From contig NZ_CP075171.1 of assembly GCF_021379005.1 (NCBI RefSeq), forward strand, positions 2,976,001 to 3,040,000: DNA of 64,000 bases, given 5' to 3'. Under the pieces are notes generated by a model, which ran no database searches, was not told where the DNA came from, and worked only from the letters and a program-made list of their open reading frames with translations. The stretch is from Leptodesmis sichuanensis A121. GTDB taxonomy: Bacteria > Cyanobacteriota > Cyanobacteriia > Leptolyngbyales > Leptolyngbyaceae. The translations under genes and the position numbers were made by a program. Below are positions 1 to 64,000 of the stretch, piece after piece (positions within the stretch are counted from its first letter, which is position 1; each line of letters starts with the position of its first letter).

Positions 1-2577
1 CTCTACGACTTCGCTGGTTTCCCGTTGAATAGTTTGCACAATTTGTTCAATTTCCTGAGTGGCCGCTGCTGATCGGGCTGCCAGTGCGCCCACCTCCTCT
101 GCAACGACTGCAAATCCCTGCCCGTCTTCCCCTGCCCGTGCCGCTTCAATTCCAGCATTAATTGCCAGCAGGTTGGTTTGAGTGGCAATTTGATTAATTA
201 ACGACACGACTTTAGAGATTTCTTGAGAGGATTCACCTAATCGCTTCACCTTCTTCGCCGTTTCACCGATCGTTTCGCGGAGTTTGAGAATATTTTGTAC
301 CGTCAAATCCATGGCTACCCCACCTTCCTGGGCCATTTCAGAAGCCGTTTGGGCGACTTCTGCTGCCTGGGACGCACTCTCTGCCACCTGCTGAATCGAG
401 AACTTCATTTCTTCGACGGTTTGTAGTGTCAGATTGGTTTCTTCGGCTTGTTTTTGGGCATCTTCTGCCAGTTGCCGCATGGCCTGTTCGTTTTTGCCTA
501 AGGCCAGATTCACTTCCAGAGCCGACTCCTTCACCTGCGTCACAATCTGCCGCAGACTTTCCACAATAGAGTTAAAGAAGTCTGCCACCGTGCCAATTTC
601 TCCCGCCGTTACGTCTGCCCGCACGGTTAAATCACCCCTGGCGGCTCCTTCCACACTACTCAGCAGTTCTACCAGTTGTTCCTGCAGCAATCGGGTCTTC
701 TGCACTTGCTCTTGAGATAAACGTTCGGCCTGTAAACGGGCCTGTTCTTTTTGCTCAAACAGATCTACCTGCTCTAGGGCAAAGCTCAGTTCGATCGCTG
801 CTTGTCGCAGGAAATTCACTTCTGCCTCTTGCCAGGCACGGGGGCCAGAACATTGATGGACGCAGAGTAGTCCCAACAGGCGCTGATGCAGCAGGATCGG
901 GGCAACAATGTTCGCCTTGACTTCAAACGGCTCTAACTGGCCGATGTAACACAAATCTAGATTGGCTTCATAGATATTGGCAAGCGCCTGCACTCGCCCT
1001 CGACGATATTTTTCCACGTAGGAATTTACAAAGCAGGGATCGGTGATATTGGTTCCCAACGCAGTTGGGTATTCCTTGGCAACAGATTCGGCAACAACCG
1101 TACCCTGCCATTGCTCGTCAAACAAGTAAATAATCGTGCGATCAGCAGCAAGTAACTCCCGGATTTTTTGCAGCGCTAGGTTATAGACCATTTTGCGATC
1201 GCCTTGGCTGGCAGTGTGGGTGAGATTGCTATAAAACTGAGCTTGCTTGAGCGCTTCTGCCTGAGCTGATTGCAGAGTAGCAACTGTAGTTGTTAACTGA
1301 TTGAACCGTTGAGCCAAATCCTTTAGTTCAGGTGGCCCTGCTAGTTTCATCCTGGCATCCCAATTACCCGCCGCCACCTGATCGAGGGCAAAATTCAACT
1401 CACTGAATGCTTTCGACAGACGGCGGATGGTGATAATAGAGGCGGCGGAAATGCCCCCAGCCAGAGCTACCAGTAAGGCGGCTAACGCCCAAGTCCAGCC
1501 TTGACTGGCCAGTTCTTTTTGGGGCATGGCACCGACCGCAACCCAGTTACTGCCTGGAATTGTCGCCAGCAGATAGCGCTGATTCCCCTGCATCGAGACT
1601 GTGAGTAACCCCCGATCGCCATTGCCGTAGTCAAAACTCTGGATGGTCGGCTCCTCAGGTGGATTCTGAACTTGCAGTTGCTGCACCAGTTCAATCGCTT
1701 TTTGCGCGATCGGTGTGCCTCCCAGTACCTCGGAGGTGTCCTTCAGACCATCACTCGTCAAAGTTCTGATGGGTTTCATCAGGTTATTCTCAGCAGGGGC
1801 GAGAATTTGCACCTGCAGGGAACTTGAGAGGTTAGCCAGAGGCAACGTATGCAACGCCCGATCCAGATAATGCATCGGAATTCGACCTTTGACAGTCCCT
1901 AACCGTTGACCGGAATTCGGATCAGCGATCGCCTTAGCCAGATCAATCCCCATCACAGCACCGTCGCTATTAAACACGGGTTGAACCGCTTCCCCATTTT
2001 TCTGTACCTCCTGCCACCAGGCCGCACTGCGATGCACAAGTTGGGGATGCGGACGGTTAGAAGCAACATTCACGCCATGTTCTTCTGTGATCATCAAATC
2101 GGCAAACTGAGCCGCTTCCGCTTTGCGTTTCAGGTAATTATTCAGGTTGGCACTGGCAGGCAGTTGATGCCGTTTTTGCTGTTCTACCGTTGTGCCAGAC
2201 AGCCGATCTAATTGAGCGGCCTTCACATCTTTGCTGGTTTTCCGCGAGAACTCAACGATGGCCGGATCCGGTGCCACCAGCCGCGGCAATTTTTTCGCGT
2301 CATTCAACCGATCGCGAGTCACCCGTCCCAGAGTGATTGTCTGGTCTTGCAAATCTTGCTCAACCTGTTTGGCCTGTTGTTGTGCCGTCGCTTGATGATT
2401 CATCGCAACCGCTACTCCCAGAGGAGCTAATAACAACGGTAAGGCTCCCATTACCATCTCTCGGCGGAAAGGTACACTGGGCTGACTCGATGGCGGACTG
2501 GCAGGACTGGCTGCGATCGGGTGGGGGGGTGAAAATGACTCGGTAGAAGGCGAGGAATTAGACAAAGGAAGATTCAT
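1..2577 (-). CDS. pixJ: PixJ-like phototaxis receptor (MCP with cyanobacteriochrome GAF), 3' end outside window
   Basis: Membrane photoreceptor of a type IV pilus phototaxis pathway; it should signal to a CheA-like kinase through the CheW-like PixI. The frame is open for 859 codons from the ATG at 2577 to the left edge with no stop, so the C-terminus is missing. Domains in order: N-terminal TM near residues 60-80, extracytoplasmic sensor, second TM near 360-380, HAMP, a GAF domain (about 440-590), a second HAMP-like stretch, and the MCP signalling hairpin with the classical [20 protein letters not shown] tip. The GAF has a DPCF motif (Cys515) and a second Cys543 exactly 28 residues on, followed by Tyr544, then a VAPI strand and [10 protein letters not shown]. 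This is the layout of DXCF cyanobacteriochromes such as TePixJ. It is the last visible gene of pixGHIJ; pixL would be expected beyond the edge. Confidence 0.88.
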
Positions 2578-2603
2578 CGGAAAGCTCCAGAAGGAACAAG
2601 TAT

Positions 2604-2662
2604 TAAGTTAAGAGTTAAGAGTTAGGAGTTGGGAGTTAGCAGTTAGCAGTTAGCAGTTAGGA
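2604..2662. repeat. Degenerate heptanucleotide tandem repeat (STRR) between pixI and pixJ
   Basis: About eight head-to-tail units of the type AGTTAGC / AGTTAGG / AGTTAAG fill the pixI-pixJ intergenic gap. Short tandemly repeated repetitive sequences of 7 bp are typical of filamentous cyanobacteria. No protein is encoded; an effect on transcript continuity is possible but not shown. Confidence 0.75.
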
Positions 2663-2735
2663 ACTGTTCTCTATCGTCTGTCCTTTGTCTTTGGCCAGTA
2701 ACTGATGACAAATGACAAATGATCAATTTATAAAT

Positions 2736-3233
2736 TTAAGGACTGCGTAATTTGGAAGATTGGACGATCGCGGCGGCATTCAGAACTAGCCCTATATTTT
2801 GCTCTTGAATTGCACAGCCCCGTAAATAAGCCTGCAAACTGGGAGGAACATGACCAGGGGGAGCCTGAATGCTTTCTGCTGAGAGCCAACACACCCCCTG
2901 AATTTGATGAACAGCCAGAGCCAGGGCGATCGTCTCTACACGGATGATGATCAGATCGTGCTGCCGACGACTGGCATCAAATCCAGCTAAGTTGAGAACT
3001 TGTGACAGATCAACGACCCACATGGCGCGACTCCGGCGGTTAATCAGCCCCAACAGGCAAGCGGGCATATTAGGCATGGGGGTGAGTCGCTGAGCAGGTA
3101 GGGCCAGGACTTCCTGTACCTGCAGCATCGGCAGTAAGCCCTCAGTGGTTGGCGTAATGTGGAACCGGAGAAAGGGATCTCCCAGTGGTTTTGGTGGTTG
3201 ATCGGGGAGTAAGGTGAGGGTGGCGGTATCCAT
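2736..3233 (-). CDS. pixI: PixI, CheW-like coupling protein
   Basis: A 165-residue CheW-domain protein that should bridge the receptor PixJ and the CheA-like kinase PixL. The central part shows the CheW pattern: a core beginning FRFHITPTTEGLLPMLQVQEV, then MPNMPACLLGLINRRSRAMWVVDLSQVL, the conserved 'LG-x-INRRG-like' loop and following strand. Its start lies 4 bp after the pixH stop, so the two are translationally linked. A 158 bp gap with a heptamer repeat separates it from pixJ. The gene order pixG-H-I-J matches the Synechocystis phototaxis operon, which supports the symbol more strongly than the divergent CheW sequence does. Confidence 0.8.
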   Translation of the reverse strand: MDTATLTLLPDQPPKPLGDPFLRFHITPTTEGLLPMLQVQEVLALPAQRLTPMPNMPACLLGLINRRSRAMWVVDLSQVLNLAGFDASRRQHDLIIIRVETIALALAVHQIQGVCWLSAESIQAPPGHVPPSLQAYLRGCAIQEQNIGLVLNAAAIVQSSKLRSP

Positions 3234-3237
3234 TGGT

Positions 3238-3603
3238 TTAGCCTGCTACAGTTTTAACAGCATGAATCAATTGTTCACTGGTGAAGGGTTTGGTCAGGTA
3301 CACATCCGCTCCCTGCCGCAATCCCCACAGCCGATCGATTTCCTGGGATTTTGATGTACAGATGATGATCGGTACCTTTTCCGTAATCGGATTTTTTTTA
3401 AGACTGCGGCAGAGTTCAAACCCGCTCATTTCTGGCATCACTACATCAGTAATGATCACATCTGGCTTCAGTGCGATCGCCTGATCCAAAGCCGCTTTTG
3501 CACTGCCTGTACCGATGACAATATATCCATTTTCCTGAAGGTAATAGCTGATTAACTCCATTTCTGAGGGAGTGTCATCAACAATTAAAACTGTACCTAC
3601 CAT
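3238..3603 (-). CDS. pixH: PixH, CheY-like response regulator
   Basis: A single receiver domain of 121 residues, with an acidic pair at the start (LIVDDTPSE), phospho-acceptor Asp53 in DVIITDVVMP, Thr/Ser in IICTSK and the conserved Lys in YLTKPF. It has no output domain, so it should act by binding a partner such as the pilus motor or by draining phosphate from PixL. I chose the ATG at 3603 because the domain starts directly after it; an ATG at 3630 would add nine residues. It sits between pixG and pixI on the same strand, as in the Synechocystis pix operon. Confidence 0.85.
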   Translation of the reverse strand: MVGTVLIVDDTPSEMELISYYLQENGYIVIGTGSAKAALDQAIALKPDVIITDVVMPEMSGFELCRSLKKNPITEKVPIIICTSKSQEIDRLWGLRQGADVYLTKPFTSEQLIHAVKTVAG

Positions 3604-3735
3604 CGCTATACCCTGCGCTTTGTTTATCATTGATCATTTGCCATGCGGTATTACCATCATCATTTGTCACTCGCCATTTATCTTTTGCAAAGAACTACTA
3701 ACCAATGATGAATGACCAATGGCGCATGAGACCCC

Positions 3736-4875
3736 TCACTTCAAATATTTGAAGACCATTTTCACCAGTTCTGCTCGGGTAAAAGGTTTGGTTAAGTAAC
3801 CAGATGCTCCTACCAGCTTTGCCTTCGCTCGATCAATAAATCCTGTATTGCCAGTAACCATGACGATCGGAGTATTTTTGAAGTTGGAATGCTTACGGAG
3901 CAGCGAACACAATTCATAGCCATCCAGATTGGGCATCCCCACATCTAACAAAATTAAATCTGGCTTGCAACGAATAATTTGCATCAGCGCTTTCAGTGGA
4001 TCATTGATCATGACAATGGAAAAATATTCTTGATCAAGAAAGGAATTGATCGCACTTAAAACCGTTGGACTATCGTCAATGCAAGCAACGGTATGACGTT
4101 TTCTGGCTACAGGAGGCAGCGTGATTTCCTTTGCTGTGTTTGCTGTTTCTTGATCTGCCCCTATAGATTTTGCGGGAGTTGTATTCGGTATGGTCTTGCT
4201 CTCTGGCTCCAGACTAAATAATTGAATGGGTTGAGGTTGCTGCCGCATCCGGGTCTGGCATTCGTCCACCAGAGCACGCAAGTCTAACTGACACAGGGAT
4301 GGAAAATCACTCAGGGTATCCTTCTCCAGAAATTCATGGCTGCCCTCAGTCAAAGCAAGAAACGATTCCAGCACTTCCTGGGCTAATGCTTCAACCAATT
4401 CAGCCACCTGCTCCTGATGCAAATATTGCTGTTCAACCAACCATTCAATCGCCTGATAATCAGCCGGAGTAGCCATGGAGGAGTTAACCAGGGAAGCACT
4501 AAATAGAGAGCGAACCTGTGCCCGAACCGCACTAACCAGAGTCGGCACCTGCTGACTGACTTGAGCCAGGTGGCGATCGAGCCGTTCAAAAGGATTTACA
4601 GAAGAAGTGGCAAAGGTGAGTTTCCCTGCTTCTAAATAAAACAGCCAAACGAGAGAACCACTGGTTACTCGCAAACAACCACTCGATTTCCGGCTTGTGA
4701 ATTGTACAAATAAACTCACTGGGTGAAATCTTTGTGGCCCTGAAGTACCAGCCATTGCTGCATTGTTCATAGGCATCCCTGGATAGAGTGTAGACAGTCC
4801 AGACGAAAATAGGGGATCTTGCTGCCGTTGGGACCAAACAAGGTTTTGCAGCGCAAGTTGCTGTTGAGGATCCAT
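3736..4875 (-). CDS. pixG: PixG, PatA-type PATAN/receiver protein
   Basis: First gene of the pix operon, 379 residues. The N-terminal half is the PATAN (DUF4388) domain, seen as SLFVQFTSRKSSGCLRVTSG followed by WLFYLEAGKLTFATSS. The C-terminal part from about residue 262 is a receiver with Asp311 in LILLDVGMP, Thr in VMVTGN and Lys in YLTKPF. PatA-type proteins are cyanobacterial response regulators used in heterocyst patterning and in phototaxis operons. The position upstream of a CheY, a CheW and a CBCR-MCP identifies it as the pixG orthologue rather than patA. The stop lies 106 bp before pixH. Confidence 0.82.
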   Translation of the reverse strand: MDPQQQLALQNLVWSQRQQDPLFSSGLSTLYPGMPMNNAAMAGTSGPQRFHPVSLFVQFTSRKSSGCLRVTSGSLVWLFYLEAGKLTFATSSVNPFERLDRHLAQVSQQVPTLVSAVRAQVRSLFSASLVNSSMATPADYQAIEWLVEQQYLHQEQVAELVEALAQEVLESFLALTEGSHEFLEKDTLSDFPSLCQLDLRALVDECQTRMRQQPQPIQLFSLEPESKTIPNTTPAKSIGADQETANTAKEITLPPVARKRHTVACIDDSPTVLSAINSFLDQEYFSIVMINDPLKALMQIIRCKPDLILLDVGMPNLDGYELCSLLRKHSNFKNTPIVMVTGNTGFIDRAKAKLVGASGYLTKPFTRAELVKMVFKYLK

Positions 4876-5118
4876 GGGTAGAAATTACGAAAAGGACAGG
4901 AATTGGAGTGATGACCCTGTGTACTTTAAATTCAGATGCAACTCAAACAATAAGACTCAAACTTGGTAGTGCAATCAACCCAGGAATGCAAATTTAACAG
5001 TGTCTATTTACTTTCTGAAACTACCTTCATCAGTCCTGTAGTTCTACTCGGCTCGTACTTGAATAGTAGCAATCAATTAGACGAAATTCATCAAGATCCT
5101 GTAAAAATAATTGAAAAT

Positions 5119-8100
5119 TCAGATGTACTTTACAGGGCTTGGGATCAGAGTGCTGACTTTTTTGATCAATTCCATGGTAGAAAATCCCTTGGTTAAGTAA
5201 TCGGTTGCCCCTAAGCGTTTTGCCTCATCAAACCATTCCTCCGATAAGCGGGAGGAAATGACCAGAATTGGAACGGGAATGCCGGTTTGGCGGCAGCGAT
5301 CGATCAAGGTAAAGCCATCCATATTGGGCATTTCGATATCTGTAATCATCAGGCTGGGATGGGGATGAACCTGCAGCCAGTTCCAGGCTTCCAGACCATC
5401 AGCACAGGTATGGGTGCGATAACCATACGTATTCAGGCTTACCTCAAGTCGTCGCCGCATCAGCGCCGCATCATCCACAATCAGAATGGATGCTGTCAGA
5501 TCATCGGCTGCGGCCCGATCGCCATCTGAGGCGCTGCTCAGGGGGGAATCCAGGGGCAATACCGCAGCACTGAGTATCTGTTCTGCCAGTTCCCGCGCTT
5601 GGAGTACCGGAACAAGAGAACCATCTGACTGTAAGCTGAGGCCAATTAATCCAACTGGAGCAATCAGGGGTGATGGTAACGGGTGGATAATCAGTTCGGT
5701 TTGCTCTAACAGTTCATCGGCTAATAGCCAGACATCGGACTGACCATCTGTGCCAGCAATGTTGAGGCAAACGGTGGTATCAGATGGAGGGCGTTGAGTA
5801 GAGTGCTGCTGCCAGTATTCCAGTAAGTCGATCGCTGGCAGGGATGCGATGTCATCGTGAACCCGCCATGAGTAAGCGCGATTTTCCTCCTCGGCTGGTG
5901 ATACTGTCAGATCGCTCCATAGTCTCATGGTCTTGATCCCTTCATCGGGAATCGCAAAGGTATAATGACCCGCCTGTAACAGGACACAGGGAATTAACAG
6001 GCGAGGCACTGGAAACTGGAGGCGAAATGTTGTTCCCGCACCTGGCTGGGTGTGGAGGCTGACTTGTCCACCCAGACTGGCAACCTGGGCTGCAACAACA
6101 TCCATGCCAATTCCCCGTCCAGAAATCTCGTTGACCTGATTCTGCGTACTGAAACCTGGTTGACAAATAACAGCCAGAAGTTCAGCAGGGGTTTGGGTGC
6201 TCGTCAGGGGTAATCCTAACGCTTCAGCCCTCGCTTGAACCGCTTGAGCATCGATGCCACGCCCATCATCCCGAATCTCAAGCTGGAATTGATGGCCCTG
6301 CCGTTGTAAGGACAATACAATTTGCCCCTGGGCGGCTTTACCCTGAGCAACCCGATCGCTGGCTGATTCCAGACCATGATCATAAGCATTCCGAATCAAG
6401 TGCAGTAAGACAGGCTCCAGGTTGCGAGCAATGCCCACATCCAGTTCCGTTTGCTCTCCCTGAACCAGCAGACGGGCAGGCTTGCCATAACGAATCGTCA
6501 GATCGCGCAGAATGGCTTTTGCCCGGAAGCCCAAATTTTGGAATGGCACCAGCCGACTGCCCTCGATCGTGGTTTGCAGTTTCAGCACACTATTGTCAAC
6601 ATCTTGCAGATACTCAGTGACCTGTTGGGAGAGTTTTCCGGTTTCTGCGCCAACTTCAGACAAGCGTAAGCTGATTTCTAGCAGGCGGTTAATGGCGGTA
6701 TATCCCTGCCGATATCGTTCCGGGGTTGGGCCAGACTGGGCACTATTTCTCAATTCTTCTAACAGCGTATAGTCATCCTGGATCTGGCGCAGATGAGTAA
6801 TGTACTGGATCCCTTCTTGAGCCAACGTTATCAACTGGGTGATCTGACTTTGCAACGCCTGATAAACCCCTTGCGTGGTTCGCAATCCAATTACCGTTTC
6901 GACAATGTGCTGGGCGGAGTGATCCAGTTTCTCTAACGGGACGGGAATTTGCACCGTTTCCGGCATTTCCAGCGATCGTTCAGTCAAGCGTACTAAGGAA
7001 GATGATGCATCGTCCTGGATTGGAGTGGGTTGCTGGAGCATGAATGGCTGGGGGAGTTTCGCATCTCCAGCCGCAGGCCGTTCTGCCTGTTCAACAGCAG
7101 GTTGTTCCGAAATTGGGGTCAGTGATTCAGCCGCGTCATCCACATCAGGCAGCGAACCTAACCATGCGGCAATATCACGAGCTTCAATATCACAGATTTC
7201 CAGATCACCCGTCTCAATATTACCCATCTCGATCGGCGCCGAAAGCTTTTCTAGCCAGTCGAGGTTGAGGGAAGAGGTCTGGCTGGTCGTTTGAGCCAAA
7301 CTATTAGCGGCCCAAGAGCCTTCACCCAGAAAAGAATCCATAATCCCAAGAACCTCTGGATTTCCAGGTGGTTCTCCTCCCTGGCCATTATCCAGTTCAT
7401 CGGCGAAGATAGGAAACTCAAAAGGGATAGGGTTACCCCCTTGTTTTGCACAGGTTTTCAGCGCTTGAAAGAGCGGTTTCCACTGCGATCGCCAGGCTGA
7501 GTTAGTGGGATGTGCCAACAAAATCTGGGCTTGCTCCAGCAGGGCTGTCCATCCCGGAGCCAGTTGCAACTCTGCACCAATCTGGGTCAGTTGCTCCAGG
7601 ATGTTGCAGGCAATCTGAAGTGTACTGTCGGGGACTCTACCGTGTTCGGGTAACTGCTCCAGCGCAATTTCCAACTCCAGAACAACCAGATCCAGCCCCT
7701 GTTCCGCAAACTCTTGATGCAGTTGGCCGATTTCATCCCACTGGGGCAGGTATCGCGATCGGATGTCCTGATGTAATGCTTGAATTCGCTGGAGAATGGG
7801 ATCGATGCCTCCCGGTTGGGCAGACTCCAGGGTGCCTGTCAGTAGCTCTCCAGCTTCCAGTAAGATCTGGCTTAAATGCCCATCGCTTAAGTCAGGAGCC
7901 TGTTCTAAATACCGTAGATCCGAAAGTACATCCTCTAATGCTGTGGCAACAGATAGTGCCGCTTCTGCGCCAACGGTAACGGCTCCACCTTTAATCGTGT
8001 GAATACAACGATAGAGTTCCTGAATGTCAGTTCGCCACGCCGATACCTGGAGATACTGAGCAATCTGGCTATATTTTTGGAGATAGGTTTGGGTATCGAC

Positions 8101-8187
8101 GACAAATAAACTGCGCAGCTCTTGCTGGAATTGAGCATCGGCAAACGCGGCAAAGCTTTGAGTCGGATCAATTTCTGGAATTGACAT
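5119..8187 (-). CDS. pilL: PilL-like hybrid CheA histidine kinase
   Basis: A 1022-residue CheA-type kinase and the last gene of the second chemotaxis-like operon. Order: N-terminal Hpt domain with His63 in CIHTIKGGA, a long helical and acidic linker, dimerisation region, HATPase_c with N-box HLIRNAYDHG, G1 DDGRGID and G2 GRGIGMDVV, a CheW-like adaptor domain (starting LLIPCVLLQAGHYTFAIPDE), and a C-terminal receiver with Asp950 in LMITDIEMP. The kinase-CheW-receiver fusion is the TaxAY/PilL/HmpE type of cyanobacteria, which controls pilus motility or hormogonium development. It starts 79 bp after the pilJ2 stop on the same strand. Confidence 0.85.
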   Translation of the reverse strand: MSIPEIDPTQSFAAFADAQFQQELRSLFVVDTQTYLQKYSQIAQYLQVSAWRTDIQELYRCIHTIKGGAVTVGAEAALSVATALEDVLSDLRYLEQAPDLSDGHLSQILLEAGELLTGTLESAQPGGIDPILQRIQALHQDIRSRYLPQWDEIGQLHQEFAEQGLDLVVLELEIALEQLPEHGRVPDSTLQIACNILEQLTQIGAELQLAPGWTALLEQAQILLAHPTNSAWRSQWKPLFQALKTCAKQGGNPIPFEFPIFADELDNGQGGEPPGNPEVLGIMDSFLGEGSWAANSLAQTTSQTSSLNLDWLEKLSAPIEMGNIETGDLEICDIEARDIAAWLGSLPDVDDAAESLTPISEQPAVEQAERPAAGDAKLPQPFMLQQPTPIQDDASSSLVRLTERSLEMPETVQIPVPLEKLDHSAQHIVETVIGLRTTQGVYQALQSQITQLITLAQEGIQYITHLRQIQDDYTLLEELRNSAQSGPTPERYRQGYTAINRLLEISLRLSEVGAETGKLSQQVTEYLQDVDNSVLKLQTTIEGSRLVPFQNLGFRAKAILRDLTIRYGKPARLLVQGEQTELDVGIARNLEPVLLHLIRNAYDHGLESASDRVAQGKAAQGQIVLSLQRQGHQFQLEIRDDGRGIDAQAVQARAEALGLPLTSTQTPAELLAVICQPGFSTQNQVNEISGRGIGMDVVAAQVASLGGQVSLHTQPGAGTTFRLQFPVPRLLIPCVLLQAGHYTFAIPDEGIKTMRLWSDLTVSPAEEENRAYSWRVHDDIASLPAIDLLEYWQQHSTQRPPSDTTVCLNIAGTDGQSDVWLLADELLEQTELIIHPLPSPLIAPVGLIGLSLQSDGSLVPVLQARELAEQILSAAVLPLDSPLSSASDGDRAAADDLTASILIVDDAALMRRRLEVSLNTYGYRTHTCADGLEAWNWLQVHPHPSLMITDIEMPNMDGFTLIDRCRQTGIPVPILVISSRLSEEWFDEAKRLGATDYLTKGFSTMELIKKVSTLIPSPVKYI

Positions 8188-8266
8188 AAATGAAAGCCAA
8201 AGATTCAGAGAACCTGCTGAACTGGATAGAGCGTCAGAGTTGGAATCGAACCGTGGTTAAATAGGA

Positions 8267-10813
8267 TCAGGCACCGTCATCCGGTGGAGACTGAACTGTA
8301 GAGGCACCGTTTTGTATCGCGCGATCGGATCCAGACCTTTCTGCCGATAACTCTGATTTGCTCAGAGGGAAAGAATAATGTTCAGGGGATAGGTGAAAGA
8401 ACTCAACATTTCGCAGCAAAGTCCGTGCTAATTGATCCATTTGTTGCGCTTGTTCTTTGGTGATATCGGCTTGACTCAAGGTTTCGCCAGAGATCGTAGA
8501 GATATTCCGAACTGATTGCAGGGTCGTTTGTGCCGCATTTGCAATCGTCTGGCTGGATTGTGCCACTTGCTGTCCCATTTTAGCGACCTGTCCACTCACA
8601 GATTGAATCGTGTTGAAGGCTTGTTGAGATTGCTCAACCCCTACCATGAAATGTTCTACCTGCTGAGTAATGCCCTCAACATCATAGTTAAGCCCCGATA
8701 CCACCGTTTGCAATTGATCTGTGCGTTGCTGCAGGAGAGCCAGACTGTCACTGGTTTGAGTGGACAATTGACTCACCTGACTGGCGATCGTCTCAAATTC
8801 ACGGATAATCACCGCCATCTGTTCCGGATCCTGTTGGACTGCAGCCCGGTTAGACAACATCGCTGCATTCACCGCCAGAATCCGGGTCATGGCGGCAATC
8901 CGTTTCTGATCCTTCACAAATTGCGTTGCCAATTCTACGTAATTGGTCAGCGTTTGGGTTCGTTTGACGATTTGGTCTGTTTCTTGCTGCAGCCCCTGAA
9001 TGCCCTGAGTCATGGCTGTAATTTCTTGTTGTCCCTGATCAATGGCAGCCTGGGTGAGTTGCACGGCTTCATCCGTTGCGATCGCTTGCGATTTTGCCGC
9101 TTGCGCCTGGTTATTCACTTCTTCCATCAACGTTTGTACCTGGCTGACCAATTGGAATTGCTGCTGCACCCGGTCTGCCACCACCACCGCCAGTTGTTCC
9201 AGGTAAGCCGTTCCATGAGTCACCCGTTCGGCTGCCACCAACACTTCTGCCATCACCTGCCCCAATCGGAAAATCAGGCGGTTCAGGGTATCGCCCACCA
9301 AGCCTGTTACCCGCGCACTCACTTCCGCTTCGATCGTCAGGTCGCCATCTTCTACCGCAGACACCACATCCAGCAAATGCTCAACTTCGTGCTGCAGCGC
9401 CTGACTTTCCTCGTACAGGGTTGCCGTTCGTTCTGCTACCCGCTGTTCCAGTTCTTTGTTGATGGTTTCCAGGGCGGTAAAGGTTTCTCGCAGTTGTTGC
9501 ATCATCTGGTTAAACGATCGCGACAATACCCGCAATTCACCAAATCCTTCGACGGCCACAGTTTGATCCAGGTTCCCACTCGCGATCGCCTGAGAAGCCT
9601 GACTTAAGCGCACCAGAGGATCGGTTAGCCAGCGGGATGCAAGCAGCCCCAACAGGGTGGAAAGTACCAGTGCTGCACTGCACAGGGCGATCGTGTTGCG
9701 GGTATTGGCATTAATCTGCGCCATAAAATCAGACTCTGCCGTAACTACCACAATTCGCCAGTCTAGGCCCCATTTATCCTTCCAGGGCATGACCTTGACA
9801 AAGTAGCGTTCTCCCTTAAAGTCAAAGCTCCTGAGTTCGCTGTCCTTAATATTTCCAGGTACTCCAAAGGATGTTTTCAAATATTCAGCGGTCGCCCGGA
9901 TCAGAGGATTAGAACTTTTTTCAGCGGACACTCGCTGCGGTTTCCCCGCTTTTAGTGTGTAAGCTGGCTCCTTCCCTGAACTGGCCACAATTAAACCATT
10001 TTGCTCGACAATGAATACTTTGGCAGACGGACTGATATTCAATGTGTTGAGAAAATTACTAATCTGGGTCAGAATTAAATCAACCCCAATCACACCAAGA
10101 AATTCTCCGCCAGTGCTATAAACCGGGAAACTAGATGAAATTGACATAATTTCAGGCTTGTCTTCCCATTGGTAGATCTGAGTCCAGAGGGGATTACCCA
10201 ACCGTGCCGCTTCAGCATACCAGGCTTCTTCTCGGGGATCGTAGGTTTTAACGGCATCTAATTTGGTACGGTTACCCTGCCGATCGGTTTGATACACATG
10301 CAGCTTACCCTGGGTCGCTGACTGAGACACCTCATTAATCAGCAAATTGCCATTATCTAACCGTTCTACACCGATAAATTCACCGTCTTTATTGGCAAAG
10401 TTGCTATAGCCAATATTAAAAACCTTCATTTGTTTCCAGAAGTATTTTCCCAATCGGTTGAAATCCTGCAGATCAATCATGCCCAGATTGATCGCATCCA
10501 GGTTGATCTGGTTAATTTGATGGGGCACACTCAAGTAAGCATCCAGGTGAGTTGAAACACGCTTACCGGCCTCTGTTTGCAATTGCCCGGCCAGTTCGTT
10601 AACAGCCTGCTGGCCATTACGAATAGATAGCCAGCCCGTGAGTCCAACAGCGGCGACGATCGGTACAACAAACGCTGTCACAGTCAGAACACGAATACTC
10701 ACTTTGTCTCGCAGATCCAATGCCGCAACTCTGGATGTTTTGGGCGGTATTGAGATGGAAGTGGTCTGGGAAAGATGAGAACCAACAGTTGATTCTGGTT
10801 GCAGGGTTGTCAT
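8267..10813 (-). CDS. PilJ-like methyl-accepting chemotaxis protein (intact tandem copy)
   Basis: An intact receptor of 848 residues from the ATG at 10813; a TTG 27 bp upstream (10840) is the alternative start. It has TM1 near residue 45 (TAFVVPIVAAVGLTGWL), a dCache extracytoplasmic sensor, TM2 (IALCSAALVLSTLLGLLA), HAMP, a coiled coil, a second HAMP and the MCP hairpin. The hairpin tip is the non-canonical PilJ/HmpD type (MTRILAVNAAMLSNRAAV, then DPEQMAVIIREFETIASQV) rather than the textbook tip. It follows the disrupted pilJ1 and precedes pilL, so it is probably the only working receptor of this operon. The ligand is unknown. Confidence 0.85.
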   Translation of the reverse strand: MTTLQPESTVGSHLSQTTSISIPPKTSRVAALDLRDKVSIRVLTVTAFVVPIVAAVGLTGWLSIRNGQQAVNELAGQLQTEAGKRVSTHLDAYLSVPHQINQINLDAINLGMIDLQDFNRLGKYFWKQMKVFNIGYSNFANKDGEFIGVERLDNGNLLINEVSQSATQGKLHVYQTDRQGNRTKLDAVKTYDPREEAWYAEAARLGNPLWTQIYQWEDKPEIMSISSSFPVYSTGGEFLGVIGVDLILTQISNFLNTLNISPSAKVFIVEQNGLIVASSGKEPAYTLKAGKPQRVSAEKSSNPLIRATAEYLKTSFGVPGNIKDSELRSFDFKGERYFVKVMPWKDKWGLDWRIVVVTAESDFMAQINANTRNTIALCSAALVLSTLLGLLASRWLTDPLVRLSQASQAIASGNLDQTVAVEGFGELRVLSRSFNQMMQQLRETFTALETINKELEQRVAERTATLYEESQALQHEVEHLLDVVSAVEDGDLTIEAEVSARVTGLVGDTLNRLIFRLGQVMAEVLVAAERVTHGTAYLEQLAVVVADRVQQQFQLVSQVQTLMEEVNNQAQAAKSQAIATDEAVQLTQAAIDQGQQEITAMTQGIQGLQQETDQIVKRTQTLTNYVELATQFVKDQKRIAAMTRILAVNAAMLSNRAAVQQDPEQMAVIIREFETIASQVSQLSTQTSDSLALLQQRTDQLQTVVSGLNYDVEGITQQVEHFMVGVEQSQQAFNTIQSVSGQVAKMGQQVAQSSQTIANAAQTTLQSVRNISTISGETLSQADITKEQAQQMDQLARTLLRNVEFFHLSPEHYSFPLSKSELSAERSGSDRAIQNGASTVQSPPDDGA

Positions 10814-10859
10814 AGGGCAATTCTGAGTAGGGTTAGGCAAGGGTGAGCAGCGTCATGCA

Positions 10860-12408
10860 TCATTGAGGAACTGTTTCGGCGGGAACGGTTACAGTGATGT
10901 CTGCGATCGCAGACGACTTATTTTGAGCCGCCTCCATTGGATTAGCATCAGGATCGTCAGGTAACTGGAAGAATTGCACCGTTTGCAGGAGTTGTGTTGC
11001 TAAAGCGTCCATTTGCTCCGACCTTTCCCGGGCAACCTGGGTGAGTGTGGCTGTTTTGTCGGCCAGTTCAGTAATCTCTTGCATCACCTGTGCTGTCGCT
11101 TGGGTGGCTTGTATAATTTGACGACTGAACTGATTCACTGCCTCACCCGCCTGTACTGCTTCACCTGTGATGTTCTGTACCGTCTGGAAGACCTGGCTGG
11201 ACTGCTCAACACCCCTTGTAAACTGTCGCACCAGTTCACCCATACTTTGAACATCCTCATCCACCGATGCAACCGCACTATGGATTTGGGCACTTCGTTG
11301 TTCCAGATTCGTTAATCCTTCATTGGTTTGTTGGGCCAATTTGTTAACCTGATCGGCAATGGAATCAAATTCACGAGCGACCACTACAAACTGTCTGGGA
11401 TCGCGCTGCTCTGAAGCTCTGGCCGCCACCAGCGAGGCATTCAGCGACAGGGTTTGGGTAATAAAGGCAATCTGGCTTTGGTTTTGCACAAATTGATCCG
11501 CTAAACCCACAAATTCTCCAAGGGTTTTCATCCGCTGAACAATCCGGTTTGTCCCTTCTTGCAAAACAGTAATGCCTTGCGTCAATGCATCGATCGCTGC
11601 CTGCCCCCGCACCAATGTATTCGATACAGTTTGCAGCGATTCATTGGATATTTTGACCCGCTCTGCAGCACCCTGAGCCGCTTGTTCCACCTGTCCCGTT
11701 AAGCTCAACACCTGAGTAACGGCTTGAGCCTGCAAATCAGCATTATCAGCAACGGTTTCAATCAGGGCTGTTTGTTGGTTGGCAGATTCCGATACCTGAT
11801 GCGCGGCGACTAACACCTGGTTCAACACATAGGAGAAACGTTCGATTAATCGGTTAAAGGTATCTGCCACCAGGCCAGTAGCCCGATCGCTGACTTGCGC
11901 CTGAGTAGTTAAGTTTCCTTCTTCCACATCCGAAACAACATCCAGCAACTGGCTGACTTCCTGCTGCAAAAATTCACTTTCAAGCACAATGGCCACCAGG
12001 CTAGCCACCCCAGTCACAAAAGTTTGTTCATTGGCCTGCCAGACTCGCGCCGTCTGCCCCTGTTCACATTGAACAAAGCCCACCGTCCGGTTAGCGATTT
12101 GAATTGGCAAGGTCAACAGTGCTTGGGTATCCGACAACAGCAAGCCATCGGCCAGTAAGGGGTGGATCGTTGAGTCTGCGTGGACGTTGTTGACGGCGAC
12201 AAAGGGTTGGGACTGCAGGTTCTGAAAATACTCCAGCACCTCAGCGGTATGAATCAACTCTCCATGAGAGTGCTGTTGCAGGCTCTGATTATAGCGATCG
12301 AGACAGGTCAGATGACTGCGATCGGGACTGTAAAGCCAAATACTCACTCGTTCTAATTGTAGAGTTTTGGCGATCGCCTCTGTAAAGCAGCCCGCAGCGG
12401 CTTTCAGG
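10860..12408 (-). pseudogene. pilJ1, C-terminal part (GAF-HAMP-MCP) downstream of the insertion sequence
   Basis: C-terminal remainder of the interrupted receptor. Joined to the N-terminal part, the frame reads ...VVQGNLK then AAAGCFTEAIAKTLQLERVS without a shift. This half holds a GAF domain (SIWLYSPDRSH onward) that lacks the cyanobacteriochrome Cys motifs, a HAMP-like stretch and a PilJ-type signalling hairpin (LSLNASLVAARASEQRDPRQ). A soluble product of up to 495 residues could start at the GTG at 12347. It would lack the sensor and both membrane segments. Confidence 0.85.
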
Positions 12409-12435
12409 GGGTGCCAAGCGGAAAAAATGGGTAGG

Positions 12436-13038
12436 TTAGGCCACCGCTAAGTCACTCGCATTGGGCTCGACAATTTCTAGCCGCTTGGCATCGAGTTTGG
12501 CAGTCAAAATTTCAGCACAGAAGGTGTCCCATCGTCCTGCCGCCCAATAACAGCGACCTTGAAGCAGAATTTCTGCATGTTCAGGCAACCAAAACTTGCC
12601 ATTTCCCTTGAGCCGCAGGTTGACCACCTGGCGGATTAGACTCTCAATGGCTCCACTGCCAATCGGTAGATTCATTGCCTGTACCTGCCCATAGGCAAAG
12701 CGCTGGGGTTGGTCATTAAAGTAGTTGAATGGGGTTGTCATTGCCTTGCGTTGTTGGCGCGTGTGTTTCTGAGCCAGAATCTGCTGCATCTGTGTCAGGA
12801 GTTGCGCCAACTTACCCCGTTTGAGGCTAGAACGAGCCGCCTCGAACCATTTCCGTGCCACTTGAGCTTTGCTAAAAGCCGCCTCAGCAAAATCCTTCAA
12901 ATGCTGACTGGCATGGTAAAAGTCAATCAACTCAATCAGTCGGTCTTTGGGCAGGCCCAAGCGTTCCAGAAGGGCGGGAATCCGGTGCCAAATCCAAGGA
13001 GCGCCATCGGCTAGCAGCAACACTTGCTGGGCATGCAC
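12436..13038 (-). CDS. Transposase, C-terminal frame
   Basis: About 200 residues covering the catalytic half: LLADGAPWIWHRI, IDFYHASQHL and the terminal GSGAIESLIRQVVNLRLKG block found in ISKra4-like and UPF0236-like transposases. It lies in the -1 frame relative to the upstream ORF and overlaps it by 28 bp. Continuous sense across the overlap (VKLG then VVHAQQVLLL) is obtained if the ribosome slips back one base at the GGGG run. This could be programmed frameshifting or a one-base inactivating deletion. Confidence 0.75.
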   Translation of the reverse strand: MHAQQVLLLADGAPWIWHRIPALLERLGLPKDRLIELIDFYHASQHLKDFAEAAFSKAQVARKWFEAARSSLKRGKLAQLLTQMQQILAQKHTRQQRKAMTTPFNYFNDQPQRFAYGQVQAMNLPIGSGAIESLIRQVVNLRLKGNGKFWLPEHAEILLQGRCYWAAGRWDTFCAEILTAKLDAKRLEIVEPNASDLAVA

Positions 13039-13958
13039 AACCCCAATTTGACCAGATACATCTCCAGCAGGCTCATGAATCCTTCGATACCGGTAAAGGT
13101 GCCGTCATTAATGACCGGTAATTTGACTGTATTGATGCGCTGGCCCTGCTCATCGATGGCATAGAGGGTGAATAGTTTGGGTTCTCGCCAATGCCCCCGA
13201 TACCCCCGCCGCTTGGTCGCCCGTCGTCTACCCCGTTTGTTGTATCGCAACCGGGTGCGCCCGCCATCGACACTCAACCCCACTCTCTGTCCCTCAAAGG
13301 TCTGGCCAGTGGGCAGTTGGCCTTGCTGCAACTGAGCCAGCCACTGGTCGGTTAACGCCAGGCCGATTTGACCAAAACCATAGGTCAGTCGCACCACCCG
13401 TTTCTCACTCAACTCAATGCCCCATTGCTGCAACTGCTCAGTCGCTTGCGCAAAGGACCTCGACAGCATCCCTGCCGCTGCAACCACGCTCCAAACCAGG
13501 GGACTGACTTGCTCTTCCAGTCCCAACCAACGCAGCAGGGGATAGAATCCCTGTCCCTGGGATGGCCCCCGTTGACCGGCTTTCCGCTTGCCTTTCCGCT
13601 TCTGCTGGGAGACCCCATTGAGAATGTAGCCCACCTTGAACTCAACGACGACATTGCCTACGGTTAATACCTTGACCCGGCGTTTGCCTTGACTGCGAGC
13701 CATGAAGCCTCGTGATGAGCGGGTCCGTTGGTTGGCTTCTCGTTGGCTATCTGGATGCTCACTGAGTTCGTGCAGCAGCAGGGCAATCACCTGGCCGGCT
13801 AGCACCAGAGCCGCGGCGCGGATTGCCTCCTCCCGTGCTTTCAACGCCACTCCATCCCAACTGGAAATTTCCCCCACGGCCAGCAGTGGGGCAATGGTTT
13901 GCTTAAATGTTTCAATGGCTTGGTTGAGATCCAGGGTTGCAGGTATATTCATATTCAC
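13011..13958 (-). CDS. Transposase, N-terminal frame
   Basis: 315 residues: a helical N-terminus, a basic stretch (GFMARSQGKRRVKVLTVG), and the first catalytic region (RVGLSVDGGRTRLRYNKRG). After MYLVKLG the zero frame ends in a short unrelated tail, CMPSKCCC, before a stop. The remainder of the enzyme is encoded in the overlapping downstream frame, so the functional protein would be near 510 residues. Confidence 0.75.
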   Translation of the reverse strand: MNMNIPATLDLNQAIETFKQTIAPLLAVGEISSWDGVALKAREEAIRAAALVLAGQVIALLLHELSEHPDSQREANQRTRSSRGFMARSQGKRRVKVLTVGNVVVEFKVGYILNGVSQQKRKGKRKAGQRGPSQGQGFYPLLRWLGLEEQVSPLVWSVVAAAGMLSRSFAQATEQLQQWGIELSEKRVVRLTYGFGQIGLALTDQWLAQLQQGQLPTGQTFEGQRVGLSVDGGRTRLRYNKRGRRRATKRRGYRGHWREPKLFTLYAIDEQGQRINTVKLPVINDGTFTGIEGFMSLLEMYLVKLGLCMPSKCCC

Positions 13959-14069
13959 TAGAGACAGGATGTTTTTTCACTCTGCACCGATCATTGTGCA
14001 TATCCTGTCTTTTCTCAGCTTTTGCTGCCTCTCCTCAAAGCCATCTTTTTCGCATCGCACCCCCTCTGA

Positions 14070-15420
14070 CTTTCAGGTTGCCTTGCACAACGGCTTCATT
14101 GCGAGCCAGATCTGACAGGACATCATTCTGTTCCTTCAGTCGGGCTTCATTCTGGCGTAACGTTTCCAGCAGGATCTGCAACTGATCCGCCATCTGGTTA
14201 ATATTGGTGCCCAGAACCGCTAATTCATCTTCTCCCTTGACCACAACCCGCGTATCCAGCTTGCCTTCACCAATTTGTTTCACGGCTTGTGCAGCAGCCA
14301 GAATCGGACGCACGGCTCGGTTAGTCAAATAAGCAGCCAGCAAAGTGGCAATCAGGGCGGTTGAACCAGATCCAATCAAAATCACCAGCAACTCTTGCCG
14401 TTGTGCGGCAAATGCTACAGACAAATCCGTTGCCAGCGCCACACTCCAATTCAGGTCGGGTAATCCTGCCAGTTGCGTTGGCGGCGCATAGGTCACAAAT
14501 TGGGTGGCCGATAGCCTCGAATGCTGAGTCACAATACTGCCAGCCTGCTTTGCCTTGGTCAGTGTCTCAATTCCGGGAAAAATGGTTTCAATCCGTTGTT
14601 CCTGATGGATTGTGTTTTCCTTAATCGTCGCGCTAGATCCATTTGATTTTGTCTGGTTCGTATACTGACCTTCTGGCCCGTAGAAGGCTTTTCCAGACGC
14701 ATTAATCAGGTAGTACGATCGCCCTGCTTGAGGTTTTAAGGCTGGAATCAATTCGCCCAGTCGATTGACTGGAATACGAGCGCGAACTGTACCAATAATT
14801 TCTCCGGTTTCCTGGTCACGCACGGGTGCCGCTGTGTAGATACTAAAGATGCCGGAGCTCGTTGAGATCAAAGGCTGGCTGATAACAGGTTGTCGAGTGC
14901 GGAGTGCCTCTTTGATGTAGCTGCGATCGCTGTGATTTCCTAAAGGTGGCACTCCTTTCTCTTGAGCAACGCCGATCGGATCACCGTTCAGGTCAAAAAC
15001 CGCAATGCTGTTATACACCGGATAGGCTTTCAAAAATTGTTCCAGTGCTTTTGATTTCTCCCTGGCCGTCGCTGTTTCCCGCCGCCGAGAATTCGTAAAA
15101 ATATCCAGATTTGAGATGGCCTTAATGTCACCAAAACGTTCCCACATATATTGATTAAGGTGACTTTGCACACCACTGGCCAGCAGAGTTTCATGTTTCT
15201 CAAGCTCGGCGCGGCTCACCTCACGGACGACTAGGAACGCCGTTGTCCCCACAATAAAGACGGGTAAAGTACTCATCGCAACAGCTAGCAATATTCCTTT
15301 GACACGCAGGCTCAAGCTGCGCCAGCGAAGGGAGGAGGGGCGCTTTGAACCTGGATAAAATTTTGTCTGGCCCGCACTTGTAGAGGATTGCATGGCTGAA
15401 TTGACAACAGAGGGCTGCAT
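14070..15420 (-). pseudogene. pilJ1, N-terminal part (sensor and membrane half) upstream of the insertion sequence
   Basis: N-terminal half of a PilJ-type receptor. The ATG at 15420 is preferred because AAGGAG lies just upstream of it; the open frame extends back to 15504 and overlaps pilI. It contains TM1 (GILLAVAMSTLPVFIVGTTA), a dCache sensor with a SDRSYIKEAL-type PAS-like motif, TM2 (LLVILIGSGSTALIATLLAA) and HAMP, then a coiled coil. The native sequence stops at NLK, where the insertion sequence begins; the frame then reads 11 foreign residues to a stop at 14035. A truncated membrane sensor without a signalling domain could still be made. Confidence 0.85.
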
Positions 15421-15494
15421 AGATCTCCTTAGGCTAATGTTGTGCAATGGCATTCCGAATTGGATGGGGGACTGGGGCTTGACCCTCCAGATGT

Positions 15495-15950
15495 TTATCG
15501 ACATGGTTGCCAGATATGACTCGGTACATCTGAGAGCTGGAACACACGCGGTTTGGATAACGGTTGGGCTGTAGGGCTACTCACTACTTCCTCAACAACA
15601 ATGCCGATGCCAGCCAACTGATGGGTAGCCTGACCCAGGTAGATCACTGTGAGCGTTTCTTGCATTGCCCTGAATCGCTTATCCTGATCCAGTGCTTCTG
15701 ATAGCAAAACGTGGGCTGAAATTAAGGAAATAACCTGACCTTGACGATAAATTAGTCCGAGTAGCATTGGGTCATAAAAGGGTAAGGACAAAATCTTCGA
15801 TCGCTCCACCAACAGAATTTCAGCCACCCAGTTAGAAGGGAACGCCAGTTGCTGTTGCCCCACCCGAGTAAGAATGTAGCGGCTTTGTAAAGAGGCTAAA
15901 GGAAGCAGGGTTGCCTCCGGATCACGAGGTGCATCGATATTGATATCCAT
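15495..15950 (-). CDS. pilI: PilI-like CheW coupling protein
   Basis: 151 residues with a CheW fold: SRYILTRVGQQQLAFPSNWVAEI, the LLGLIYRQGQVISLISAHVL loop, and a C-terminal strand pair around GIGIVVEEVV. It would connect the PilJ-type receptors with the PilL kinase. It lies 123 bp after pilH. Its end overlaps the longest reading of pilJ1 by 10 bp but not the preferred pilJ1 start at 15420. Confidence 0.8.
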   Translation of the reverse strand: MDINIDAPRDPEATLLPLASLQSRYILTRVGQQQLAFPSNWVAEILLVERSKILSLPFYDPMLLGLIYRQGQVISLISAHVLLSEALDQDKRFRAMQETLTVIYLGQATHQLAGIGIVVEEVVSSPTAQPLSKPRVFQLSDVPSHIWQPCR

Positions 15951-16073
15951 AAGGATTTTGAGTACTTAATTCAGTCAGCAGGCAGGTGGGATAAACGTTA
16001 GATGATCGGTCTTTTGTCCTTGTGTCCTTAGCCCCTTGTCCCTGGTAAGGAACTCATCAGCAATGACAAATAG

Positions 16074-16430
16074 CTAAATTTTTTGTAAGGCTTGTTCAAG
16101 ACGCTCTCGCGAAACGGGTTTGGTCAGATAGTCATTTGCACCAGCACGGTTGAGACCGTAATTGATTTCAACAGGAGTAGTTTTACTGGAACAGACAATC
16201 ACATACTGGTCGCTTGTTTGTTGATTCAATCGTAGTTCTCTCAGGAATTTATAGCCATCTTTTCCAGGCATGACAATATCGAGAAAGATAGACGAATAAT
16301 GGCCCGTTTGTAGCTTTTCAACTATTCCTACTGTACTTTCATAGGCTTCAACTTCATGCCCCATTTCTTCCAGTAAAGCCATCAAAAAGTGGCGATCGAC
16401 AGCACTATCATCAATAATTAAAAAACGCAT
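16074..16430 (-). CDS. pilH: PilH-like CheY response regulator
   Basis: A stand-alone receiver of 118 residues: acidic pocket LIIDDSAVDRH, phospho-acceptor Asp51 in IFLDIVMPG, Ser in CSSK and Lys in YLTKP. A strong ribosome site, GGAGGAAAT, lies directly before the ATG. It is the second gene of the operon, 69 bp after pilG, and has no output domain. Confidence 0.83.
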   Translation of the reverse strand: MRFLIIDDSAVDRHFLMALLEEMGHEVEAYESTVGIVEKLQTGHYSSIFLDIVMPGKDGYKFLRELRLNQQTSDQYVIVCSSKTTPVEINYGLNRAGANDYLTKPVSRERLEQALQKI

Positions 16431-16499
16431 AGATTTCCTCCTAAATTAAACCTATTTCCAAGTTCAATAATGTCTGCTGGCCGGTGCATGGAATAGCTT

Positions 16500-17699
16500 T
16501 TAACTTAAACTTTCGATCTGATGTGATGAATGAGGTGGCACCATTTCTGTCAACAATGAGCGAAGTTCTGTACAAAATTGAGATATTTCATGGGATGCCA
16601 GAGGTTTACTTAAGAAACGACAACCACTCCAGCGCGCTCGCCAGTTATTAGACAAAGTTTTTTCGGCAGTTAACATCACTAAAGGAACAGTCACTAATTC
16701 AGAGTGACGGCGAATTTTTTTGACCAGATCGAAGCCAGTAATACCAGGCATATTGATGTCCAGAAAGATGACAGCAGGATGGGAAGTCGCCAGGGCTTGC
16801 AGAGCTTCTTCTGGATCCAGGAACGATCGCACCGTATATCCCCAAGTTGTTACCAAATTCTCAAATTGTTTCAACATTAAAGGAGAATCATCAATAATAA
16901 AGATTGCGCGATCGGCTGCATGATTAGGTGCTGATAGAGTAACCAGGTTTTCCTTAATCAAATTGGCAAAAAATATTGCTACCTCTAGTGAATCTTGAGC
17001 CAGACTATACGCAATTTCATTAATTGTCTTGCCATTAGCGACTAACAACTTCAAGCGCTGTTTCTGCTCATCCGTTAATTGAGAGGTGTTGGCAGACTCC
17101 CAATTTAGGGCAGGTACACTGTCCATTGGCACTATAGGTTGTAGCTTTTGCCACCAGAGTTGCCGCTCTTTGGCCTTAACCAATAAATCCTGGATTGCAA
17201 ATCCCAGAATTGGAGCTTGAATTTCTAGCTGAGAAAATGGGAGAAATTTTGCCTGCCCTGAATATTGAAGTAAATAACTATCAAAATCCGCTAGAATTTT
17301 TAGCTGTAATGCCTGCTCCAGTTCCTCTGAATTAATTAGGTTCAGGTGGTATAGTTTCTGTAGCAGAGCAAGAAATAAATTGGATTGTGCCTCCTGTTCT
17401 GCTTGAGCAAATTGTTGCTCCAACGTCAGGATAATCTGTTTTACATCCGTACTATTGAGACGAGCAACATAGCGTTGCAGTGTCTTCAGAAACTCCCTCC
17501 AGGAAATCTGTTGATTTCCCGAAAAAACGACCCGTCCCTGAGATAAACCGAGATACCACGGCTCGATCGGATCAGCATCCTGTTGGTCAGTAAATTCAAA
17601 CAACCAATATCCTGTGAGATTATCTGTGGATAACTGGCTCAACCTGTGCGGTAGCTCATGGGGGCGAAATTGAAAGCTATAGGTTTCTAGTGCTGCCAT
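16500..17699 (-). CDS. pilG: PilG-like PatA-type PATAN/receiver protein, first gene of the operon
   Basis: 399 residues. The N-terminal part is PATAN-like (GYWLFEFTDQQD, then WYLGLSQGRVVFSGNQQISW), followed by a helical region and a receiver from about residue 265 with Asp314 in VIFLDINMPG, Thr in VMLTAEK and Lys in FLSKP. It heads the PatA, CheY, CheW, MCP, CheA gene order shared with Synechocystis pil (tax3) and Nostoc hmp loci. The 440 bp upstream should contain the operon promoter, but I could not fix a -10/-35 pair. Confidence 0.8.
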   Translation of the reverse strand: MAALETYSFQFRPHELPHRLSQLSTDNLTGYWLFEFTDQQDADPIEPWYLGLSQGRVVFSGNQQISWREFLKTLQRYVARLNSTDVKQIILTLEQQFAQAEQEAQSNLFLALLQKLYHLNLINSEELEQALQLKILADFDSYLLQYSGQAKFLPFSQLEIQAPILGFAIQDLLVKAKERQLWWQKLQPIVPMDSVPALNWESANTSQLTDEQKQRLKLLVANGKTINEIAYSLAQDSLEVAIFFANLIKENLVTLSAPNHAADRAIFIIDDSPLMLKQFENLVTTWGYTVRSFLDPEEALQALATSHPAVIFLDINMPGITGFDLVKKIRRHSELVTVPLVMLTAEKTLSNNWRARWSGCRFLSKPLASHEISQFCTELRSLLTEMVPPHSSHQIESLS

Positions 17700-18139
17700 A
17701 GATAGCTAGTAGAGCAACTAAGATTTTACATTGTGGATTCAGGTAAGGGATTTGCCGTTAAATAATGTACTGGCTGTAGGATGTGTTAGGCGCTAGCTGT
17801 AACGCATCGTAGAGATTTTATTTCCGCGCAAGTCCCTAAGGCTGAAAACTAAGTGCGGCAATATTACAAAATGAATGGTTTTAAACCTTGTCCAAGTCCA
17901 GAACCATAGTTTCTCTTATAGGAAAATGACCGTTCTCTAGTTGGACTTGGTTTAGTAATTAAGCATCATAAATTGAAGATGTTTCTCTTAAGAGATTCAC
18001 CTAATAAAACACTGGTACAGTCCAGGAGTAGGAAATAGGTAGCCAGTTTGCTTAATCTTGAGCAGAAGAGCTGGTTTGAATTCCAGAATTCAACAAACCG
18101 ATATTCTTCAATACTCAAGGGAGAACACCCTCATGCCTC
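17700..18139. other. Intergenic region upstream of pilG
   Basis: No gene is seen. The region holds the leader side of the pilG operon and one copy of the 74 bp palindromic repeat (17881-17954). It ends at the target duplication of the adjacent insertion sequence. Confidence 0.6.
17881..17954. repeat. 74 bp palindromic repeat, copy A
   Basis: Ends CCAAGTCCAG and (imperfectly here) TTGGACTTGG pair as inverted repeats. The interior TTTCTCTTATAGGAAAATGA corresponds to copies B (20105-20179) and C (23053-23125). All three are intergenic and in the same orientation. It looks like a non-autonomous MITE or REP-like element; no transposase with matching ends is seen in the window. Confidence 0.8.
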
Positions 18140-18236
18140 GAGTGCATCCCACATTTGCGATGAGTATAAGTGCTTAGGGCTATGTTTGGGAGACAACGCT
18201 AAACTTTGAGCATTCCACCTTTAGCCGATAACTCCA

Positions 18237-18473
18237 ATGGACGCTGAGAAAAAAGCCCAAATTCAAGCCCATGCTCGTGCCCTTGCCGCTCTGCTGTACG
18301 AGGAAACCGACCCGGAGCAAGTAAAAACATTAGCAGGGATTGAGGTAGCAGTAAGAGGGCATCTGCTGGAACACGTCGGTCCAGAACTCGGGGATTTTTT
18401 ATTGCAACAAGCAGCGGCACCACAAGTGGACGAAAGCGCAGCCTCGACAGTATCGTCGGACGACTGCACTTGA
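18237..18473 (+). CDS. ISKra4-type transposase, ORF A (copy A)
   Basis: 78 residues, helical N-terminal region of the transposase (start MDAEKKAQIQAHARALAALL). Its stop overlaps the start of ORF B as TTGA. The -1 frame already reads SLDSIVGRLHLSEK before ORF B's TTG, so a -1 frameshift near 18440-18470 would fuse both ORFs into one protein. Confidence 0.8.
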   Translation: MDAEKKAQIQAHARALAALLYEETDPEQVKTLAGIEVAVRGHLLEHVGPELGDFLLQQAAAPQVDESAASTVSSDDCT

Positions 18474-19297
18474 GCGAGAAACAGGCACAAATTCTGGAGG
18501 TGAAAGCCTACACACGCTGGAGTCCTTACCTGGAGCAGTGTTGTTTGTTGCTCAGTGCCAACGAGTCGTATGAGCGAGCGGCAGAAGACATCGAAGTGTT
18601 GACTGGGGTGAAGGTTACTCACAGCACTCAACAACGATTAGTCCATCGTCAAACCTTCGAGTTACCGCAAGTGGCAGGAGTGGTTGAGGAGATGAGTGTA
18701 GACGGCGGCAAAGTACGATTGCGAACCCCTCAAGGACAACCGAGTGAATGGCGAGATTACAAGGGGGTGAATCTGCACGAGTGCTGTGTGGCTGCTTTTT
18801 TCCAGGATAACGAGCAATTGGTTAACTGGGTCAACCCTCAACCCTTGTCTGACCCGCTCACTTGCTTAGGAGATGGGCACGATGGGATCTGGAATATTTA
18901 TGCCCAGATCGGCACCACGACCCAAAGACGGGAGATTTTGGATTGGTATCACCTCATCGAGAATTTGGGCAAGGTGGGTGGTTCCCAGCAACGTTTAGCG
19001 GTGGTGGAAGCCTGCTTGTGGCAGGGCGATGTCGAGGGAGCGATCATCCAGTTTGAGGATTGGCAACACGAGCGGGTTGCGACTTTCATTGCCTATCTCA
19101 ACAAGCATCGACAGCGGATTGTCAACTATGGCTATTATCAAGCCGAAGGCATTTCCATTGGTTCTGGTGCAATTGAATCAACGGTCAAACAAGTCGGGCG
19201 GCGCGTCAAGATATCGGGGGCGCAGTGGGAAAAGGGTAACGTACCACAGGTGCTGAAGCAACGCTGTGCTTACCTTAATGGGCAATTCTCAAAATGA
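18470..19297 (+). CDS. ISKra4-type transposase, ORF B (copy A)
   Basis: 275 residues with the catalytic motifs of the family: MSVDGGKVRLRTP, CLGDGHDGIWN, REILDWYHL and GSGAIESTVKQVGRRVKISG. It begins at a TTG overlapping the ORF A stop and is probably translated as a frameshift fusion with it. It differs from the copy at 37231-38064 by lacking a two-residue IL insertion before DWYHL. Confidence 0.87.
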   Translation: MSEKQAQILEVKAYTRWSPYLEQCCLLLSANESYERAAEDIEVLTGVKVTHSTQQRLVHRQTFELPQVAGVVEEMSVDGGKVRLRTPQGQPSEWRDYKGVNLHECCVAAFFQDNEQLVNWVNPQPLSDPLTCLGDGHDGIWNIYAQIGTTTQRREILDWYHLIENLGKVGGSQQRLAVVEACLWQGDVEGAIIQFEDWQHERVATFIAYLNKHRQRIVNYGYYQAEGISIGSGAIESTVKQVGRRVKISGAQWEKGNVPQVLKQRCAYLNGQFSK

Positions 19298-19868
19298 GTC
19301 TTACAAAACTGGGATGCACTCCATGCCTCTATGGCAAACAGTGCTTTCTAGAGGCAAGATCAAAATCTGTTTTGGAGAAGCACACCCTTACTTAGAGGGT
19401 AGACAGCACACCTTGAAGCCAAGCGGAATTTAGGCAGACTTTTACTACGTAGGCGAAAAAGCTTATTCTGACAATACTCCAATTTGACAACTCAGTCAGT
19501 ATTATTTCTGTATTTTGCATAATCTTTACACTTAGAGCCGCTTTCACTGGTATTCACCACACCCTATGCCCCATTCCCCAATCTCAAGGCTGTAGCTCAC
19601 TCATCTGCAAATGGTCAGCACAGAAAAGCTTTTTCTATCTCTCAGTGGCAGTAGCTACAGACACCAGGGTGTTGATCGCGGTGCAACTCGCATACTGCAA
19701 ATCCTGAAATGCGGGATCAGGAAAAACAAACCAGAATTTACGGAAAGCCCATTAAACGAATAGCCAGCAAGAAAATCGAATAAAGGCAAAGAGGGGTTCT
19801 AGACACCCCTACCATGACGACTTTATATTCTGAAATGCAAAAAACTGCTCAGGATCATGAATTGATGG

Positions 19869-19998
19869 AGGTCTGAGATTATCTCATCCACCTTAAAAAC
19901 CCCTCCCCTAGCCCCTCCCCGATGCGGAGAGGGGAACTCTTCAAAACCTCCTTCCCTTGTAGGGAAGGGGGTTGGGGGTTAGGTCTGAGATTATCTCA
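19869..19998. repeat. Palindromic block framed by an 18 bp direct repeat
   Basis: AGGTCTGAGATTATCTCA occurs at 19869-19886 and again at 19981-19998. Between them are C-rich then G-rich arms (CCCCTCCCCTAGCCCCTCCC ... GGGAAGGGGGTTGGGGGTT) that can fold back. The repeat itself contains the palindrome GAGATTATCTC. It could be a small inserted element with a long target duplication, or a local duplication. Confidence 0.6.
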
Positions 19999-20104
19999 GC
20001 CAACTACCTGATGAATTAAATAAGCAGGTTTTGAGAGTTGTATGACTACTACATTGAGAATGTCGAATTTTGTGATTTTGGTTTTTCTAGGCTTCCAACT
20101 TTAA

Positions 20105-20179
20105 TTAAACCTTGTCCAAGTCCAGAATCGGAGTTTCTCTGATTGGAAAACGACTGTTCTCTCGCTGGACTTGGTTTAA
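20105..20179. repeat. 74 bp palindromic repeat, copy B
   Basis: Best-formed copy: TTAAACC...CCAAGTCCAG at the left pairs with CTGGACTTGGTTTAA at the right. It ends 46 bp before the caspase start codon at 20226, so it could form a hairpin in that leader. Confidence 0.82.
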
Positions 20180-20225
20180 TCAAAAATATTGATAGTTTTA
20201 GTGAATGAATAAGGGAGTTGGTTGC

Positions 20226-21668
20226 ATGGCAAGCCATTGGGCGATCGCGATCGGAATTAGTCAGTACAGTTACATGGATCCTTTGAAGTATGCCGATCGG
20301 GATGTGGAAGTCTTGCAGGAATATCTGACAAAAGCGAACTTCGACACAGTGTACTGTTTTTCTGAGCAATCACCTGATCTGGTTTTCAACGGCGAGGTAA
20401 CCCTCTCCATGCAGCCAACATTCGCTAACCTGAAACGGTTTTTAGATCTGCGGTTCACCACTCCTTTCCTGCAACCTGACGATACATTGTGGTTTTTCTT
20501 CATCGGGCATGGTTCGCATTACGGAAATCAGGACTACTTAATGCCTGCTGATGGGCACCCCAACTTTGCAGATAGTACAGCCCTGTCCATCGACTCTATT
20601 ACCCAGTACCTGCGGAACAGTGGAACAGAAAAGATCGTACTCGTGTTGGATGCCTGCCATACCGAAACCCAACAGTTTGGGCAAGGCTTTGGCACGGATC
20701 CCAACGGTGTGATCACCCTCTTCTCCTCTGATTATGGTCAAATCTCCCGTAAACTCGACGGCCTCAAACATGGCTCCTTTACCTGTGCCTTGCTGGATGG
20801 CCTGCAAACACTCAGCAAGTATCAAAATGCCACGATCGAGCATCTTTATCTGCTGCTAAAAGATACCCTTCCCAAACTGAATCGCCGCTCCTTAAAACCT
20901 CCTCAAAATCCCCGTTTACGAGTGGATCCCTCACTCTCTACGGCGATGATTCAAATTCCTCCAACCCAACTCAAAAGCAAGAACTGGTTACAAAGATTGT
21001 TCTTGCCTGACAAACTGAAATCCCCAGGAATGACAGGGGCACCGGCCCTGGTTGCCTCGGAGAGTCAGCAACCTGCTAAAATCCTGGCGATCGCGGGTCT
21101 GACAGGTGCTGTAATCTGTGCAGGGGTAATTGGTTATTTGGGGTTACAAAAACCAAATCGCTCTTCTCCATCCGCCCCATCCACGGCTCAAACAAAAATG
21201 AATTTGGCCACTGCTCGTAATTCAACCAAAACGCCAACTCAGCCTAAGCAGATGGCTCCGACCCGGATGGTGCCCAATCGCCCGGATCAGGAAGCAGGGT
21301 TGGGAGAGATTCCTTCTGAACGCAGTCCCAGACCGGGGGTGTACTACACTACTAATCCCCAGTTCACGGCATCTCGCAGAGAGATTGGTAAAAGTGGCGA
21401 TCGCCTCTGCATTAAATTGGTGAATGGCTCTCCCAACACGGCTAAAGGACACTCTAAAGTTGTGGTGAGCAGTGTATCGCGGCGAGCAGATGGATACTAT
21501 ATCGATGCCACAGGACAAAAGCTCAGCTTGGGCAGCCTTTATAGTGAACTATCCGATGGCAAACTGCTCTGGCAGCGATTAGAAACAGACGTGGATGAGT
21601 CTGGTCTAATGGGCGAATGCTTAACAGCCAAGACAGAGTACGTCAAGCATGACAAACCCGGCGGATAA
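20226..21668 (+). CDS. Orthocaspase (caspase-family C14 peptidase) with a transmembrane segment
   Basis: 480 residues. The N-terminal 230 form a caspase-like p20 domain (WAIAIGISQY) with the catalytic dyad His95 in FFFIGHGSH and Cys144 in LVLDACHT. After a basic linker comes one TM segment at about 286-307, then a Ser/Thr/Pro-rich stretch and a C-terminal domain of unknown function (from GVYYTTNPQF). I chose the ATG at 20226 because GGGAG lies 9-13 bp before it; the upstream ATG at 20205 is weaker. Such peptidases cut after basic residues and are tied to stress or cell death in cyanobacteria; the TM suggests membrane anchoring. It stands alone, with no WD40 or TIR partner beside it. Confidence 0.85.
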   Translation: MASHWAIAIGISQYSYMDPLKYADRDVEVLQEYLTKANFDTVYCFSEQSPDLVFNGEVTLSMQPTFANLKRFLDLRFTTPFLQPDDTLWFFFIGHGSHYGNQDYLMPADGHPNFADSTALSIDSITQYLRNSGTEKIVLVLDACHTETQQFGQGFGTDPNGVITLFSSDYGQISRKLDGLKHGSFTCALLDGLQTLSKYQNATIEHLYLLLKDTLPKLNRRSLKPPQNPRLRVDPSLSTAMIQIPPTQLKSKNWLQRLFLPDKLKSPGMTGAPALVASESQQPAKILAIAGLTGAVICAGVIGYLGLQKPNRSSPSAPSTAQTKMNLATARNSTKTPTQPKQMAPTRMVPNRPDQEAGLGEIPSERSPRPGVYYTTNPQFTASRREIGKSGDRLCIKLVNGSPNTAKGHSKVVVSSVSRRADGYYIDATGQKLSLGSLYSELSDGKLLWQRLETDVDESGLMGECLTAKTEYVKHDKPGG

Positions 21669-21693
21669 TCCCGTGTAGTCCGTGGTTTGGGAA

Positions 21694-22905
21694 TTATCGG
21701 CAAAACTTTTCCACACATCGCACAAACATTTCCACTCCCATGCCCAGAGCCGTTTCATCAAAATCAAAGCGAGGATGGTGGTGAGGATAGGCCAGTCCTT
21801 TTTCGGCGTTGGCTGACCCTAAGAAGAAATAACAGCCAGGAACTTCCTGCAGGAAGAAAGACATATCTTCACCGCCCATCGTCTGGCATTCAGGTACAAC
21901 CCCTAACGGGGATTCCACCACATCTTCAGCAATGGAACGCACCAATTTAGCAATGGTGGAATCATTGATTACCGGGGGATAGAGTTCCCAGTAGTTCAGT
22001 TCATACCGGGCACCGTGGCTGTCGCAAACGCCTTTGATCACCTGTTCCATCCGTTGTTCAAAGTACCCTTTATAGGCGGGATTAAAGTAGCGCACTGTGC
22101 CGGTCATACGAGCAGAATCGGCAATGATGTTATGAGCCGTTCCAGCGTGAAATTCACCAACGGTCACAACAGCGGAATCAATAGGATTGACATTGCGAGC
22201 CACGATCGTTTGCAGCGCATTGACAATTTGAGCACCGACCACTACTGAGTCGATCGTTTGTTGCGGGATCGCGCCGTGTCCCCCCCGACCATGAATCACC
22301 AGATCAAAACATTCCACGGCAGCCATGAGTGGCCCGGTACGAACTCCAATGGTACCAATGGGTAAGACGTTCCATAGATGTAATCCCACGATCGCATCCA
22401 CATCAGGATCTTTCAGTACTCCTGCGGCAATCATGGGTTCTGCCCCCCCCAACCCTTCTTCGGCAGGCTGAAAAATGATTTTGACGGTACCAGCAAAATC
22501 ATGAGTATGGCGGGATAGGTAATAGGCGGTACCCAGCGCGATCGCCGTATGGCCATCATGACCGCAGGCGTGCATCACTCCATCATGTTGAGATTTGTAA
22601 GGAACTTCATTCTCCTCCTGAATCGGCAGGGCATCCATATCACAGCGGATGGCAAACACAGGGCCAGGGCGATCGCCATGAATTGTAGCCAGAATTCCGG
22701 TTTTGGCAATCCCGGTCTGGTGCTCTATTCCCCATTCCTGCAGTTTTTGGGCGACGAATTCCGAGGTGAGAACTTCCCGAAATCCCAGTTCCGGCTTTTG
22801 GTGGAGCCGCCGCCGCCAGGCTACAATTTGTGGCTGAAAAGCCTGAATAGCTGGACGAATTCGGGACGTATCGACTGGAAGTGGCGTTAATGGGGTAGAA
22901 ACCAT
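21694..22905 (-). CDS. M20-family amidohydrolase (N-acyl-amino-acid hydrolase type)
   Basis: 403 residues from the ATG at 22905; an upstream ATG at 22977 would add 24 residues with no family match. Metal-binding motifs are visible: IRCDMDALPI, ACGHDGHTAI, PAEEGLGGAEPMI, GLHLWN and the C-terminal HHHPRFDFDE. These are typical of IAA-amino-acid/hippurate/N-acyl-L-amino-acid hydrolases, which cleave the amide bond of N-acylated amino acids in the cytosol. The exact substrate cannot be told from sequence. It converges with the caspase gene, leaving 25 bp between stops. Confidence 0.87.
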   Translation of the reverse strand: MVSTPLTPLPVDTSRIRPAIQAFQPQIVAWRRRLHQKPELGFREVLTSEFVAQKLQEWGIEHQTGIAKTGILATIHGDRPGPVFAIRCDMDALPIQEENEVPYKSQHDGVMHACGHDGHTAIALGTAYYLSRHTHDFAGTVKIIFQPAEEGLGGAEPMIAAGVLKDPDVDAIVGLHLWNVLPIGTIGVRTGPLMAAVECFDLVIHGRGGHGAIPQQTIDSVVVGAQIVNALQTIVARNVNPIDSAVVTVGEFHAGTAHNIIADSARMTGTVRYFNPAYKGYFEQRMEQVIKGVCDSHGARYELNYWELYPPVINDSTIAKLVRSIAEDVVESPLGVVPECQTMGGEDMSFFLQEVPGCYFFLGSANAEKGLAYPHHHPRFDFDETALGMGVEMFVRCVEKFCR

Positions 22906-23052
22906 AGATCTAACTGCGTTAAAAGGGTTGAATGGTGAATAGTGGGAGTAACTCTTATGAGCCAGTATTGTGAGCAACAGGAACCTTTCTCTAGAGTAAC
23001 GACTTACCCTGCCAATCCAAACTGTCCGTGTTCGTTTATTCTAGAAATCCCC

Positions 23053-23125
23053 TTTAAACCTTGTCCAAGTCCAGAACTGGAGTTTCTTTGATGGGAAAAC
23101 GACCGTTCTCTCGCCGGACTTGGTT
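23053..23125. repeat. 74 bp palindromic repeat, copy C
   Basis: TTTAAACC...CCAAGTCCAG at the left and GGACTTGG at the right, interior nearly the same as copy B. It lies between the divergent amidohydrolase and GNAT genes. Confidence 0.8.
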
Positions 23126-23234
23126 GATCTTCGTCCTCCCAAATTCCATTAGATGGATTAGCATCGTATGGGGCTAATGCTCGATCCAGGTGTTTAATCC
23201 GGTTGACTATGTTTTTGTCTCCTTGCTCCTGCCC

Positions 23235-23840
23235 ATGACCGAAACCCGTGTTCTGCCTCCACACTGCATCCTTCGTCCCGCTCGCTCCCTGGATCGATCG
23301 CTGATCCGACGGTTGTTAAATGATTTTAGACAAGAAGTACTACCTCCGCCATCTACCGCAGATGTGTTGATGAAGTGGGTGGTATGGGTTTTTCTTGTCT
23401 TGGGAGGACTCTATCTGACGCTGCTGATTGGGCCTGGAACTTTACTGCATTTACTGGCAGGCCCTGCGATCGTACTGGCGATCGGTGTTTTCATCGCCCT
23501 GCTGTTTACCTGGAATGACGACTGGCAAGATTTTTGGGTGATCGAACACGAGCAAACCATTATTGCCTGTGCTAAACTTCGCCGCCACAGTCGGTATTCC
23601 GTTTTACATGACGTGTATGTTGTACCCCATTGGCGCAGCCGGGGATTAGGGTCATACCTGGTGAAGCATTTGGGCCAGCAGGCCACTCGGCCCTTGTACC
23701 TTAGCTGTATGCCCAATTTAGTTAAGTTTTACAACCGACTGGGCTTTACTCCCGTTGCATCTGCGAAACTGCCACCTCTATTGCAATACGATTTAGGCAT
23801 TCCCGGACGGTTTGAAGTGGTGCCTTTGAAATTACCTTAG
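23235..23840 (+). CDS. GNAT acetyltransferase with an internal membrane hairpin
   Basis: 201 residues from the ATG at 23235 (MTETRVLPPHCILRPAR); an ATG at 23190 gives 15 more residues. A GNAT fold starts at the N-terminus and is interrupted by two hydrophobic segments (WVVWVFLVLGGLYLTLLIG and LLAGPAIVLAIGVFIALLF). It resumes with IACAKLRRHSRYSVLHDVYV, the acetyl-CoA loop WRSRGLGSYLVKHL and FYNRLGF. This suggests a membrane-tethered acetyltransferase of unknown substrate. Confidence 0.78.
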   Translation: MTETRVLPPHCILRPARSLDRSLIRRLLNDFRQEVLPPPSTADVLMKWVVWVFLVLGGLYLTLLIGPGTLLHLLAGPAIVLAIGVFIALLFTWNDDWQDFWVIEHEQTIIACAKLRRHSRYSVLHDVYVVPHWRSRGLGSYLVKHLGQQATRPLYLSCMPNLVKFYNRLGFTPVASAKLPPLLQYDLGIPGRFEVVPLKLP

Positions 23841-23927
23841 GATCATGGATTTAATAACTTCGGTAATTGGATGTTTTTCCAAGCCCTCACCCCCAACCCC
23901 CGACCCCTCCCCCTCTCCCAAACTTGG
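23839..23927. repeat. Dispersed repeat R1, copy 1, with long C/G hairpin
   Basis: About 90 bp that recurs, reverse-complemented, at 63592-63681. It starts AGGATCATGGATTTAATAAC and runs into CCCTCTCCCAAACTTGGG. With the following bases it forms a long C-rich/G-rich stem closed by CTCCCAAACTTGGGAG, just after the GNAT stop, so it may also terminate transcription. Confidence 0.8.
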
Positions 23928-24343
23928 GAGAGGGGGCAGGGGGGTGAGGGCAGCACAAGTCTCCCAGGTTATTTAATTTCTGATCCTTAGAGGGTGGTTT
24001 TAAAGCCCCGGTTCATCCCCTTGTGTGTACGCGGTAGCCTTAAAAAGGGGGAGCCGAGGCTTTCTTTGCATGTACTTTCCGATCCCCGACCCCTGATCTC
24101 CGATCTCTCCCCCAATCCCTGATCTCTAATTCCTCACCCCCATCCCTTCAACAAAAATAAATCAATCCTTCCGTAATTCTGCTAGCTAGAGGGGCTGCCC
24201 CTCGGTAAGATTCCGTGTTTGTGTCAAGTTGGTTTAAAGCGGAACCTGTCTACTCTTAAGGTTGGAAGCTCTCTCTGCAATTTTTTAATTGAACCTGGAG
24301 ATGCAGCCTATCAAGTTCTTGCTACTTAAGAGGAAATAGAACA
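23841..24343. other. Intergenic region upstream of gvpA
   Basis: No gene seen. It holds repeat R1, several C/G-rich stretches and a small palindrome (AGGGGCTGCCCCT near 24193). The final 100 bp should contain the gvp promoter; GAGGAAATAG before the gvpA ATG is its ribosome site. Confidence 0.55.
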
Positions 24344-24562
24344 ATGGCCGTTGAAAAAGTAAACTCCTCCTCCAGTCTGGCTGAAGTCGTCGATCGCATT
24401 CTGGACAAGGGAATTGTTGTGGATGCCTGGGTACGAGTGTCCCTGGTTGGGATTGAATTGCTGGCGATCGAAGCTCGTGTCGTGATTGCGTCAGTAGAAA
24501 CCTACTTGAAGTATGCAGAAGCTGTTGGCCTGACCGCTCAAGCCGCCGTTCCTGCTGCCTAA
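24344..24562 (+). CDS. gvpA: Gas vesicle structural protein GvpA
   Basis: 72 residues with the highly conserved GvpA sequence: [20 protein letters not shown], then [20 protein letters not shown] and [13 protein letters not shown]. GvpA forms the ribs of the gas-vesicle shell that gives buoyancy. An AGAGGAAAT ribosome site precedes the ATG. It heads the gvpACNJ gene run; a hairpin after it may cut down transcription into gvpC. Confidence 0.95.
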
Positions 24563-24579
24563 GTAATCCCCTTTACAAG

Positions 24580-24619
24580 GCTGGGGAATGTTGCGATCGT
24601 GCTTGCCAAATTCCCCAGC
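24580..24619 (+). terminator. Stem-loop between gvpA and gvpC
   Basis: Perfect 10 bp stem, GCTGGGGAAT (24580-24589) with ATTCCCCAGC (24610-24619), and a 20-base loop. No U-run follows, so it is more likely a partial terminator or an mRNA-stabilising 3' end for an abundant gvpA message. Confidence 0.65.
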
Positions 24620-24652
24620 ATTCCTGCCCTACGTTACGGAGAATTCTGAATC

Positions 24653-25435
24653 ATGTCCTTAAAAGAGTCCTGGCAGTTAGCAAAGCAGCAGCGCCAACAG
24701 GCCGTGATTGAGCGCCAGCAAGCTGTTCAACACCTGTTATCAGACATGAAACAGGCTCGTCAACTGAAGGCAATAGCCCTCCAGAGTGATCTGGATACCT
24801 TCGTACAAACCCTAAAGCACCAGACGGCAGAGTTCCTCTCCAACACTACTGCAGAGCGAGTCCTGATCACTCAACACGTTGAAGTGCTGCGATCGGACGT
24901 GCAAAGCTACCTGTACGAACTCGAAACCCAACGGCAGCAACGGGCTAAACAACTGTGGCAGGACTTACAAGCAAGCCGAGCAGAACGCGAAATTGAGATG
25001 CAGCAACGCTTCAACCGCCTCTTAGATTTTCGTATCGAATTACAGCATTTCCACCAAACTCTACATGATTACGTTTGGGGAACTGGAACATCTCCTGACA
25101 CCCCAAAATCATCCCTTCCTAAAAGCCCGACTAAATCACGCTCCACTCGCCCTCCTCAGTCCACCCAATCCGTAGCGACTGTTAAACCTGCCCCTGCCTC
25201 TAAGACCACCAAAAAACCCGCTATAGAAGCAGTTCAGACGAACACTTCCACCCCGGCGGATTCCGAAAAAGCGGTTTACGCCTTCCTGCACGAAAGCCAG
25301 GGAGCCAGACTCACCCAAATTGAAGCCGCTCTCAATCTGAACCGCTTTCAAGCCGTCGATGCCTTGCGATCGCTGATCAAAAAAGGACTGGTTACGCAAC
25401 GCGATCGGGTTTATTTGTTGCAAGAAAGTGTTTAG
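24653..25435 (+). CDS. gvpC: Gas vesicle protein GvpC with a winged-helix-like C-terminal extension
   Basis: 260 residues. The first ~150 are helical and GvpC-like: the repeat hallmark QTAEFLSNTTAERV is visible once clearly, with diverged neighbours, and the stretch ends FRIELQHFHQTLHDYVWG like the GvpC C-terminus. GvpC coats and stiffens the vesicle. A Pro/Ser/Thr/Lys-rich linker (about 150-200) then leads to a 53-residue globular tail (AVYAFLHESQGARLTQIEAA ... RDRVYLLQ) resembling a winged helix. The same tail ends GvpN. The tail is not part of classical Anabaena GvpC. Confidence 0.8.
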   Translation: MSLKESWQLAKQQRQQAVIERQQAVQHLLSDMKQARQLKAIALQSDLDTFVQTLKHQTAEFLSNTTAERVLITQHVEVLRSDVQSYLYELETQRQQRAKQLWQDLQASRAEREIEMQQRFNRLLDFRIELQHFHQTLHDYVWGTGTSPDTPKSSLPKSPTKSRSTRPPQSTQSVATVKPAPASKTTKKPAIEAVQTNTSTPADSEKAVYAFLHESQGARLTQIEAALNLNRFQAVDALRSLIKKGLVTQRDRVYLLQESV

Positions 25436-25489
25436 TCAGTCATTTCTTAATTCTTAATTTCCCACTCCACCCCATCCGAGGTTCCCACC

Positions 25490-26722
25490 GTGACTACCAT
25501 TCTCCGCACCAGCCCCCGTCGATTTGTCAGCACTCCCGCCATCGAACGAGTTGTAGCCCGTGCTCTGCGTTATCTACAATCCGGCTTTTCAGTTCACCTG
25601 CGCGGCCCCGCCGGAACTGGCAAAACTACCCTGGCGCTGCACCTGGCGGATCTGCTGGCCCGTCCCCTGATGCTGATTTATGGCGATGATGAATTCAAAA
25701 CCTCTGACCTGATTGGCAACCAAACGGGATACACTCGCAAGAAAGTTGTGGATAACTACATTCACAGTGTCGTCAAGGTAGAAGATGAACTGCGGCAAAA
25801 CTGGGTAGATTCACGTCTGACACTGGCCTGCAGAGAAGGATTCACCCTGGTCTATGACGAATTCAACCGTTCTCGCCCAGAAGTGAATAATGTTTTGTTA
25901 TCGGCTCTGGAAGAAAAACTTCTGGTTCTCCCTCCCAGCAACAACCGGAGTGAGTATTTGCGAGTTAATCCTCATTTTCGGGCTATCCTGACCTCGAACC
26001 CGGAAGAGTACTACGGTGTTCATGAAACTCAGGATGCCTTGATGGATCGGCTGATTACGATCAATATTCCTGAACCGGATGAACTGACACAGCAAGAAAT
26101 TTTGGTACAGAAAACAGAGTGCGATCGCATCAGTGCCCTGCTGATTACCCGTCTGGTGAAATCTTTCCGGCAGAAAACAGGCTCAGAAAAAACATCGGGC
26201 CTACGCTCCTGTTTAATGATTGCCAAAGTGTGTCAGGAGCACGACATTATTGTCGGTGGTGAAAACCCCGATTTCCGAGATATTTGTGCAGATATTCTGT
26301 TGTCCCGGTCATCCCTTTCCCTGGAAGACGCAACCAGAGCCTTGTGGGAAGTCTTGAATGATGTGATCCGGGATGGCCTGGAAACTCTTGTGCCTGAACC
26401 TGCGCTTGATCCCCTTCCCCAGCCTACCCCTGTGTCAGCAGCGACGATCGCGCATACCCTGGAACTTCTAGAAGCTGATGCAGGGCTAACGCCTCCAAAT
26501 ATTCGTGATAGCGAATCTGTCTTGTCTGCAACTACCAAAATTCCTTACGAAACCGAAATTCTGTCTCTACTAAAGCAAACGCAGGGAGCCAAACTCACAG
26601 AAATTGAAAAAGCACTCAAACTCGATCGCTTCCAAACCGTAGACTCCCTGCGTCAATTAACAGAACAGGGTAAAGTCACCCAACGTCATCGTCTGTATGT
26701 CTTGCAGGAGAATGCATTATGA
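25490..26722 (+). CDS. gvpN: Gas vesicle ATPase GvpN with the same C-terminal tail as GvpC
   Basis: 410 residues from a GTG with GAGG nine bases upstream. It is an AAA+ MoxR-type ATPase: Walker [13 protein letters not shown] (about 39-50), Walker B region [17 protein letters not shown], sensor [10 protein letters not shown] and arginine-finger region [10 protein letters not shown]. GvpN is needed for vesicle growth to full size. After a Pro-rich linker, residues about 355-408 form the tail [20 protein letters not shown] ... HRLYVLQ shared with GvpC. Its stop overlaps the gvpJ start (ATGA). Confidence 0.9.
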
Positions 26723-27171
26723 CGGCAACTCAGGCAACCAAAGGCTTTTCTACCTCTGCCCTATCTACCAAAGATGCTTCCCGGAGTATTCCAACTTCGA
26801 CAATGAGTTCCAGTCTCGCCGATGTACTGGAGCGTGTCCTAGATAAGGGCATTGTCATTGCAGGCGATGTCTCCGTTTCTGTTGCCAATACAGAACTACT
26901 CAATATTCGTATTCGCCTCCTGATTTCTTCGGTAGATAAAGCCAAAGAAATGGGCATCAATTGGTGGGAAAATAACCCCCATTTCAGCGCTCAAACTCAG
27001 AATCTGCTGGAAGCGAATCAGCAACTGTTGCAACGGGTTGAAAGCCTGGAAGCTGAACTGAAAAGCCTGCGATCGCTCCCTGCCAGTGCGTCACATCTCG
27101 CCTCTTCAGAAGTCGATGATGGGGCTGATCTCTCCCTCGAAACCTGGAGCCAGGAGCTTTTGGGGCTTTAA
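26719..27171 (+). CDS. gvpJ: Gas vesicle protein GvpJ
   Basis: 150 residues. Residues about 29-85 are GvpA-like ([20 protein letters not shown], then [20 protein letters not shown]), followed by [15 protein letters not shown], which marks GvpJ rather than GvpA. A coiled-coil tail ([20 protein letters not shown]) ends the protein. GvpJ is a minor component thought to cap or nucleate the vesicle. It starts within the gvpN stop. No gvpK, F/L, G, V or W follows in the window. Confidence 0.9.
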
Positions 27172-27315
27172 TTGGCAGGATCAGCAGATCCTAAATTATC
27201 TGGGACAGGATGTAGTATCAGGCTAAACTCATAATCAAACTGAAATTCCTCAAGCTATAGAACTGAAGATAACCGGAGCCGCCAATTCAGTGTTATGGTA
27301 GCCATCCACCTGAGA

Positions 27316-28404
27316 CTAGGAACGTGCGGCTAAAAATTTCCGCGCTTGTTGTTTGCCGTCTTCAATCAGTCGGTGGATCCTCTCTGGATTGCGATCGAGT
27401 TTGCTTTCGTAGTTCAGACTGGTTTGTAGCTCTGACGACATTTCGATGAACGGAATGTAGTACGGTTTATCTTCTAAATCGATGAACGATCGCGGAATTT
27501 TGACGGGTTCCCGCAGCCCCAGTTCATCCAGAAACTCTTCTTTATAGGCTCCTTTCATCAACAAATCATTCAGCCTTTCAACGCTGCGCAGACTCTGAAA
27601 TAGGGAAATATTACCCTCCAATTCATTCCGTCGATCCAGGATGTCATCTGCTGCTACTGGAATGCTTTCTCTGCGGGTAGGATTCAGTTTAATCACCCAA
27701 ATTTCTTGAGGCAGGTTAGTTCCCACATCATTCGGATCCAGCAATTCAGTAATCGGAGGATTATCTGAAAAAATGCCATCCCAGTAAGCATCCTGACCAA
27801 TCTCAACGGCTGGAAACAGGTTAGGAATGGCACAGGAGGCCAGCACATGCTCGACCTTAATCACTTCATGGGACGAGTTGAACATCCATAACTTGCCGGT
27901 ACGGATGTTGCTGGCCCCCAGCAGTAGAATTGGTGGTTCTGTAAGCGGCCCCCAGGAGGCAATTTCCTGAAAGTCGATATGCGTTTCTAACAGTTCCTGA
28001 AAGTTGGTAAAACGACTGCGCAACCCAAGCGTAGCAAATGACATCCAGCTTTTTAACAGGGGAGAGGTAGGGGGAATATTGAACTGAGGTAGGAGTCCCT
28101 TACTGGTATATTCCAGAGTTTTGATCGCAAAGTCGTTAAAAAACTTCTCCTGGGGAGATTGAGCCGTATTGTCCTGCCAGAAATCGCTCAACCGCTTCCA
28201 GACAGGTTGTTCCCCTTTCTTTAAGGCATACCAGGCCAGGGTTGCCCCCAGTGCCCCACCGGAAGTTCCACTTAAGCTCACAATATTAAACTTTTCATGG
28301 ACACCTTCTTCAAACAGGGCTTGTAAGGCCCCTGCAGTAAAGGCCGCATGGGCACCACCACCCTGACACGCGATCGCGATTTTGGTTTTCACTTTGGTTT
28401 TCAT
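27316..28404 (-). CDS. Patatin-like phospholipase
   Basis: 362 residues. Patatin signatures: oxyanion-hole stretch CQGGGAHAAFTAGAL (13-27), nucleophile Ser48 in SLSGTSGGALG, and dyad Asp209 in YWDGIFSDNPPI. Expected activity is acyl-ester hydrolysis of phospholipids or neutral lipids. It overlaps the upstream phasin-like gene by 4 bp, so the two are translationally coupled, which hints at a role at lipid or polyester granules. It converges with gvpJ. Confidence 0.88.
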   Translation of the reverse strand: MKTKVKTKIAIACQGGGAHAAFTAGALQALFEEGVHEKFNIVSLSGTSGGALGATLAWYALKKGEQPVWKRLSDFWQDNTAQSPQEKFFNDFAIKTLEYTSKGLLPQFNIPPTSPLLKSWMSFATLGLRSRFTNFQELLETHIDFQEIASWGPLTEPPILLLGASNIRTGKLWMFNSSHEVIKVEHVLASCAIPNLFPAVEIGQDAYWDGIFSDNPPITELLDPNDVGTNLPQEIWVIKLNPTRRESIPVAADDILDRRNELEGNISLFQSLRSVERLNDLLMKGAYKEEFLDELGLREPVKIPRSFIDLEDKPYYIPFIEMSSELQTSLNYESKLDRNPERIHRLIEDGKQQARKFLAARS

Positions 28405-28739
28405 TTTGATGTTACCTGAGCCATTTTACGAGTGATTTCAAAATAGCTATTCCACAATTGCTTTTGGGTTTCTATCGCAAGTTCAAGGGCTGTTTTCTGA
28501 GCATTCAGGGTGGAGTTAATCATCTCTTGCTGAATGGTCAGCAGCGTGTCAAAACTGGCAGAGAAATCAGCCGGGCTCACTTTCCCCGAAAAGCTATCCA
28601 TCCAGATTTGAAAGAGTTGCTTCTGGGACTCGGTAAATTGTTTTTGAGACTCACTCCACAACTCAGTCAGCTTTTGCTGGGATTCACTGAACTCTTTAAA
28701 TTGAGCCTGGGAATTGTTGAAGAAATCCGTTGCGTTCAT
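28401..28739 (-). CDS. Phasin-like helical protein
   Basis: 112 residues, almost wholly amphipathic helix rich in Gln, Lys and Phe, with phasin-like features (FKEFSESQQKLTELWSESQK, and LTIQQEMINSTLNAQKTALE). Phasins coat polyhydroxyalkanoate granules. Its stop overlaps the start of the patatin gene. No PHA synthase gene is nearby, so the granule link is an inference from fold and coupling only. Confidence 0.65.
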   Translation of the reverse strand: MNATDFFNNSQAQFKEFSESQQKLTELWSESQKQFTESQKQLFQIWMDSFSGKVSPADFSASFDTLLTIQQEMINSTLNAQKTALELAIETQKQLWNSYFEITRKMAQVTSK

Positions 28740-28881
28740 TCAGTTTGACCTCCAGATCTTCTTTATTTTTCAGGGGTTAAATTTGCTTCTCAGTGTACAG
28801 GGCGCTTCAAGGAAAAACAAGTTCGTTAGTGGAGTTTACAGCAACAATGGCTATGCCCTCTGCCTGCTGCCCTTTGCCTGG

Positions 28882-29988
28882 TTATGAATTAGGAAGCACC
28901 AATGCCACCAGAATGCCAATTAATCCCGCAGCAGTTAAGTAAATCAAATTGACAGGCAGGACTCTACGAAGAACGAGTCCCTCACGTCCGGTCAGACCAA
29001 CGGTGGAAACGGCTGCCACAATATTGGAAACCGCAACCATGTTTCCAGCAGCGGCTCCAGCTACTTGTAGGGCGAGTATCAGCGAGGCAGATACCTCAAT
29101 TTGCTGAGCGACTCCAAACTGAAATAATCCAAACATCATGTTGCTGACGGTGGTACTTCCTGCTACAAAAGATCCCGTCATCGCAATAAACGGTGCAAAG
29201 AACGGCCACGCTGCCCCTGTCAAGCTGGATACTCCATCCGCCAGAGTCAGAGGCATACTGGCTAATCCTGCCCCGTTCACGTCTGAGTTAATGAACACTT
29301 TCGCCATCGGCACCGAGGCTCCGATCGCCAGGGCCGTTCCCACCAGTTTTTGCATCATTCCAGCGATCGCCCCCTGAATGAACCCGGTTTTCGCAACCAC
29401 TTCTGCCATAAAGTCGGAGAATGCAACTCCCGTTCGAGCAATTTCCTGCTGAACCCCGACATCTCCTTCCAGACCATTTTTCAGACCAATCAGAATTGGC
29501 ACCCCGATCGCCCCAAATGCAGAAGCCGTGGATTGGATCAGCAACATGGCAACCACGGCGGCCATTGCTGGAAATCCAATCGAAACAAACAACGGTACAC
29601 AAATGACAGCCGGAGTGCCAAATCCAGATGCACCTTCAATGAAACCACCGAATAACCAGGCAATAATAATCACCTGCACCCGGCGATCGGAGGAGATACT
29701 CAATAATCCCCGCCGAATTTTGCTAATGGCACCGGACTCCTGCAGAACATTCAGCAAGAGAATCGCCCCAAACACAATATAGAGAATTTCGAGCGTGACA
29801 ATCAGCCCTTCCACGGTAGAAGCCGCAACTTGGAGAAAGGGCACTCTCCAAACCAACAATGCCAGCAGTACAGTGATGGCATAGGCAGCGGACATGGCCT
29901 GAGTTGCAGGACGGCTGGCAACAATCAGGAGCAAAAATGCCACCACGATCGGTGTAATCGCCAGGAGTGAGTAAAGGACAAGTTGCAT
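28882..29988 (-). CDS. Short lactate-permease (LctP) family transporter
   Basis: 368 residues, very hydrophobic, with about nine or ten membrane segments. LctP signatures are clear: [20 protein letters not shown] and [20 protein letters not shown] in the N-half, [19 protein letters not shown] and [20 protein letters not shown] in the C-half. Family members are usually near 550 residues; here the centre is shortened, with only [20 protein letters not shown] and a short segment between the halves. The frame is open, so this is an in-frame internal deletion or a compact subfamily. The substrate would be L-lactate or glycolate if active. Confidence 0.75.
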
Positions 29989-30388
29989 AATGTGACCAAT
30001 GAAAAAGAGCCAACAAACGAACCAGACCTGCTAACACAACTTTTACCACCGAGTTACATAAGCCCCTGATGGCAGCGGACGCTTTTTTGATTTTCCCAAC
30101 ACAATAAGCCGAAAAGATAGGAAATGAATAGGAAGTTGGTTCTGCCGATCGTAATTTCACTCAAGGGGGTTAAAGCCGCCTGTAACCTTGAGGCACCTCC
30201 AATTCCAGTCGTAAAGAGCACGCTGCCTGCTTCCCCAATCCTCGATATGGCGGCGGCTTAAACTGGCATTGTCATGTGGCACTCCACTAGATATAGTGGT
30301 AGACGATTCAAATTCAAAACAGATGGTGCAAAGGTAGAGCTTTGATCCCACAAAACTCTTAGTCTGCTTATGGGTGGAGGGAGCGGCA
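29989..30388. other. Intergenic region between divergent lctP-like and PP-loop genes
   Basis: No gene supported. It should contain both promoters. GGAGG at 30376-30380 is the ribosome site of the plus-strand gene. Confidence 0.5.
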
Positions 30389-31585
30389 ATGAGAACACTC
30401 AGTCTATTTGACGAAGAGCGGCTGTCACTGCCCAAAGCGATCGCGCTGTCGATTGAATCCCTGCAACACTACGGCTCGTTCTACCAGCATTGGGCGATCG
30501 CCTTCTCTGGCGGCAAAGATTCCTCTGCAACTGTCACCCTCATCGCCAATCTGATCGAGAAAGGTCAGATCCCCAGACCGGAGAGCCTGACAATCCTCTA
30601 CGCCGATACCCGTCAAGAACTGCCCCCACTTCACCTGGCAGCAATGGGCATTCTCAAGGAACTGGAGCAGCGAGGATTTGACACCCGTGTGGTCTTGCCG
30701 GATCTGGACTACCGCTACTTTGTGTATATGCTGGGTCGGGGCGTGCCGCCGCCATCCAATACGTTCCGCTGGTGTACGCCCAAGCTGAAGGTGATGAGCA
30801 TGGAGCGGGAACTAGAGAAACTCCGGGAGGAGCGAGGCGAAAAGTTTTTGATGTTGACGGGTGTCCGCATGGGCGAGAGTGCAGCTCGGGATCAGCGAAT
30901 TGCCATTAGCTGCACGAAGGATGGGGGGGAGTGTGGTCAGGGTTGGTTCCAACAGAGTGCTTCGGGGGCGATTGCGGATATCCTGGCCCCCATTGTTCAC
31001 TGGCGGGTCTGTCATGTGTGGGACTGGTTGCTGCAAGCGGACTTGGATCTGGGCTTCCCCACCTTGGAAATTGCCAAAGTCTATGGGCAGGATGTCAGTG
31101 ATGGCGAGGAACCGCTGAATGCCCGGACGGGCTGTATCGGTTGTCCTCTGGTGCAGAAGGATGCTGCCCTCGATCGCGTGATTGCTCAACCGGAGTGGGT
31201 ATATTTGGCCCCCTTGCAGAAACTTAGACCTCTTTACTGGGAAGTCAAGAAACCTCAGTATCGCCATCGAAAGCATGGTGAGGTCAATAAGGATGGTCGC
31301 TTGACCGTGAAACAGGGGAGGCTTGGTCCTTTAACCCTGAGCACTCGACGCTGGATGCTGGCAGAAGTTTTGGCAATCCAGGATGAGGTGAATGAGGCGG
31401 CAATCGCACAGAATCGTCCCCCGATCAGCCTGATCAATGACGAGGAACTGGCCCGAATTGAAGAATTAATAGCAGCCAGTACTTATCCTGAAAAATGGGA
31501 TGGCTCAGAGCCAACAGGTGATGTCATGCTGCCTGAGATTTTTCCCGATGGGAGTGTGCAGCCGTTGTTGTTTGAGCAGTGGTGA
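30389..31585 (+). CDS. DndC-like PP-loop (PAPS reductase family) protein
   Basis: 398 residues from the ATG at 30389, which has GGAGG eight bases upstream (an ATG at 30374 lies before that site). ATP-pyrophosphatase PP-loop FSGGKDSSAT at 39-48, RWCTPKLKV, TGVRMGESAARDQRI and a C-terminal cysteine pair GCIGCPL. The layout is that of PAPS reductase/DndC sulfurtransferases, which activate a substrate with ATP and pass on sulfur. It stands alone on the plus strand and converges with dndE. It is clearly different from the DndC at 34849-36459, so it is either an accessory phosphorothioation enzyme or an unrelated PAPS-reductase-family protein. Confidence 0.75.
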   Translation: MRTLSLFDEERLSLPKAIALSIESLQHYGSFYQHWAIAFSGGKDSSATVTLIANLIEKGQIPRPESLTILYADTRQELPPLHLAAMGILKELEQRGFDTRVVLPDLDYRYFVYMLGRGVPPPSNTFRWCTPKLKVMSMERELEKLREERGEKFLMLTGVRMGESAARDQRIAISCTKDGGECGQGWFQQSASGAIADILAPIVHWRVCHVWDWLLQADLDLGFPTLEIAKVYGQDVSDGEEPLNARTGCIGCPLVQKDAALDRVIAQPEWVYLAPLQKLRPLYWEVKKPQYRHRKHGEVNKDGRLTVKQGRLGPLTLSTRRWMLAEVLAIQDEVNEAAIAQNRPPISLINDEELARIEELIAASTYPEKWDGSEPTGDVMLPEIFPDGSVQPLLFEQW

Positions 31586-31671
31586 AGGGGGGAGGGGTTG
31601 GCTAGAAAAGATTCTGTGGAGCCGAAGTATTTCAAGAAACTGGCTGATGGAAAATATGGACTTCGAGAAGG

Positions 31672-32067
31672 TTAAGTTCTTGGAGGTGTTAATGATACTG
31701 CAACCAGGTCTTCAATCTTTTTAATGTTTGGATCGCCTGCTAAATAACCAATTCCACGGTGTAGATGGAGGCGGAATTGAGTGGCGAGGGTTTCTCGATC
31801 GATTGGTAAGCCGTCATTATAACAGCGTTGTTTGAGGGCGATGAGCAGGAGGTCGGCCATTTCACCGCCGAAGGTTGGCCAGGTCATTTCGACATTACTA
31901 TCGCCTGGAATGGGAACAGGGGAGGGCGGTGTCGGTTCTGCTAAGGAGCGACAGAGTGCCCAACGACAAAGGATGTTCCACTGATCGATTTTGGTAACAC
32001 GCTTGAGTTTGATCAGTTGGTCTTTGGCGGATTGGGAGAGTTTGATGCGATCAATTGGTGGTTCCAT
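31672..32067 (-). CDS. dndE: DNA phosphorothioation protein DndE
   Basis: 131 residues matching DndE: RIKLSQSAKDQLIKLKRVTK, WNILCRWALCRSLAEP, DSNVEMTWPTFGGEMADLLL and FRLHLHRGIGYLAG. DndE is a small basic protein that tetramerises and binds nicked DNA in the Dnd sulfur-modification complex. It lies 37 bp after dndD and is the last gene of the dndC-xisH-xisI-dndD-dndE operon. Confidence 0.93.
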   Translation of the reverse strand: MEPPIDRIKLSQSAKDQLIKLKRVTKIDQWNILCRWALCRSLAEPTPPSPVPIPGDSNVEMTWPTFGGEMADLLLIALKQRCYNDGLPIDRETLATQFRLHLHRGIGYLAGDPNIKKIEDLVAVSLTPPRT

Positions 32068-32104
32068 AGGAGCGAAGCAAAGGGGTGAAGAAGCGGTGAT
32101 AAGG

Positions 32105-34099
32105 TTACGCTTTGAAGGGGAAGTAGCCAGGTATGATTTTAGTTTGTTGGTTGGTTGAATTGTATTGAAGTAAATATTCGCGGGCGATCGCGCCTTTACT
32201 CCTTAACCCCTCCACCTCTTCACATCCAATCTCTGTATCTGTAGACAGCAGGATCATTTGATGACTGGCCTGGGGGAAGTACTGGTCAATCAGGTTTCGG
32301 CGATGGCTGGAGTCGAGGCGGCTGAGAGGAGTATCGATCGCAATGGGAAGGTGGCGGTTGCTGACGCTGGCCAGTGCCCACAGGAAGGCGATTGCCAGGA
32401 GTTGTTTTTCTCCGGCAGAGAGGCGATGTTTGGGGATGGGTTGACCTGCAGTGTCGTAAAGGGTGAGGCTGAAGCTCTGTTGATCCACGATGATGCGGTG
32501 GACGAGGTGGGATTTATGCAACAGGCAGCGGAAGTAGTTGGTGATACTGGCTTCCAGGTCGTTGAGTTTTTGCAGGGTGAGGCGCGATCGAAAAGCTTGC
32601 AGAGTCTGTTGGGCACGGCTGGCCGCTTTGAGAAAATCGTCGTTATCTTGCTGCTGGATGTACTGGTCGGTATATCGCTTCAGATCGGCTTTGGTCGCTT
32701 CAATCGCCTGTCGTAGTTTGAGACTTTGGCGGTGGCTCTGTTCGAGTTTATACAGGCATTCATCGTGATGAAGTTGGGCTTGGTCGCGATGGGATCGCAG
32801 GCGATCGTAGTCTTCTGGGGAGGGAGCCGCTTGCAGTTTGAGGATGAGGGCTTCGATGGAGGTGGTGAGGTGGGTGAGGTGAGTGAGGTGGGTGTGGGTG
32901 AGGTGGAGTTGGCTGGGAATCTGATGGGTGAGGGCGTGGGCGAGGGTATCGAGGGTTTCGGGATCGGCATCAAGCCAGGAGTCCGCGGAGGAGGCTTCGA
33001 TCAGACGCTGGGTTTCTTGCTGCAGGAAGGCTTGAATTTTCTGGGTTTGGGTGCGATTGAGTTTGAGGGTTTGGATCAGGTCGAGGAGGCGTTGATCTCG
33101 CTCGGCAATCAGGTCAGAGGCAGCCTGGGCCTGCTGCCGACGCAGTTCCAGGTGGCCTTGTTGCTGGGCCTGTTGCAATAGGGGTTGGACGATCGCCAGG
33201 GGCAGGCAGTCTGCGGCCAGGTGGCGGAGATTCTGACGCTGGTGTTCGGCTTCAGTGCAGAGGGTTTGCAGTTGGCGATCGAGTTCGGGGGCAGATTCGG
33301 CCAGGGTGCCACCTTCGGCCTCGAATTGCAGTTGGGCTTCCCGGAGATGGGTTTCTGCAATGTTCAGTTCTTCCTGGAGGGCTTTCAGACGCTGTGCTTC
33401 AGCTTCCAGGTCGGTTTGGTGCTGGGTCAGCCGCTGGGCGATCGCATCGAGTTGCTGGCGGTCTTCGCCTCTGGCAAGTTCTCGTTGTTTCTGGTTAATT
33501 AAAATTTCCAGGTGATTGGCGAGGCGATCGGGCAGTTCCAGGCCAAGGACGGCACGAATCGCAGTGGTGACGCTGGGGGGTGGGGTGTCTTGTTGGGTCA
33601 GGTCTTTGATCTGCTCGCCATCAAATAGAAACAGATTAGACAGTCCCAGGGGGAGCCAGCTTTCGACGCGCTCATCCCAGGTTTCGGTGAGGGTGCGATC
33701 GGCCCAACCGTCGAGAAAGACCTGAAGTTTCTCTTTGCCTTTGCGGTTCCAGGTACGCTGGACGCGAATTTCAGCGAGTTTATCGATGTTGCTGAGGCGA
33801 ATGACGTGTTGGAAGGTGAGTTCGATGGTGGCAGAGGCATCGGCGGGAGCGTGGCTACAGACACATTGACTAAGAAAGTCGCTGTAGGATTGGTTTTTCT
33901 TGCGGCGATCGATCTGGGCACGCTGACCGTAGAGGGCGAGGCGGATGGCATCCATGAGGGAGGTTTTGCCGCCCCCGTTTAAGCCTCCAATCAGAATAAT
34001 GGGGCGGGTTCCCTCGCTGCTATTCGTGGGCTGCAGGTTGAGGGTATGCCGTCCTTTGTAGGAGTTGAAGTTTTCAAGGGTCAGTTCTTGAAAAATCAT
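32105..34099 (-). CDS. dndD: DNA phosphorothioation ATPase DndD
   Basis: 664 residues, the usual DndD length. SMC/RecF-like: Walker A GGLNGGGKTSLMDAI (about 38-52), FLFDGEQI, two long coiled-coil arms, signature LSAGEKQLLAIAF, and Walker B LPIAIDTPLSRLDSS. DndD is thought to nick or remodel DNA for sulfur insertion with DndC and DndE. Residues about 385-413 read QLHLTHTHLTHLTHLTTS, encoded by a G-rich GGTGAGGTGGGT-type tract that also occurs elsewhere in this island. It starts right before the xisI stop on the same strand. Confidence 0.93.
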   Translation of the reverse strand: MIFQELTLENFNSYKGRHTLNLQPTNSSEGTRPIILIGGLNGGGKTSLMDAIRLALYGQRAQIDRRKKNQSYSDFLSQCVCSHAPADASATIELTFQHVIRLSNIDKLAEIRVQRTWNRKGKEKLQVFLDGWADRTLTETWDERVESWLPLGLSNLFLFDGEQIKDLTQQDTPPPSVTTAIRAVLGLELPDRLANHLEILINQKQRELARGEDRQQLDAIAQRLTQHQTDLEAEAQRLKALQEELNIAETHLREAQLQFEAEGGTLAESAPELDRQLQTLCTEAEHQRQNLRHLAADCLPLAIVQPLLQQAQQQGHLELRRQQAQAASDLIAERDQRLLDLIQTLKLNRTQTQKIQAFLQQETQRLIEASSADSWLDADPETLDTLAHALTHQIPSQLHLTHTHLTHLTHLTTSIEALILKLQAAPSPEDYDRLRSHRDQAQLHHDECLYKLEQSHRQSLKLRQAIEATKADLKRYTDQYIQQQDNDDFLKAASRAQQTLQAFRSRLTLQKLNDLEASITNYFRCLLHKSHLVHRIIVDQQSFSLTLYDTAGQPIPKHRLSAGEKQLLAIAFLWALASVSNRHLPIAIDTPLSRLDSSHRRNLIDQYFPQASHQMILLSTDTEIGCEEVEGLRSKGAIAREYLLQYNSTNQQTKIIPGYFPFKA

Positions 34100-34432
34100 C
34101 TAACCAGCCGCATAGTCAGTAAATTGACGCATAAAGGGAGGGTGAAAGCCAAGAACGATGTCTTGTTTAGGAACACCAAGGGCGACCAGTTCGGCAGCGA
34201 TGTCATCTTCTGTCCCATTCCATTGAATCCAAATTTTATTGTCTTTAATGTCTAAATGCAGCACAGGGCCGAAGATGCGGCGTTTGTTGTGCCAACCAAT
34301 GTAGATGAGTTGATAGTGATCGTGTACTGGATCAAACAGCGTTTGAGCTTCCACTTCTTGATCACCACCACGTTTTGCTTTTTCCATCAGCAAATTTTGA
34401 ATATATTCTCGATACTGATCTACGCTTGCCAT
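34100..34432 (-). CDS. xisI: XisI-like protein
   Basis: 110 residues with the XisI pattern (YREYIQNLLMEKAK, YQLIYIGWHNKRRIFGPVLH, KIWIQWNGTEDDIAAELVAL, IVLGFHPPFMRQFTDYA). XisI was defined in Anabaena as a factor controlling excision of the fdxN element, but XisH/XisI pairs are spread widely in cyanobacteria with unclear roles. It overlaps xisH by 13 bp and abuts dndD, so it is part of the dnd operon here. Confidence 0.92.
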   Translation of the reverse strand: MASVDQYREYIQNLLMEKAKRGGDQEVEAQTLFDPVHDHYQLIYIGWHNKRRIFGPVLHLDIKDNKIWIQWNGTEDDIAAELVALGVPKQDIVLGFHPPFMRQFTDYAAG

Positions 34433-34839
34433 TGCACGATCTCCTCCTGTTCAACGTCATACACTAAAAGCTTGAGTTGACTACGACGAATGATGGATTG
34501 AATAAAGGAAAGTTTAAAGAAGTCGTTGTAAACAGTTTGAGGAACTGCAAGATACAAGATTCGCTCTGGGTCTTCCTCTTCTAAAGCATAGCGATAGTTG
34601 ATAAATTGACCGATCGCTAGGTGAAATTCAGAAATTGTGGATGCCCCAATAAAGCTTTTGATTTCAACGGCTATTTTTTGTTCATCTTTCTGAGCAGCGA
34701 TAATTTTTTCTGCTCCTAGATCAATGTACATATCAATTACACCTCCGATCCGGATGTGCAGTGGATCATCTGTAATCACCCATCCGTCTTTCTCCAGCGC
34801 GGTTCTAACCACATGATGAAATATATCTTTAGCAGCCAT
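34420..34839 (-). CDS. xisH: XisH-like protein
   Basis: 139 residues typical of XisH: KDIFHHVVRTALEKDGWVIT, DPLHIRIGGVIDMYIDLGAE, IAVEIKSFIGASTISEFHLA and a Leu/Ile-rich C-terminus. The D...E-x-K pattern (DMYIDLGAE ... VEIKSF) is that of a PD-(D/E)XK nuclease fold. It lies 9 bp after dndC and overlaps xisI, so it is co-transcribed with the dnd genes. Confidence 0.92.
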   Translation of the reverse strand: MAAKDIFHHVVRTALEKDGWVITDDPLHIRIGGVIDMYIDLGAEKIIAAQKDEQKIAVEIKSFIGASTISEFHLAIGQFINYRYALEEEDPERILYLAVPQTVYNDFFKLSFIQSIIRRSQLKLLVYDVEQEEIVQWQA

Positions 34840-34848
34840 TTCTTGCCT

Positions 34849-36459
34849 CTACCCCTCTACCTCCTCGTCAGTCTTCTCTCCAAACTTCATCTCTGCCCAT
34901 CTCGAAATTTGTTTAACGGCTTCAATGTCCCCATCTTGGACGGCTTGTTTCATATTACGATCGCGGTGTGCGGCTTGAATTGCGATTTCTTTATCACGCG
35001 AACTGGTATCAAAACATTTTTTTAGGTCTTTGAGAATGCCAGAACGGTTAGAAAGAAGTTGATATTGACGTTCAGTATCAAGCAGTTTTGTCATCAATTC
35101 GAGATGCATAGAATCCCCTTCGCAGAGTTCTTCAAGGAGCTTCCATTCATCAATTCCTAAAAAGTCTTGTTTAGAAGTAGGGCGAGGGTCATTGAAGACT
35201 TCACCTGTAACTTCACGATAGATACGAGGTAAAGAATCATCAAACTCATGCTTCTCTTCACGCCAAATACGGCGAATTTCACTCAGTTCATTGATTGAAA
35301 TTAGTTGAATATCTTTCATCTCTTGTGGTGCATTTTGACGAGCCAACTTTTGAGCTTGCAAAACTCGCCTTAACCATTCCTCGCGCCAATATTTTGTGTA
35401 GGGCCCTGGAATTGGAATAACTTCTGTTGATTTTTTTTCTGTACTGCGCTCAAAGAGTTGAACTCGTCCTGTCATACGCCGAAAATCACGACGATCGTGA
35501 TCATCATAGACATCCAGTTCATTACGCAAATCTAGTAGAGGTTGCATCCATTCTTTTTCCGCATCATTCTGGATCATGGCTGCCATCGATTTGTCTTCAC
35601 TGATTAACGTACAAACCCAGCAACCGAATCTGGAATCACCACAACTGGGAGTTGAAGTATCAATCACAAAAGGACATTCGTTATCAGCGGTAGCTCCTCG
35701 ATACATTGAAAAAAGTTCTTTGTTACTATGGTCCCAGGGATTTCGCCACTGCATAAGATATAACCAAACTTCATCATCTCGCCAGTCTTCGATCGGGCTG
35801 TAGATGAGAGAACCCGGTAATGGCCCCCGGTAAAGCACCGAACCTTTAAATTTGTCACTATTTTCGGGGTTGAGAAGATCGTTGACATTCCCAGTTCTAT
35901 GTTTTGCCATAACCCCTGCACGCCTACTGCTCTCTGCTTTGCGAGTGCCCAAGGTAATAATGACTTCACCAGTGCTACGAACTACGTCATTGATAAAACG
36001 ATTGGATGGCCAAATCTTCAATCTTTCAGTACACCATCGGAACATATGACGGGGAGCGGGATACCCCTTACCAATCAAGTTCACCCAAAAGGTATCCTTC
36101 ACTTCGGGATAAAGCAAGTGAGGTTCGAAGGGTAGATTTTGCTCTTGAGCCGCCACCTTCATGCGATCAAGCGATTGACGAACCCAGGTAGCGACGATCG
36201 GGTTTTCTACGAGCGTATCTGTCGTAAGGACATAGATTGGTTTAGTTCGCTTATTGACAGGGATTTTAGCGATCGCATTCCAAACCAACTGTAGAACGGC
36301 AGAAGAGTCCTTCCCTCCTGAATAACCAACTACCCAAGGAATTTTATCAAGACAATACAATGCCTGAATTTCGGTCATCAGGTTTTTGATATCCTCGACT
36401 AGCTCCGGAACTGTCCGGCGAGCGTTTTGAGGCGTTTCTAGTTGCTCAGTCATTGCCAT
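34849..36459 (-). CDS. dndC: DNA phosphorothioation sulfurtransferase DndC
   Basis: 536 residues. PP-loop SGGKDS at 47-52, MFRWCTERLKIWPS, ITLGTRKAESSRRAGVM, and four cysteines (262, 273, 280, 283) in ECPF and CGDSRFGCWVC that match the [4Fe-4S] ligands of DndC. DndC activates the DNA backbone or sulfur carrier with ATP and inserts sulfur with DndD and DndE. It is the first gene of the tight minus-strand operon; the start ATGGCAATG is at 36459. No dndA is present, so a housekeeping cysteine desulfurase must supply sulfur. Confidence 0.94.
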   Translation of the reverse strand: MAMTEQLETPQNARRTVPELVEDIKNLMTEIQALYCLDKIPWVVGYSGGKDSSAVLQLVWNAIAKIPVNKRTKPIYVLTTDTLVENPIVATWVRQSLDRMKVAAQEQNLPFEPHLLYPEVKDTFWVNLIGKGYPAPRHMFRWCTERLKIWPSNRFINDVVRSTGEVIITLGTRKAESSRRAGVMAKHRTGNVNDLLNPENSDKFKGSVLYRGPLPGSLIYSPIEDWRDDEVWLYLMQWRNPWDHSNKELFSMYRGATADNECPFVIDTSTPSCGDSRFGCWVCTLISEDKSMAAMIQNDAEKEWMQPLLDLRNELDVYDDHDRRDFRRMTGRVQLFERSTEKKSTEVIPIPGPYTKYWREEWLRRVLQAQKLARQNAPQEMKDIQLISINELSEIRRIWREEKHEFDDSLPRIYREVTGEVFNDPRPTSKQDFLGIDEWKLLEELCEGDSMHLELMTKLLDTERQYQLLSNRSGILKDLKKCFDTSSRDKEIAIQAAHRDRNMKQAVQDGDIEAVKQISRWAEMKFGEKTDEEVEG

Positions 36460-36540
36460 CTCACTTTAGAGAGCGGGGACTTCTGTTTATTTTTGTGTAG
36501 AAGTGCCATTAAAGAAGCATTTCTCTACAAAGCTTTAGCT

Positions 36541-36795
36541 TTACGAACGATGCAGAATGTAGCGCCGAAGTAAGCGAATATACTCACCTGGGCTGCCCGT
36601 AGATTGAGGCTTGCTCCACTCGTTAACCTCAGCGAAACCTCGACGATGCAGGTCATAGATAATTCCTGTAATGCCATCCAGGGAACCAATTACACAAATC
36701 TGAACAACCTCACGTTCAGAAGATGAAGGCAAAGCATCAGATGCGGGAACTTGACTCGCTGCTTGCACGTTTATCAGAAAGTTTTGGATGAGCAT
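36541..36795 (-). CDS. Small conserved-type cyanobacterial protein, unknown function
   Basis: 84 residues from the ATG at 36795 (MLIQNFLINVQ); a longer frame to 36882 would run into the neighbouring promoter repeats and is less likely. The sequence REVVQICVIGSLDGITGIIY, then HRRGFAEVNEWSKP, resembles small cyanobacterial proteins of unknown function. It lies 81 bp upstream of dndC on the same strand, so it may be the first gene of the dnd transcript, and is divergent from the XRE regulator. Confidence 0.6.
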   Translation of the reverse strand: MLIQNFLINVQAASQVPASDALPSSSEREVVQICVIGSLDGITGIIYDLHRRGFAEVNEWSKPQSTGSPGEYIRLLRRYILHRS

Positions 36796-36821
36796 TGGAG
36801 ACAGAATTACTTGAATAACAC

Positions 36822-36850
36822 TTGCATAGTAGTCAACCCTGGGGTATACT
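36822..36850 (+). promoter_or_regulatory. Sigma-70-type promoter of the XRE regulator
   Basis: TTGCAT (36822-36827), a 17 bp spacer and TATACT (36845-36850), pointing toward the XRE gene at 36932. The spacer carries GTCAACCCTGGGG, a diverged copy of the repeats just downstream. Confidence 0.6.
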
Positions 36851-36894
36851 GTCAACCAATAGGGAACCATAAAAACTGTCAACCAATAGGGAAC
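36848..36894. promoter_or_regulatory. Twin operator-like direct repeats
   Basis: The 20-mer ACTGTCAACCAATAGGGAAC occurs exactly at 36848-36867 and 36875-36894 (27 bp period). A partial third copy lies at 36831-36843 inside the promoter spacer. The position over and after the promoter suits autoregulation by the adjacent HTH protein, and possibly control of the divergent dnd side. Confidence 0.65.
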
Positions 36895-36905
36895 GCTATG
36901 AAAAA

Positions 36906-36930
36906 CCCCAATCCTCTGTCAGGATTGGGG
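36906..36930 (+). promoter_or_regulatory. Perfect hairpin ending one base before the XRE start codon
   Basis: CCCCAATCCT (36906-36915), loop CTGTC, AGGATTGGGG (36921-36930), then C and ATG at 36932. The stem would sequester the only AGGA-like ribosome site, so translation should depend on opening it. Confidence 0.6.
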
Positions 36931-36931
36931 C

Positions 36932-37171
36932 ATGGGAAAAGCAGGTCAAGTTCTCAAGCAAGTGCTGGAGACTCACAACATTACTCAATACAAGCTAGCG
37001 AAAGTTATGGGTATTCAACGTAACAACGTATCTAGATGGGTTCGTGAAGAACGGGAGCTAACTGCTGAGAATGTTTTAAACATTGTTAGGGCATTGAAGC
37101 AGATCGACCCAGTTGCAGCCCAATCATTCGTGGATGCTTATTTAGTTGACGAGCTACAAAGTAAAGATTAA
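36932..37171 (+). CDS. XRE-family HTH transcriptional regulator
   Basis: 79 residues, essentially a single helix-turn-helix: VLKQVLETHNITQYKLAKVM, GIQRNNVSRWVREERELTAE, NVLNIVRALKQIDPVAAQSF. It is likely a small dimeric repressor. It is transcribed away from the dnd operon behind a promoter with repeated operators. The right flank of the gene is cut 35 bp downstream by the ISKra4 copy B. Confidence 0.82.
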   Translation: MGKAGQVLKQVLETHNITQYKLAKVMGIQRNNVSRWVREERELTAENVLNIVRALKQIDPVAAQSFVDAYLVDELQSKD

Positions 37172-37230
37172 TCTATACCGTCAAACTCTTGTAGAGTGAG
37201 GTAATTGAGTGCATCCCAGTTTTGTAAGAC

Positions 37231-38064
37231 TCATTTTGAGAATTGCCCATTAAGGTAAGCACAGCGTTGCTTCAGCACCTGTGGTACGTTACCCTTTTCC
37301 CACTGCGCCCCCGATATCTTGACGCGCCGCCCGACTTGTTTGACCGTTGATTCAATTGCACCAGAACCAATGGAAATGCCTTCGGCTTGATAATAGCCAT
37401 AGTTGACAATCCGCTGTCGATGCTTGTTGAGATAGGCAATGAAAGTCGCAACCCGCTCGTGTTGCCAATCCTCAAACTGGATGATCGCTCCCTCGACATC
37501 GCCCTGCCACAAGCAGGCTTCCACCACCGCTAAACGTTGCTGGGAACCACCCACCTTGCCCAAATTCTCGATGAGGTGATACCAATCCAAAATCAAAATC
37601 TCCCGTCTTTGGGTCGTGGTGCCGATCTGGGCATAAATATTCCAGATCCCATCGTGCCCATCTCCTAAGCAAGTGAGCGGGTCAGACAAGGGTTGAGGGT
37701 TGACCCAGTTAACCAATTGCTCGTTATCCTGGAAAAAAGCAGCCACACAGCACTCGTGCAGATTCACCCCCTTGTAATCTCGCCATTCACTCGGTTGTCC
37801 TTGAGGGGTTCGCAATCGTACTTTGCCGCCGTCTACACTCATCTCCTCAACCACTCCTGCCACTTGCGGTAACTCGAAGGTTTGACGATGGACTAATCGT
37901 TGTTGAGTGCTGTGAGTAACCTTCACCCCAGTCAACACTTCGATGTCTTCTGCCGCTCGCTCATACGACTCGTTGGCACTGAGCAACAAACAACACTGCT
38001 CCAGGTAAGGACTCCAGCGTGTGTAGGCTTTCACCTCCAGAATTTGTGCCTGTTTCTCGCTCAA
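37231..38064 (-). CDS. ISKra4-type transposase, ORF B (copy B)
   Basis: 277 residues, identical to copy A's ORF B except for an added IL directly before the catalytic DWYHL, caused by a tandem repeat of GATTTT around 37585-37600. The related element at 40285-41163 lacks the IL, so the insertion is the derived state and may impair catalysis. Confidence 0.85.
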   Translation of the reverse strand: MSEKQAQILEVKAYTRWSPYLEQCCLLLSANESYERAAEDIEVLTGVKVTHSTQQRLVHRQTFELPQVAGVVEEMSVDGGKVRLRTPQGQPSEWRDYKGVNLHECCVAAFFQDNEQLVNWVNPQPLSDPLTCLGDGHDGIWNIYAQIGTTTQRREILILDWYHLIENLGKVGGSQQRLAVVEACLWQGDVEGAIIQFEDWQHERVATFIAYLNKHRQRIVNYGYYQAEGISIGSGAIESTVKQVGRRVKISGAQWEKGNVPQVLKQRCAYLNGQFSK

Positions 38065-38297
38065 GTGCAGTCGTCCGACGATACTGTCGAGGCTGCGCTT
38101 TCGTCCACTTGTGGTGCCGCTGCTTGTTGCAATAAAAAATCCCCGAGTTCTGGACCGACGTGTTCCAGCAGATGCCCTCTTACTGCTACCTCAATCCCTG
38201 CTAATGTTTTTACTTGCTCCGGGTCGGTTTCCTCGTACAGCAGAGCGGCAAGGGCACGAGCATGGGCTTGAATTTGGGCTTTTTTCTCAGCGTCCAT
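38061..38297 (-). CDS. ISKra4-type transposase, ORF A (copy B)
   Basis: 78 residues, identical to ORF A of copy A. It overlaps ORF B by TTGA, as there. Confidence 0.8.
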   Translation of the reverse strand: MDAEKKAQIQAHARALAALLYEETDPEQVKTLAGIEVAVRGHLLEHVGPELGDFLLQQAAAPQVDESAASTVSSDDCT

Positions 38298-38394
38298 TGG
38301 AGTTATCGGCTAAAGGTGGAATGCTCAAAGTTTAGCGTTGTCTCCCAAACATAGCCCTAAGCACTTATACTCATCGCAAATGTGGGATGCACTC

Positions 38395-39036
38395 ATCCTC
38401 CCCACATATCCACGCTCACCTCTTCAACTTTTGCACGCACCTCTATGGGCTGCTGCTTCAGGGTTTCAATAATGTCTTCCTGTTGGTGACTGTCAATCAC
38501 TTCAATCAATTTCCCGGCCTCAACGTCGCCGATAACGGTGGCGAAGTTTTGATGCCCTTTCCGCTTGCTGATTTCATCAATCCCAATGCGTTTGACTCCT
38601 GCCCATCCCGTGTTTTTTTCTGTGCATACTGATGCTTGAAAATCCCTTCAATGCGCTCAAAGCTTAATCCTTCTACGCGACCCACTTGCTCCATACTTGA
38701 CAGTTGTACTTGCTGGTAAATATGCTCCTCATAGCGTCGAGTGTACTGCCGTCCTGCATCCATAAATGTCAATGACTCAGTAAAATAACGTTGGCAATCA
38801 CGACAATAAAACTGACGACGAGGAATTTTCAAATAAGTGACTTGGCCAAAAATCGATAGGTCTCGAATCAAAATCGGACGGTTTTGATGCAACTCTGAAC
38901 TTAATTTCTTACAGTGTGGACAGCTAGATTCTTGATTGAGCAAGCGCAACTTTAAGTACACTTCATTGTCTTTTTGAATGCAACTTTCAACCGTAACGTG
39001 AGGGAAGTTAAGCAATCTATCAAGATGTATGTCCAT
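38395..39036 (-). pseudogene. ISL3 transposase fragment (copy 1)
   Basis: N-terminal 176 residues in one frame: zinc-binding HTH region (SSCPHCKKLSSEL, FYCRDCQRYF) up to a run of seven A at 38613-38619. There the sense continues in the -1 frame (GIDEISKRKGH ... VEEVSVDMWGG) until the insertion boundary. The C-terminal catalytic part is lost. Confidence 0.8.
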
Positions 39037-39099
39037 TGGCGCAATCCCTGACTGAAAGTATCATATTATACGATTTTCACCCCGGATCCGGAAGAGCCT
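38395..39099 (-). mobile_element. ISL3-family element, truncated copy 1
   Basis: The 5' end GGCTCTTCCGGATCCGGGGT (complement of 39080-39099) is a typical ISL3 terminus. The transposase starts at 39036. The element is cut at 38395 by ISKra4 copy B, after the codons for VDMWGG. It lies head to head with copy 2, whose sequence begins at 39100, so copy 1 seems to have inserted into copy 2. Confidence 0.82.
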
Positions 39100-40057
39100 A
39101 AGAAATTAAGTTCAGAGTTGCATCAAAACCGTCCGATTTTGATTCGAGACCTATCGATTTTTGGCCAAGTCACTTATTTGAAAATTCCTCGTCGTCAGTT
39201 TTATTGTCGTGATTGCCAACGTTATTTTACTGAGTCATTGACATTTATGGATGCAGGACGGCAGTACACTCGACGCTATGAGGAGCATATTTACCAGCAA
39301 GTACAACTGTCAAGTATGGAGCAAGTGGGTCGCGTAGAAGGATTAAGCTTTGAGCGCATTGAAGGGATTTTCAAGCATCAGTATGCACAGAAAAAAACAC
39401 GGGATGGGCAGGAGTCAAACGCATTGGGATTGATGAAATCAGCAAGCGGAAAGGGCATCAAAACTTCGCCACCGTTATCGGCGACGTTGAGGCCGGGAAA
39501 TTGATTGAAGTGATTGACAGTCACCAACAGGAAGACATTATTGAAACCCTGAAGCAGCAGCCCATAGAGGTGCGTGCAAAAGTTGAAGAGGTGAGCGTGG
39601 ATATGTGGGGAGGATTCCCAAAGGTAGTCAAGAAAGTGTTTCCCAATGCCGTGGTAGTGATTGACCGCTTTCATGTCATGAAATTAGTCAATGAGGAGTT
39701 AAATAAAATTCGTAGACAATCGGGTGTATCAGACCGAGGTAGCAAATTCATTTTGCTCAAGAATGGCAAGGATTTAACAGCAGAAGAAAAGACAAAGTTA
39801 GAAGAGATTCTGAAACGGTCAAAGCGATTAGGAAAAGCCTATGAGTGGAAAGAAGAGTTTCGCGCGATTTATGAACAACCATTAACCGTTGAGGAAGGCA
39901 AGCGTCAGATCCAAGGGTGGCTCGATCAAGCGCGAGTCGTCTATAGTGAAGCAAGCACAACAATTCGTAACCATTTAGATGGGATTAGCAACGGGAGCGT
40001 GTCACCTTTTGGGGAGAAAAATGAGCATAGAGATAGGTCTCTTTCTCTATCAGCAGT

Positions 40058-40276
40058 ATGACTCCAGAACAACAACAGGAACTTGAACAACATGTCGCGC
40101 GGATCGCTCAAATTCTGCACCAGGACGCACAAGCTCAAGGTCTGCCGATGAGTTCGTTAGCCGAGATTGAAGCGACGGTGAGAGAGCAGATGCAAGTCCA
40201 TGTGTCGCCACAAATCGGTATTTTTTTATCGACCAGGTCAGTCCCCCGCACGTCGGAGCCTATGAACGAAGCGTAA
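40058..40276 (+). CDS. ISKra4-type transposase ORF A (element C)
   Basis: 72 residues, helical N-terminal segment (LEQHVARIAQILHQDAQAQG). The last codons overlap in another frame with AYERSVKSILGALKLTRA, the true lead-in of ORF B, so a frameshift fusion is expected. Confidence 0.75.
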   Translation: MTPEQQQELEQHVARIAQILHQDAQAQGLPMSSLAEIEATVREQMQVHVSPQIGIFLSTRSVPRTSEPMNEA

Positions 40277-40284
40277 AGAGTATT

Positions 40285-41163
40285 TTGGGAGCGTTGAAGT
40301 TGACACGAGCGCAAGCACTGGCGCTAGAGGTCAAACCCAGTAGCCAAATCAGTCCATACCTGGAGATGTGCTGCTTACGAGCCAGTGCAAATGCCTCCTA
40401 CCGGGAGGCGGCAGCAGAAGTCGCAATCATGACTGGCATCAAAGTCAGCCTGAAGACCCAGCAACGCATCGTGCATCGCCAAGACTTTAGCCCTCCAGAG
40501 GGCGACAGAGCCGTTGAGGTCAACCAAATGAGTTTGGACGGGGGCAACATTCGCCTAATCACCCCAGCCGGAAAACCGAGCCAATGGCGACAGTACAAAG
40601 CCTTGCGGGTGAATGGGGATGGTGTTGGGGTAGCTTATTACCAAGCCAATGACCAACTGTGTCAATGGGTGGAAACCTTAGTGACAGCGACCCTGTTGTA
40701 TTGTCTAGGGGACGGACATCCGGGAATTTGGGGAGTGTATGCTCAAATGCAGTTGAGTAGCCCACGCCGGGAGATTTTAGACTGGTATCACCTCAAGGAA
40801 AACCTATACAAAGTGGGTGGGTCGCTCAAACGCTTGCAGGAGGCAGAAACTCTGTTGTGGCAAGGCAAGGTGAATGAGGTGTTAGCTTTGTTTGATGCGT
40901 TGAACAAACCCCAAGCGCATAAATTCTGCGACTATTTGCGGACTCACCAAGACCGGATTCCCAACTATGAATATTACCAGAGCGAAGGCATTCCAATTGG
41001 TTCTGGGGATGTCGAGTCATGGGTCAAACAGATTGACCGTCGCACTCAAATTTCCGGTGCTCAATGGAGAGAAGATCATGTTCCTCAAGTGCTGGCTCAT
41101 CGATGTGCTTATTTGAATGGTCAACTTGACCCTACTTCCCCCATTTCTCTCTCAAAAAAGTGA
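40285..41163 (+). CDS. ISKra4-type transposase ORF B (element C)
   Basis: 292 residues with MSLDGGNIRLITPAG, CLGDGHPGIWG, REILDWYHLKENLYKVGGSL and GSGDVESWVKQIDRRTQISG. Intact catalytic motifs; probably made as a fusion with ORF A. Confidence 0.85.
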   Translation: MGALKLTRAQALALEVKPSSQISPYLEMCCLRASANASYREAAAEVAIMTGIKVSLKTQQRIVHRQDFSPPEGDRAVEVNQMSLDGGNIRLITPAGKPSQWRQYKALRVNGDGVGVAYYQANDQLCQWVETLVTATLLYCLGDGHPGIWGVYAQMQLSSPRREILDWYHLKENLYKVGGSLKRLQEAETLLWQGKVNEVLALFDALNKPQAHKFCDYLRTHQDRIPNYEYYQSEGIPIGSGDVESWVKQIDRRTQISGAQWREDHVPQVLAHRCAYLNGQLDPTSPISLSKK

Positions 41164-41400
41164 CACGCTCCCATTAGCAACTACTTTCGGAATCGCACAA
41201 CGAGTGGCGCAATGGAGGGAATCAACAACCGAATTAAATTGATTAAACGGCAAGCTTATGGCTTTGTCAATTTCAACAATTTTCGAGAAAGACTATTAGC
41301 CTGCTTCTCTGATTAAATAAAGTTATCACAGTACTAACGGGAGAACCAGACGGATTAACACTAACAAACTAGCACAGGAGAACTGAAACGTGTTTATTCT

Positions 41401-41862
41401 TTAAAGAAAACTAAGGTCAAGCAACTCATCAGAAGCATTTAAGCGGTTTTTCTCTGCAGTTAACAGCAATTGTATTTGCTTAGTGTAGTCGCTCGAACCC
41501 CTTAATGCTTCCTGCATAATCTCAAGTCCACCATTAGCATAACTCTCGAAAATTTCGATTCGCTTTCGCTGTAGCTCTTCGTTGTTACTTAAAATTTTGG
41601 GATCTTTAGTGTGGGTAATGGCTAGGAGATTAATCGTTTGGTCATGTCCCCTGGAAATGAAATGTTCTTGTGGAATGGGATCAGGATCTTTTTTTGAGGC
41701 TTCTGAAACAGGAATATACTTTCCTCGCTTTGCTCCCAGCGTTGCCGCAAATGCCATCACATCAACATAAGTCTGAAACAATCCCGTTGAACCTTCGCCT
41801 GTTCTTAGGGCTTTGACCAGTTTTGCTTTATCTTTGGCAACCTTAATGCGGATGTCGGCCAT
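41401..41862 (-). CDS. DNA phosphorothioation-associated protein 4
   Basis: 153 residues from the ATG at 41862 (MADIRIKVAKDKAKLVKALR). The pattern FQTYVDVMAFAATLGAKRGK, then INLLAITHTKDPKIL and RIEIFESYANGGLEIMQEAL, matches the family annotated as dnd system-associated protein 4; function unknown. The open frame extends upstream to 41991 only through a Pro/His-rich stretch made by G-rich repeats, so that longer start is rejected. Its presence ties the second gene run to the Dnd system. Confidence 0.85.
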   Translation of the reverse strand: MADIRIKVAKDKAKLVKALRTGEGSTGLFQTYVDVMAFAATLGAKRGKYIPVSEASKKDPDPIPQEHFISRGHDQTINLLAITHTKDPKILSNNEELQRKRIEIFESYANGGLEIMQEALRGSSDYTKQIQLLLTAEKNRLNASDELLDLSFL

Positions 41863-41865
41863 TGG

Positions 41866-41950
41866 GGGGTGAGGGGTTAGGTGGGTGGAGAGGTGGGGGA
41901 GTAGAGGGGTGGAGGGGTGGAGGGGTGGGTGGGTAGGTGGGGGAAGGGGC
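41866..41950. repeat. G-rich GGTGGGT/GGGTGGAG tract
   Basis: About 85 bp of degenerate G-rich units (GGTGGGTGGAGAGGTGGGGG, GGGTGGGTGGGTAGGTGGGG). It separates the broken vapC from the phosphorothioation-associated gene and could fold as a G-quadruplex. Confidence 0.8.
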
Positions 41951-42037
41951 GATCGCGTTTGCCCAGGCATGATGGCGATCGCGCCTATCAACCAGGGCCA
42001 CTAAAGGACCTGTATCCAGTAAAACTTGTCTTTTCAC
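41950..42037 (-). pseudogene. VapC-type PIN toxin fragment
   Basis: The first 26 residues MKRQVLLDTGPLVALVDRRD and RHHAWA are the start of a PIN-domain toxin, including the first catalytic Asp (LLDTGP). After that the frame enters the G-rich repeat tract and reads Pro/His/Ser only. The rest of the PIN domain is missing. Its start overlaps the antitoxin stop. Confidence 0.75.
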
Positions 42038-42270
42038 GACTGCCCATACCCTTCCATATATTTTGGATTCGTTGAGAGATCTCCAGGCCCCTCAACACAC
42101 CCAATAAACTCACCAGCCGCTTCCAAAAAGGAGATTTCTGCATTGTCTGAGGGCGACTCCTGCTCATGTTCTGCCTCGGTCAGCAAACCCTCGACAAAGT
42201 CCAGCACTTTTTGCTGCTGATCCAGGGGGAGGGTTTCTAGTTTTTCGATGACGGATTGGGTGATGTTCAT
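42034..42270 (-). CDS. VapB-type antitoxin (DUF2281-like)
   Basis: 78 residues: VIEKLETLPLDQQQKVLDFV is the usual start of antitoxins paired with PIN toxins, followed by an acidic disordered tail. It overlaps the remnant toxin gene by 4 bp. With the toxin destroyed it is an orphan. Confidence 0.7.
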   Translation of the reverse strand: MNITQSVIEKLETLPLDQQQKVLDFVEGLLTEAEHEQESPSDNAEISFLEAAGEFIGCVEGPGDLSTNPKYMEGYGQS

Positions 42271-42345
42271 GGGGGAGTGGGGGAGTGGGGAGGGGAAGTG
42301 GGTCGGTGGGTGAAGGAGTGGAGAGGTGGGGGGGGAGGGATAGAG
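42270..42345. repeat. G-rich tract upstream of vapB
   Basis: About 75 bp of GGGGGAGTGGGGGAGTGGGG and GGGTCGGTGGGTG-like units between hepT and vapB, the same composition as the other tracts of the island. Confidence 0.75.
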
Positions 42346-42376
42346 GGATTAGGGCGGAATATTATTGGGGTGGATT

Positions 42377-42721
42377 TTATTGATTTTCATTGAGTCCTTT
42401 CAAGATATTTTCAATTTTAAGTTTCAGGCCAGGTAGATCTTGCTCAATGATGAGCCAAATTCTTTCCAAATTTACCTTCATATAGCTGTGGATGAGAATG
42501 TCTCTCAGCCCTGCAATTTGCTGCCAACGAACATCTGGGTTGGCTTGGCGTAACTCCAGAGAGATCTGCTTTGTGGCTTCACCAATGATTTCTAAATTTC
42601 GGATCACAGCATCTTGCATCATCGGTGTGCTTAGAAAAGCATCTCGTCCAGCAGCAGTATAAACTTCAATCTTTTGGATACACTGCAAAATATCCATTAA
42701 AAAAAGGCTTTCATCTCTCAC
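42377..42721 (-). CDS. HepT-type toxin (DUF86)
   Basis: 114 residues. The RX4HXY motif of HepT RNases is present: Arg73, His78, Tyr80 in RDILIHSY. IRNLEIIGEATKQIS is also typical. It starts at a GTG overlapping the MntA stop (GTGA), the usual MntA-HepT arrangement in which MntA inactivates HepT by adenylylating the Tyr. Confidence 0.88.
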   Translation of the reverse strand: MRDESLFLMDILQCIQKIEVYTAAGRDAFLSTPMMQDAVIRNLEIIGEATKQISLELRQANPDVRWQQIAGLRDILIHSYMKVNLERIWLIIEQDLPGLKLKIENILKGLNENQ

Positions 42722-43008
42722 AGGGGAATCGCCTCCTGTAATACACGATTGCGAATTTTCTCATGCAGTGTGTCGGGTTCAGCCACATCCACCTTACATC
42801 CCAGTAATCTTTCTAAATCCTGCATCAACGCAATCTGATCCAGCAAACTTCTGCCCGGTTCAATCTCCACCAGAAAATCAATATCACTGTCAGGATTCTC
42901 CTCCCCCCGTGCCACAGAACCAAACACCCGAATATTAGACGCTCCGTACCTGGCCGCGATCGCTAAAATTTCCGATCGTTTGTTTTTTAAGGTGTCTCTG
43001 AAGCTCAT
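42718..43008 (-). CDS. MntA-type antitoxin nucleotidyltransferase
   Basis: 96 residues: minimal nucleotidyltransferase with Gly30-Ser31 and Asp42/Asp44 in FGSVARGEENPDSDIDFLVE. It forms an operon with HepT downstream. Confidence 0.9.
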   Translation of the reverse strand: MSFRDTLKNKRSEILAIAARYGASNIRVFGSVARGEENPDSDIDFLVEIEPGRSLLDQIALMQDLERLLGCKVDVAEPDTLHEKIRNRVLQEAIPL

Positions 43009-43040
43009 AGGGTGGGTGGGAGTGGGTGGGTAGGTGGAAA
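43009..43040. repeat. Short G-rich GGGTGGGT tract
   Basis: GGGTGGGTGGGAGTGGGTGG continuing into GTAGGTGG between mntA and the Uma2 gene. Confidence 0.7.
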
Positions 43041-43062
43041 GGGCGATCGCTCAAGGCTGGTG

Positions 43063-43665
43063 TCAGGGCATGACATCATTTAATCGTAGAGCCAACTCAG
43101 GGAATAAGGGGGAAGTAATGGTTTCTCCCAGGCGATACTGTTGCTGACGGTATTCGCCATTGCTCAGTTGACATACGGTAAACGTGGGTTGTTTGGGTTT
43201 TCCGATGAAGGCCATTCCACCCAACCCTCGAAAATCGGCAATCCAGTATTCAGGGATGCCTAACAGGGCATAATCTTCGACCTTGCAAGCATAGTCATCC
43301 TGCCAATTGGTGCTGACCACCTCTACCACCAGTCGAATGGCCTGACCACTGGTCAAAACTGGTTGCTTCTCCCAGAGGGGTTCCTCAGCCAGATCAGCCT
43401 CATCTAACACAATGACATCAGGACGTAAAGCGGTTGCTTCAGTGCCTGGTGGTCGCATCAAGCAATTTTTTGGGATTGTCCACTGTAAATTCAGACGCAA
43501 AATCTCGACAAACAGCCTGCCCGCTAACTTTCCTGCAACAGATTCATGGGGGCCAGTGGGTTCCATGTCACGCAATTCCCCATCAATCAGCTCATAGCGT
43601 GGATCGTCTGCATACTGGTTCAAAAACTCGTCAAAGGAGAGAAGTTTAGAAGATGTATAAGTCAT
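43063..43665 (-). CDS. Uma2-family putative restriction endonuclease 2
   Basis: 200 residues. Uma2/DUF820 pattern: SFDEFLNQYADDPRYELIDG, a RPDVIVLDE strand, RLVVEVVSTNWQDDYACKVE and GIPEYWIADFRG, giving a PD-(D/E)XK-like core with Asp, Glu and a Lys. Such proteins are abundant in cyanobacteria; a nuclease role is predicted from fold only. It overlaps the upstream Uma2 gene by 4 bp. Confidence 0.8.
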   Translation of the reverse strand: MTYTSSKLLSFDEFLNQYADDPRYELIDGELRDMEPTGPHESVAGKLAGRLFVEILRLNLQWTIPKNCLMRPPGTEATALRPDVIVLDEADLAEEPLWEKQPVLTSGQAIRLVVEVVSTNWQDDYACKVEDYALLGIPEYWIADFRGLGGMAFIGKPKQPTFTVCQLSNGEYRQQQYRLGETITSPLFPELALRLNDVMP

Positions 43666-44327
43666 TGCTCCTCTTTGGCCTTGCTAAAGGTTTGCAGGAG
43701 CCAACGGTTGATGGTGCCGTCGTCTTCGGTCTGGCTGCGTTTCAAGGCTTCCTCCAGAGTGGCAATCTGGAGTTCCGGCAACACTTTAGAAGCCTGGATT
43801 TGCCGACTGCCCCCGTCAAATACTTCAAAGGCGATCGCTTTTCCCGTATTCCCATTCACCACCCAGTATTCCTTAACCCCCAGCCGCTCATACAACAGCC
43901 GCTTCCGCCCTAAGTCATCGTTTAACGTCGTAGAGGCAATTTCAATCACCAACGTTGGCAGGTCGTACTGGTTAACATCGACCGGGCTATTGGTGCGAGG
44001 CGGTAATCGGCAATCCGCACCAATATAAAACGAAATATCCGGTTGGCATTCCCGAACTCCAGCTTTTCGAAAACTGGTGTTGGCATACTCCACAATTCTG
44101 ATGTTTCTGACAGTCGCAAAGAGGCTAACCACTCTGGCAACCACTGAATTGTCTCGTCCATAAATCGGGCCAACTGCTGCCATCTCAATCCTCATGCACC
44201 CATCATCGTAGTAAAACCTCGCCTTTTCGTAGGCTGGATTATCCGCTAAGCTCAAAAACTCCTCCCAGCTTGCCTTCATCCAGTCATCGGTGACTAAATT
44301 TTGCGGTTCAGGTACGGTGCTAACCAT
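43662..44327 (-). CDS. Uma2-family putative restriction endonuclease 1
   Basis: 221 residues with ARFYYDDGCMRIEMAAVGPI, CQPDISFYIGADCRLPPR, LPTLVIEIASTTLNDDLGRK and GVKEYWVVNGNTGK. It overlaps both neighbours: 8 bp with the ATPase stop region and 4 bp with the second Uma2 gene, so it belongs to the same transcript. The two Uma2 proteins are not close duplicates. Confidence 0.8.
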   Translation of the reverse strand: MVSTVPEPQNLVTDDWMKASWEEFLSLADNPAYEKARFYYDDGCMRIEMAAVGPIYGRDNSVVARVVSLFATVRNIRIVEYANTSFRKAGVRECQPDISFYIGADCRLPPRTNSPVDVNQYDLPTLVIEIASTTLNDDLGRKRLLYERLGVKEYWVVNGNTGKAIAFEVFDGGSRQIQASKVLPELQIATLEEALKRSQTEDDGTINRWLLQTFSKAKEEQ

Positions 44328-46431
44328 CCCGGTTCACCTCCAGAATTTCCGTATACTCAAACTCATTGGGGCTGACTCTAACTAAAGGGTAGCTCTCACC
44401 GTGCAGGGTGATCGTCTCGGGCTGACAGTCCGATTTGGCCGAATTAAACACCAGTACATATTCCTTGCCAATGTAGGGCTCCATCGCCGTCTCCACCTCA
44501 CCCCGCCACTGGGTTTTGGTCGCCAGCACCACAAGTTGATCTGCCAGGGTAGGAATGAGTTTGGCAATCTGCCGCCGATAGTTTTCATCCAGTGTTCCAA
44601 ATGGGGAATCCATGACGATCGGGAAACTGCTGCTATCCAACCCAATCAGCGAATGCTTCTGACTCCAATACCGCACCCGCTCAATAATGCTGCCAATAAA
44701 CGACAGACTGAGAATCTGGTTCTCTCCGGTTGAAGGCGCAACGATGCTCTCGCCATCGGTTAAATTTTCGATCAGCACCAGTTCATAGTTCTCCGTCAGC
44801 TTGGGCACCTGCGTCTTAAAGGATACCTGCCGAAAAATCTCGCGCACCTTCTGTTCCAGCACCACCCGGAACTTTTGATCCACCCGCGATCGCACCTCGG
44901 TAATCCGCTCGATCGCATCATCCGTCGCCTTGATCTGCCGCTGAATCAATGCCTGCTGTTTGCCCTTCGCCTTCAACTCCTTAATCTGCTGATTCAGATC
45001 CGCAATCTCCCCCTCGCACTCCTCAATATCCCGTGCCACATTTTCATCGTCTCGATGCAGGTCAATAATCTTATCCTCGATCTCTTCCAGTCGCTTTTCC
45101 AATCCACTGACATTGATATCCTCACTGCCCTTCAACTGCTCCCGGATGTCGTCAAGCTGGTTCTCTAAGGTGGAAAGATGCCGCCGTAAGTTCTCAATAC
45201 TGGCCTGCTCTTGCTCCACCTCGGCCCAAAATTCTGGAATCTGCCGCTCAATGCTGTTGACCTCACCACCCATCTGGATCACGGCTTCCTCCACCTGTTG
45301 AATCCCGGAGCGATCGAGCCACGACTCCACCTGCCGTCGCGCTTTTGTCCCCTGCTTCAACTCCGTCCCACAGATGCACGCCCCCTCTGTCAGCAAATCT
45401 TCGACAAATTGCTGCTTAATCCCAGCAGGCAATTCTCCCCGTTGCCGTAAGTCATTGGCCAGATTGCGAAATTGGGCGATCGCATCGGTGAGAAACACCA
45501 TGTACCCCCGTGCTGAAATCGTCCGTCGTAGCTTGTCTTCACTGCGCTCTAGTTGGGCCTGGATCTCCTCCGCCTGTCGCTTTAGATCATCTCGTCGCGT
45601 CTGAATCTGCCCTACCTGATCGAGTTCTCGTAACTGTGCCGTTACTTTTTGCTTCTGCTCCTCATACGCCTCAATTTCGCTAAGAATCTCCTCCCGTCTT
45701 GCTTCCAGGTCAGCTTTCTCTTCAATCAGGCTTTCTTTTTCCTTGACCAGCCGCTTTGTCTCCGGATCCCCAATGTCCGCCAGTTCTCGATTCAGCGATC
45801 GCTGGGCTTCCTTCAAATGGTTAATTGCCCGATCCAAAACCTCCACACTTAAGAGCGTCCGAATCGCTTTGGAAATTTCTGATTTATTCTCCGATTTGAC
45901 GATGCGATCGATGCGTTCCCCATCAAAGAAGAAATAGCGATGCAGACTTTCGGGTAGAACCTGCCCAATTTTGTCCTCCGGTAGTTCCGGAGGTTGCACG
46001 AGTTTGCCGTTGATTTGCAGGGCGAGTTCGCTGGGGTGTTCGGTAGGGTCGGGGGTGAGGGGCAAGGGGGGGGGTGAGTAGGTGGGTGGGTGGGTGGGTG
46101 AGGGGGCGGGTGGTTTTTCGAGGTAGCAGGAGCGTCGGGCGCGGTAACGGTTGCTGTTGTGTTCAAAGACGACCTCAACCCAGCAATCCACTCGGCTGCC
46201 TGGAGGAGTTTGGGCGATCGCTCGTTTATTGATGTGTTGCTCTGGTGAAGCAAATGCGCCCGTATGCTGACCATAGAGAACCCAGGTAAAGGCATTCAGC
46301 AGTGTGGTTTTACCCGCTCCATTATTGCCATGAATCACGGTTACGCTACGTCCTGGCTGTCCTGCCAGATCAATCTCCACTTCCCCCCAAAACTGACGGA
46401 AGTTGAACAGCTTGATTGAGAGTAGCTTCAT
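44320..46431 (-). CDS. SMC/RecN-like ATPase, DndD-like
   Basis: 703 residues. Walker A HGNNGAGKTTLLNAF (34-48), FFFDGERIDRIV, two coiled-coil arms around a GACICGTELKQG cysteine pair, signature region VAPSTGENQILSLSFIGSII and Walker B FPIVMDSPFGTLDEN. It resembles DndD in layout and FFDGE motif but differs from the DndD at 32105-34099. Residues about 106-134 are a Pro/Thr/His-rich insertion (PAPSPTHPPTYSPPPLPLTP) encoded by a G-rich repeat tract and look foreign to the domain. Its start overlaps the stop of a 52-residue ORF (ATGA). Likely part of a DNA-sensing or restriction complex. Confidence 0.82.
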   Translation of the reverse strand: MKLLSIKLFNFRQFWGEVEIDLAGQPGRSVTVIHGNNGAGKTTLLNAFTWVLYGQHTGAFASPEQHINKRAIAQTPPGSRVDCWVEVVFEHNSNRYRARRSCYLEKPPAPSPTHPPTYSPPPLPLTPDPTEHPSELALQINGKLVQPPELPEDKIGQVLPESLHRYFFFDGERIDRIVKSENKSEISKAIRTLLSVEVLDRAINHLKEAQRSLNRELADIGDPETKRLVKEKESLIEEKADLEARREEILSEIEAYEEQKQKVTAQLRELDQVGQIQTRRDDLKRQAEEIQAQLERSEDKLRRTISARGYMVFLTDAIAQFRNLANDLRQRGELPAGIKQQFVEDLLTEGACICGTELKQGTKARRQVESWLDRSGIQQVEEAVIQMGGEVNSIERQIPEFWAEVEQEQASIENLRRHLSTLENQLDDIREQLKGSEDINVSGLEKRLEEIEDKIIDLHRDDENVARDIEECEGEIADLNQQIKELKAKGKQQALIQRQIKATDDAIERITEVRSRVDQKFRVVLEQKVREIFRQVSFKTQVPKLTENYELVLIENLTDGESIVAPSTGENQILSLSFIGSIIERVRYWSQKHSLIGLDSSSFPIVMDSPFGTLDENYRRQIAKLIPTLADQLVVLATKTQWRGEVETAMEPYIGKEYVLVFNSAKSDCQPETITLHGESYPLVRVSPNEFEYTEILEVNRDG
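46030..46115. repeat. G-rich tract inside the ATPase gene
   Basis: GGGGGGGGGTGAGTAGGTGG followed by several GGTG units, within the reading frame of the ATPase near residues 106-134. In-frame and translated as Pro/Thr/His. Confidence 0.8.
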
Positions 46432-46586
46432 CGCACCGCGTCCTTAATGATTTGAAGAATATCCGCTTTCACTCTGGGTCTATCCGAGTGTAAATTCTCT
46501 TTCTCTACTCGAATCACCTCCCGAATAATTTTTTCAACTTCAGGCGGCGCGGTGGTGATGGGGGTTTCGATGTCGTCGGAGGGCAT
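46428..46586 (-). CDS. 52-residue ORF coupled to the ATPase
   Basis: MPSDDIETPITTAPPEVEKI, then a charged helix ending KADILQIIKDAVR. Its TGA overlaps the ATPase ATG (ATGA). Sequence unrecognised. The length, coupling and amphipathic C-terminal half suggest a real small partner, but the start is framed by G-rich repeats and could lie elsewhere. Confidence 0.5.
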   Translation of the reverse strand: MPSDDIETPITTAPPEVEKIIREVIRVEKENLHSDRPRVKADILQIIKDAVR

Positions 46587-46670
46587 GGGGTGGGTGGGTA
46601 GGTGGGTGGGTGGGTAGGTGGGTGGGTAGGTGAGGGGGTGGGTTAACGGTGGGTGGGGTGGGTGAGTGTC
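46587..46670. repeat. G-rich GGTGGGTGGGTA tandem tract
   Basis: Best-ordered tract: GGGTGGGTGGGTAGGTGGGT and further GGTGGGTAGGTG units, then GGGGTGGGTTAACGGTGGGT. The basic units are GGGT and GGGTAGGT. It ends inside the 3' end of the S23-like gene. Confidence 0.85.
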
Positions 46671-47038
46671 CAGCTTTTGGAGTTTTGAATGAGGGTGATT
46701 AGCATCCGCAAGACGCGATCGTAGGTCTGGTGAAGTTCGTGACCAGTCCTGGTATCAAGATATTGGCACTGAGTAGCAAACGCAATCCATGTTTGAGTTT
46801 CTGCGGCCTCAGCGGTACAGTCAGACGATTTGGCAACAAAGGATGCTTCATAAATGCGCTTTCGCCATGCCTCCGCCAAATTTGCACAAACGGAGCGAGA
46901 CGATCGCCGCACCTGATCCGTCAGTGAATATCGCTCCTCCACCGGAAACCGCTTCGAAAACTCAAAAATCTGCATCGCCGCCGCAAACGCAACCTGATAA
47001 ACCTCCAAATCCTCATGCCGTCTCACCATCTTCCCCAT
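46643..47038 (-). CDS. Four-helix-bundle S23/IVP-like protein
   Basis: 131 residues from the ATG at 47038 (MGKMVRRHEDLEVYQVAFAA); a longer frame to 47110 comes from repeat sequence. RRHEDLEVYQ, SLTDQVRRSSRSVCANLAEA and the C-terminal LITLIQNSK are family signatures. Proteins of this class were named from 23S rRNA intervening sequences and occur in variable and defence regions; function unknown. Confidence 0.8.
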   Translation of the reverse strand: MGKMVRRHEDLEVYQVAFAAAMQIFEFSKRFPVEERYSLTDQVRRSSRSVCANLAEAWRKRIYEASFVAKSSDCTAEAAETQTWIAFATQCQYLDTRTGHELHQTYDRVLRMLITLIQNSKSWTLTHPTHR

Positions 47039-47079
47039 AAACAGCCGATATCTTTGCAACTCTACCCCCTCATCATTCC

Positions 47080-47115
47080 CCTCCACCCACCCACCTACCC
47101 ACCCCCTCACCTACC
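47080..47115. repeat. C-rich (G-rich on minus) tract after the helicase gene
   Basis: CCACCCACCCACCTACCCAC and following bases: the complement of the GGGTAGGTGGGT unit, right at the helicase stop codon. Confidence 0.75.
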
Positions 47116-49287
47116 CTACAACTCCAACAACCCATACCGCTCCTGCAACGGCAACAGCACCTTTCTTGCTTGTCCGCTATTAAGGGCTAAATCCGCGAAC
47201 TCCACAAACCGCTGCAACTCCTTTCGTAGCAGGGTTCGCTCGATATTCCAGGATTCTCGGCCCAGATCCGGAGGTACCACAATCAGGTCAAACAACTCAG
47301 CCCGTTCCTTACCTGGACTGGGACGCAGGATCCGTCCCCGTCGCTGGATAAACTGTCGGGGATTATTGCTGCTGGCTAAGATCACAGCCGTTTGAATGGC
47401 TGGAATATTCACTCCTTCGTCTAAGCAGCGGATGGCAACCAGTCCCTGGACAAGACCGTGCATAAATTGGTAGCGCAGTTCCTCTCGTTCCTCCAGGCTG
47501 GTTTCGGCAGTGTAGGATTTCACCCGATACCCTAACTCGTCTTGCAGAAGTGCCATGACCACTGCGAGTTGGCGATCGCTCTCCTCAGACACCTCATCTT
47601 CCACTGAGCCATCCCCACAGTAAAACAACGTATGACTGGTATGCAGACGGTTGGACATAATTTGACGCAGTGCCTGCAGCTTGTTGGTTGCGGCTCCTAC
47701 CAGGCGTGCCCGTTGCATCAGCAAAGCCGCTAATGCTCCGTTGTCCTCCAGATCACCCCCCATCCCGATCGCCCGATTAATACGGTTCGTTAGCTTCTCA
47801 TAGCGTTCGATCTCAGACTCCGTTAACTCGACTAACACGGGATAGTACAGATAAGGAACCAGGGCTTTTGCCGCGATCGCATCTTTGAGCGTGAACTCCG
47901 GCTCTAAGACTGGTCCAAAGTATTTCAACAACCGCTCCGTTCCTTGCTCATCAAAGTAACGTTCAGGAGTTGCGGAGAGCGCCAACCGTAATTTGATTTC
48001 CTGAGGCAATTTGGATTCCAAACAGGTTGATCCCAGATTGTGGGCTTCATCGCCAATGATCAGCGATCGCGGCGGAAAAAATTGCAGTTGTGATTGCAGG
48101 CTATCACGGATCAGTGTGGCGTTGGTGGTGATTACTGTGATGAAAGATTGTTTTCCTGACAGCACCCCTAACAATTGTGATTGCAGTTCTCCCTGCCAGC
48201 TTTGTACCGCCTCAAAGGCCAAAATCGGTTGCAACCCAAACTGGCGTGCTGCTTCTGCCCATTGTGTCACTAAATGGCGATACGGGCAGACGATCAGCAA
48301 CCCCTGCAGCGGTTTATGCTGCTGCAAACTCTTACGATACAGTTCAGCCGCGATCGCCAGAGCCGTAATCGTTTTCCCACTGCCGGTGGCCATCTTCAGG
48401 GTTCCCTGCCCCTTGTTGGCAAACCAGTTGGCGATCGCCTGTTGCTGATAAGGGCGGAGTTGGAGGGTGGGGGGCAGGGTCGGTGCGTGGTTGGGTCGCT
48501 GGGGGGATGGGTCGCTGGGATGATCATATTGCTTCCGTTCACCACCTTGCTCACCCACTCGTCCACTCACCCACTCACCTACACACTCACCCACCCACCG
48601 CTGCATCACCGTCTCACTCGGACGCAGGCGCAGGAGCGATCGCTTGGCGGCATCTGGAAACTCGATAATTTCCAGCTTGCTCGTCTGGTTATTCCAGAGC
48701 CGTTGAAAATGGTTAACCTTCGCCAAAGCTCTGCGCTGCAGGGTGGGATCCCAGGACCAGTAGACATCAATGCATTCAAAATTATCGACCAGGGCTGTGG
48801 AACTTTCATTGGCAGATCCCATGAACGTCACCACATTCCCTTGCTCATCGGTAAAGATGCCCAACTTTTCGTGGTACAGCCCCTGAGAGTAGCGTAATTT
48901 CGGAACGGCTAATTTAATCTCCAGGAGACGGTGTTCCAGTAACCAGGCAAGACAGCTCAGACGATCGTTAACCATCTGGTCAAATTCCTGTTCCAGTTCC
49001 TGTTGCAGGGTAGCTGTGATCACGTCCTCCCGTCTTTTCAAGCCACGGGCGATCGCCGCAGCATCCTCCTGAGATAGGTACGGAGAAGCAACCAGTTGCA
49101 TGGTTCCGCCGGATCGGATTAAAGCGAGAATTCCCCTGGCTGCTACTGCCAGCGATGTGCTGGAAAAGAAGCCCACAGCACGGCTGTAGACTTTAGTTTT
49201 TTCCAAACAAGGAATATAGAATTCCTGAATGAGATCACAGCGATCGCTCCGGTACTCATCCCGAATATCTAGCTCTCTCAGACTCAA
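47116..49287 (-). CDS. PLD-nuclease/SF2-helicase fusion, phosphorothioation-system restriction type
   Basis: 723 residues from a TTG at 49287 with AGGA upstream. N-terminal phospholipase-D-like nuclease: His139 and Lys141 in YHEKLGIFTDE, then FMGSANESSTAL. SF2 helicase from about 278: Walker A MATGSGKTITAL (299-310), DEAH in LIIGDEAHNL, RCLDEGVNIPAIQTAVI, and motif VI QRRGRILRPSPGK. This architecture matches proteins annotated as DNA phosphorothioation system restriction enzymes. Residues about 228-276 between the two domains are encoded by a G-rich tract. First gene of the second minus-strand run. Confidence 0.83.
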   Translation of the reverse strand: MSLRELDIRDEYRSDRCDLIQEFYIPCLEKTKVYSRAVGFFSSTSLAVAARGILALIRSGGTMQLVASPYLSQEDAAAIARGLKRREDVITATLQQELEQEFDQMVNDRLSCLAWLLEHRLLEIKLAVPKLRYSQGLYHEKLGIFTDEQGNVVTFMGSANESSTALVDNFECIDVYWSWDPTLQRRALAKVNHFQRLWNNQTSKLEIIEFPDAAKRSLLRLRPSETVMQRWVGECVGEWVSGRVGEQGGERKQYDHPSDPSPQRPNHAPTLPPTLQLRPYQQQAIANWFANKGQGTLKMATGSGKTITALAIAAELYRKSLQQHKPLQGLLIVCPYRHLVTQWAEAARQFGLQPILAFEAVQSWQGELQSQLLGVLSGKQSFITVITTNATLIRDSLQSQLQFFPPRSLIIGDEAHNLGSTCLESKLPQEIKLRLALSATPERYFDEQGTERLLKYFGPVLEPEFTLKDAIAAKALVPYLYYPVLVELTESEIERYEKLTNRINRAIGMGGDLEDNGALAALLMQRARLVGAATNKLQALRQIMSNRLHTSHTLFYCGDGSVEDEVSEESDRQLAVVMALLQDELGYRVKSYTAETSLEEREELRYQFMHGLVQGLVAIRCLDEGVNIPAIQTAVILASSNNPRQFIQRRGRILRPSPGKERAELFDLIVVPPDLGRESWNIERTLLRKELQRFVEFADLALNSGQARKVLLPLQERYGLLEL
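48460..48605. repeat. G/C-rich tract encoding the inter-domain linker of the helicase
   Basis: Two G/C-rich blocks on the plus strand: GGGTGGGGGGCAGGGTCGGT near 48465 and CACCCACTCACCTACACACT near 48570, inside the helicase frame. They encode VGECVGEWVSGRVGEQGG and PQRPNHAPTLPPTL. Confidence 0.75.
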
Positions 49288-49437
49288 CGCAAAAGATCCT
49301 GAACACGAACTTTTTCGAGTTTAGCCTGACTCATTTCAAATCAACCAAACGCTCTACCAGTACGGCTTCTTGTTCACGCTGAGTTATCAATCTATCCATG
49401 CTAAGGCCATCGTTGTTCAACTTATGCGATCGATTGA

Positions 49438-50487
49438 TCATGGCTCAATTACCCCACCACCGAACAGCATTTCGCCTTCATACCAGACGGCGGCCTGTCC
49501 GGGAGTAATGCTGGATTGCGGGGTGTCGAATACGATTCGGACTCGGGTCTCTGCCAGAGGAATGATCGTGGCAGGTACAGCAGCAGCACGATAGCGGATT
49601 TGCACTTCTGCTCGAATGGGTGCGGTAGGAGCGGCGATCGCCACCCAATTCACCCCTTGGACGGTACATTCTGAGGCTAAAGTGGCAGCCCGATCGCCGA
49701 CTACTACCCGATTTCGGGCGGCATCCAGGGCGACAACATACAAGGGTTCACTGTAAGCTACCCCCAGCCCCTTCCGTTGACCGATCGTATAGTGATGCAC
49801 GCCCTCGTGGTAGCCCAGAACTTTGCCAGACTGATCGACAATTTCTCCTTTCTGGGGCGTAATGTATTTGTCCAAAAAGGCTTGCATCGATCCATTAGCC
49901 TCCACCAGGCATAAATCCTGGCTTTCTGGCTTATCTGCTGTATGCAAACCAAATTCAGCCGCAATTCGCCGAGTTTCCGTTTTAGGATATTCGCCCAACG
50001 GAAACAGGACATGAGCCAGTACCTCTTGCGGCAAGTCGTAAAGGAAGTAGGACTGATCTTTTGAGCGATCGACGGCCCGTAACAGTTGGTAGCGTCCCGT
50101 TGCGTCGTCGTAGTGGATGCGAGCATAGTGACCTGTGGCAATGCGATCGCACCCCAATTCAGTCCGGGCATACTCGATCATCGGCCCAAACTTGACAGCC
50201 TTATTACATTGAGAGCAAGGCAGGGGCGTAAGGCCATCGCTGTAGCCGGATACCAGATAATTCACGATCTGCCGTTCAAATACATCCCGGCTATCCACAA
50301 TGTGATGGGGAATGCCTAACTCCTCGCATAATTTGGCCGCATCCACCATCCCTTCCGAGCAGCACTGTCCCTTTCCTTTCATCAGCCACAGAGTTAACCC
50401 AATTACGTCATACCCTTGCTGATGCAGGATCGCTGCTGTAGTTGAACTATCAACTCCTCCAGAAAGCCCGACAACAACCTTGCTCAT
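49438..50487 (-). CDS. mnmA: tRNA-specific 2-thiouridylase MnmA
   Basis: 349 residues. PP-loop [15 protein letters not shown] (7-21), catalytic Cys in [14 protein letters not shown], and [23 protein letters not shown]. MnmA thiolates U34 of tRNA Lys, Glu and Gln using sulfur relayed from a cysteine desulfurase. It is a core gene at the border of the phosphorothioation island, separated from it by 150 bp; the shared sulfur theme is probably coincidence. Confidence 0.95.
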
Positions 50488-50574
50488 GAACAGACCGTAA
50501 AAATTAGCGTGCTCTTCTAGGCTAACACTGCGTTAGGGTCGAGAGACAATGAGTCGGTGGGTGCGGACTTGGTA

Positions 50575-53500
50575 TTAGTCCATTTCCGGCTCTGGCTTCA
50601 CAGCAAAAGTCAACACCGTTTCATCCACGCCTTTTAACTTCAGAGGGCTGAATTTGATGATTTCATCTTCTTCCAGGTAATCGGCGACGGCAGCCGACAC
50701 CAGAATGCTACCAGGGTCTGCCACCTCCTGGATGCGAGAGGCGATATTCACGCTGGGACCGATCGCGGTATAGTCCGATCGCTCGGAGGAACCAAACATC
50801 CCCACCACAGCCGTCCCCTGATGGATCCCACAGCGGAACTGCACCTTTTCAATTCCCTGTTCCTGCCAGCGATGATTTAATAGCTCCAGCGATCGGCGCA
50901 TCTGGCGAGCCGAGGCAATGGCACGGCGCACCTGTTCATTGGGAGTCAGTTCTTCAGGGGCACCGTACAGCGCCAGAATCGCATCTCCCATGAATTTATC
51001 GATCGTGCCACCGTTGTCAAAAATCACGCGGGTCATTTCTGCCAGGTATTCATTCAGCAACTCCGCCACCCGCCGCGAGCGCAAGGTATTGGAAAGCTGA
51101 GTGAATCCCACAATGTCACTGAATAACACCGTTACCATCCGGGGTTCGGGCCGCAAGTCCAGCATTAACTCGCCCTTGGCGGCCCGCCCAACCAGAGAAG
51201 GAGGCAAAAATCGCTTGAGTACCGATTCGGTCAGATAAGTATTCAGTTCGGCTACGCGCTGCTCTGTTTCCTTGAGAGCCAACAGGTTGCGGACTTCAGC
51301 CAATAGCTCGCGATCGTTAAAGGGCTTAGAGAGATAGGCATCGGCTCCCCGCTCTGCCCCCTCAATCCGGGTATCCTCATCGACTTTGGCAGTCAGCAGA
51401 ATAATCGGAATTCCCTTCAAATCCTCGGCTTCCCGAATCATTCGGATCATATCCAGCCCTGATACTTGAGGCATCATCAAATCACTCACAATCAGGTGGG
51501 GGCGATAGGTCTGGGCAGCCGTAAACCCTTCGGCTCCATTGCGAGCTGTGTAGATCTGATACCCCTTTTCACCCAGAATGCTAGACACATAAGTCCGGAC
51601 ATCTGGATTGTCATCCACAATCAAAATCCGGGGTTCTTTGCCCGTCATAGATAAACTAAAGTCTTCAACGGGCTGCGATCGCTCAGGACTGAGGGATGTA
51701 GGAATGGCCAGATCGGCTTCCACATCCGATAGCTCAATCACTGCTCGGCTGGTTTGGAGTTCTGCCTGCACATCAATCACTTGTTGCGGAGGCAGATGAG
51801 CCACTCCGGTTTGAATCCAAACGGTAAAGGTAGAGCCTTCTCCATAAGTGGAATCCACGGAAATTTGCCCACTGTGCAGATCCACCAACTCTTTCACCAG
51901 CGCTAACCCCAGGCCACTGCCCTCATAGCTGCGATTGGCCGATCCTTCTGCCTGTCGGAAGCGTTCAAACAGGTGCGGAATCTGATCCGGGCGAATCCCA
52001 ATGCCGGTATCAACTACTTGCAACAAACAGTGATCTCCAGCCGGCTGGACATTGACAGTAATGCTGCCACCTGCCGCTGTGAATTTCATTGCATTCGACA
52101 GCAAGTTGTACAGAACTTTGTCGAACTTTTCGAGATCCAGGTAGACAGATGGGCAGGGTTCCAGGCGGGTGATTAAATGAATCCCTTTACGATCGCAATA
52201 GGGCCGGAAAGCTTCCACCGTTTGGCTAACAAACTCGACCAGATCGCAGGGGCGGAAGTTAGGCTGCATCCGTCCGGCATCCAGGCGCTGCAGATCCAGT
52301 AACTGGTTCACCAGACGTAATAAGCGGCGAGAGTTACGTAGGGCAATCACAGATTGTTCGTAGGATAATCCCTGTTGTTTCGCCACAGCCCCTTCCAGAG
52401 GGCCAATAGTTAAGGTCAGCGGAGTTCTAAATTCGTGGGAAATATTTTGGAAAAATTGGGTCTTTTGGCGATCCAGTTCCAGCAGTTGTTCAGCTTGCTG
52501 CCGGGTTTTCTGGTACAGGTGAGCCTGCTGTACAGCAATCGCCGCCTGTGCCGCGACAGCCTGCGCCAGCTCAATATCAGATGTGAGCCAGTGCCGCGAT
52601 CGATGATTCTGCCGCAAAGAGATGCTGCCAATAATCTTGCCGTCACAGAGCAGTGGCACCACCAGCAGAGCACGAGTGGGATTGCGAAATGCCTCCTCTA
52701 CACTGTGCATATCTGGATAAAGATCCAGATCATTCAGCACCACAGGCTGCTTGGTCAGCATCAGTTGCTGCAAAACTGGATTGTTCGCGATCGGCACCCT
52801 GGATTTAGGCAGGGGTCGATTCGGAAATTCTGATATCACCGGAGCGTGACTATTTCCCTTCCCTGAATGAGGATGGAATTCAGTGAGTTCAGCCAGCACA
52901 GAGTCGCCCTCTGTTTCATCATGAAGACCAACACACTGAACAAATTCGTCCTCTTCCGTCCACAGGGATAAGGCACAACCATCTGCGTGCAGTGCCTGCC
53001 CCAATTGTTGAGTAATAGCTGCGAATATATCCTGGGGATCAAGGCTGGAACGGATCGCCGCCGTAATGGTATTAATCAGGGCTTCCCGCTTGGCCAGGGC
53101 TTGCAACTGTTCATAAGCCCTGGCTTTAGAGAGAGCTAAAGCCGCTTGATCCGCCACCATGGCCAGCAGTTGCACCTCATCATCCTGCCAGCTTCGATGC
53201 TGCTCACATTGATGCAGGGCAAGAATTGCGATCGCCTCCTGCTGATAACAGAGCGGCACAATCAAGCTGGAACGAATATTTAACTTCTCATAGGCTGACT
53301 GGTGAAATGACGTGTTGGCTGAACTTTCTGGAAAGCGATCGTAACTTTCTACATCTTCAATAACCAGAATGTCTTGAGTTGGCCAAACAGTTTGGAGCAG
53401 GCTGTCCTCTTGAACTGGCTGCCCTTTGCTGTAAACAAAACAGTCTCGATCAATTTCGCCCTCCTGAATGGAACCCACGAGACAGTAACTGGCTTCAAAG

Positions 53501-54078
53501 ATCTGTCCCACGGTTTGCCCAATGGTTTGCAAAATTTGTCGGTAGCTAAGGGCACTACGAATGGTACTGGTGACAGCGTTAAGCAGGGACTCCTGCCGCA
53601 GCGATCGCCGCAATTCCCGCGTTCTGGCTTTCAGCACATTATGAGTGTCTACCGCCTGCCGCACGACCGTTTTTAACTCATTGTCATTCCAGGGTTTGGT
53701 GACATATTTGAACACCTTCCCAGAGTTAATGGCCTCCACCAAGTCCTCGACATCGGTGTAGCCCGTCAAAATAATGCGGATAATGTCAGGATATTGAGTG
53801 GCCGTCAAGCTCAAAAATTCAGTTCCACTCATGAAGGGCATCCGCTGATCTGAAATGATCACGGCAATATCACCTTCATGAGCCAGGATGTCCAGAGCCG
53901 TTGGGCCATTTTCAGCCTTGAGTACTTTGAACTCCCGGTGAAATGTCCGGTATAGCAAATCCAAATTGTCTGGCTCGTCATCTACGACCAGAATTTTGGG
54001 TTTGTTACTCGGTTGGGCTTTCATGAACCGCTCTCCTGCTGCTACCGCAGTTGGACTTATAGTCACGTGGTTACTCAC
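50575..54078 (-). CDS. cyaC: CyaC-like hybrid histidine kinase/adenylate cyclase
   Basis: 1167 residues from a GTG preceded by GGGAG. Domains in order: receiver with Asp77 (IAVIISDQRMP), two GAF domains (about 170-330 and 335-500), HisKA with NISHEFRTPLTL, HATPase_c (LYNLLSNAMKF, VDTGIGI, GSGLGLALVKELVD), a second receiver (LIVSDLMMPQVSG) and a class III cyclase domain (VTVLFSDIVGFTQLS, DKFMGDAILALYGAPEEL, YTAIGPSVNIASRI). The layout and length match CyaC of Anabaena and Arthrospira, where phosphorelay through the receivers controls cAMP synthesis. The GAFs lack bilin Cys motifs that I can recognise. Divergent from nrdR. Confidence 0.85.
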   Translation of the reverse strand: MSNHVTISPTAVAAGERFMKAQPSNKPKILVVDDEPDNLDLLYRTFHREFKVLKAENGPTALDILAHEGDIAVIISDQRMPFMSGTEFLSLTATQYPDIIRIILTGYTDVEDLVEAINSGKVFKYVTKPWNDNELKTVVRQAVDTHNVLKARTRELRRSLRQESLLNAVTSTIRSALSYRQILQTIGQTVGQIFEASYCLVGSIQEGEIDRDCFVYSKGQPVQEDSLLQTVWPTQDILVIEDVESYDRFPESSANTSFHQSAYEKLNIRSSLIVPLCYQQEAIAILALHQCEQHRSWQDDEVQLLAMVADQAALALSKARAYEQLQALAKREALINTITAAIRSSLDPQDIFAAITQQLGQALHADGCALSLWTEEDEFVQCVGLHDETEGDSVLAELTEFHPHSGKGNSHAPVISEFPNRPLPKSRVPIANNPVLQQLMLTKQPVVLNDLDLYPDMHSVEEAFRNPTRALLVVPLLCDGKIIGSISLRQNHRSRHWLTSDIELAQAVAAQAAIAVQQAHLYQKTRQQAEQLLELDRQKTQFFQNISHEFRTPLTLTIGPLEGAVAKQQGLSYEQSVIALRNSRRLLRLVNQLLDLQRLDAGRMQPNFRPCDLVEFVSQTVEAFRPYCDRKGIHLITRLEPCPSVYLDLEKFDKVLYNLLSNAMKFTAAGGSITVNVQPAGDHCLLQVVDTGIGIRPDQIPHLFERFRQAEGSANRSYEGSGLGLALVKELVDLHSGQISVDSTYGEGSTFTVWIQTGVAHLPPQQVIDVQAELQTSRAVIELSDVEADLAIPTSLSPERSQPVEDFSLSMTGKEPRILIVDDNPDVRTYVSSILGEKGYQIYTARNGAEGFTAAQTYRPHLIVSDLMMPQVSGLDMIRMIREAEDLKGIPIILLTAKVDEDTRIEGAERGADAYLSKPFNDRELLAEVRNLLALKETEQRVAELNTYLTESVLKRFLPPSLVGRAAKGELMLDLRPEPRMVTVLFSDIVGFTQLSNTLRSRRVAELLNEYLAEMTRVIFDNGGTIDKFMGDAILALYGAPEELTPNEQVRRAIASARQMRRSLELLNHRWQEQGIEKVQFRCGIHQGTAVVGMFGSSERSDYTAIGPSVNIASRIQEVADPGSILVSAAVADYLEEDEIIKFSPLKLKGVDETVLTFAVKPEPEMD

Positions 54079-54272
54079 AATGCTCCCTGTCCGTCCTCTC
54101 CCCTAAGATTTCCCCTACCAAAGCGGTTTGTAACTCTTCAGGATGGAGTTAATCCGGTATAGAGAACTATACTGACTTAAAAAATAATTCAAGCTATTTA
54201 ATGAAATCGGTCATAATCGTGGTTAGTGATTCATGATGACCCAGATTCATCTCGCTTGGAGCATTCTTTACC

Positions 54273-54836
54273 ATGCGATGCCCTTTCTGCCAGCACAGTG
54301 ACAACCGAGTTCTCGAATCGCGCTCAGCAGAGGCGGGGCAAAGTGTGAGGCGCAGGCGGGAATGCCTGAAATGTGGTCGCCGCTTTACGACTTACGAACG
54401 CATTGAATTTGTTCCCATCGCAGTAATTAAACGAGATGGCAACCGCGAATCCTTCGATCGCTACAAATTACTCAGAGGAGTAACCCGCGCCTGCGAAAAG
54501 ACAGGCATCTCTACCACTCAACTGGAGAATTTGGTGGATGAGATTGAATCCGAACTACAACAACGTCTAGTACGGGAAGTCCCCAGCAGTGAAATCGGGG
54601 AAATGGTGCTACAGAACCTGCAGGGCTTAAGCGAGGTTGCTTACATCCGATTTGCATCGGTATACAGAAAATTTCAAGGAATTCGCGACTTCGTTGATAC
54701 CTTAAACGATCTGCAGAATCACGCGACTGCAAGCCCTGCTTCTAATAATACGGAAACTGGCGATCGATCCCCTAACCATCCAGGAGAACCAGGCAGCCAC
54801 TCTTATCACGCCGTTTCTGCCACGGGACAAAGCTAA
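54273..54836 (+). CDS. nrdR: Transcriptional repressor NrdR
   Basis: 187 residues. Zinc ribbon Cys3, Cys6, Cys31, Cys34 ([21 protein letters not shown]) and an ATP-cone domain ([20 protein letters not shown]). NrdR senses dATP/ATP and represses ribonucleotide reductase genes. The last ~35 residues are a Ser/Asn/Gly-rich tail beyond the usual ~150-residue bacterial length. Confidence 0.95.
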
Positions 54837-54942
54837 ACCAGAGCGTGTTTGAGAAAGTGCTGAGCGCCGTGTGAAATAACTTGTGCATCAATGCCAGTGT
54901 TGAGTTAAGATATCACTTCTGAGCTTAAATGAGTTCTTGTCT

Positions 54943-54971
54943 GAATCTCCTAAAATAAAACTAGGAGATTT
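54943..54971 (+). terminator. Stem-loop in the nrdR-rpsA gap
   Basis: AATCTCCTA (54944-54952) pairs with TAGGAGATT (54962-54970), loop of nine A-rich bases. No clear U-run, so it could be a leader element of rpsA rather than a terminator of nrdR. Confidence 0.5.
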
Positions 54972-55052
54972 CCCGGTGTAGCAGCACTTTTTGCTTGTTA
55001 TACATCGAAGGAGGCAACCCTTTACGGAGATAACTACCAGGAAACGATTCGC

Positions 55053-56036
55053 ATGGTCAATCAGGACACAACATTAGATATTGGCTTTACTTACGAAGAA
55101 TTTGCTGCCCGACTTGATAAATACGACTATCACTTCAGTCCCGGTGATGTGGTAGCCGGAACAGTGTTTAGTCTAGAGCCAAGAGGTGCTCTGATTGACA
55201 TTGGCGCGAAAACTGCAGCTTACATTCCCATTCAGGAAATGTCGATTAACCGCATTGATGCCCCTGAAGAGGTACTGCAAGCTGATGAAACCCGCGAGTT
55301 CTTTATCCTGGCAGACGAAAATGAAGATGGTCAGTTGACCCTCTCCATTCGCCGCATTGAATATATGCGGGCCTGGGAACGGGTGCGGCAACTGCAAGCG
55401 GAGGATGCTACCGTTCGTTCCGTTGTGTTTGCCACCAATCGGGGTGGTGCACTGGTACGCATTGAAGGCTTGCGCGGCTTTATTCCTGGATCTCACATCA
55501 GTACTCGCAAGCCCAAGGAAGAATTAGTGGGAGAAGAACTGCCCCTCAAGTTTCTGGAAGTTGACGAGGAACGCAATCGTCTGGTGCTCAGCCATCGTCG
55601 GGCACTGGTGGAACGCAAGATGAATCGTCTGGAAGTGGGCGAAGTCGTCATTGGTACGGTCAGAGGCATCAAGCCCTATGGTGCATTCATTGATATTGGC
55701 GGTGTAAGCGGTCTGCTGCACATTTCTGAAATCTCCCACGATCACATTGACACGCCTCATAGTGTGTTTAATGTGAATGATGAACTGAAAGTCATGATTA
55801 TTGACCTGGATGCAGAACGGGGGCGGATTTCCCTATCTACCAAGCAGCTAGAACCCGAACCGGGCGATATGGTGAAGAATCCTCAGTTGGTTTACGAGAA
55901 GGCTGAGGAAATGGCTGCTCGGTATCGGGAGCAGATGATGGCGAAACAGCAAGATCCAAACGGTTCTGCGCCAGAACCTGCCCTTGCTGTTGAGGAGATT
56001 GAGGATTTACCATCTGCCACTGAAGACGAAGAATAA
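55053..56036 (+). CDS. rpsA: 30S ribosomal protein S1
   Basis: 327 residues with three S1 RNA-binding domains: GDVVAGTVFSLEPRGALIDI (about 30-100), a second starting RSVVFATNRGGALVRIEGLR, and a third GEVVIGTVRGIKPYGAFIDI with GLLHISEISHDH. The three-domain, ~330-residue form is the cyanobacterial/plastid type. An acidic tail ends the protein. AGGAAA lies eight bases before the ATG. Confidence 0.95.
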   Translation: MVNQDTTLDIGFTYEEFAARLDKYDYHFSPGDVVAGTVFSLEPRGALIDIGAKTAAYIPIQEMSINRIDAPEEVLQADETREFFILADENEDGQLTLSIRRIEYMRAWERVRQLQAEDATVRSVVFATNRGGALVRIEGLRGFIPGSHISTRKPKEELVGEELPLKFLEVDEERNRLVLSHRRALVERKMNRLEVGEVVIGTVRGIKPYGAFIDIGGVSGLLHISEISHDHIDTPHSVFNVNDELKVMIIDLDAERGRISLSTKQLEPEPGDMVKNPQLVYEKAEEMAARYREQMMAKQQDPNGSAPEPALAVEEIEDLPSATEDEE

Positions 56037-56126
56037 GGGGAGCAGGGTGGTGTTTCAAATCTGTTGTTTTTGTTTGTAGAGATGTTCCGGCGGAACGTCT
56101 CTGTGAAATACCGCTGTTTTGATCAT

Positions 56127-56153
56127 GGAGAGAGGGGAACCTCTCTCTTTTTT
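56127..56153 (+). terminator. Rho-independent terminator of rpsA
   Basis: GAGAGAGG, loop GGAA, CCTCTCTC, then TTTTTT. A second imperfect palindrome (AGAGATGTTCCGGCGGAACG, then TCTCT) precedes it at 56078-56102. Confidence 0.88.
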
Positions 56154-56211
56154 AATCTGCTTTTTTGATCTGCAACTGGGGGAAGCATTGCCAACTATTC
56201 AATGTGGAGAT

Positions 56212-56928
56212 ATGCAATTTCAGAACATCCAGGCGGTTCTCTTTGATAAAGATGGTACCCTCGCCAATGCTCAAGCCTTTCTCTGCAAATTGGGACACCA
56301 GCGAGCCAATTTGCTTGAGGCTTTAGTGCCTGGGGTTGGCCCATCATTACTACAGGCGTTTGGGTTAGAGGGCGATCGCCTGAACCCCGCCGGACTGCTT
56401 GCTGTTGGAACGCGCCTGGAAAATGAAATTGCGGCTGCCGCTTATGTGGCCCAAACCAGTTGGGACTGGATGGAGTCCTTGCATCTGGTGCGATCGGCCT
56501 TTCTCAAAGCAGATCAGTTCATGTCACCGAAGGCCCATCATACTCCTCTATTTACAGGTGCCCTGGCTACATTGCAGGATTTAGCGAATGTCGGGATCAA
56601 GGTTGGGATCGTTTCCTCCGATTCTCCCTCCCACGTTCAGCAGTTCGTCGAGTATTACCAATTGGAATCCCTGGTACAGGTTGCTTTGGGATCGCATCCA
56701 GATCTCAGCAAACCTGACCCCCGGTTAGTCTATCAAGCCTGTCAGATTTTAGAAGTCAGCCCATCCGTGACTCTGGTGGTAGGCGACTCTGCAGCCGATG
56801 TAGAGATGGCGGGCGCAGCCGCCACGCTTGGTTGTGTAGGGGTGGGCTGGGGAGGGGTGACACCAGTCATGCTCAAAGGGTGCAGTATTTTTATTCACCA
56901 GTTCTCAGATATGCAAGTGATTGTCTAA
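56212..56928 (+). CDS. HAD-superfamily hydrolase (phosphoglycolate-phosphatase-like)
   Basis: 238 residues. HAD motif I FDKDGTLA with Asp12/Asp14, motif II VGIVSSDSPSH, motif III Lys in LSKPDPRL, motif IV VVGDSAADVEMAGAA. The cap domain is helical, as in Gph-type phosphatases. I place the start at 56212 because the longer frame from 56119 would translate the rpsA terminator. Substrate not determinable; phosphoglycolate is one candidate. Confidence 0.85.
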   Translation: MQFQNIQAVLFDKDGTLANAQAFLCKLGHQRANLLEALVPGVGPSLLQAFGLEGDRLNPAGLLAVGTRLENEIAAAAYVAQTSWDWMESLHLVRSAFLKADQFMSPKAHHTPLFTGALATLQDLANVGIKVGIVSSDSPSHVQQFVEYYQLESLVQVALGSHPDLSKPDPRLVYQACQILEVSPSVTLVVGDSAADVEMAGAAATLGCVGVGWGGVTPVMLKGCSIFIHQFSDMQVIV

Positions 56929-57156
56929 GTTTTCTCATCTATTAAATTATCTGAAGCAAGAAAATTATTCTTACATAACTGATATGAACCCCTCAGTAGT
57001 CTTTAACAAGATTTAATGTAGCCTTCATCAAGGTGCATACAAGTGATATGATTCGCTGAAGTCTAGCGATCGTGTATCAAATTCGCTCATCATGGATTGA
57101 ACATTGCTACAGTAATGTTCTTCCCTGACCCCCTTAGTAGTAAGAGGAGTTTGTCC

Positions 57157-58410
57157 TTGTCTCGCCATTACCTGTTTACCTCGGAATCCGTTACAGAAGG
57201 TCACCCGGATAAAATTTGTGACCAGATCTCAGACACCATTCTGGATGCGCTACTGGCCCAGGATCCCATGAGCCGGGTGGCTGCTGAAGTTGTCGTTAAT
57301 ACTGGTTTGGTGTTGATTACAGGGGAAATTACCTCTAAAGCCAAAATTAACTACATTGACGTTGCTAGACAAAAAATTGCTGAAATTGGTTATACAGGCG
57401 TTGATAGTGGCTTTTCTGCCAATAGTTGCTCCGTTCTGATTGCCCTGGATGCTCAATCTCCTGACATTGCTCAGGGAGTAAATACGGCACAGGAAGCTCG
57501 TGAACTCTCCAGCGATGAACTGGATAAGATTGGAGCCGGAGATCAGGGCATCATGTTTGGTTTTGCTTGTAACGAAACTCCTGAATTAATGCCGTTGCCC
57601 ATTTCTCTGGCTCACCGAATTTCTCGCAAGCTGGCTGCCGTGCGTAAGACTGGTCAACTGCCCTACCTGCGTCCCGATGGCAAAACTCAGGTAACGGTAG
57701 CCTACGAAGATAACCGTCCGGTCGCCATTGATACAATCCTGGTTTCCACCCAGCATGCTCCGACCATTGGGGATATTACCGATGAAGCCGCTGTGCAAGC
57801 CAAGATCAAGGAAGATCTCTGGTCTATGGTGGTGCTGCCAGTGTTCAGCGACCTGGAAGTACAACCCGATCGCAATACTCGCTTTCTGGTGAACCCGACT
57901 GGCAAATTTGTGGTGGGTGGCCCTCAAGGCGATGCCGGCTTAACGGGACGCAAGATTATTGTAGATACCTATGGTGGGTACTCCCGACATGGTGGTGGTG
58001 CCTTCTCTGGTAAGGATCCCACCAAAGTAGACCGGAGTGCGGCTTATGCCTGCCGTTATGTAGCTAAGAATATCGTCGCGGCTGGTCTGGCGGATAAGTG
58101 CGAAGTGCAACTTAGCTATGCGATCGGCGTGGCCCGTCCCGTAAGCGTGATGATTGATACCTTTGGAACTGGCAAGATCGATGACGATCGCCTGCTGGAA
58201 TTAATTACTCAGCATTTTGAGTTGCGTCCCGCTGGAATCATCCAAACCTTCAATCTGCGCAATCTGCCTGCGGAACGAGGTGGTCGATTCTACCAGGATG
58301 TCGCTGCTTACGGTCATTTCGGACGTAATGATCTGGATCTGCCCTGGGAACAAACTGACAAAGCAGTTCTGTTGAAAGAAGCAGCCTCCCAGATGTTATC
58401 GATCGCCTGA
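57157..58410 (+). CDS. metK: S-adenosylmethionine synthetase MetK
   Basis: 417 residues from a TTG at 57157 with AGGAG seven bases upstream; the protein then begins like other MetK proteins ([20 protein letters not shown]). An ATG-initiated frame from 57097 would add a non-homologous leader. Signature [12 protein letters not shown] and P-loop-like [19 protein letters not shown] are present. It makes SAM from methionine and ATP. A bidirectional hairpin follows. Confidence 0.95.
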
Positions 58411-58440
58411 TTGGCACTCACTTAAACCTGAAGTCTCTCC

Positions 58441-58474
58441 CAGAAACCCGGTATCTCCAAGATCCGGGTTTCTG
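58441..58474. terminator. Bidirectional terminator between metK and flavin reductase
   Basis: CAGAAACCCGG (58441-58451) pairs perfectly with CCGGGTTTCTG (58464-58474), 12-base loop, followed by AGTTTATTCTT. It serves the two convergent genes. Confidence 0.8.
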
Positions 58475-58483
58475 AGTTTATTC

Positions 58484-58975
58484 TTACCCGCCGTACTGCC
58501 AACCCGTACTTTCCAGCAGCAAGGGATCACCCTCCCGGTGAATGCCAGAGGCAATCACTTCACCAACAAAGACCGTGTGATCACCTTTTTCGACTGAGCC
58601 GACCACCTGACATTCCACATATCCCAGGGAATCGGAAATGATGGGACAACCTGTTTCCCCTAAATAAAACTCGACATCCTCAAACTTGTTGCCCACCCGT
58701 CGCTGGGGTTTGAAAAACTTCTGGGCCATTTCTTTCTGGCCTGCTTCTAGAAAACTGAGGGCAAATACGCCACTGGCTTTGATCATGGCGTGCGATCGCG
58801 AATCATTCTTGACACAGTTCACCACCAGAGGCGGCGTAAACGAGGACTGCATCACCCAACTTGCCGTAAAGCCGTTTACCTCATCCCCCTCTTTTACCCC
58901 ACAGATGTAAAGACCGTGGGGGATTTTACGCAGCATTGTTTTTTTCGCTTGTTCATCCAGCAAGGGTTTCACCAC
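58484..58975 (-). CDS. Flavin reductase family protein
   Basis: 163 residues from a GTG. FMN-binding split-barrel fold: HGLYICGVKEGDEVNGFTAS, WVMQSSFTPPLVVNCVKNDS, FALSFLEAGQKEMAQKFF, KGDHTVFVGEVIASG. It resembles the flavin reductase module at the C-terminus of cyanobacterial flavodiiron proteins but occurs here alone. Likely NAD(P)H:flavin reductase. Confidence 0.85.
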   Translation of the reverse strand: MVKPLLDEQAKKTMLRKIPHGLYICGVKEGDEVNGFTASWVMQSSFTPPLVVNCVKNDSRSHAMIKASGVFALSFLEAGQKEMAQKFFKPQRRVGNKFEDVEFYLGETGCPIISDSLGYVECQVVGSVEKGDHTVFVGEVIASGIHREGDPLLLESTGWQYGG

Positions 58976-59020
58976 CTTTTACAAACTGTTTACGCTTCAG
59001 TGTAGCAGCGGAGAGAGTGC

Positions 59021-61318
59021 TCAAAACGACTGACCAAAGCCAAACTGGAACCGAACGTCACCCTGATTGCTGATTCCCAAATCTCCTCGGATGATACCCA
59101 GAGGAGAATTGACGCGCAGACCAAAACCGGCCCCAAATCCTGTTCCTGGCTTGTCTCTGATGACAGCGGGCTGCCCTGGCACATCTTTATCCGTTCCCAG
59201 ATCAGAGGCAAAATCAAAGAAGGCGGCTCCCCCAATATATTTGTAAATCGGGAAGCGATATTCAGCATTGGCTTGAATATAACTGCGGCTGCTGCCAATT
59301 GCCCCTGTATTCCAGGCACGGACGGAATTGGAACCACCTAACACAAAAGCGTTATAGGGAGGCAAATCACCTACCCAACTGCCAGCCTGCACATTAAAGG
59401 CGAACACTTCCGGTTGGCTTTCCGTAGGAACGGGAGGAGTTTTGTAAGCCGCCGTGATCCACTTAATCGGAATGAATTGGGCATAGCCCGCATCAAATCG
59501 GGTGCCCAGAACGCTACCCCGAACAATCGGGAAGTACTGATCCACATTGAGCCGAGTGTACGACCCTGTACTGGGATTCGTGCGATTGTCGCGCATATCC
59601 CGCAGAGCATTGAAGGAAAAACTAAATAAGTCATCCACTCCAGTTCCACTGGCGGTCAGGGGATTGCCAAATTCATCAGTCGCAAAGACTTTACCCCCAC
59701 TATCACGGGTGCTGACATTAGCATAATTCAGCCCCCATCGGCCATCCCATCCGGCTCCTAAAGGCCGTTGTAACCCAACGCCCACTCCATACCGCAGTTC
59801 CCGCACCCGATCGCCGTTGGGCAGATTCACCTCGTCAGTAAACACATTCGAGAGTCCCCGATTTCGGAAGAGATTGGCGCTGTAACCGGGCACATTGGGT
59901 TCCGTGTCCCGGTAAGGGCTGACAAAGCGGGCATCAAATTGCACATCCCGCGTTCCCACCAGCACATTTGCGCCCAGTTGCTGACCCAGGCCGCCAAAGT
60001 TGACATCCTGAATGCTGACCGACCCAAAGAGACCCAGCGCATCATTATACCCACCCCCAAAGCGCAGATCACGAGGGGGGCGCTCCACCAGGTTGTACAC
60101 AACATCCGCTCTCCGGGCATCACCTTCAAACGTGATATTGACCGATTGAAAGATCCCCAAATTGCTGAGACGTTGCAAGTCTTCTTTCGCCCGATCGACC
60201 TGGAACACCTGACCGGGTTTGGTTTTAATTTGCCGCAGGACAAACGCCTCTTGAGAGCGAGGGACGATCGGCTGGCCTTTTTCATCGGTAGCTTTCCCAT
60301 CTCGATCCAGATACCGCAGTTTCACATCATTGACCACCCCTTCCGCGACATCAATGGTGAGAATGCCATCGGCTGAGGGCTGTAAGCTCAATACTCGCGC
60401 TAAGGTATAGCCGTTTTTGGCATACCAGTCGTTGATTTGCTTGACAGCCTGATTCAGAGCCGCCGAATCCAGAGGTTTACCAAACTGATCTCGGAAAAAC
60501 TCAGTCGCCACCACATAATTGAGCACATTGGCATTGGTGAGATTGAGCGATCGCAAAAGAGTAGGTGTTGCAGTAAACGTGACGCTTAATCCTTGCGGAT
60601 TTTGCTGCGTGCTAACCGTTACGGCTGAGAAAAACCCTGTATTCAGTAACCGTGTAACATCCTCCTGCAATTGATTGGGCGTTGTCTGACTGCCCGGTTT
60701 GGTCTGAATTACCCGCAAGCCTAAATCCTGCAGGGAAGGATCTACCCCCACAATTTGCACATCCGTTACCAACACCGCTAACCCAGACGTATCAGGGGGT
60801 TGCATGGAATTTGTCGGACGGTTCGGTGCGGCGGGCGGTGGCGGCTGATTTGGTAATGGGGTAAGTTGGGAGGCTGCGGCAGGGGGTGGAGTGACAGCGG
60901 GCGCAACCCAGATAGGGCTGTTCAGCGAGGAGGATGGAGTAGCAGCAGGGGAAACTGGTGGTTGAGGGGGAAGGGGAGGCGGTGGGTCAGGTGAAACAGA
61001 TTGAATTGCTTCTGGTTCGCTGGCAGGCGGCGGCGGAATTTCCTCATCTGAACCTGAAGCAGGTTGGGAGGAAAGGGGAGGCTGGGGAGTGGGGGGTGGG
61101 GTAATTTCAGTTTGAGGAACCCCCTCTGATGGGGCAGGAACAACAACGGATTGGTAGTCCTGATAATATTCTGGGTTTGACAAAGAAGGATTTGAGGCTG
61201 GATTGGCAGCCGCGATTTCTGCCTGTAAGGAGGATGCGATCGCGACCGCAGCCCAAATACTCAGGGTATACAGCCGTAATTGCGATGTTTTGTGCAGAAC
61301 CGGGGTCGCAGCGTTCAA
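59021..61318 (-). CDS. Omp85/BamA-family outer-membrane protein with Pro-rich N-terminus
   Basis: 765 residues, start TTG at 61318 (uncertain, no strong ribosome site). Signal-like segment LYTLSIWAAVAIASSLQAEI, a ~120-residue Pro/Ser-rich stretch, three POTRA domains (from LVTDVQIVGVD, DVTRLLNTGFFSAVTVSTQ; YAKNGYTLARVLSLQPSADG; LQRLSNLGIFQSVNITFEGD), then the beta barrel ending QFGFGQSF, with the C-terminal Phe of outer-membrane proteins. VRAWNTGAIGSSRSYIQANA is the VRGY-like loop of the family. It should insert proteins into the outer membrane. Confidence 0.9.
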   Translation of the reverse strand: MNAATPVLHKTSQLRLYTLSIWAAVAIASSLQAEIAAANPASNPSLSNPEYYQDYQSVVVPAPSEGVPQTEITPPPTPQPPLSSQPASGSDEEIPPPPASEPEAIQSVSPDPPPPLPPQPPVSPAATPSSSLNSPIWVAPAVTPPPAAASQLTPLPNQPPPPAAPNRPTNSMQPPDTSGLAVLVTDVQIVGVDPSLQDLGLRVIQTKPGSQTTPNQLQEDVTRLLNTGFFSAVTVSTQQNPQGLSVTFTATPTLLRSLNLTNANVLNYVVATEFFRDQFGKPLDSAALNQAVKQINDWYAKNGYTLARVLSLQPSADGILTIDVAEGVVNDVKLRYLDRDGKATDEKGQPIVPRSQEAFVLRQIKTKPGQVFQVDRAKEDLQRLSNLGIFQSVNITFEGDARRADVVYNLVERPPRDLRFGGGYNDALGLFGSVSIQDVNFGGLGQQLGANVLVGTRDVQFDARFVSPYRDTEPNVPGYSANLFRNRGLSNVFTDEVNLPNGDRVRELRYGVGVGLQRPLGAGWDGRWGLNYANVSTRDSGGKVFATDEFGNPLTASGTGVDDLFSFSFNALRDMRDNRTNPSTGSYTRLNVDQYFPIVRGSVLGTRFDAGYAQFIPIKWITAAYKTPPVPTESQPEVFAFNVQAGSWVGDLPPYNAFVLGGSNSVRAWNTGAIGSSRSYIQANAEYRFPIYKYIGGAAFFDFASDLGTDKDVPGQPAVIRDKPGTGFGAGFGLRVNSPLGIIRGDLGISNQGDVRFQFGFGQSF

Positions 61319-61446
61319 AGTCGTTTCAGGTGTGAGTGGGCCAGGACGAACGCAGATTTCCAGTCAGGAAAACAACCTGAATCGTCCATTTCGCCCATTC
61401 ATTCTGCACAAAAGCACGAAAATGGCTAACTTTTTTCCTAAAGAAA

Positions 61447-62361
61447 CTACAAAAGCTGCCATGCCAGCTTCGCGGCCCCTACCATGCCAGCCTGATTACC
61501 CAATTCGGCTCGCAGTAGCTGTAAGCCTGCACGGGAACTGGGAAGCACTCGCCGTTCAATTTCAGCTTGTACGCTGGGAAAGAAAAAGTCTGCACTGGCG
61601 CTCACTCCTCCCCCAATGACGATCGCCTCTGGGGTTAAGACATAAATCAAACTTGCCAGTCCGGCCCCTAAGTCCCGCCCATATTGCTGCCAGAACTCTA
61701 GTGCTTTGGGATCACCCGCTAAAGCCATTGCGCCTAATTCGTCAGGTTCCATCCCTGTGCGACGACGAATTGCCTGAACAGACACATATTGCTCCAGGGA
61801 TCCCTGATTGCCACTATTACAGGGTGGCCCGTCCGGATTCAGGGTAATTAATCCCAGTTCTCCAGCAGTGCCATGATGACCAACAAATAGTTTGCCATCC
61901 AAAATAATCGCTCCACCAACACCAGTGCCCAGGGTTAACAGAATCAGGTTGCGGTACCAGCGTCCGGCTCCTAACCAGGCTTCACCTAATCCAGCACAGT
62001 TGGCATCATTGGCAATTACCGTGGGTCGGCCTGTTTTTGCTTCTAACCAGTCTGCCAGGGGAACATCCTGCCAGCCGCTGAGGTTAATCGCCACTCTCGC
62101 AATTCGTCCGGCAGCGTCCGCAGGCCCAGGAGTTCCCACACCAATCGCTATAGCCTTCCGCTGCGGGTCTATTTCAGCTATCGCAGCGGCCATGGCCACC
62201 AATACCGCTTCTGGAGTAGCAGGTTGGGGAGTCGGGATCCTGAGAGTCTGAAGACAGGTTCCATCTTGAGTAAAGCGCCCCAACTTGATGGCTGTTCCTC
62301 CCAGATCGATACCTAAAACTTGAGGAGCCGTTGGGGACTCGCTGGGAGTAATATTCATCAT
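61447..62361 (-). CDS. ROK-family sugar kinase (glucokinase-like)
   Basis: 304 residues from the ATG at 62361; an ATG at 62412 would add 17. Phosphate-1 motif GIDLGGTAIKLG, catalytic Asp in IANDANCAGLGEAW, LLTLGTGVGGAIILDGKL and GTAGELGLITLNPDG. The usual ROK zinc motif CxCGxxGCxE reads CNSGNQGSLE, so two of the three cysteines are Ser. Predicted to phosphorylate glucose or a related sugar with ATP. Confidence 0.88.
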   Translation of the reverse strand: MMNITPSESPTAPQVLGIDLGGTAIKLGRFTQDGTCLQTLRIPTPQPATPEAVLVAMAAAIAEIDPQRKAIAIGVGTPGPADAAGRIARVAINLSGWQDVPLADWLEAKTGRPTVIANDANCAGLGEAWLGAGRWYRNLILLTLGTGVGGAIILDGKLFVGHHGTAGELGLITLNPDGPPCNSGNQGSLEQYVSVQAIRRRTGMEPDELGAMALAGDPKALEFWQQYGRDLGAGLASLIYVLTPEAIVIGGGVSASADFFFPSVQAEIERRVLPSSRAGLQLLRAELGNQAGMVGAAKLAWQLL

Positions 62362-62578
62362 CAAAAGATTACTAAGACTCAAAGGAGCAGGATAAGAAGG
62401 CCAAAGGATCAAAAACCACTAGTCAGCCATTTTATAGGAATTGCGGAACACTTTGAATGCTGGAAAGGCCCGCTGATAATTGTGTGCTTTTGCATCCAGG
62501 TCAGCCTGGAAAAGCTCGCCAGCTTGATTACGGGCCTGGCGCTAGTTGAAATGCTAGTTTCTGAAGCTGGAAAGTTTG

Positions 62579-63001
62579 CTATTTGGCCGTTCCCTTGACC
62601 GCCCCCAGCCAATTCTGAAATTCAGATCGCTCACTTTCCCACGAACTGATATTAGCTTTGCGCTTTGACACCTTGCCGTGTTGGTTATTTTGAGGTTTGC
62701 GATCGCGTCCCAAAGGACGTGAGCGATCAGAGGAAAATGGTTGATTTAAGGTGTAGCTGGCTAACTCTGTATGCCTCAGAGGAAGTGGCAACGGGGCGAT
62801 CGATCTGGATGCGCCAGGGCTGCCACGGTGTAAAAATATCGGTCGGATGGAATGGCTTTTTAATAAACTGGCCGTTACCCTGGCTGCATGGGCAACCTCT
62901 GGCTTCCATATTTGCTGAGAGGCTCTGGAGAGGGAACTAGCCGCAACCAATACCAGCGTTGTTAAACCGACGGTCACCAGCCATCTGGTTTTCAGTTTCA
63001 T
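62579..63001 (-). CDS. Small secreted protein, unknown function
   Basis: 140 residues from the ATG at 63001. MKLKTRWLVTVGLTTLVLVA with a following SSLSRA is a signal peptide. The rest is basic, rich in Ser, Arg, Pro and Gln, and shows no domain I recognise; the C-terminus EFQNWLGAVKGTAK looks amphipathic. Confidence 0.55.
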   Translation of the reverse strand: MKLKTRWLVTVGLTTLVLVAASSLSRASQQIWKPEVAHAARVTASLLKSHSIRPIFLHRGSPGASRSIAPLPLPLRHTELASYTLNQPFSSDRSRPLGRDRKPQNNQHGKVSKRKANISSWESERSEFQNWLGAVKGTAK

Positions 63002-63013
63002 TTGATACCTCAC

Positions 63014-63777
63014 AGCAGTAAAGGCAGGTGATAGGGGGATAAAGATTAATACGACTCAACCTGACTCATTTCCGGCAAACTTGATTTTGTTGCAGGCTGA
63101 GTTGCAGGTCGAAAGAAGCGATTAACCTAAAACCGGATCTCCTGAACTTAATGTAGACACTCCTCTTACGAGACATAACGGATGAATCAGCGTAACTGTA
63201 AAAATTTATGCAACCTTCATACAGATTTTTCTGAGCCAGCACTAATCGCTTTATCCTTCCTGATAGCCCTACCGTGTACACACAAGTCATTCAGACGTGG
63301 CTGCACCGAAGTCTACTTGTTAGATCCAAACTCCTGGTTTGGGTGGCAGCCCCCCAAACCCCCCGCTGTGGAGGACGGCTGCGTCCCCCACACCCCCTCC
63401 AGAAGGATTAGCTGGTGAGCGGCTCAAGACTTAGGGTACACTCGTCAAATCGTTAAACTGGGGTCTGTTGCCCTCACCAAGTCAACCCTTTCGGGGGGTG
63501 TGGGGGAGATCGGACCCCACACAGCGGGGGTCCGGGGGGAAGTCCCCCGGATCTAGACTTTGGGTTTTACCGAGATGTCTGTACACAGTAGCCCAAGTTT
63601 GGGAGAGGGGGAGGGGCCGGGGGGTGGGGGTGAGGGCTTGGAAAAACATCCAATTACCGAAGTTATTAAATCCATGATCCTTAGTTTTTCCCAAATCCAC
63701 CTGAGAAGGTCATACTCTCAATTGGTACGATGGGTTAAAAGCGTCGTAAAGCGCTCTGTGTCCCCTAAAATCAGGGA
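63014..63777. other. Intergenic region rich in G/C palindromes
   Basis: No gene supported. It holds two G/C-rich fold-back blocks (63340-63410 and 63490-63555, each with CCCCC/GGGGG arms) and copy 2 of repeat R1 (63592-63681). Confidence 0.6.
63592..63681. repeat. Dispersed repeat R1, copy 2 (inverted relative to 23839-23927)
   Basis: Reads CCCAAGTTTGGGAGAGGGGG ... CCATGATCCT; its complement matches copy 1 for about 90 bp with few differences in the G-run region. Confidence 0.8.
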
Positions 63778-64000
63778 ATGCAACACCAATCTCCCTTTTC
63801 GCAAATCCCTTCCTGTACCTGGAACCGACCCATTGGCCTGGGTTGGAGCCATCCCTATACGGTTCGTTATCCCAGCAACCTGGATGATGGCCCCTGGCAT
63901 GGAATGCCCCTGGGTGGATTGGGAGCCGGATGCATTGGTCGTTCCCATCGAGGCGACTTCAATCTCTGGCACATTGACGGTGGAGAGCATATCTTTCAAA
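63778..64000 (+). CDS. GH116-family (bile-acid beta-glucosidase-like) enzyme, N-terminus only
   Basis: 74 codons to the right edge, start ATG at 63778 after AGGGA. The sequence IPSCTWNRPIGLGWSHPYTV, then YPSNLDDGPWHGMPLGGLGA and RGDFNLWHIDGGEHIFQ, is the characteristic start of GBA2-type glucosylceramidase/GH116 glycoside hydrolases. The catalytic residues lie outside the window. An antisense frame over the same bases is a shadow. Confidence 0.8.
   Translation, partial: MQHQSPFSQIPSCTWNRPIGLGWSHPYTVRYPSNLDDGPWHGMPLGGLGAGCIGRSHRGDFNLWHIDGGEHIFQ

Follow-up and report, generated by a model that had tools for sequence, protein, structure and literature searches.

The pixJ locus

The 64,000-nucleotide stretch of Leptodesmis sichuanensis A121 DNA analyzed here (the window) opens inside pixJ, a reverse-strand gene that reaches its stop codon 300 bases to the left of the window (L170:9701-12577). 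The full-length product of 958 amino acids carries Pfam matches to HAMP (residues 383 to 430), GAF (463 to 601; 64 bits), and the methyl-accepting chemotaxis protein (MCP) signaling domain (739 to 923). The combination of HAMP, bilin GAF, and MCP signaling domains in a single predicted protein is that of a PixJ taxis receptor. A Pfam search of the protein returned no domain match for residues 1 to 382. By eye, this N-terminal part (window positions 1432 to 2577) has two probable membrane segments that enclose about 300 residues, and it may form an unrecognized outer sensor domain.

The neighboring genes encode PatA-like, CheY-like, and CheW-like proteins (Table 1), and downstream of pixJ, just left of the window, lies the gene for a 1,000-amino-acid CheA with Hpt, HATPase, CheW, and receiver domains. 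These genes, which we take to be pixG, pixH, pixI, and pixL, respectively, are arranged with pixJ as in a pix phototaxis operon. The genome also encodes a PcyA equivalog (361 bits; cutoff, 206), and as this is the only bilin reductase match, phycocyanobilin (PCB) is the expected chromophore.

Table 1. Features of the pixJ region, in window positions
Feature	Position	Strand	Evidence or remark
pixJ	1..2577	-	ATG at 2577; open at window start; 859 of 958 codons inside the window
Bilin-binding GAF as modeled, PixJ residues 455-605	763..1215	-	PDB phmmer, AlphaFold, overlay
DPCF motif with second Cys515 (= TePixJ Cys494)	1030..1041	-	Cys515 codon at 1033-1035
Canonical chromophore Cys543 (= TePixJ Cys522)	949..951	-	Alignment and overlay
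Tyr544 (= TePixJ His523 = miRFP670nano Tyr87)	946..948	-	Alignment and overlay
CheW-like protein (pixI-like)	2736..3233	-	Pfam PF01584, E 2.8e-23
CheY-like single receiver (pixH-like)	3238..3630	-	Pfam PF00072, E 3.1e-28
PatA-like regulator, DUF4388 plus receiver (pixG-like)	3736..4875	-	Pfam PF14332 and PF00072
CheA-like gene, second chemotaxis-type cluster	5119-8187		
dCache MCP gene, second cluster	8267-10840		
Split taxis receptor gene, dCache-HAMP-GAF-MCP, second cluster	10860-15504	-	
CheW-like gene, second cluster	15495-15950		
Receiver protein gene, second cluster	16500-17699		

A second chemotaxis-type cluster (5119-17699) directly adjoins the pix operon. Its split receptor gene is interrupted at about 12409-14069 by an insertion element with 25-nucleotide inverted repeats (12406-12430/14041-14065; 84%) and two overlapping open reading frames that lack Pfam matches. 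The 8-base direct repeat CTTTCAGG flanks the element at 12401 and 14070, and once the element is removed, a single frame reads across the junction.

Correspondence of the PixJ GAF domain with TePixJ

DXCF cyanobacteriochromes bind a bilin covalently, form a reversible bond between their second Cys and C10 of the bilin, and absorb blue light in the dark state. Isomerization of PCB to PVB is typical of the group but not universal. The initial annotation had assigned the PixJ GAF domain to these receptors, and the assignment is supported by its sequence and pocket residues, by the structure model, and by the surrounding operon. In a phmmer search of the PDB, the domain aligned without gaps to TePixJ (3vv4; E 1.4e-41), with DPCF falling on DPCF and Cys-Tyr on Cys-His. 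Cys515 and Cys543, which like Tyr544 lie within positions 940 to 1050, are spaced 28 residues apart as had been noted, exactly as are Cys494 and Cys522 of TePixJ, and both occupy bilin-binding positions, with Tyr544 on His523.

An AlphaFold model of residues 455 to 605, built from 35 aligned GAF domains, has a mean pLDDT of 89.4 and a pTM of 0.85. Overlays on cyanobacteriochrome structures gave Z scores of 20 to 26 overall. On TePixJ (4glq), the model overlays with a Z score of 26.1 and an rmsd of 1.4 over 149 aligned residues; because the two ranges (model residues 3-151 and TePixJ residues 436-584) are equal in length, this overlay is gap-free as well. It places model residues C61, C89, and Y90 on TePixJ residues 494, 522, and 523, respectively. 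The best overlay was with miRFP670nano (6mgh; Z score of 26.3, 150 of 150 residues), with which TePixJ is tied within 1 Z unit, and Tyr544 superposes there on Tyr87. The correspondence of Cys515, Cys543, and Tyr544 with the TePixJ positions is far beyond chance.

TePixJ (3vv4, 4glq, 4fof, 2m7u, and 6p58) thus shares with this receptor the DXCF Cys, the 28-residue spacing, the fold, the receptor type, and most pocket residues, at about 45% identity between the GAF domains. Residues retained are Asp492, Pro493, Cys494, Phe495, Arg507, Cys522, Gln526, Leu527, and Asn535 (TePixJ numbering). The two proteins differ at His523 (here Tyr544), His498 (here Ser), and Trp499 (here Tyr). In TePixJ crystals, the latter two are among the contacts of the B-ring propionate, and His523 shifts upon illumination (PMC6955287). 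A GAF fold with a DXCF second Cys and the canonical Cys indicates, from sequence and model together, a predicted DXCF cyanobacteriochrome.

Cys-Tyr is common among DXCF GAF domains

The initial annotation had singled out the Tyr that follows the chromophore Cys in place of the usual His. The substitution itself is real, but it is ordinary. A pattern covering the DXCF-to-Cys stretch gave 668 matches in 170 of 194 sampled Cyanobacteriia genomes, and about a quarter of these (158/668, in 98 of the 194 genomes) read Cys-Tyr. Within the window's own family, Cys-Tyr accounts for 27 of 76 matches and occurs in 16 of 20 genomes; in the genome itself, four of the five DXCF GAF domains with the 28-residue spacing are Cys-Tyr. 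We therefore rejected the idea that Cys-Tyr is rare or diagnostic. The pattern fixes the DXCF-to-Cys distance and an intervening Gly-Arg, so that other spacings are missed. The counts include chance matches, for which a reversed-pattern control gave 10 in one search and 1 in the Tyr-selective search, and at least two Cys-Tyr matches (G474 and G462:C6:3638099) look by eye unlike GAF domains.

Among the matches listed, 30 of the 668 have a codon at this position whose second base is not A, and 9 of these resemble cyanobacteriochrome GAF domains by eye (7 Cys-Leu and 2 Cys-Phe). Of the remaining 480, those read in their loci are Cys-His. Rare DXCF-type GAF domains with Cys-Leu (loci L142, L145, L155, L156, L165, and L167) include DDCF and DHCF types, and those with Cys-Phe are found at L140 and L151. 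A red/green-type GAF elsewhere in the same genome (L008; C1:2133068-2133580) combines WQDTYL with Cys-Tyr and has one in-frame TGA within the GAF.

Of 135 DXCF GAF domains read individually, a set from which short-flank rows and duplicates were left out, 51 have Tyr after the canonical Cys; this proportion is not a frequency, because two of the searches behind the set were selective, one for His or Tyr and the other for Tyr. Together with the two Cys-Phe and seven Cys-Leu cases, these domains mean that His, although frequent and replaced here by Tyr544, does not define membership in the group. Judging from these sequences, Tyr often occurs naturally in place of His at this site, and Tyr544 does not point to a novel receptor type.

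His/Tyr changes on the GAF tree

For a tree of 136 GAF rows, the residue after the canonical Cys was left out of the alignment. At least 26 changes between His and Tyr map to this tree, compared with a mean of 41.3 (range, 33 to 49) for shuffled labels. Counting well-supported branches only leaves 11 independent pairs, which is the safer number since 58 of the 133 inner branches are unsupported. Closely related domains can differ at this residue, as do two Okeania GAF domains (L069, Tyr; L072, His) only 0.126 changes per site apart. The 13-row group that contains this PixJ consists of 11 Tyr and 2 His rows; Tyr in this receptor group is thus not simply random drift. Across 343 tests on the 11 well-supported pairs, which have little power, no position convincingly covaried with the His/Tyr change (best, 3.8 versus 0.2).

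The nearest tree rows are PixJ-like GAF domains of Leptolyngbyaceae and of genome G486 (L054, L055, L056, L057, and L102), which are up to 60% identical to this domain and all Cys-Tyr. L054 to L057 each have two such GAF domains in the DNA examined, whereas this PixJ has one. Tandem arrays of two to five DXCF GAF domains are present at the related loci L054, L055, L056, L057, L058, L065, L075, and L078, and Cys-His and Cys-Tyr domains are mixed within L065 and L075.

One tentative and on balance doubtful idea is that the residue after the chromophore Cys is a recurrent one-base (CAY/TAY) tuning switch in DXCF receptors. Many independent His/Tyr flips would then adjust how fast phototaxis receptors revert in the dark, or where they peak, and this Leptolyngbya-type PixJ group would have settled mainly on Tyr.

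Expected effect of Tyr544

We consider this protein to be a blue-absorbing two-cysteine (DXCF) PixJ phototaxis receptor in which Tyr544 provides modest tuning with no change of class, a reading to which we assign a probability of roughly 80%. PCB made by PcyA would bind the GAF domain through Cys543, and a second bond, from Cys515 to the bilin C10, would produce a dark state that absorbs blue light. Light would break the Cys515-C10 bond and produce a longer-wave, green-like state, and the signal would travel via the HAMP and MCP domains and then the CheW-, CheA-, and CheY-like Pix proteins to type IV pili. Tyr544 would most likely stack on the bilin, with a modest shift in band position, thermal stability, and fluorescence.

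The closest published comparisons come from other lineages. SPI1085g3 C448S_CY and NpF2164g5 share the Cys-Tyr motif but belong to the red/green lineage and are not DXCF proteins; moreover, the former was measured with biliverdin, whereas this PixJ is expected to carry PCB. Changing Cys-His to Cys-Tyr in biliverdin-bound SPI1085g3 C448S moved the dark state about 14 nm to the blue and made dark reversion about 12 times slower, and some Cys-Tyr red/green-type proteins showed no photoconversion (PMC9378818). miRFP670nano, engineered from NpR3784, likewise has Tyr after its chromophore Cys but differs in being non-DXCF, biliverdin binding, and engineered not to switch; in its structure, Tyr87 pi-stacks on the bilin (PMC6336887). 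The published BV4 set was considered as a further precedent and rejected, as AnPixJg2 (3w2z) and AnPixJg2_BV4 (5zoh) are both Cys-His and the His-to-Tyr change in the BV4 chain lies three residues before the Cys (another lies upstream), a different site from Tyr544. A literature search, with subscription papers mostly outside its reach, found no test of His versus Tyr in a DXCF protein. A modest change of color or kinetics is likely in this PixJ; by analogy with biliverdin-binding red/green-type GAF domains, a strong effect of Tyr544 is conceivable. The shifted color proposed in the initial annotation is thus plausible from these analogies (PMC9378818 and PMC6336887), in modest form only.

That annotation also raised altered PCB-versus-PVB chemistry. 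Tyr544 could block or slow the conversion of PCB to PVB, so that PCB is kept and light yields a yellow-to-orange state in place of a green one. The color of DXCF photoproducts does vary with the bilin they carry (PMC6628166), and Tyr would alter the packing over the bilin (PMC6336887). Yellow light also works via PixJ in the filamentous cyanobacterium Phormidium lacuna (PMC13383048), a comparison by light color. However, PMC11284453 attributes the isomerization to the second Cys together with other residues close to rings A and D and does not implicate the Tyr544 site, and close orthologues such as the Okeania pair differ in having His or Tyr, with no clearly coupled residue. We therefore regard a retained PCB as unlikely, and this portion of the earlier interpretation is unsupported.

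Less probable still is that Tyr544 favors biliverdin or yields a poorly switching, fluorescent holoprotein like the engineered Cys-Tyr proteins. With His changed to Tyr, SPI1085g3 C448S rose to 65% biliverdin binding and gained a sevenfold higher fluorescence yield (PMC9378818), and H87Y is among the 18 changes in miRFP670nano (PMC6336887). These precedents, however, are red/green-type scaffolds that were adapted to biliverdin by evolution or mutation, and they lack the second Cys, which should yield a blue photocycle here; with PcyA in the genome, PCB should be made. We give very little credence to the view that the GAF has lost its photoreceptor function and that Tyr marks its decay: two TePixJ propionate-contact residues are changed, but the two Cys are retained, as are the remaining pocket residues that were compared, the open reading frame and operon are intact, and Cys-Tyr relatives are widespread. 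Overall, the initial annotation was right in its observation and partly supported in its interpretation.

These results remove a false lead, as DXCF receptors with Cys-Tyr are nothing unusual. If His/Tyr swaps do alter photocycle timing or color, close orthologues would be ready-made natural pairs for gauging the contribution of this bilin-facing residue, and this PixJ would be a convenient Tyr-type example with a known operon context.

Follow-up and report, generated by a model that had tools for sequence, protein, structure and literature searches.

GvpC lies along the ribs of the gas vesicle through its repeats (PMC10185304; PMC10903477), and GvpN is an ATPase needed for growth of the vesicle beyond small bicones (PMC7204071; PMC11445434). 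In haloarchaea, the globular C terminus of GvpC binds GvpC, GvpN, GvpO, and other Gvp proteins by split-GFP, and a possible interference of GvpN and GvpO with GvpC dimers is reported for Halobacterium (PMC9372576; PMC9501494). In cyanobacteria, a study of Planktothrix noted that the C terminus of GvpC40, a 40-kDa GvpC of nonplanktic strains, matches Planktothrix GvpN at 64% identity over 28 residues and is 78% similar over 60 amino acids to the C terminus of GvpC from Geitlerinema PCC 7407; planktic strains have a shorter GvpC, and no domain was named (PMC5259702, Pancrace et al. 2017). Here, we describe a winged-helix-like domain of approximately 55 residues at the C terminus of both GvpC and GvpN from Leptodesmis sichuanensis A121 and follow it through the cyanobacteria.

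RESULTS

GvpC and GvpN of L. sichuanensis share a C-terminal domain

The genome of L. sichuanensis A121 is complete (5.35 Mb) and groups with the Leptolyngbyaceae. The stretch analyzed here, a 64,000-nucleotide window of this genome, contains gvpA, gvpC, gvpN, and gvpJ in that order, all on the + strand. The first of these, gvpA (24344..24562), encodes a shell protein of 72 amino acids (PF00741, 60.7 bits), and gvpJ (26719..27171) encodes a member of the GvpA family (PF00741, 61.1 bits) without the tail described below. The coat protein gene gvpC (24653..25435, 260 amino acids) lies between gvpA and gvpN, as in related loci. Its product matches the GvpC model TIGR02641 in three stretches, corresponding to 33-residue repeats, with 27.0 bits against a cutoff of 18.8, and is therefore assigned to GvpC; its score against the Pfam model PF01304 (14.6 bits) falls under the cutoff of 21. 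The gvpN gene (25490..26722) begins with a GTG start codon and encodes a AAA+ ATPase of 410 amino acids that belongs to the GvpN family by its score against TIGR02640 (397.5 bits; curated cutoff, 266.8).

Outside the gvpACNJ cluster, the other gvp genes of the genome are dispersed (loci L119, L206, and L207), with gvpK at 1.53 Mb (G000:C1 1529520-1529918) and two gvpF/L genes at 1.10 and 3.22 Mb (1098387-1099103 and 3215240-3215833). A GvpK-GvpA fusion in this genome was considered as an oddity and set aside, as cyanobacterial GvpK proteins generally have it. In the window, the gvp genes are bracketed by two nearly identical transposase-like ORFs that lie approximately 18 kb apart and point in opposite directions (18470-19297 and 37231-38064). 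The window also holds a DNA phosphorothioation island (30374-49287), comprising two DndC-like proteins, DndE, two DndD/PbeC-like ATPases, and a PbeA-like helicase, the parts of which are separated by transposase genes.

A sequence-only reading of the window had proposed that GvpC and GvpN carry the same C-terminal tail (25240-26720), agreeing at about 29 of 52 positions, and both the count and the coordinates proved right. A BLASTP comparison gave one strong match between residues 198 to 259 of GvpC and residues 349 to 408 of GvpN, with 32 of 62 positions identical and 47 of 62 similar (E = 2e-16). When the tails were aligned without gaps, 30 of 55 positions agreed; the best of 20,000 shuffles reached 13. 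An iterated profile built from the tails scored 94 bits against residues 205 to 255 of GvpC, and a search of the whole genome with the tail found the GvpC and GvpN copies to be the only convincing ones.

In GvpC, the tail (amino acids 205 to 259; 25265..25429) was delimited by AlphaFold2 (AF2), the TrmB model PF01978, and the tail profile. It follows a helical repeat region (approximately amino acids 1 to 143; 24653..25081), which was assigned from the TIGR02641 stretches and from the position of a VWG motif at its end, and a flexible linker (approximately amino acids 144 to 204; 25082..25264), which was assigned from its composition, its linker statistics, and the lack of a family match. This linker, which had been described as Pro rich, is enriched in Pro, Ser, Thr, and Lys, and the mean Pro content of GvpC linkers from related loci is 17%. 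In GvpN, the AAA+ core (amino acids 12 to 273; 25523..26308) was identified with TIGR02640 and AAA_5 and is followed by a linker modeled mostly with low confidence (approximately amino acids 296 to 350; 26375..26539) and the tail (amino acids 351 to 408; 26540..26713), which was placed by AF2 and by BLASTP against the GvpC tail. Because the match to TIGR02640 covers only residues 12 to 273 of the 410, the GvpN tail lies outside the known GvpN model.

Both tails are predicted to adopt a winged-helix fold

The initial description of the tail as winged-helix-like was borne out by AF2, which predicted three helices followed by a beta hairpin wing (H-H-H-E-E) in both proteins. With an alignment of 90 tails as input, the GvpC tail was modeled with a pLDDT of 92.2, with helices at tail positions 3 to 17, 22 to 29, and 33 to 45 and strands at 49 to 52 and 55 to 58. 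The same order of elements appeared in the full-length model of GvpN, with helices at residues 354 to 364, 369 to 376, and 380 to 392 and strands at 396 to 399 and 402 to 405. In this model, which was built from a small alignment and in which the AAA+ core was modeled poorly in places, the pLDDT was 94 to 97 over residues 351 to 400 and 43 to 73 per block of ten in the linker. Both tails are thus predicted to be compact domains and not random coil.

A Foldseek search with the tail model gave no match below 1e-3, as expected for a query of only 62 residues. The top-ranking Foldseek entries and the VIA-align comparisons were winged-helix proteins (Z-alpha, MarR, IclR, ScpB, and others), and VIA-align to winged-helix chains gave Z scores up to 11.5 with an rmsd of 1.1 to 2.5. 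By profile, the GvpC tail matched PF01978 (TrmB) with 26.4 bits when taken alone (cutoff, 25.6) and 24.3 bits within the whole protein; the GvpN tail scored 17.9 bits, with weaker matches to the same group, and 74 of 90 aligned tails matched TrmB at E ≤ 0.01. The tails thus resemble TrmB and MarR winged helices in both fold and profile (Z of approximately 10 to MarR proteins). However, TrmB regulators carry a C-terminal effector domain, whereas the tail ends GvpC and GvpN with nothing after it, sits on structural and assembly proteins, and is nearly neutral in charge, so it does not belong among the TrmB regulators.

Z-alpha domains (ADAR1, PKZ, and ZBP1) were among the best structural matches (Z of approximately 11) and gave the best PDB profile match. 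Z-alpha contacts Z-DNA through an Asn and a Tyr of helix 3 and a Trp in the wing, where the motif is Pro-x-Trp. The contact Asn and Tyr align in the tail with Val (93%) and Arg (92%), and the wing of the tail reads QRDR-Y without Pro-x-Trp. Since these key contact residues are replaced, the tail is not a Z-alpha domain, and we rejected a Z-alpha function for it.

Many, but by no means all, cyanobacterial gvp loci carry the tail

We searched all ORFs of at least 60 codons in the gvp loci of 56 genomes, which are those encoding GvpN among 386 sampled from the phylum, with the iterated tail profile. The tail was found on GvpN in 26 of the 56 and on GvpC in 19, amounting to 46 tails, 27 of them on GvpN (from the 26 genomes) and 19 on GvpC. 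As 30 of the GvpN genomes lack it on GvpN, the tail is not a feature of all GvpN proteins. Whether it also occurs on other gvp products had been raised as a check; none was found in 131 gvp loci, where it was confined to GvpC and GvpN. In some Nostocaceae, a second tailed ORF lies approximately 6 kb downstream of gvpN; it is a tailed gvpC beside its own gvpA.

Further loci came from a scan of named genomes with a GvpN alignment, from which we took the best 80 of 241 loci, a choice biased toward the query; these include Leptolyngbyaceae, Oscillatoria, Nodosilinea, Oculatella, Stenomitos, Nostoc, Sphaerospermopsis, and Arthrospira. Outside the cyanobacteria, plasmid-borne GvpN proteins of proteobacteria and haloarchaea matched the query GvpN only within residues 1 to 297, so that in Halobacterium, Methylocella, and other noncyanobacteria on plasmids the ATPase part alone is matched, and the tail profile did not match GvpC or GvpN of Halobacterium and Methylocella.

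Two further observations were made in these searches. One locus (L102, genome G255) contains several copies of gvpA and gvpC, and its tailless GvpC proteins of 240 and 172 amino acids lie beside a tailed GvpN; it belongs to the same genus group as two genomes with a tailed GvpC, which resembles the contrast between planktic and benthic Planktothrix. Weak matches to the tail profile in small genomes of the phylum (family f31; L034-L037 and others) are small ORFs of 130 to 175 amino acids that probably encode unrelated winged-helix proteins.

Going by the text of PMC5259702, the GvpC40 match is in part the same tail, reported there as a sequence match within one genus and not with a fold, a cyanobacterial spread, or losses. 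The expectation of no known domain common to GvpC and GvpN was therefore nearly right, the exception being this 28-residue match. In the open-license literature, no paper combined gvpC with "winged helix," and the few papers that mention GvpN together with helix-turn-helix, or gas vesicles together with winged helix, seemingly concern other subjects. Within that literature, there appears to be no description of the domain, of how far it extends, or of its losses, and a description elsewhere is possible. The tail is not a general feature already described in all cyanobacterial GvpN and GvpC proteins: many of these lack it, and the literature searched yielded only the 28-residue fragment.

The GvpC and GvpN tails are separate lineages

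In a tree of the tails, which has modest resolution because it rests on few columns, the GvpC and GvpN tails separated with 4 label changes compared with 56 in shuffles, and the starred branches force at most 1. The existence of two separate lineages implies that the duplication is old, and one old duplication would be the simplest reading of this tree. Similarity between the two tails was 44.2% within a genome and 43.0% between genomes, and it was not above that of near relatives (P = 0.38). Gene conversion or a recent duplication in L. sichuanensis was rejected because the two tails belong to these separate old lineages and because their similarity within a genome is hardly raised.

The GvpC tail is the better kept of the two, as mean identity was 60% among GvpC tails, 41% among GvpN tails, and 43% between the two. 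Across 81 GvpC tails, the most conserved columns were R (100%), Y (98%), E (98%), Q (97%), R (96%), and D (95%), and conservation extends over the predicted recognition helix and the wing, with its QRDR motif. The net charge of the tail is near zero, with a mean of approximately +0.5. Where GvpN is tailless, the GvpC tail scored a mean of 84.4 bits, compared with 83.4 otherwise. The partial correlation of GvpC- and GvpN-tail distances was weak (0.16, P = 0.016), and the global correlation was also weakly positive.

Several lineages lack the tail or show it in decay. When the tail states were placed on a tree of 123 GvpN cores, 69 loci had both tails, 20 had neither, 17 had only the GvpN tail, 11 had only the GvpC tail, and six were unclear. 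The loci from named genomes overturned the rule, suggested by 19 of 19 cases in the first sample, that a tailed GvpC is always accompanied by a tailed GvpN. From gene order and protein type, the group with neither tail would include clusters like those of Dolichospermum and Microcystis. Behind a shortened gvpN, frameshifted or interrupted tail remnants lie in L083, L091, and L093; inspection by eye shows them in L092 and L107 as well. Tails are also out of frame in gvpC of Arthrospira sp. PCC 9108 (L184), gvpC of L148, and gvpN of L190, the last two of which are from metagenome-assembled genomes and may be assembly errors. In the Arthrospira locus, three consecutive gvpA-gvpC units precede gvpN (L184:4612-8881); two of its gvpC copies are short, and the third carries the out-of-frame tail, by frameshift or decay.

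Losses of the GvpN tail were approximately four times denser where GvpC is tailless (5 in 2.4 branch units versus 6 in 12.2; rough P = 0.02), an estimate that depends on parsimony, midpoint rooting, and few events, several of which are possibly assembly frameshifts (L190 and L148). A test of correlated loss on independent pairs had only 2 such pairs and no power.

DISCUSSION

The tail is a real, old, and previously glimpsed domain and not a new kind of system. Its fold is shared with DNA-binding domains, which does not reveal its function. From the parallel with the haloarchaeal GvpC hub, the near-neutral charge, and the strong conservation, we infer that the tail is a protein-docking module of Gvp assembly and not a transcription factor, a reading toward which we lean slightly. 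A net charge near zero suits protein binding better than DNA binding, and the conservation of the GvpC tail, including the predicted recognition helix and wing, implies a specific partner. The haloarchaeal parallel is one of plan: GvpC of Halobacterium salinarum likewise consists of helical repeats, a linker, and a compact C-terminal domain of a DNA-binding type. However, its C terminus (L209:1667-2815) is a Ros/MucR-like zinc finger of the Cys2His2 type (28.3 bits; cutoff, 25.4), a family to which the cyanobacterial tail, having no Cys/His pairs, does not belong. Haloarchaeal GvpN has no such tail, and haloarchaeal GvpC is dissimilar to the tail profile; by sequence, the two GvpC domains are not homologous, which counts against the docking reading.

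As a docking module, the tail would trace back to a small TrmB/MarR-type winged-helix domain that was acquired by an ancestral gvp cluster of the cyanobacteria and came to occupy, each copy behind a flexible linker, the C terminus of both GvpC and GvpN. The helical repeats of GvpC run along the ribs, so that the tails would stick out from the surface of the vesicle and may bind either one another or a Gvp partner in common. Through its own related tail, the ATPase GvpN would dock at these same sites of shell growth or compete for them. The tail would adjust assembly and not be essential to it, hence the loss of one or both copies in many lineages. The presence of the same predicted domain in both proteins, the division of the tails into two lineages, the denser loss of GvpN tails where GvpC is tailless, and the weakly positive distance correlations speak for docking. 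The occurrence of all four combinations of tail states, the undiminished conservation of the GvpC tail beside tailless GvpN, and the lack of a within-genome excess in similarity count against it.

The sequence-only reading had suggested that the tail brings the coat protein and the ATPase together. This may still hold, but an obligate tail-to-tail bridge is weakened by the four combinations and by GvpC tails kept without a GvpN tail. Because the GvpC tail is as conserved where the GvpN tail has been lost, the two are not obligate partners, such a bridge is unlikely, and holding the GvpN tail would not be the main purpose of the GvpC tail. A direct heterodimer, in which the GvpC tail binds the GvpN tail one to one and so recruits the ATPase to the coat, is just one of the forms that docking could take and for us a possibility of low probability. 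It would suit the presence of related domains in the products of adjacent genes, the binding of haloarchaeal GvpN to the GvpC C terminus (PMC9372576), the weak partial correlation of tail distances, and the greater loss of GvpN tails where the GvpC tail is absent. At least one clade, however, combines a fully conserved GvpC tail with a tailless GvpN (L143, L145, L151, L152, L154, L165, L169, and L170), and the reverse, a tailed GvpN with a tailless GvpC, is seen in Nostocaceae and others.

The persistence of a conserved GvpC tail beside tailless GvpN could instead mean that the tails act only between GvpC molecules, cross-linking them on or between vesicles, as in aerotope packing, with the GvpN copy being vestigial. 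Dimerization is common among winged helices, haloarchaeal GvpC C termini bind each other (PMC9372576), and GvpN tails both diverge and decay, as seen in their lower mean identity and in the remnants. Yet GvpN tails persist in many lineages, and aerotope abundance and size were alike in Planktothrix PCC 11201, which has GvpC40, and PCC 7805, which has the shorter GvpC, in a comparison of one strain of each kind (PMC5259702). We consider this explanation unlikely.

Somewhat more doubtful still is binding to nucleic acid, whereby the tails would anchor vesicles and GvpN on the nucleoid or on RNA, or GvpN or free GvpC would serve as an autoregulator. The fold and the best matches (TrmB, MarR, IclR, and Z-alpha) are those of nucleic acid binders, the recognition helix and QRDR wing motif are conserved, and the Ros/MucR match places a DNA-binding-type domain at the end of haloarchaeal GvpC as well. 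That haloarchaeal domain, however, is known as a protein-binding hub, and the tail itself has almost no net charge, an Asp conserved midway along the recognition helix, and replacements at the positions aligned with the Z-DNA contacts of Z-alpha. It is improbable that cyanobacteria, with a winged helix that is also on GvpN, and haloarchaea, with a Ros/MucR domain, independently gained GvpC ends of a nucleic acid-binding type because their vesicles are tied to the nucleoid or RNA in assembly or inheritance.

How the GvpN ATPase reaches the growing vesicle and whether GvpC binds regularly are open questions in the field (PMC10903477). A shared, foldable domain of approximately 55 residues on both GvpC and GvpN provides a direct handle, in that it can be expressed, deleted, or swapped. 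For engineered ultrasound vesicles, the tail would be a natural surface-displayed domain on a flexible linker. The tail seems to have been lost from the most-used systems, Dolichospermum (Anabaena) flos-aquae and Microcystis, and so the view of cyanobacterial GvpC as nothing more than 33-residue repeats may be based on derived members.
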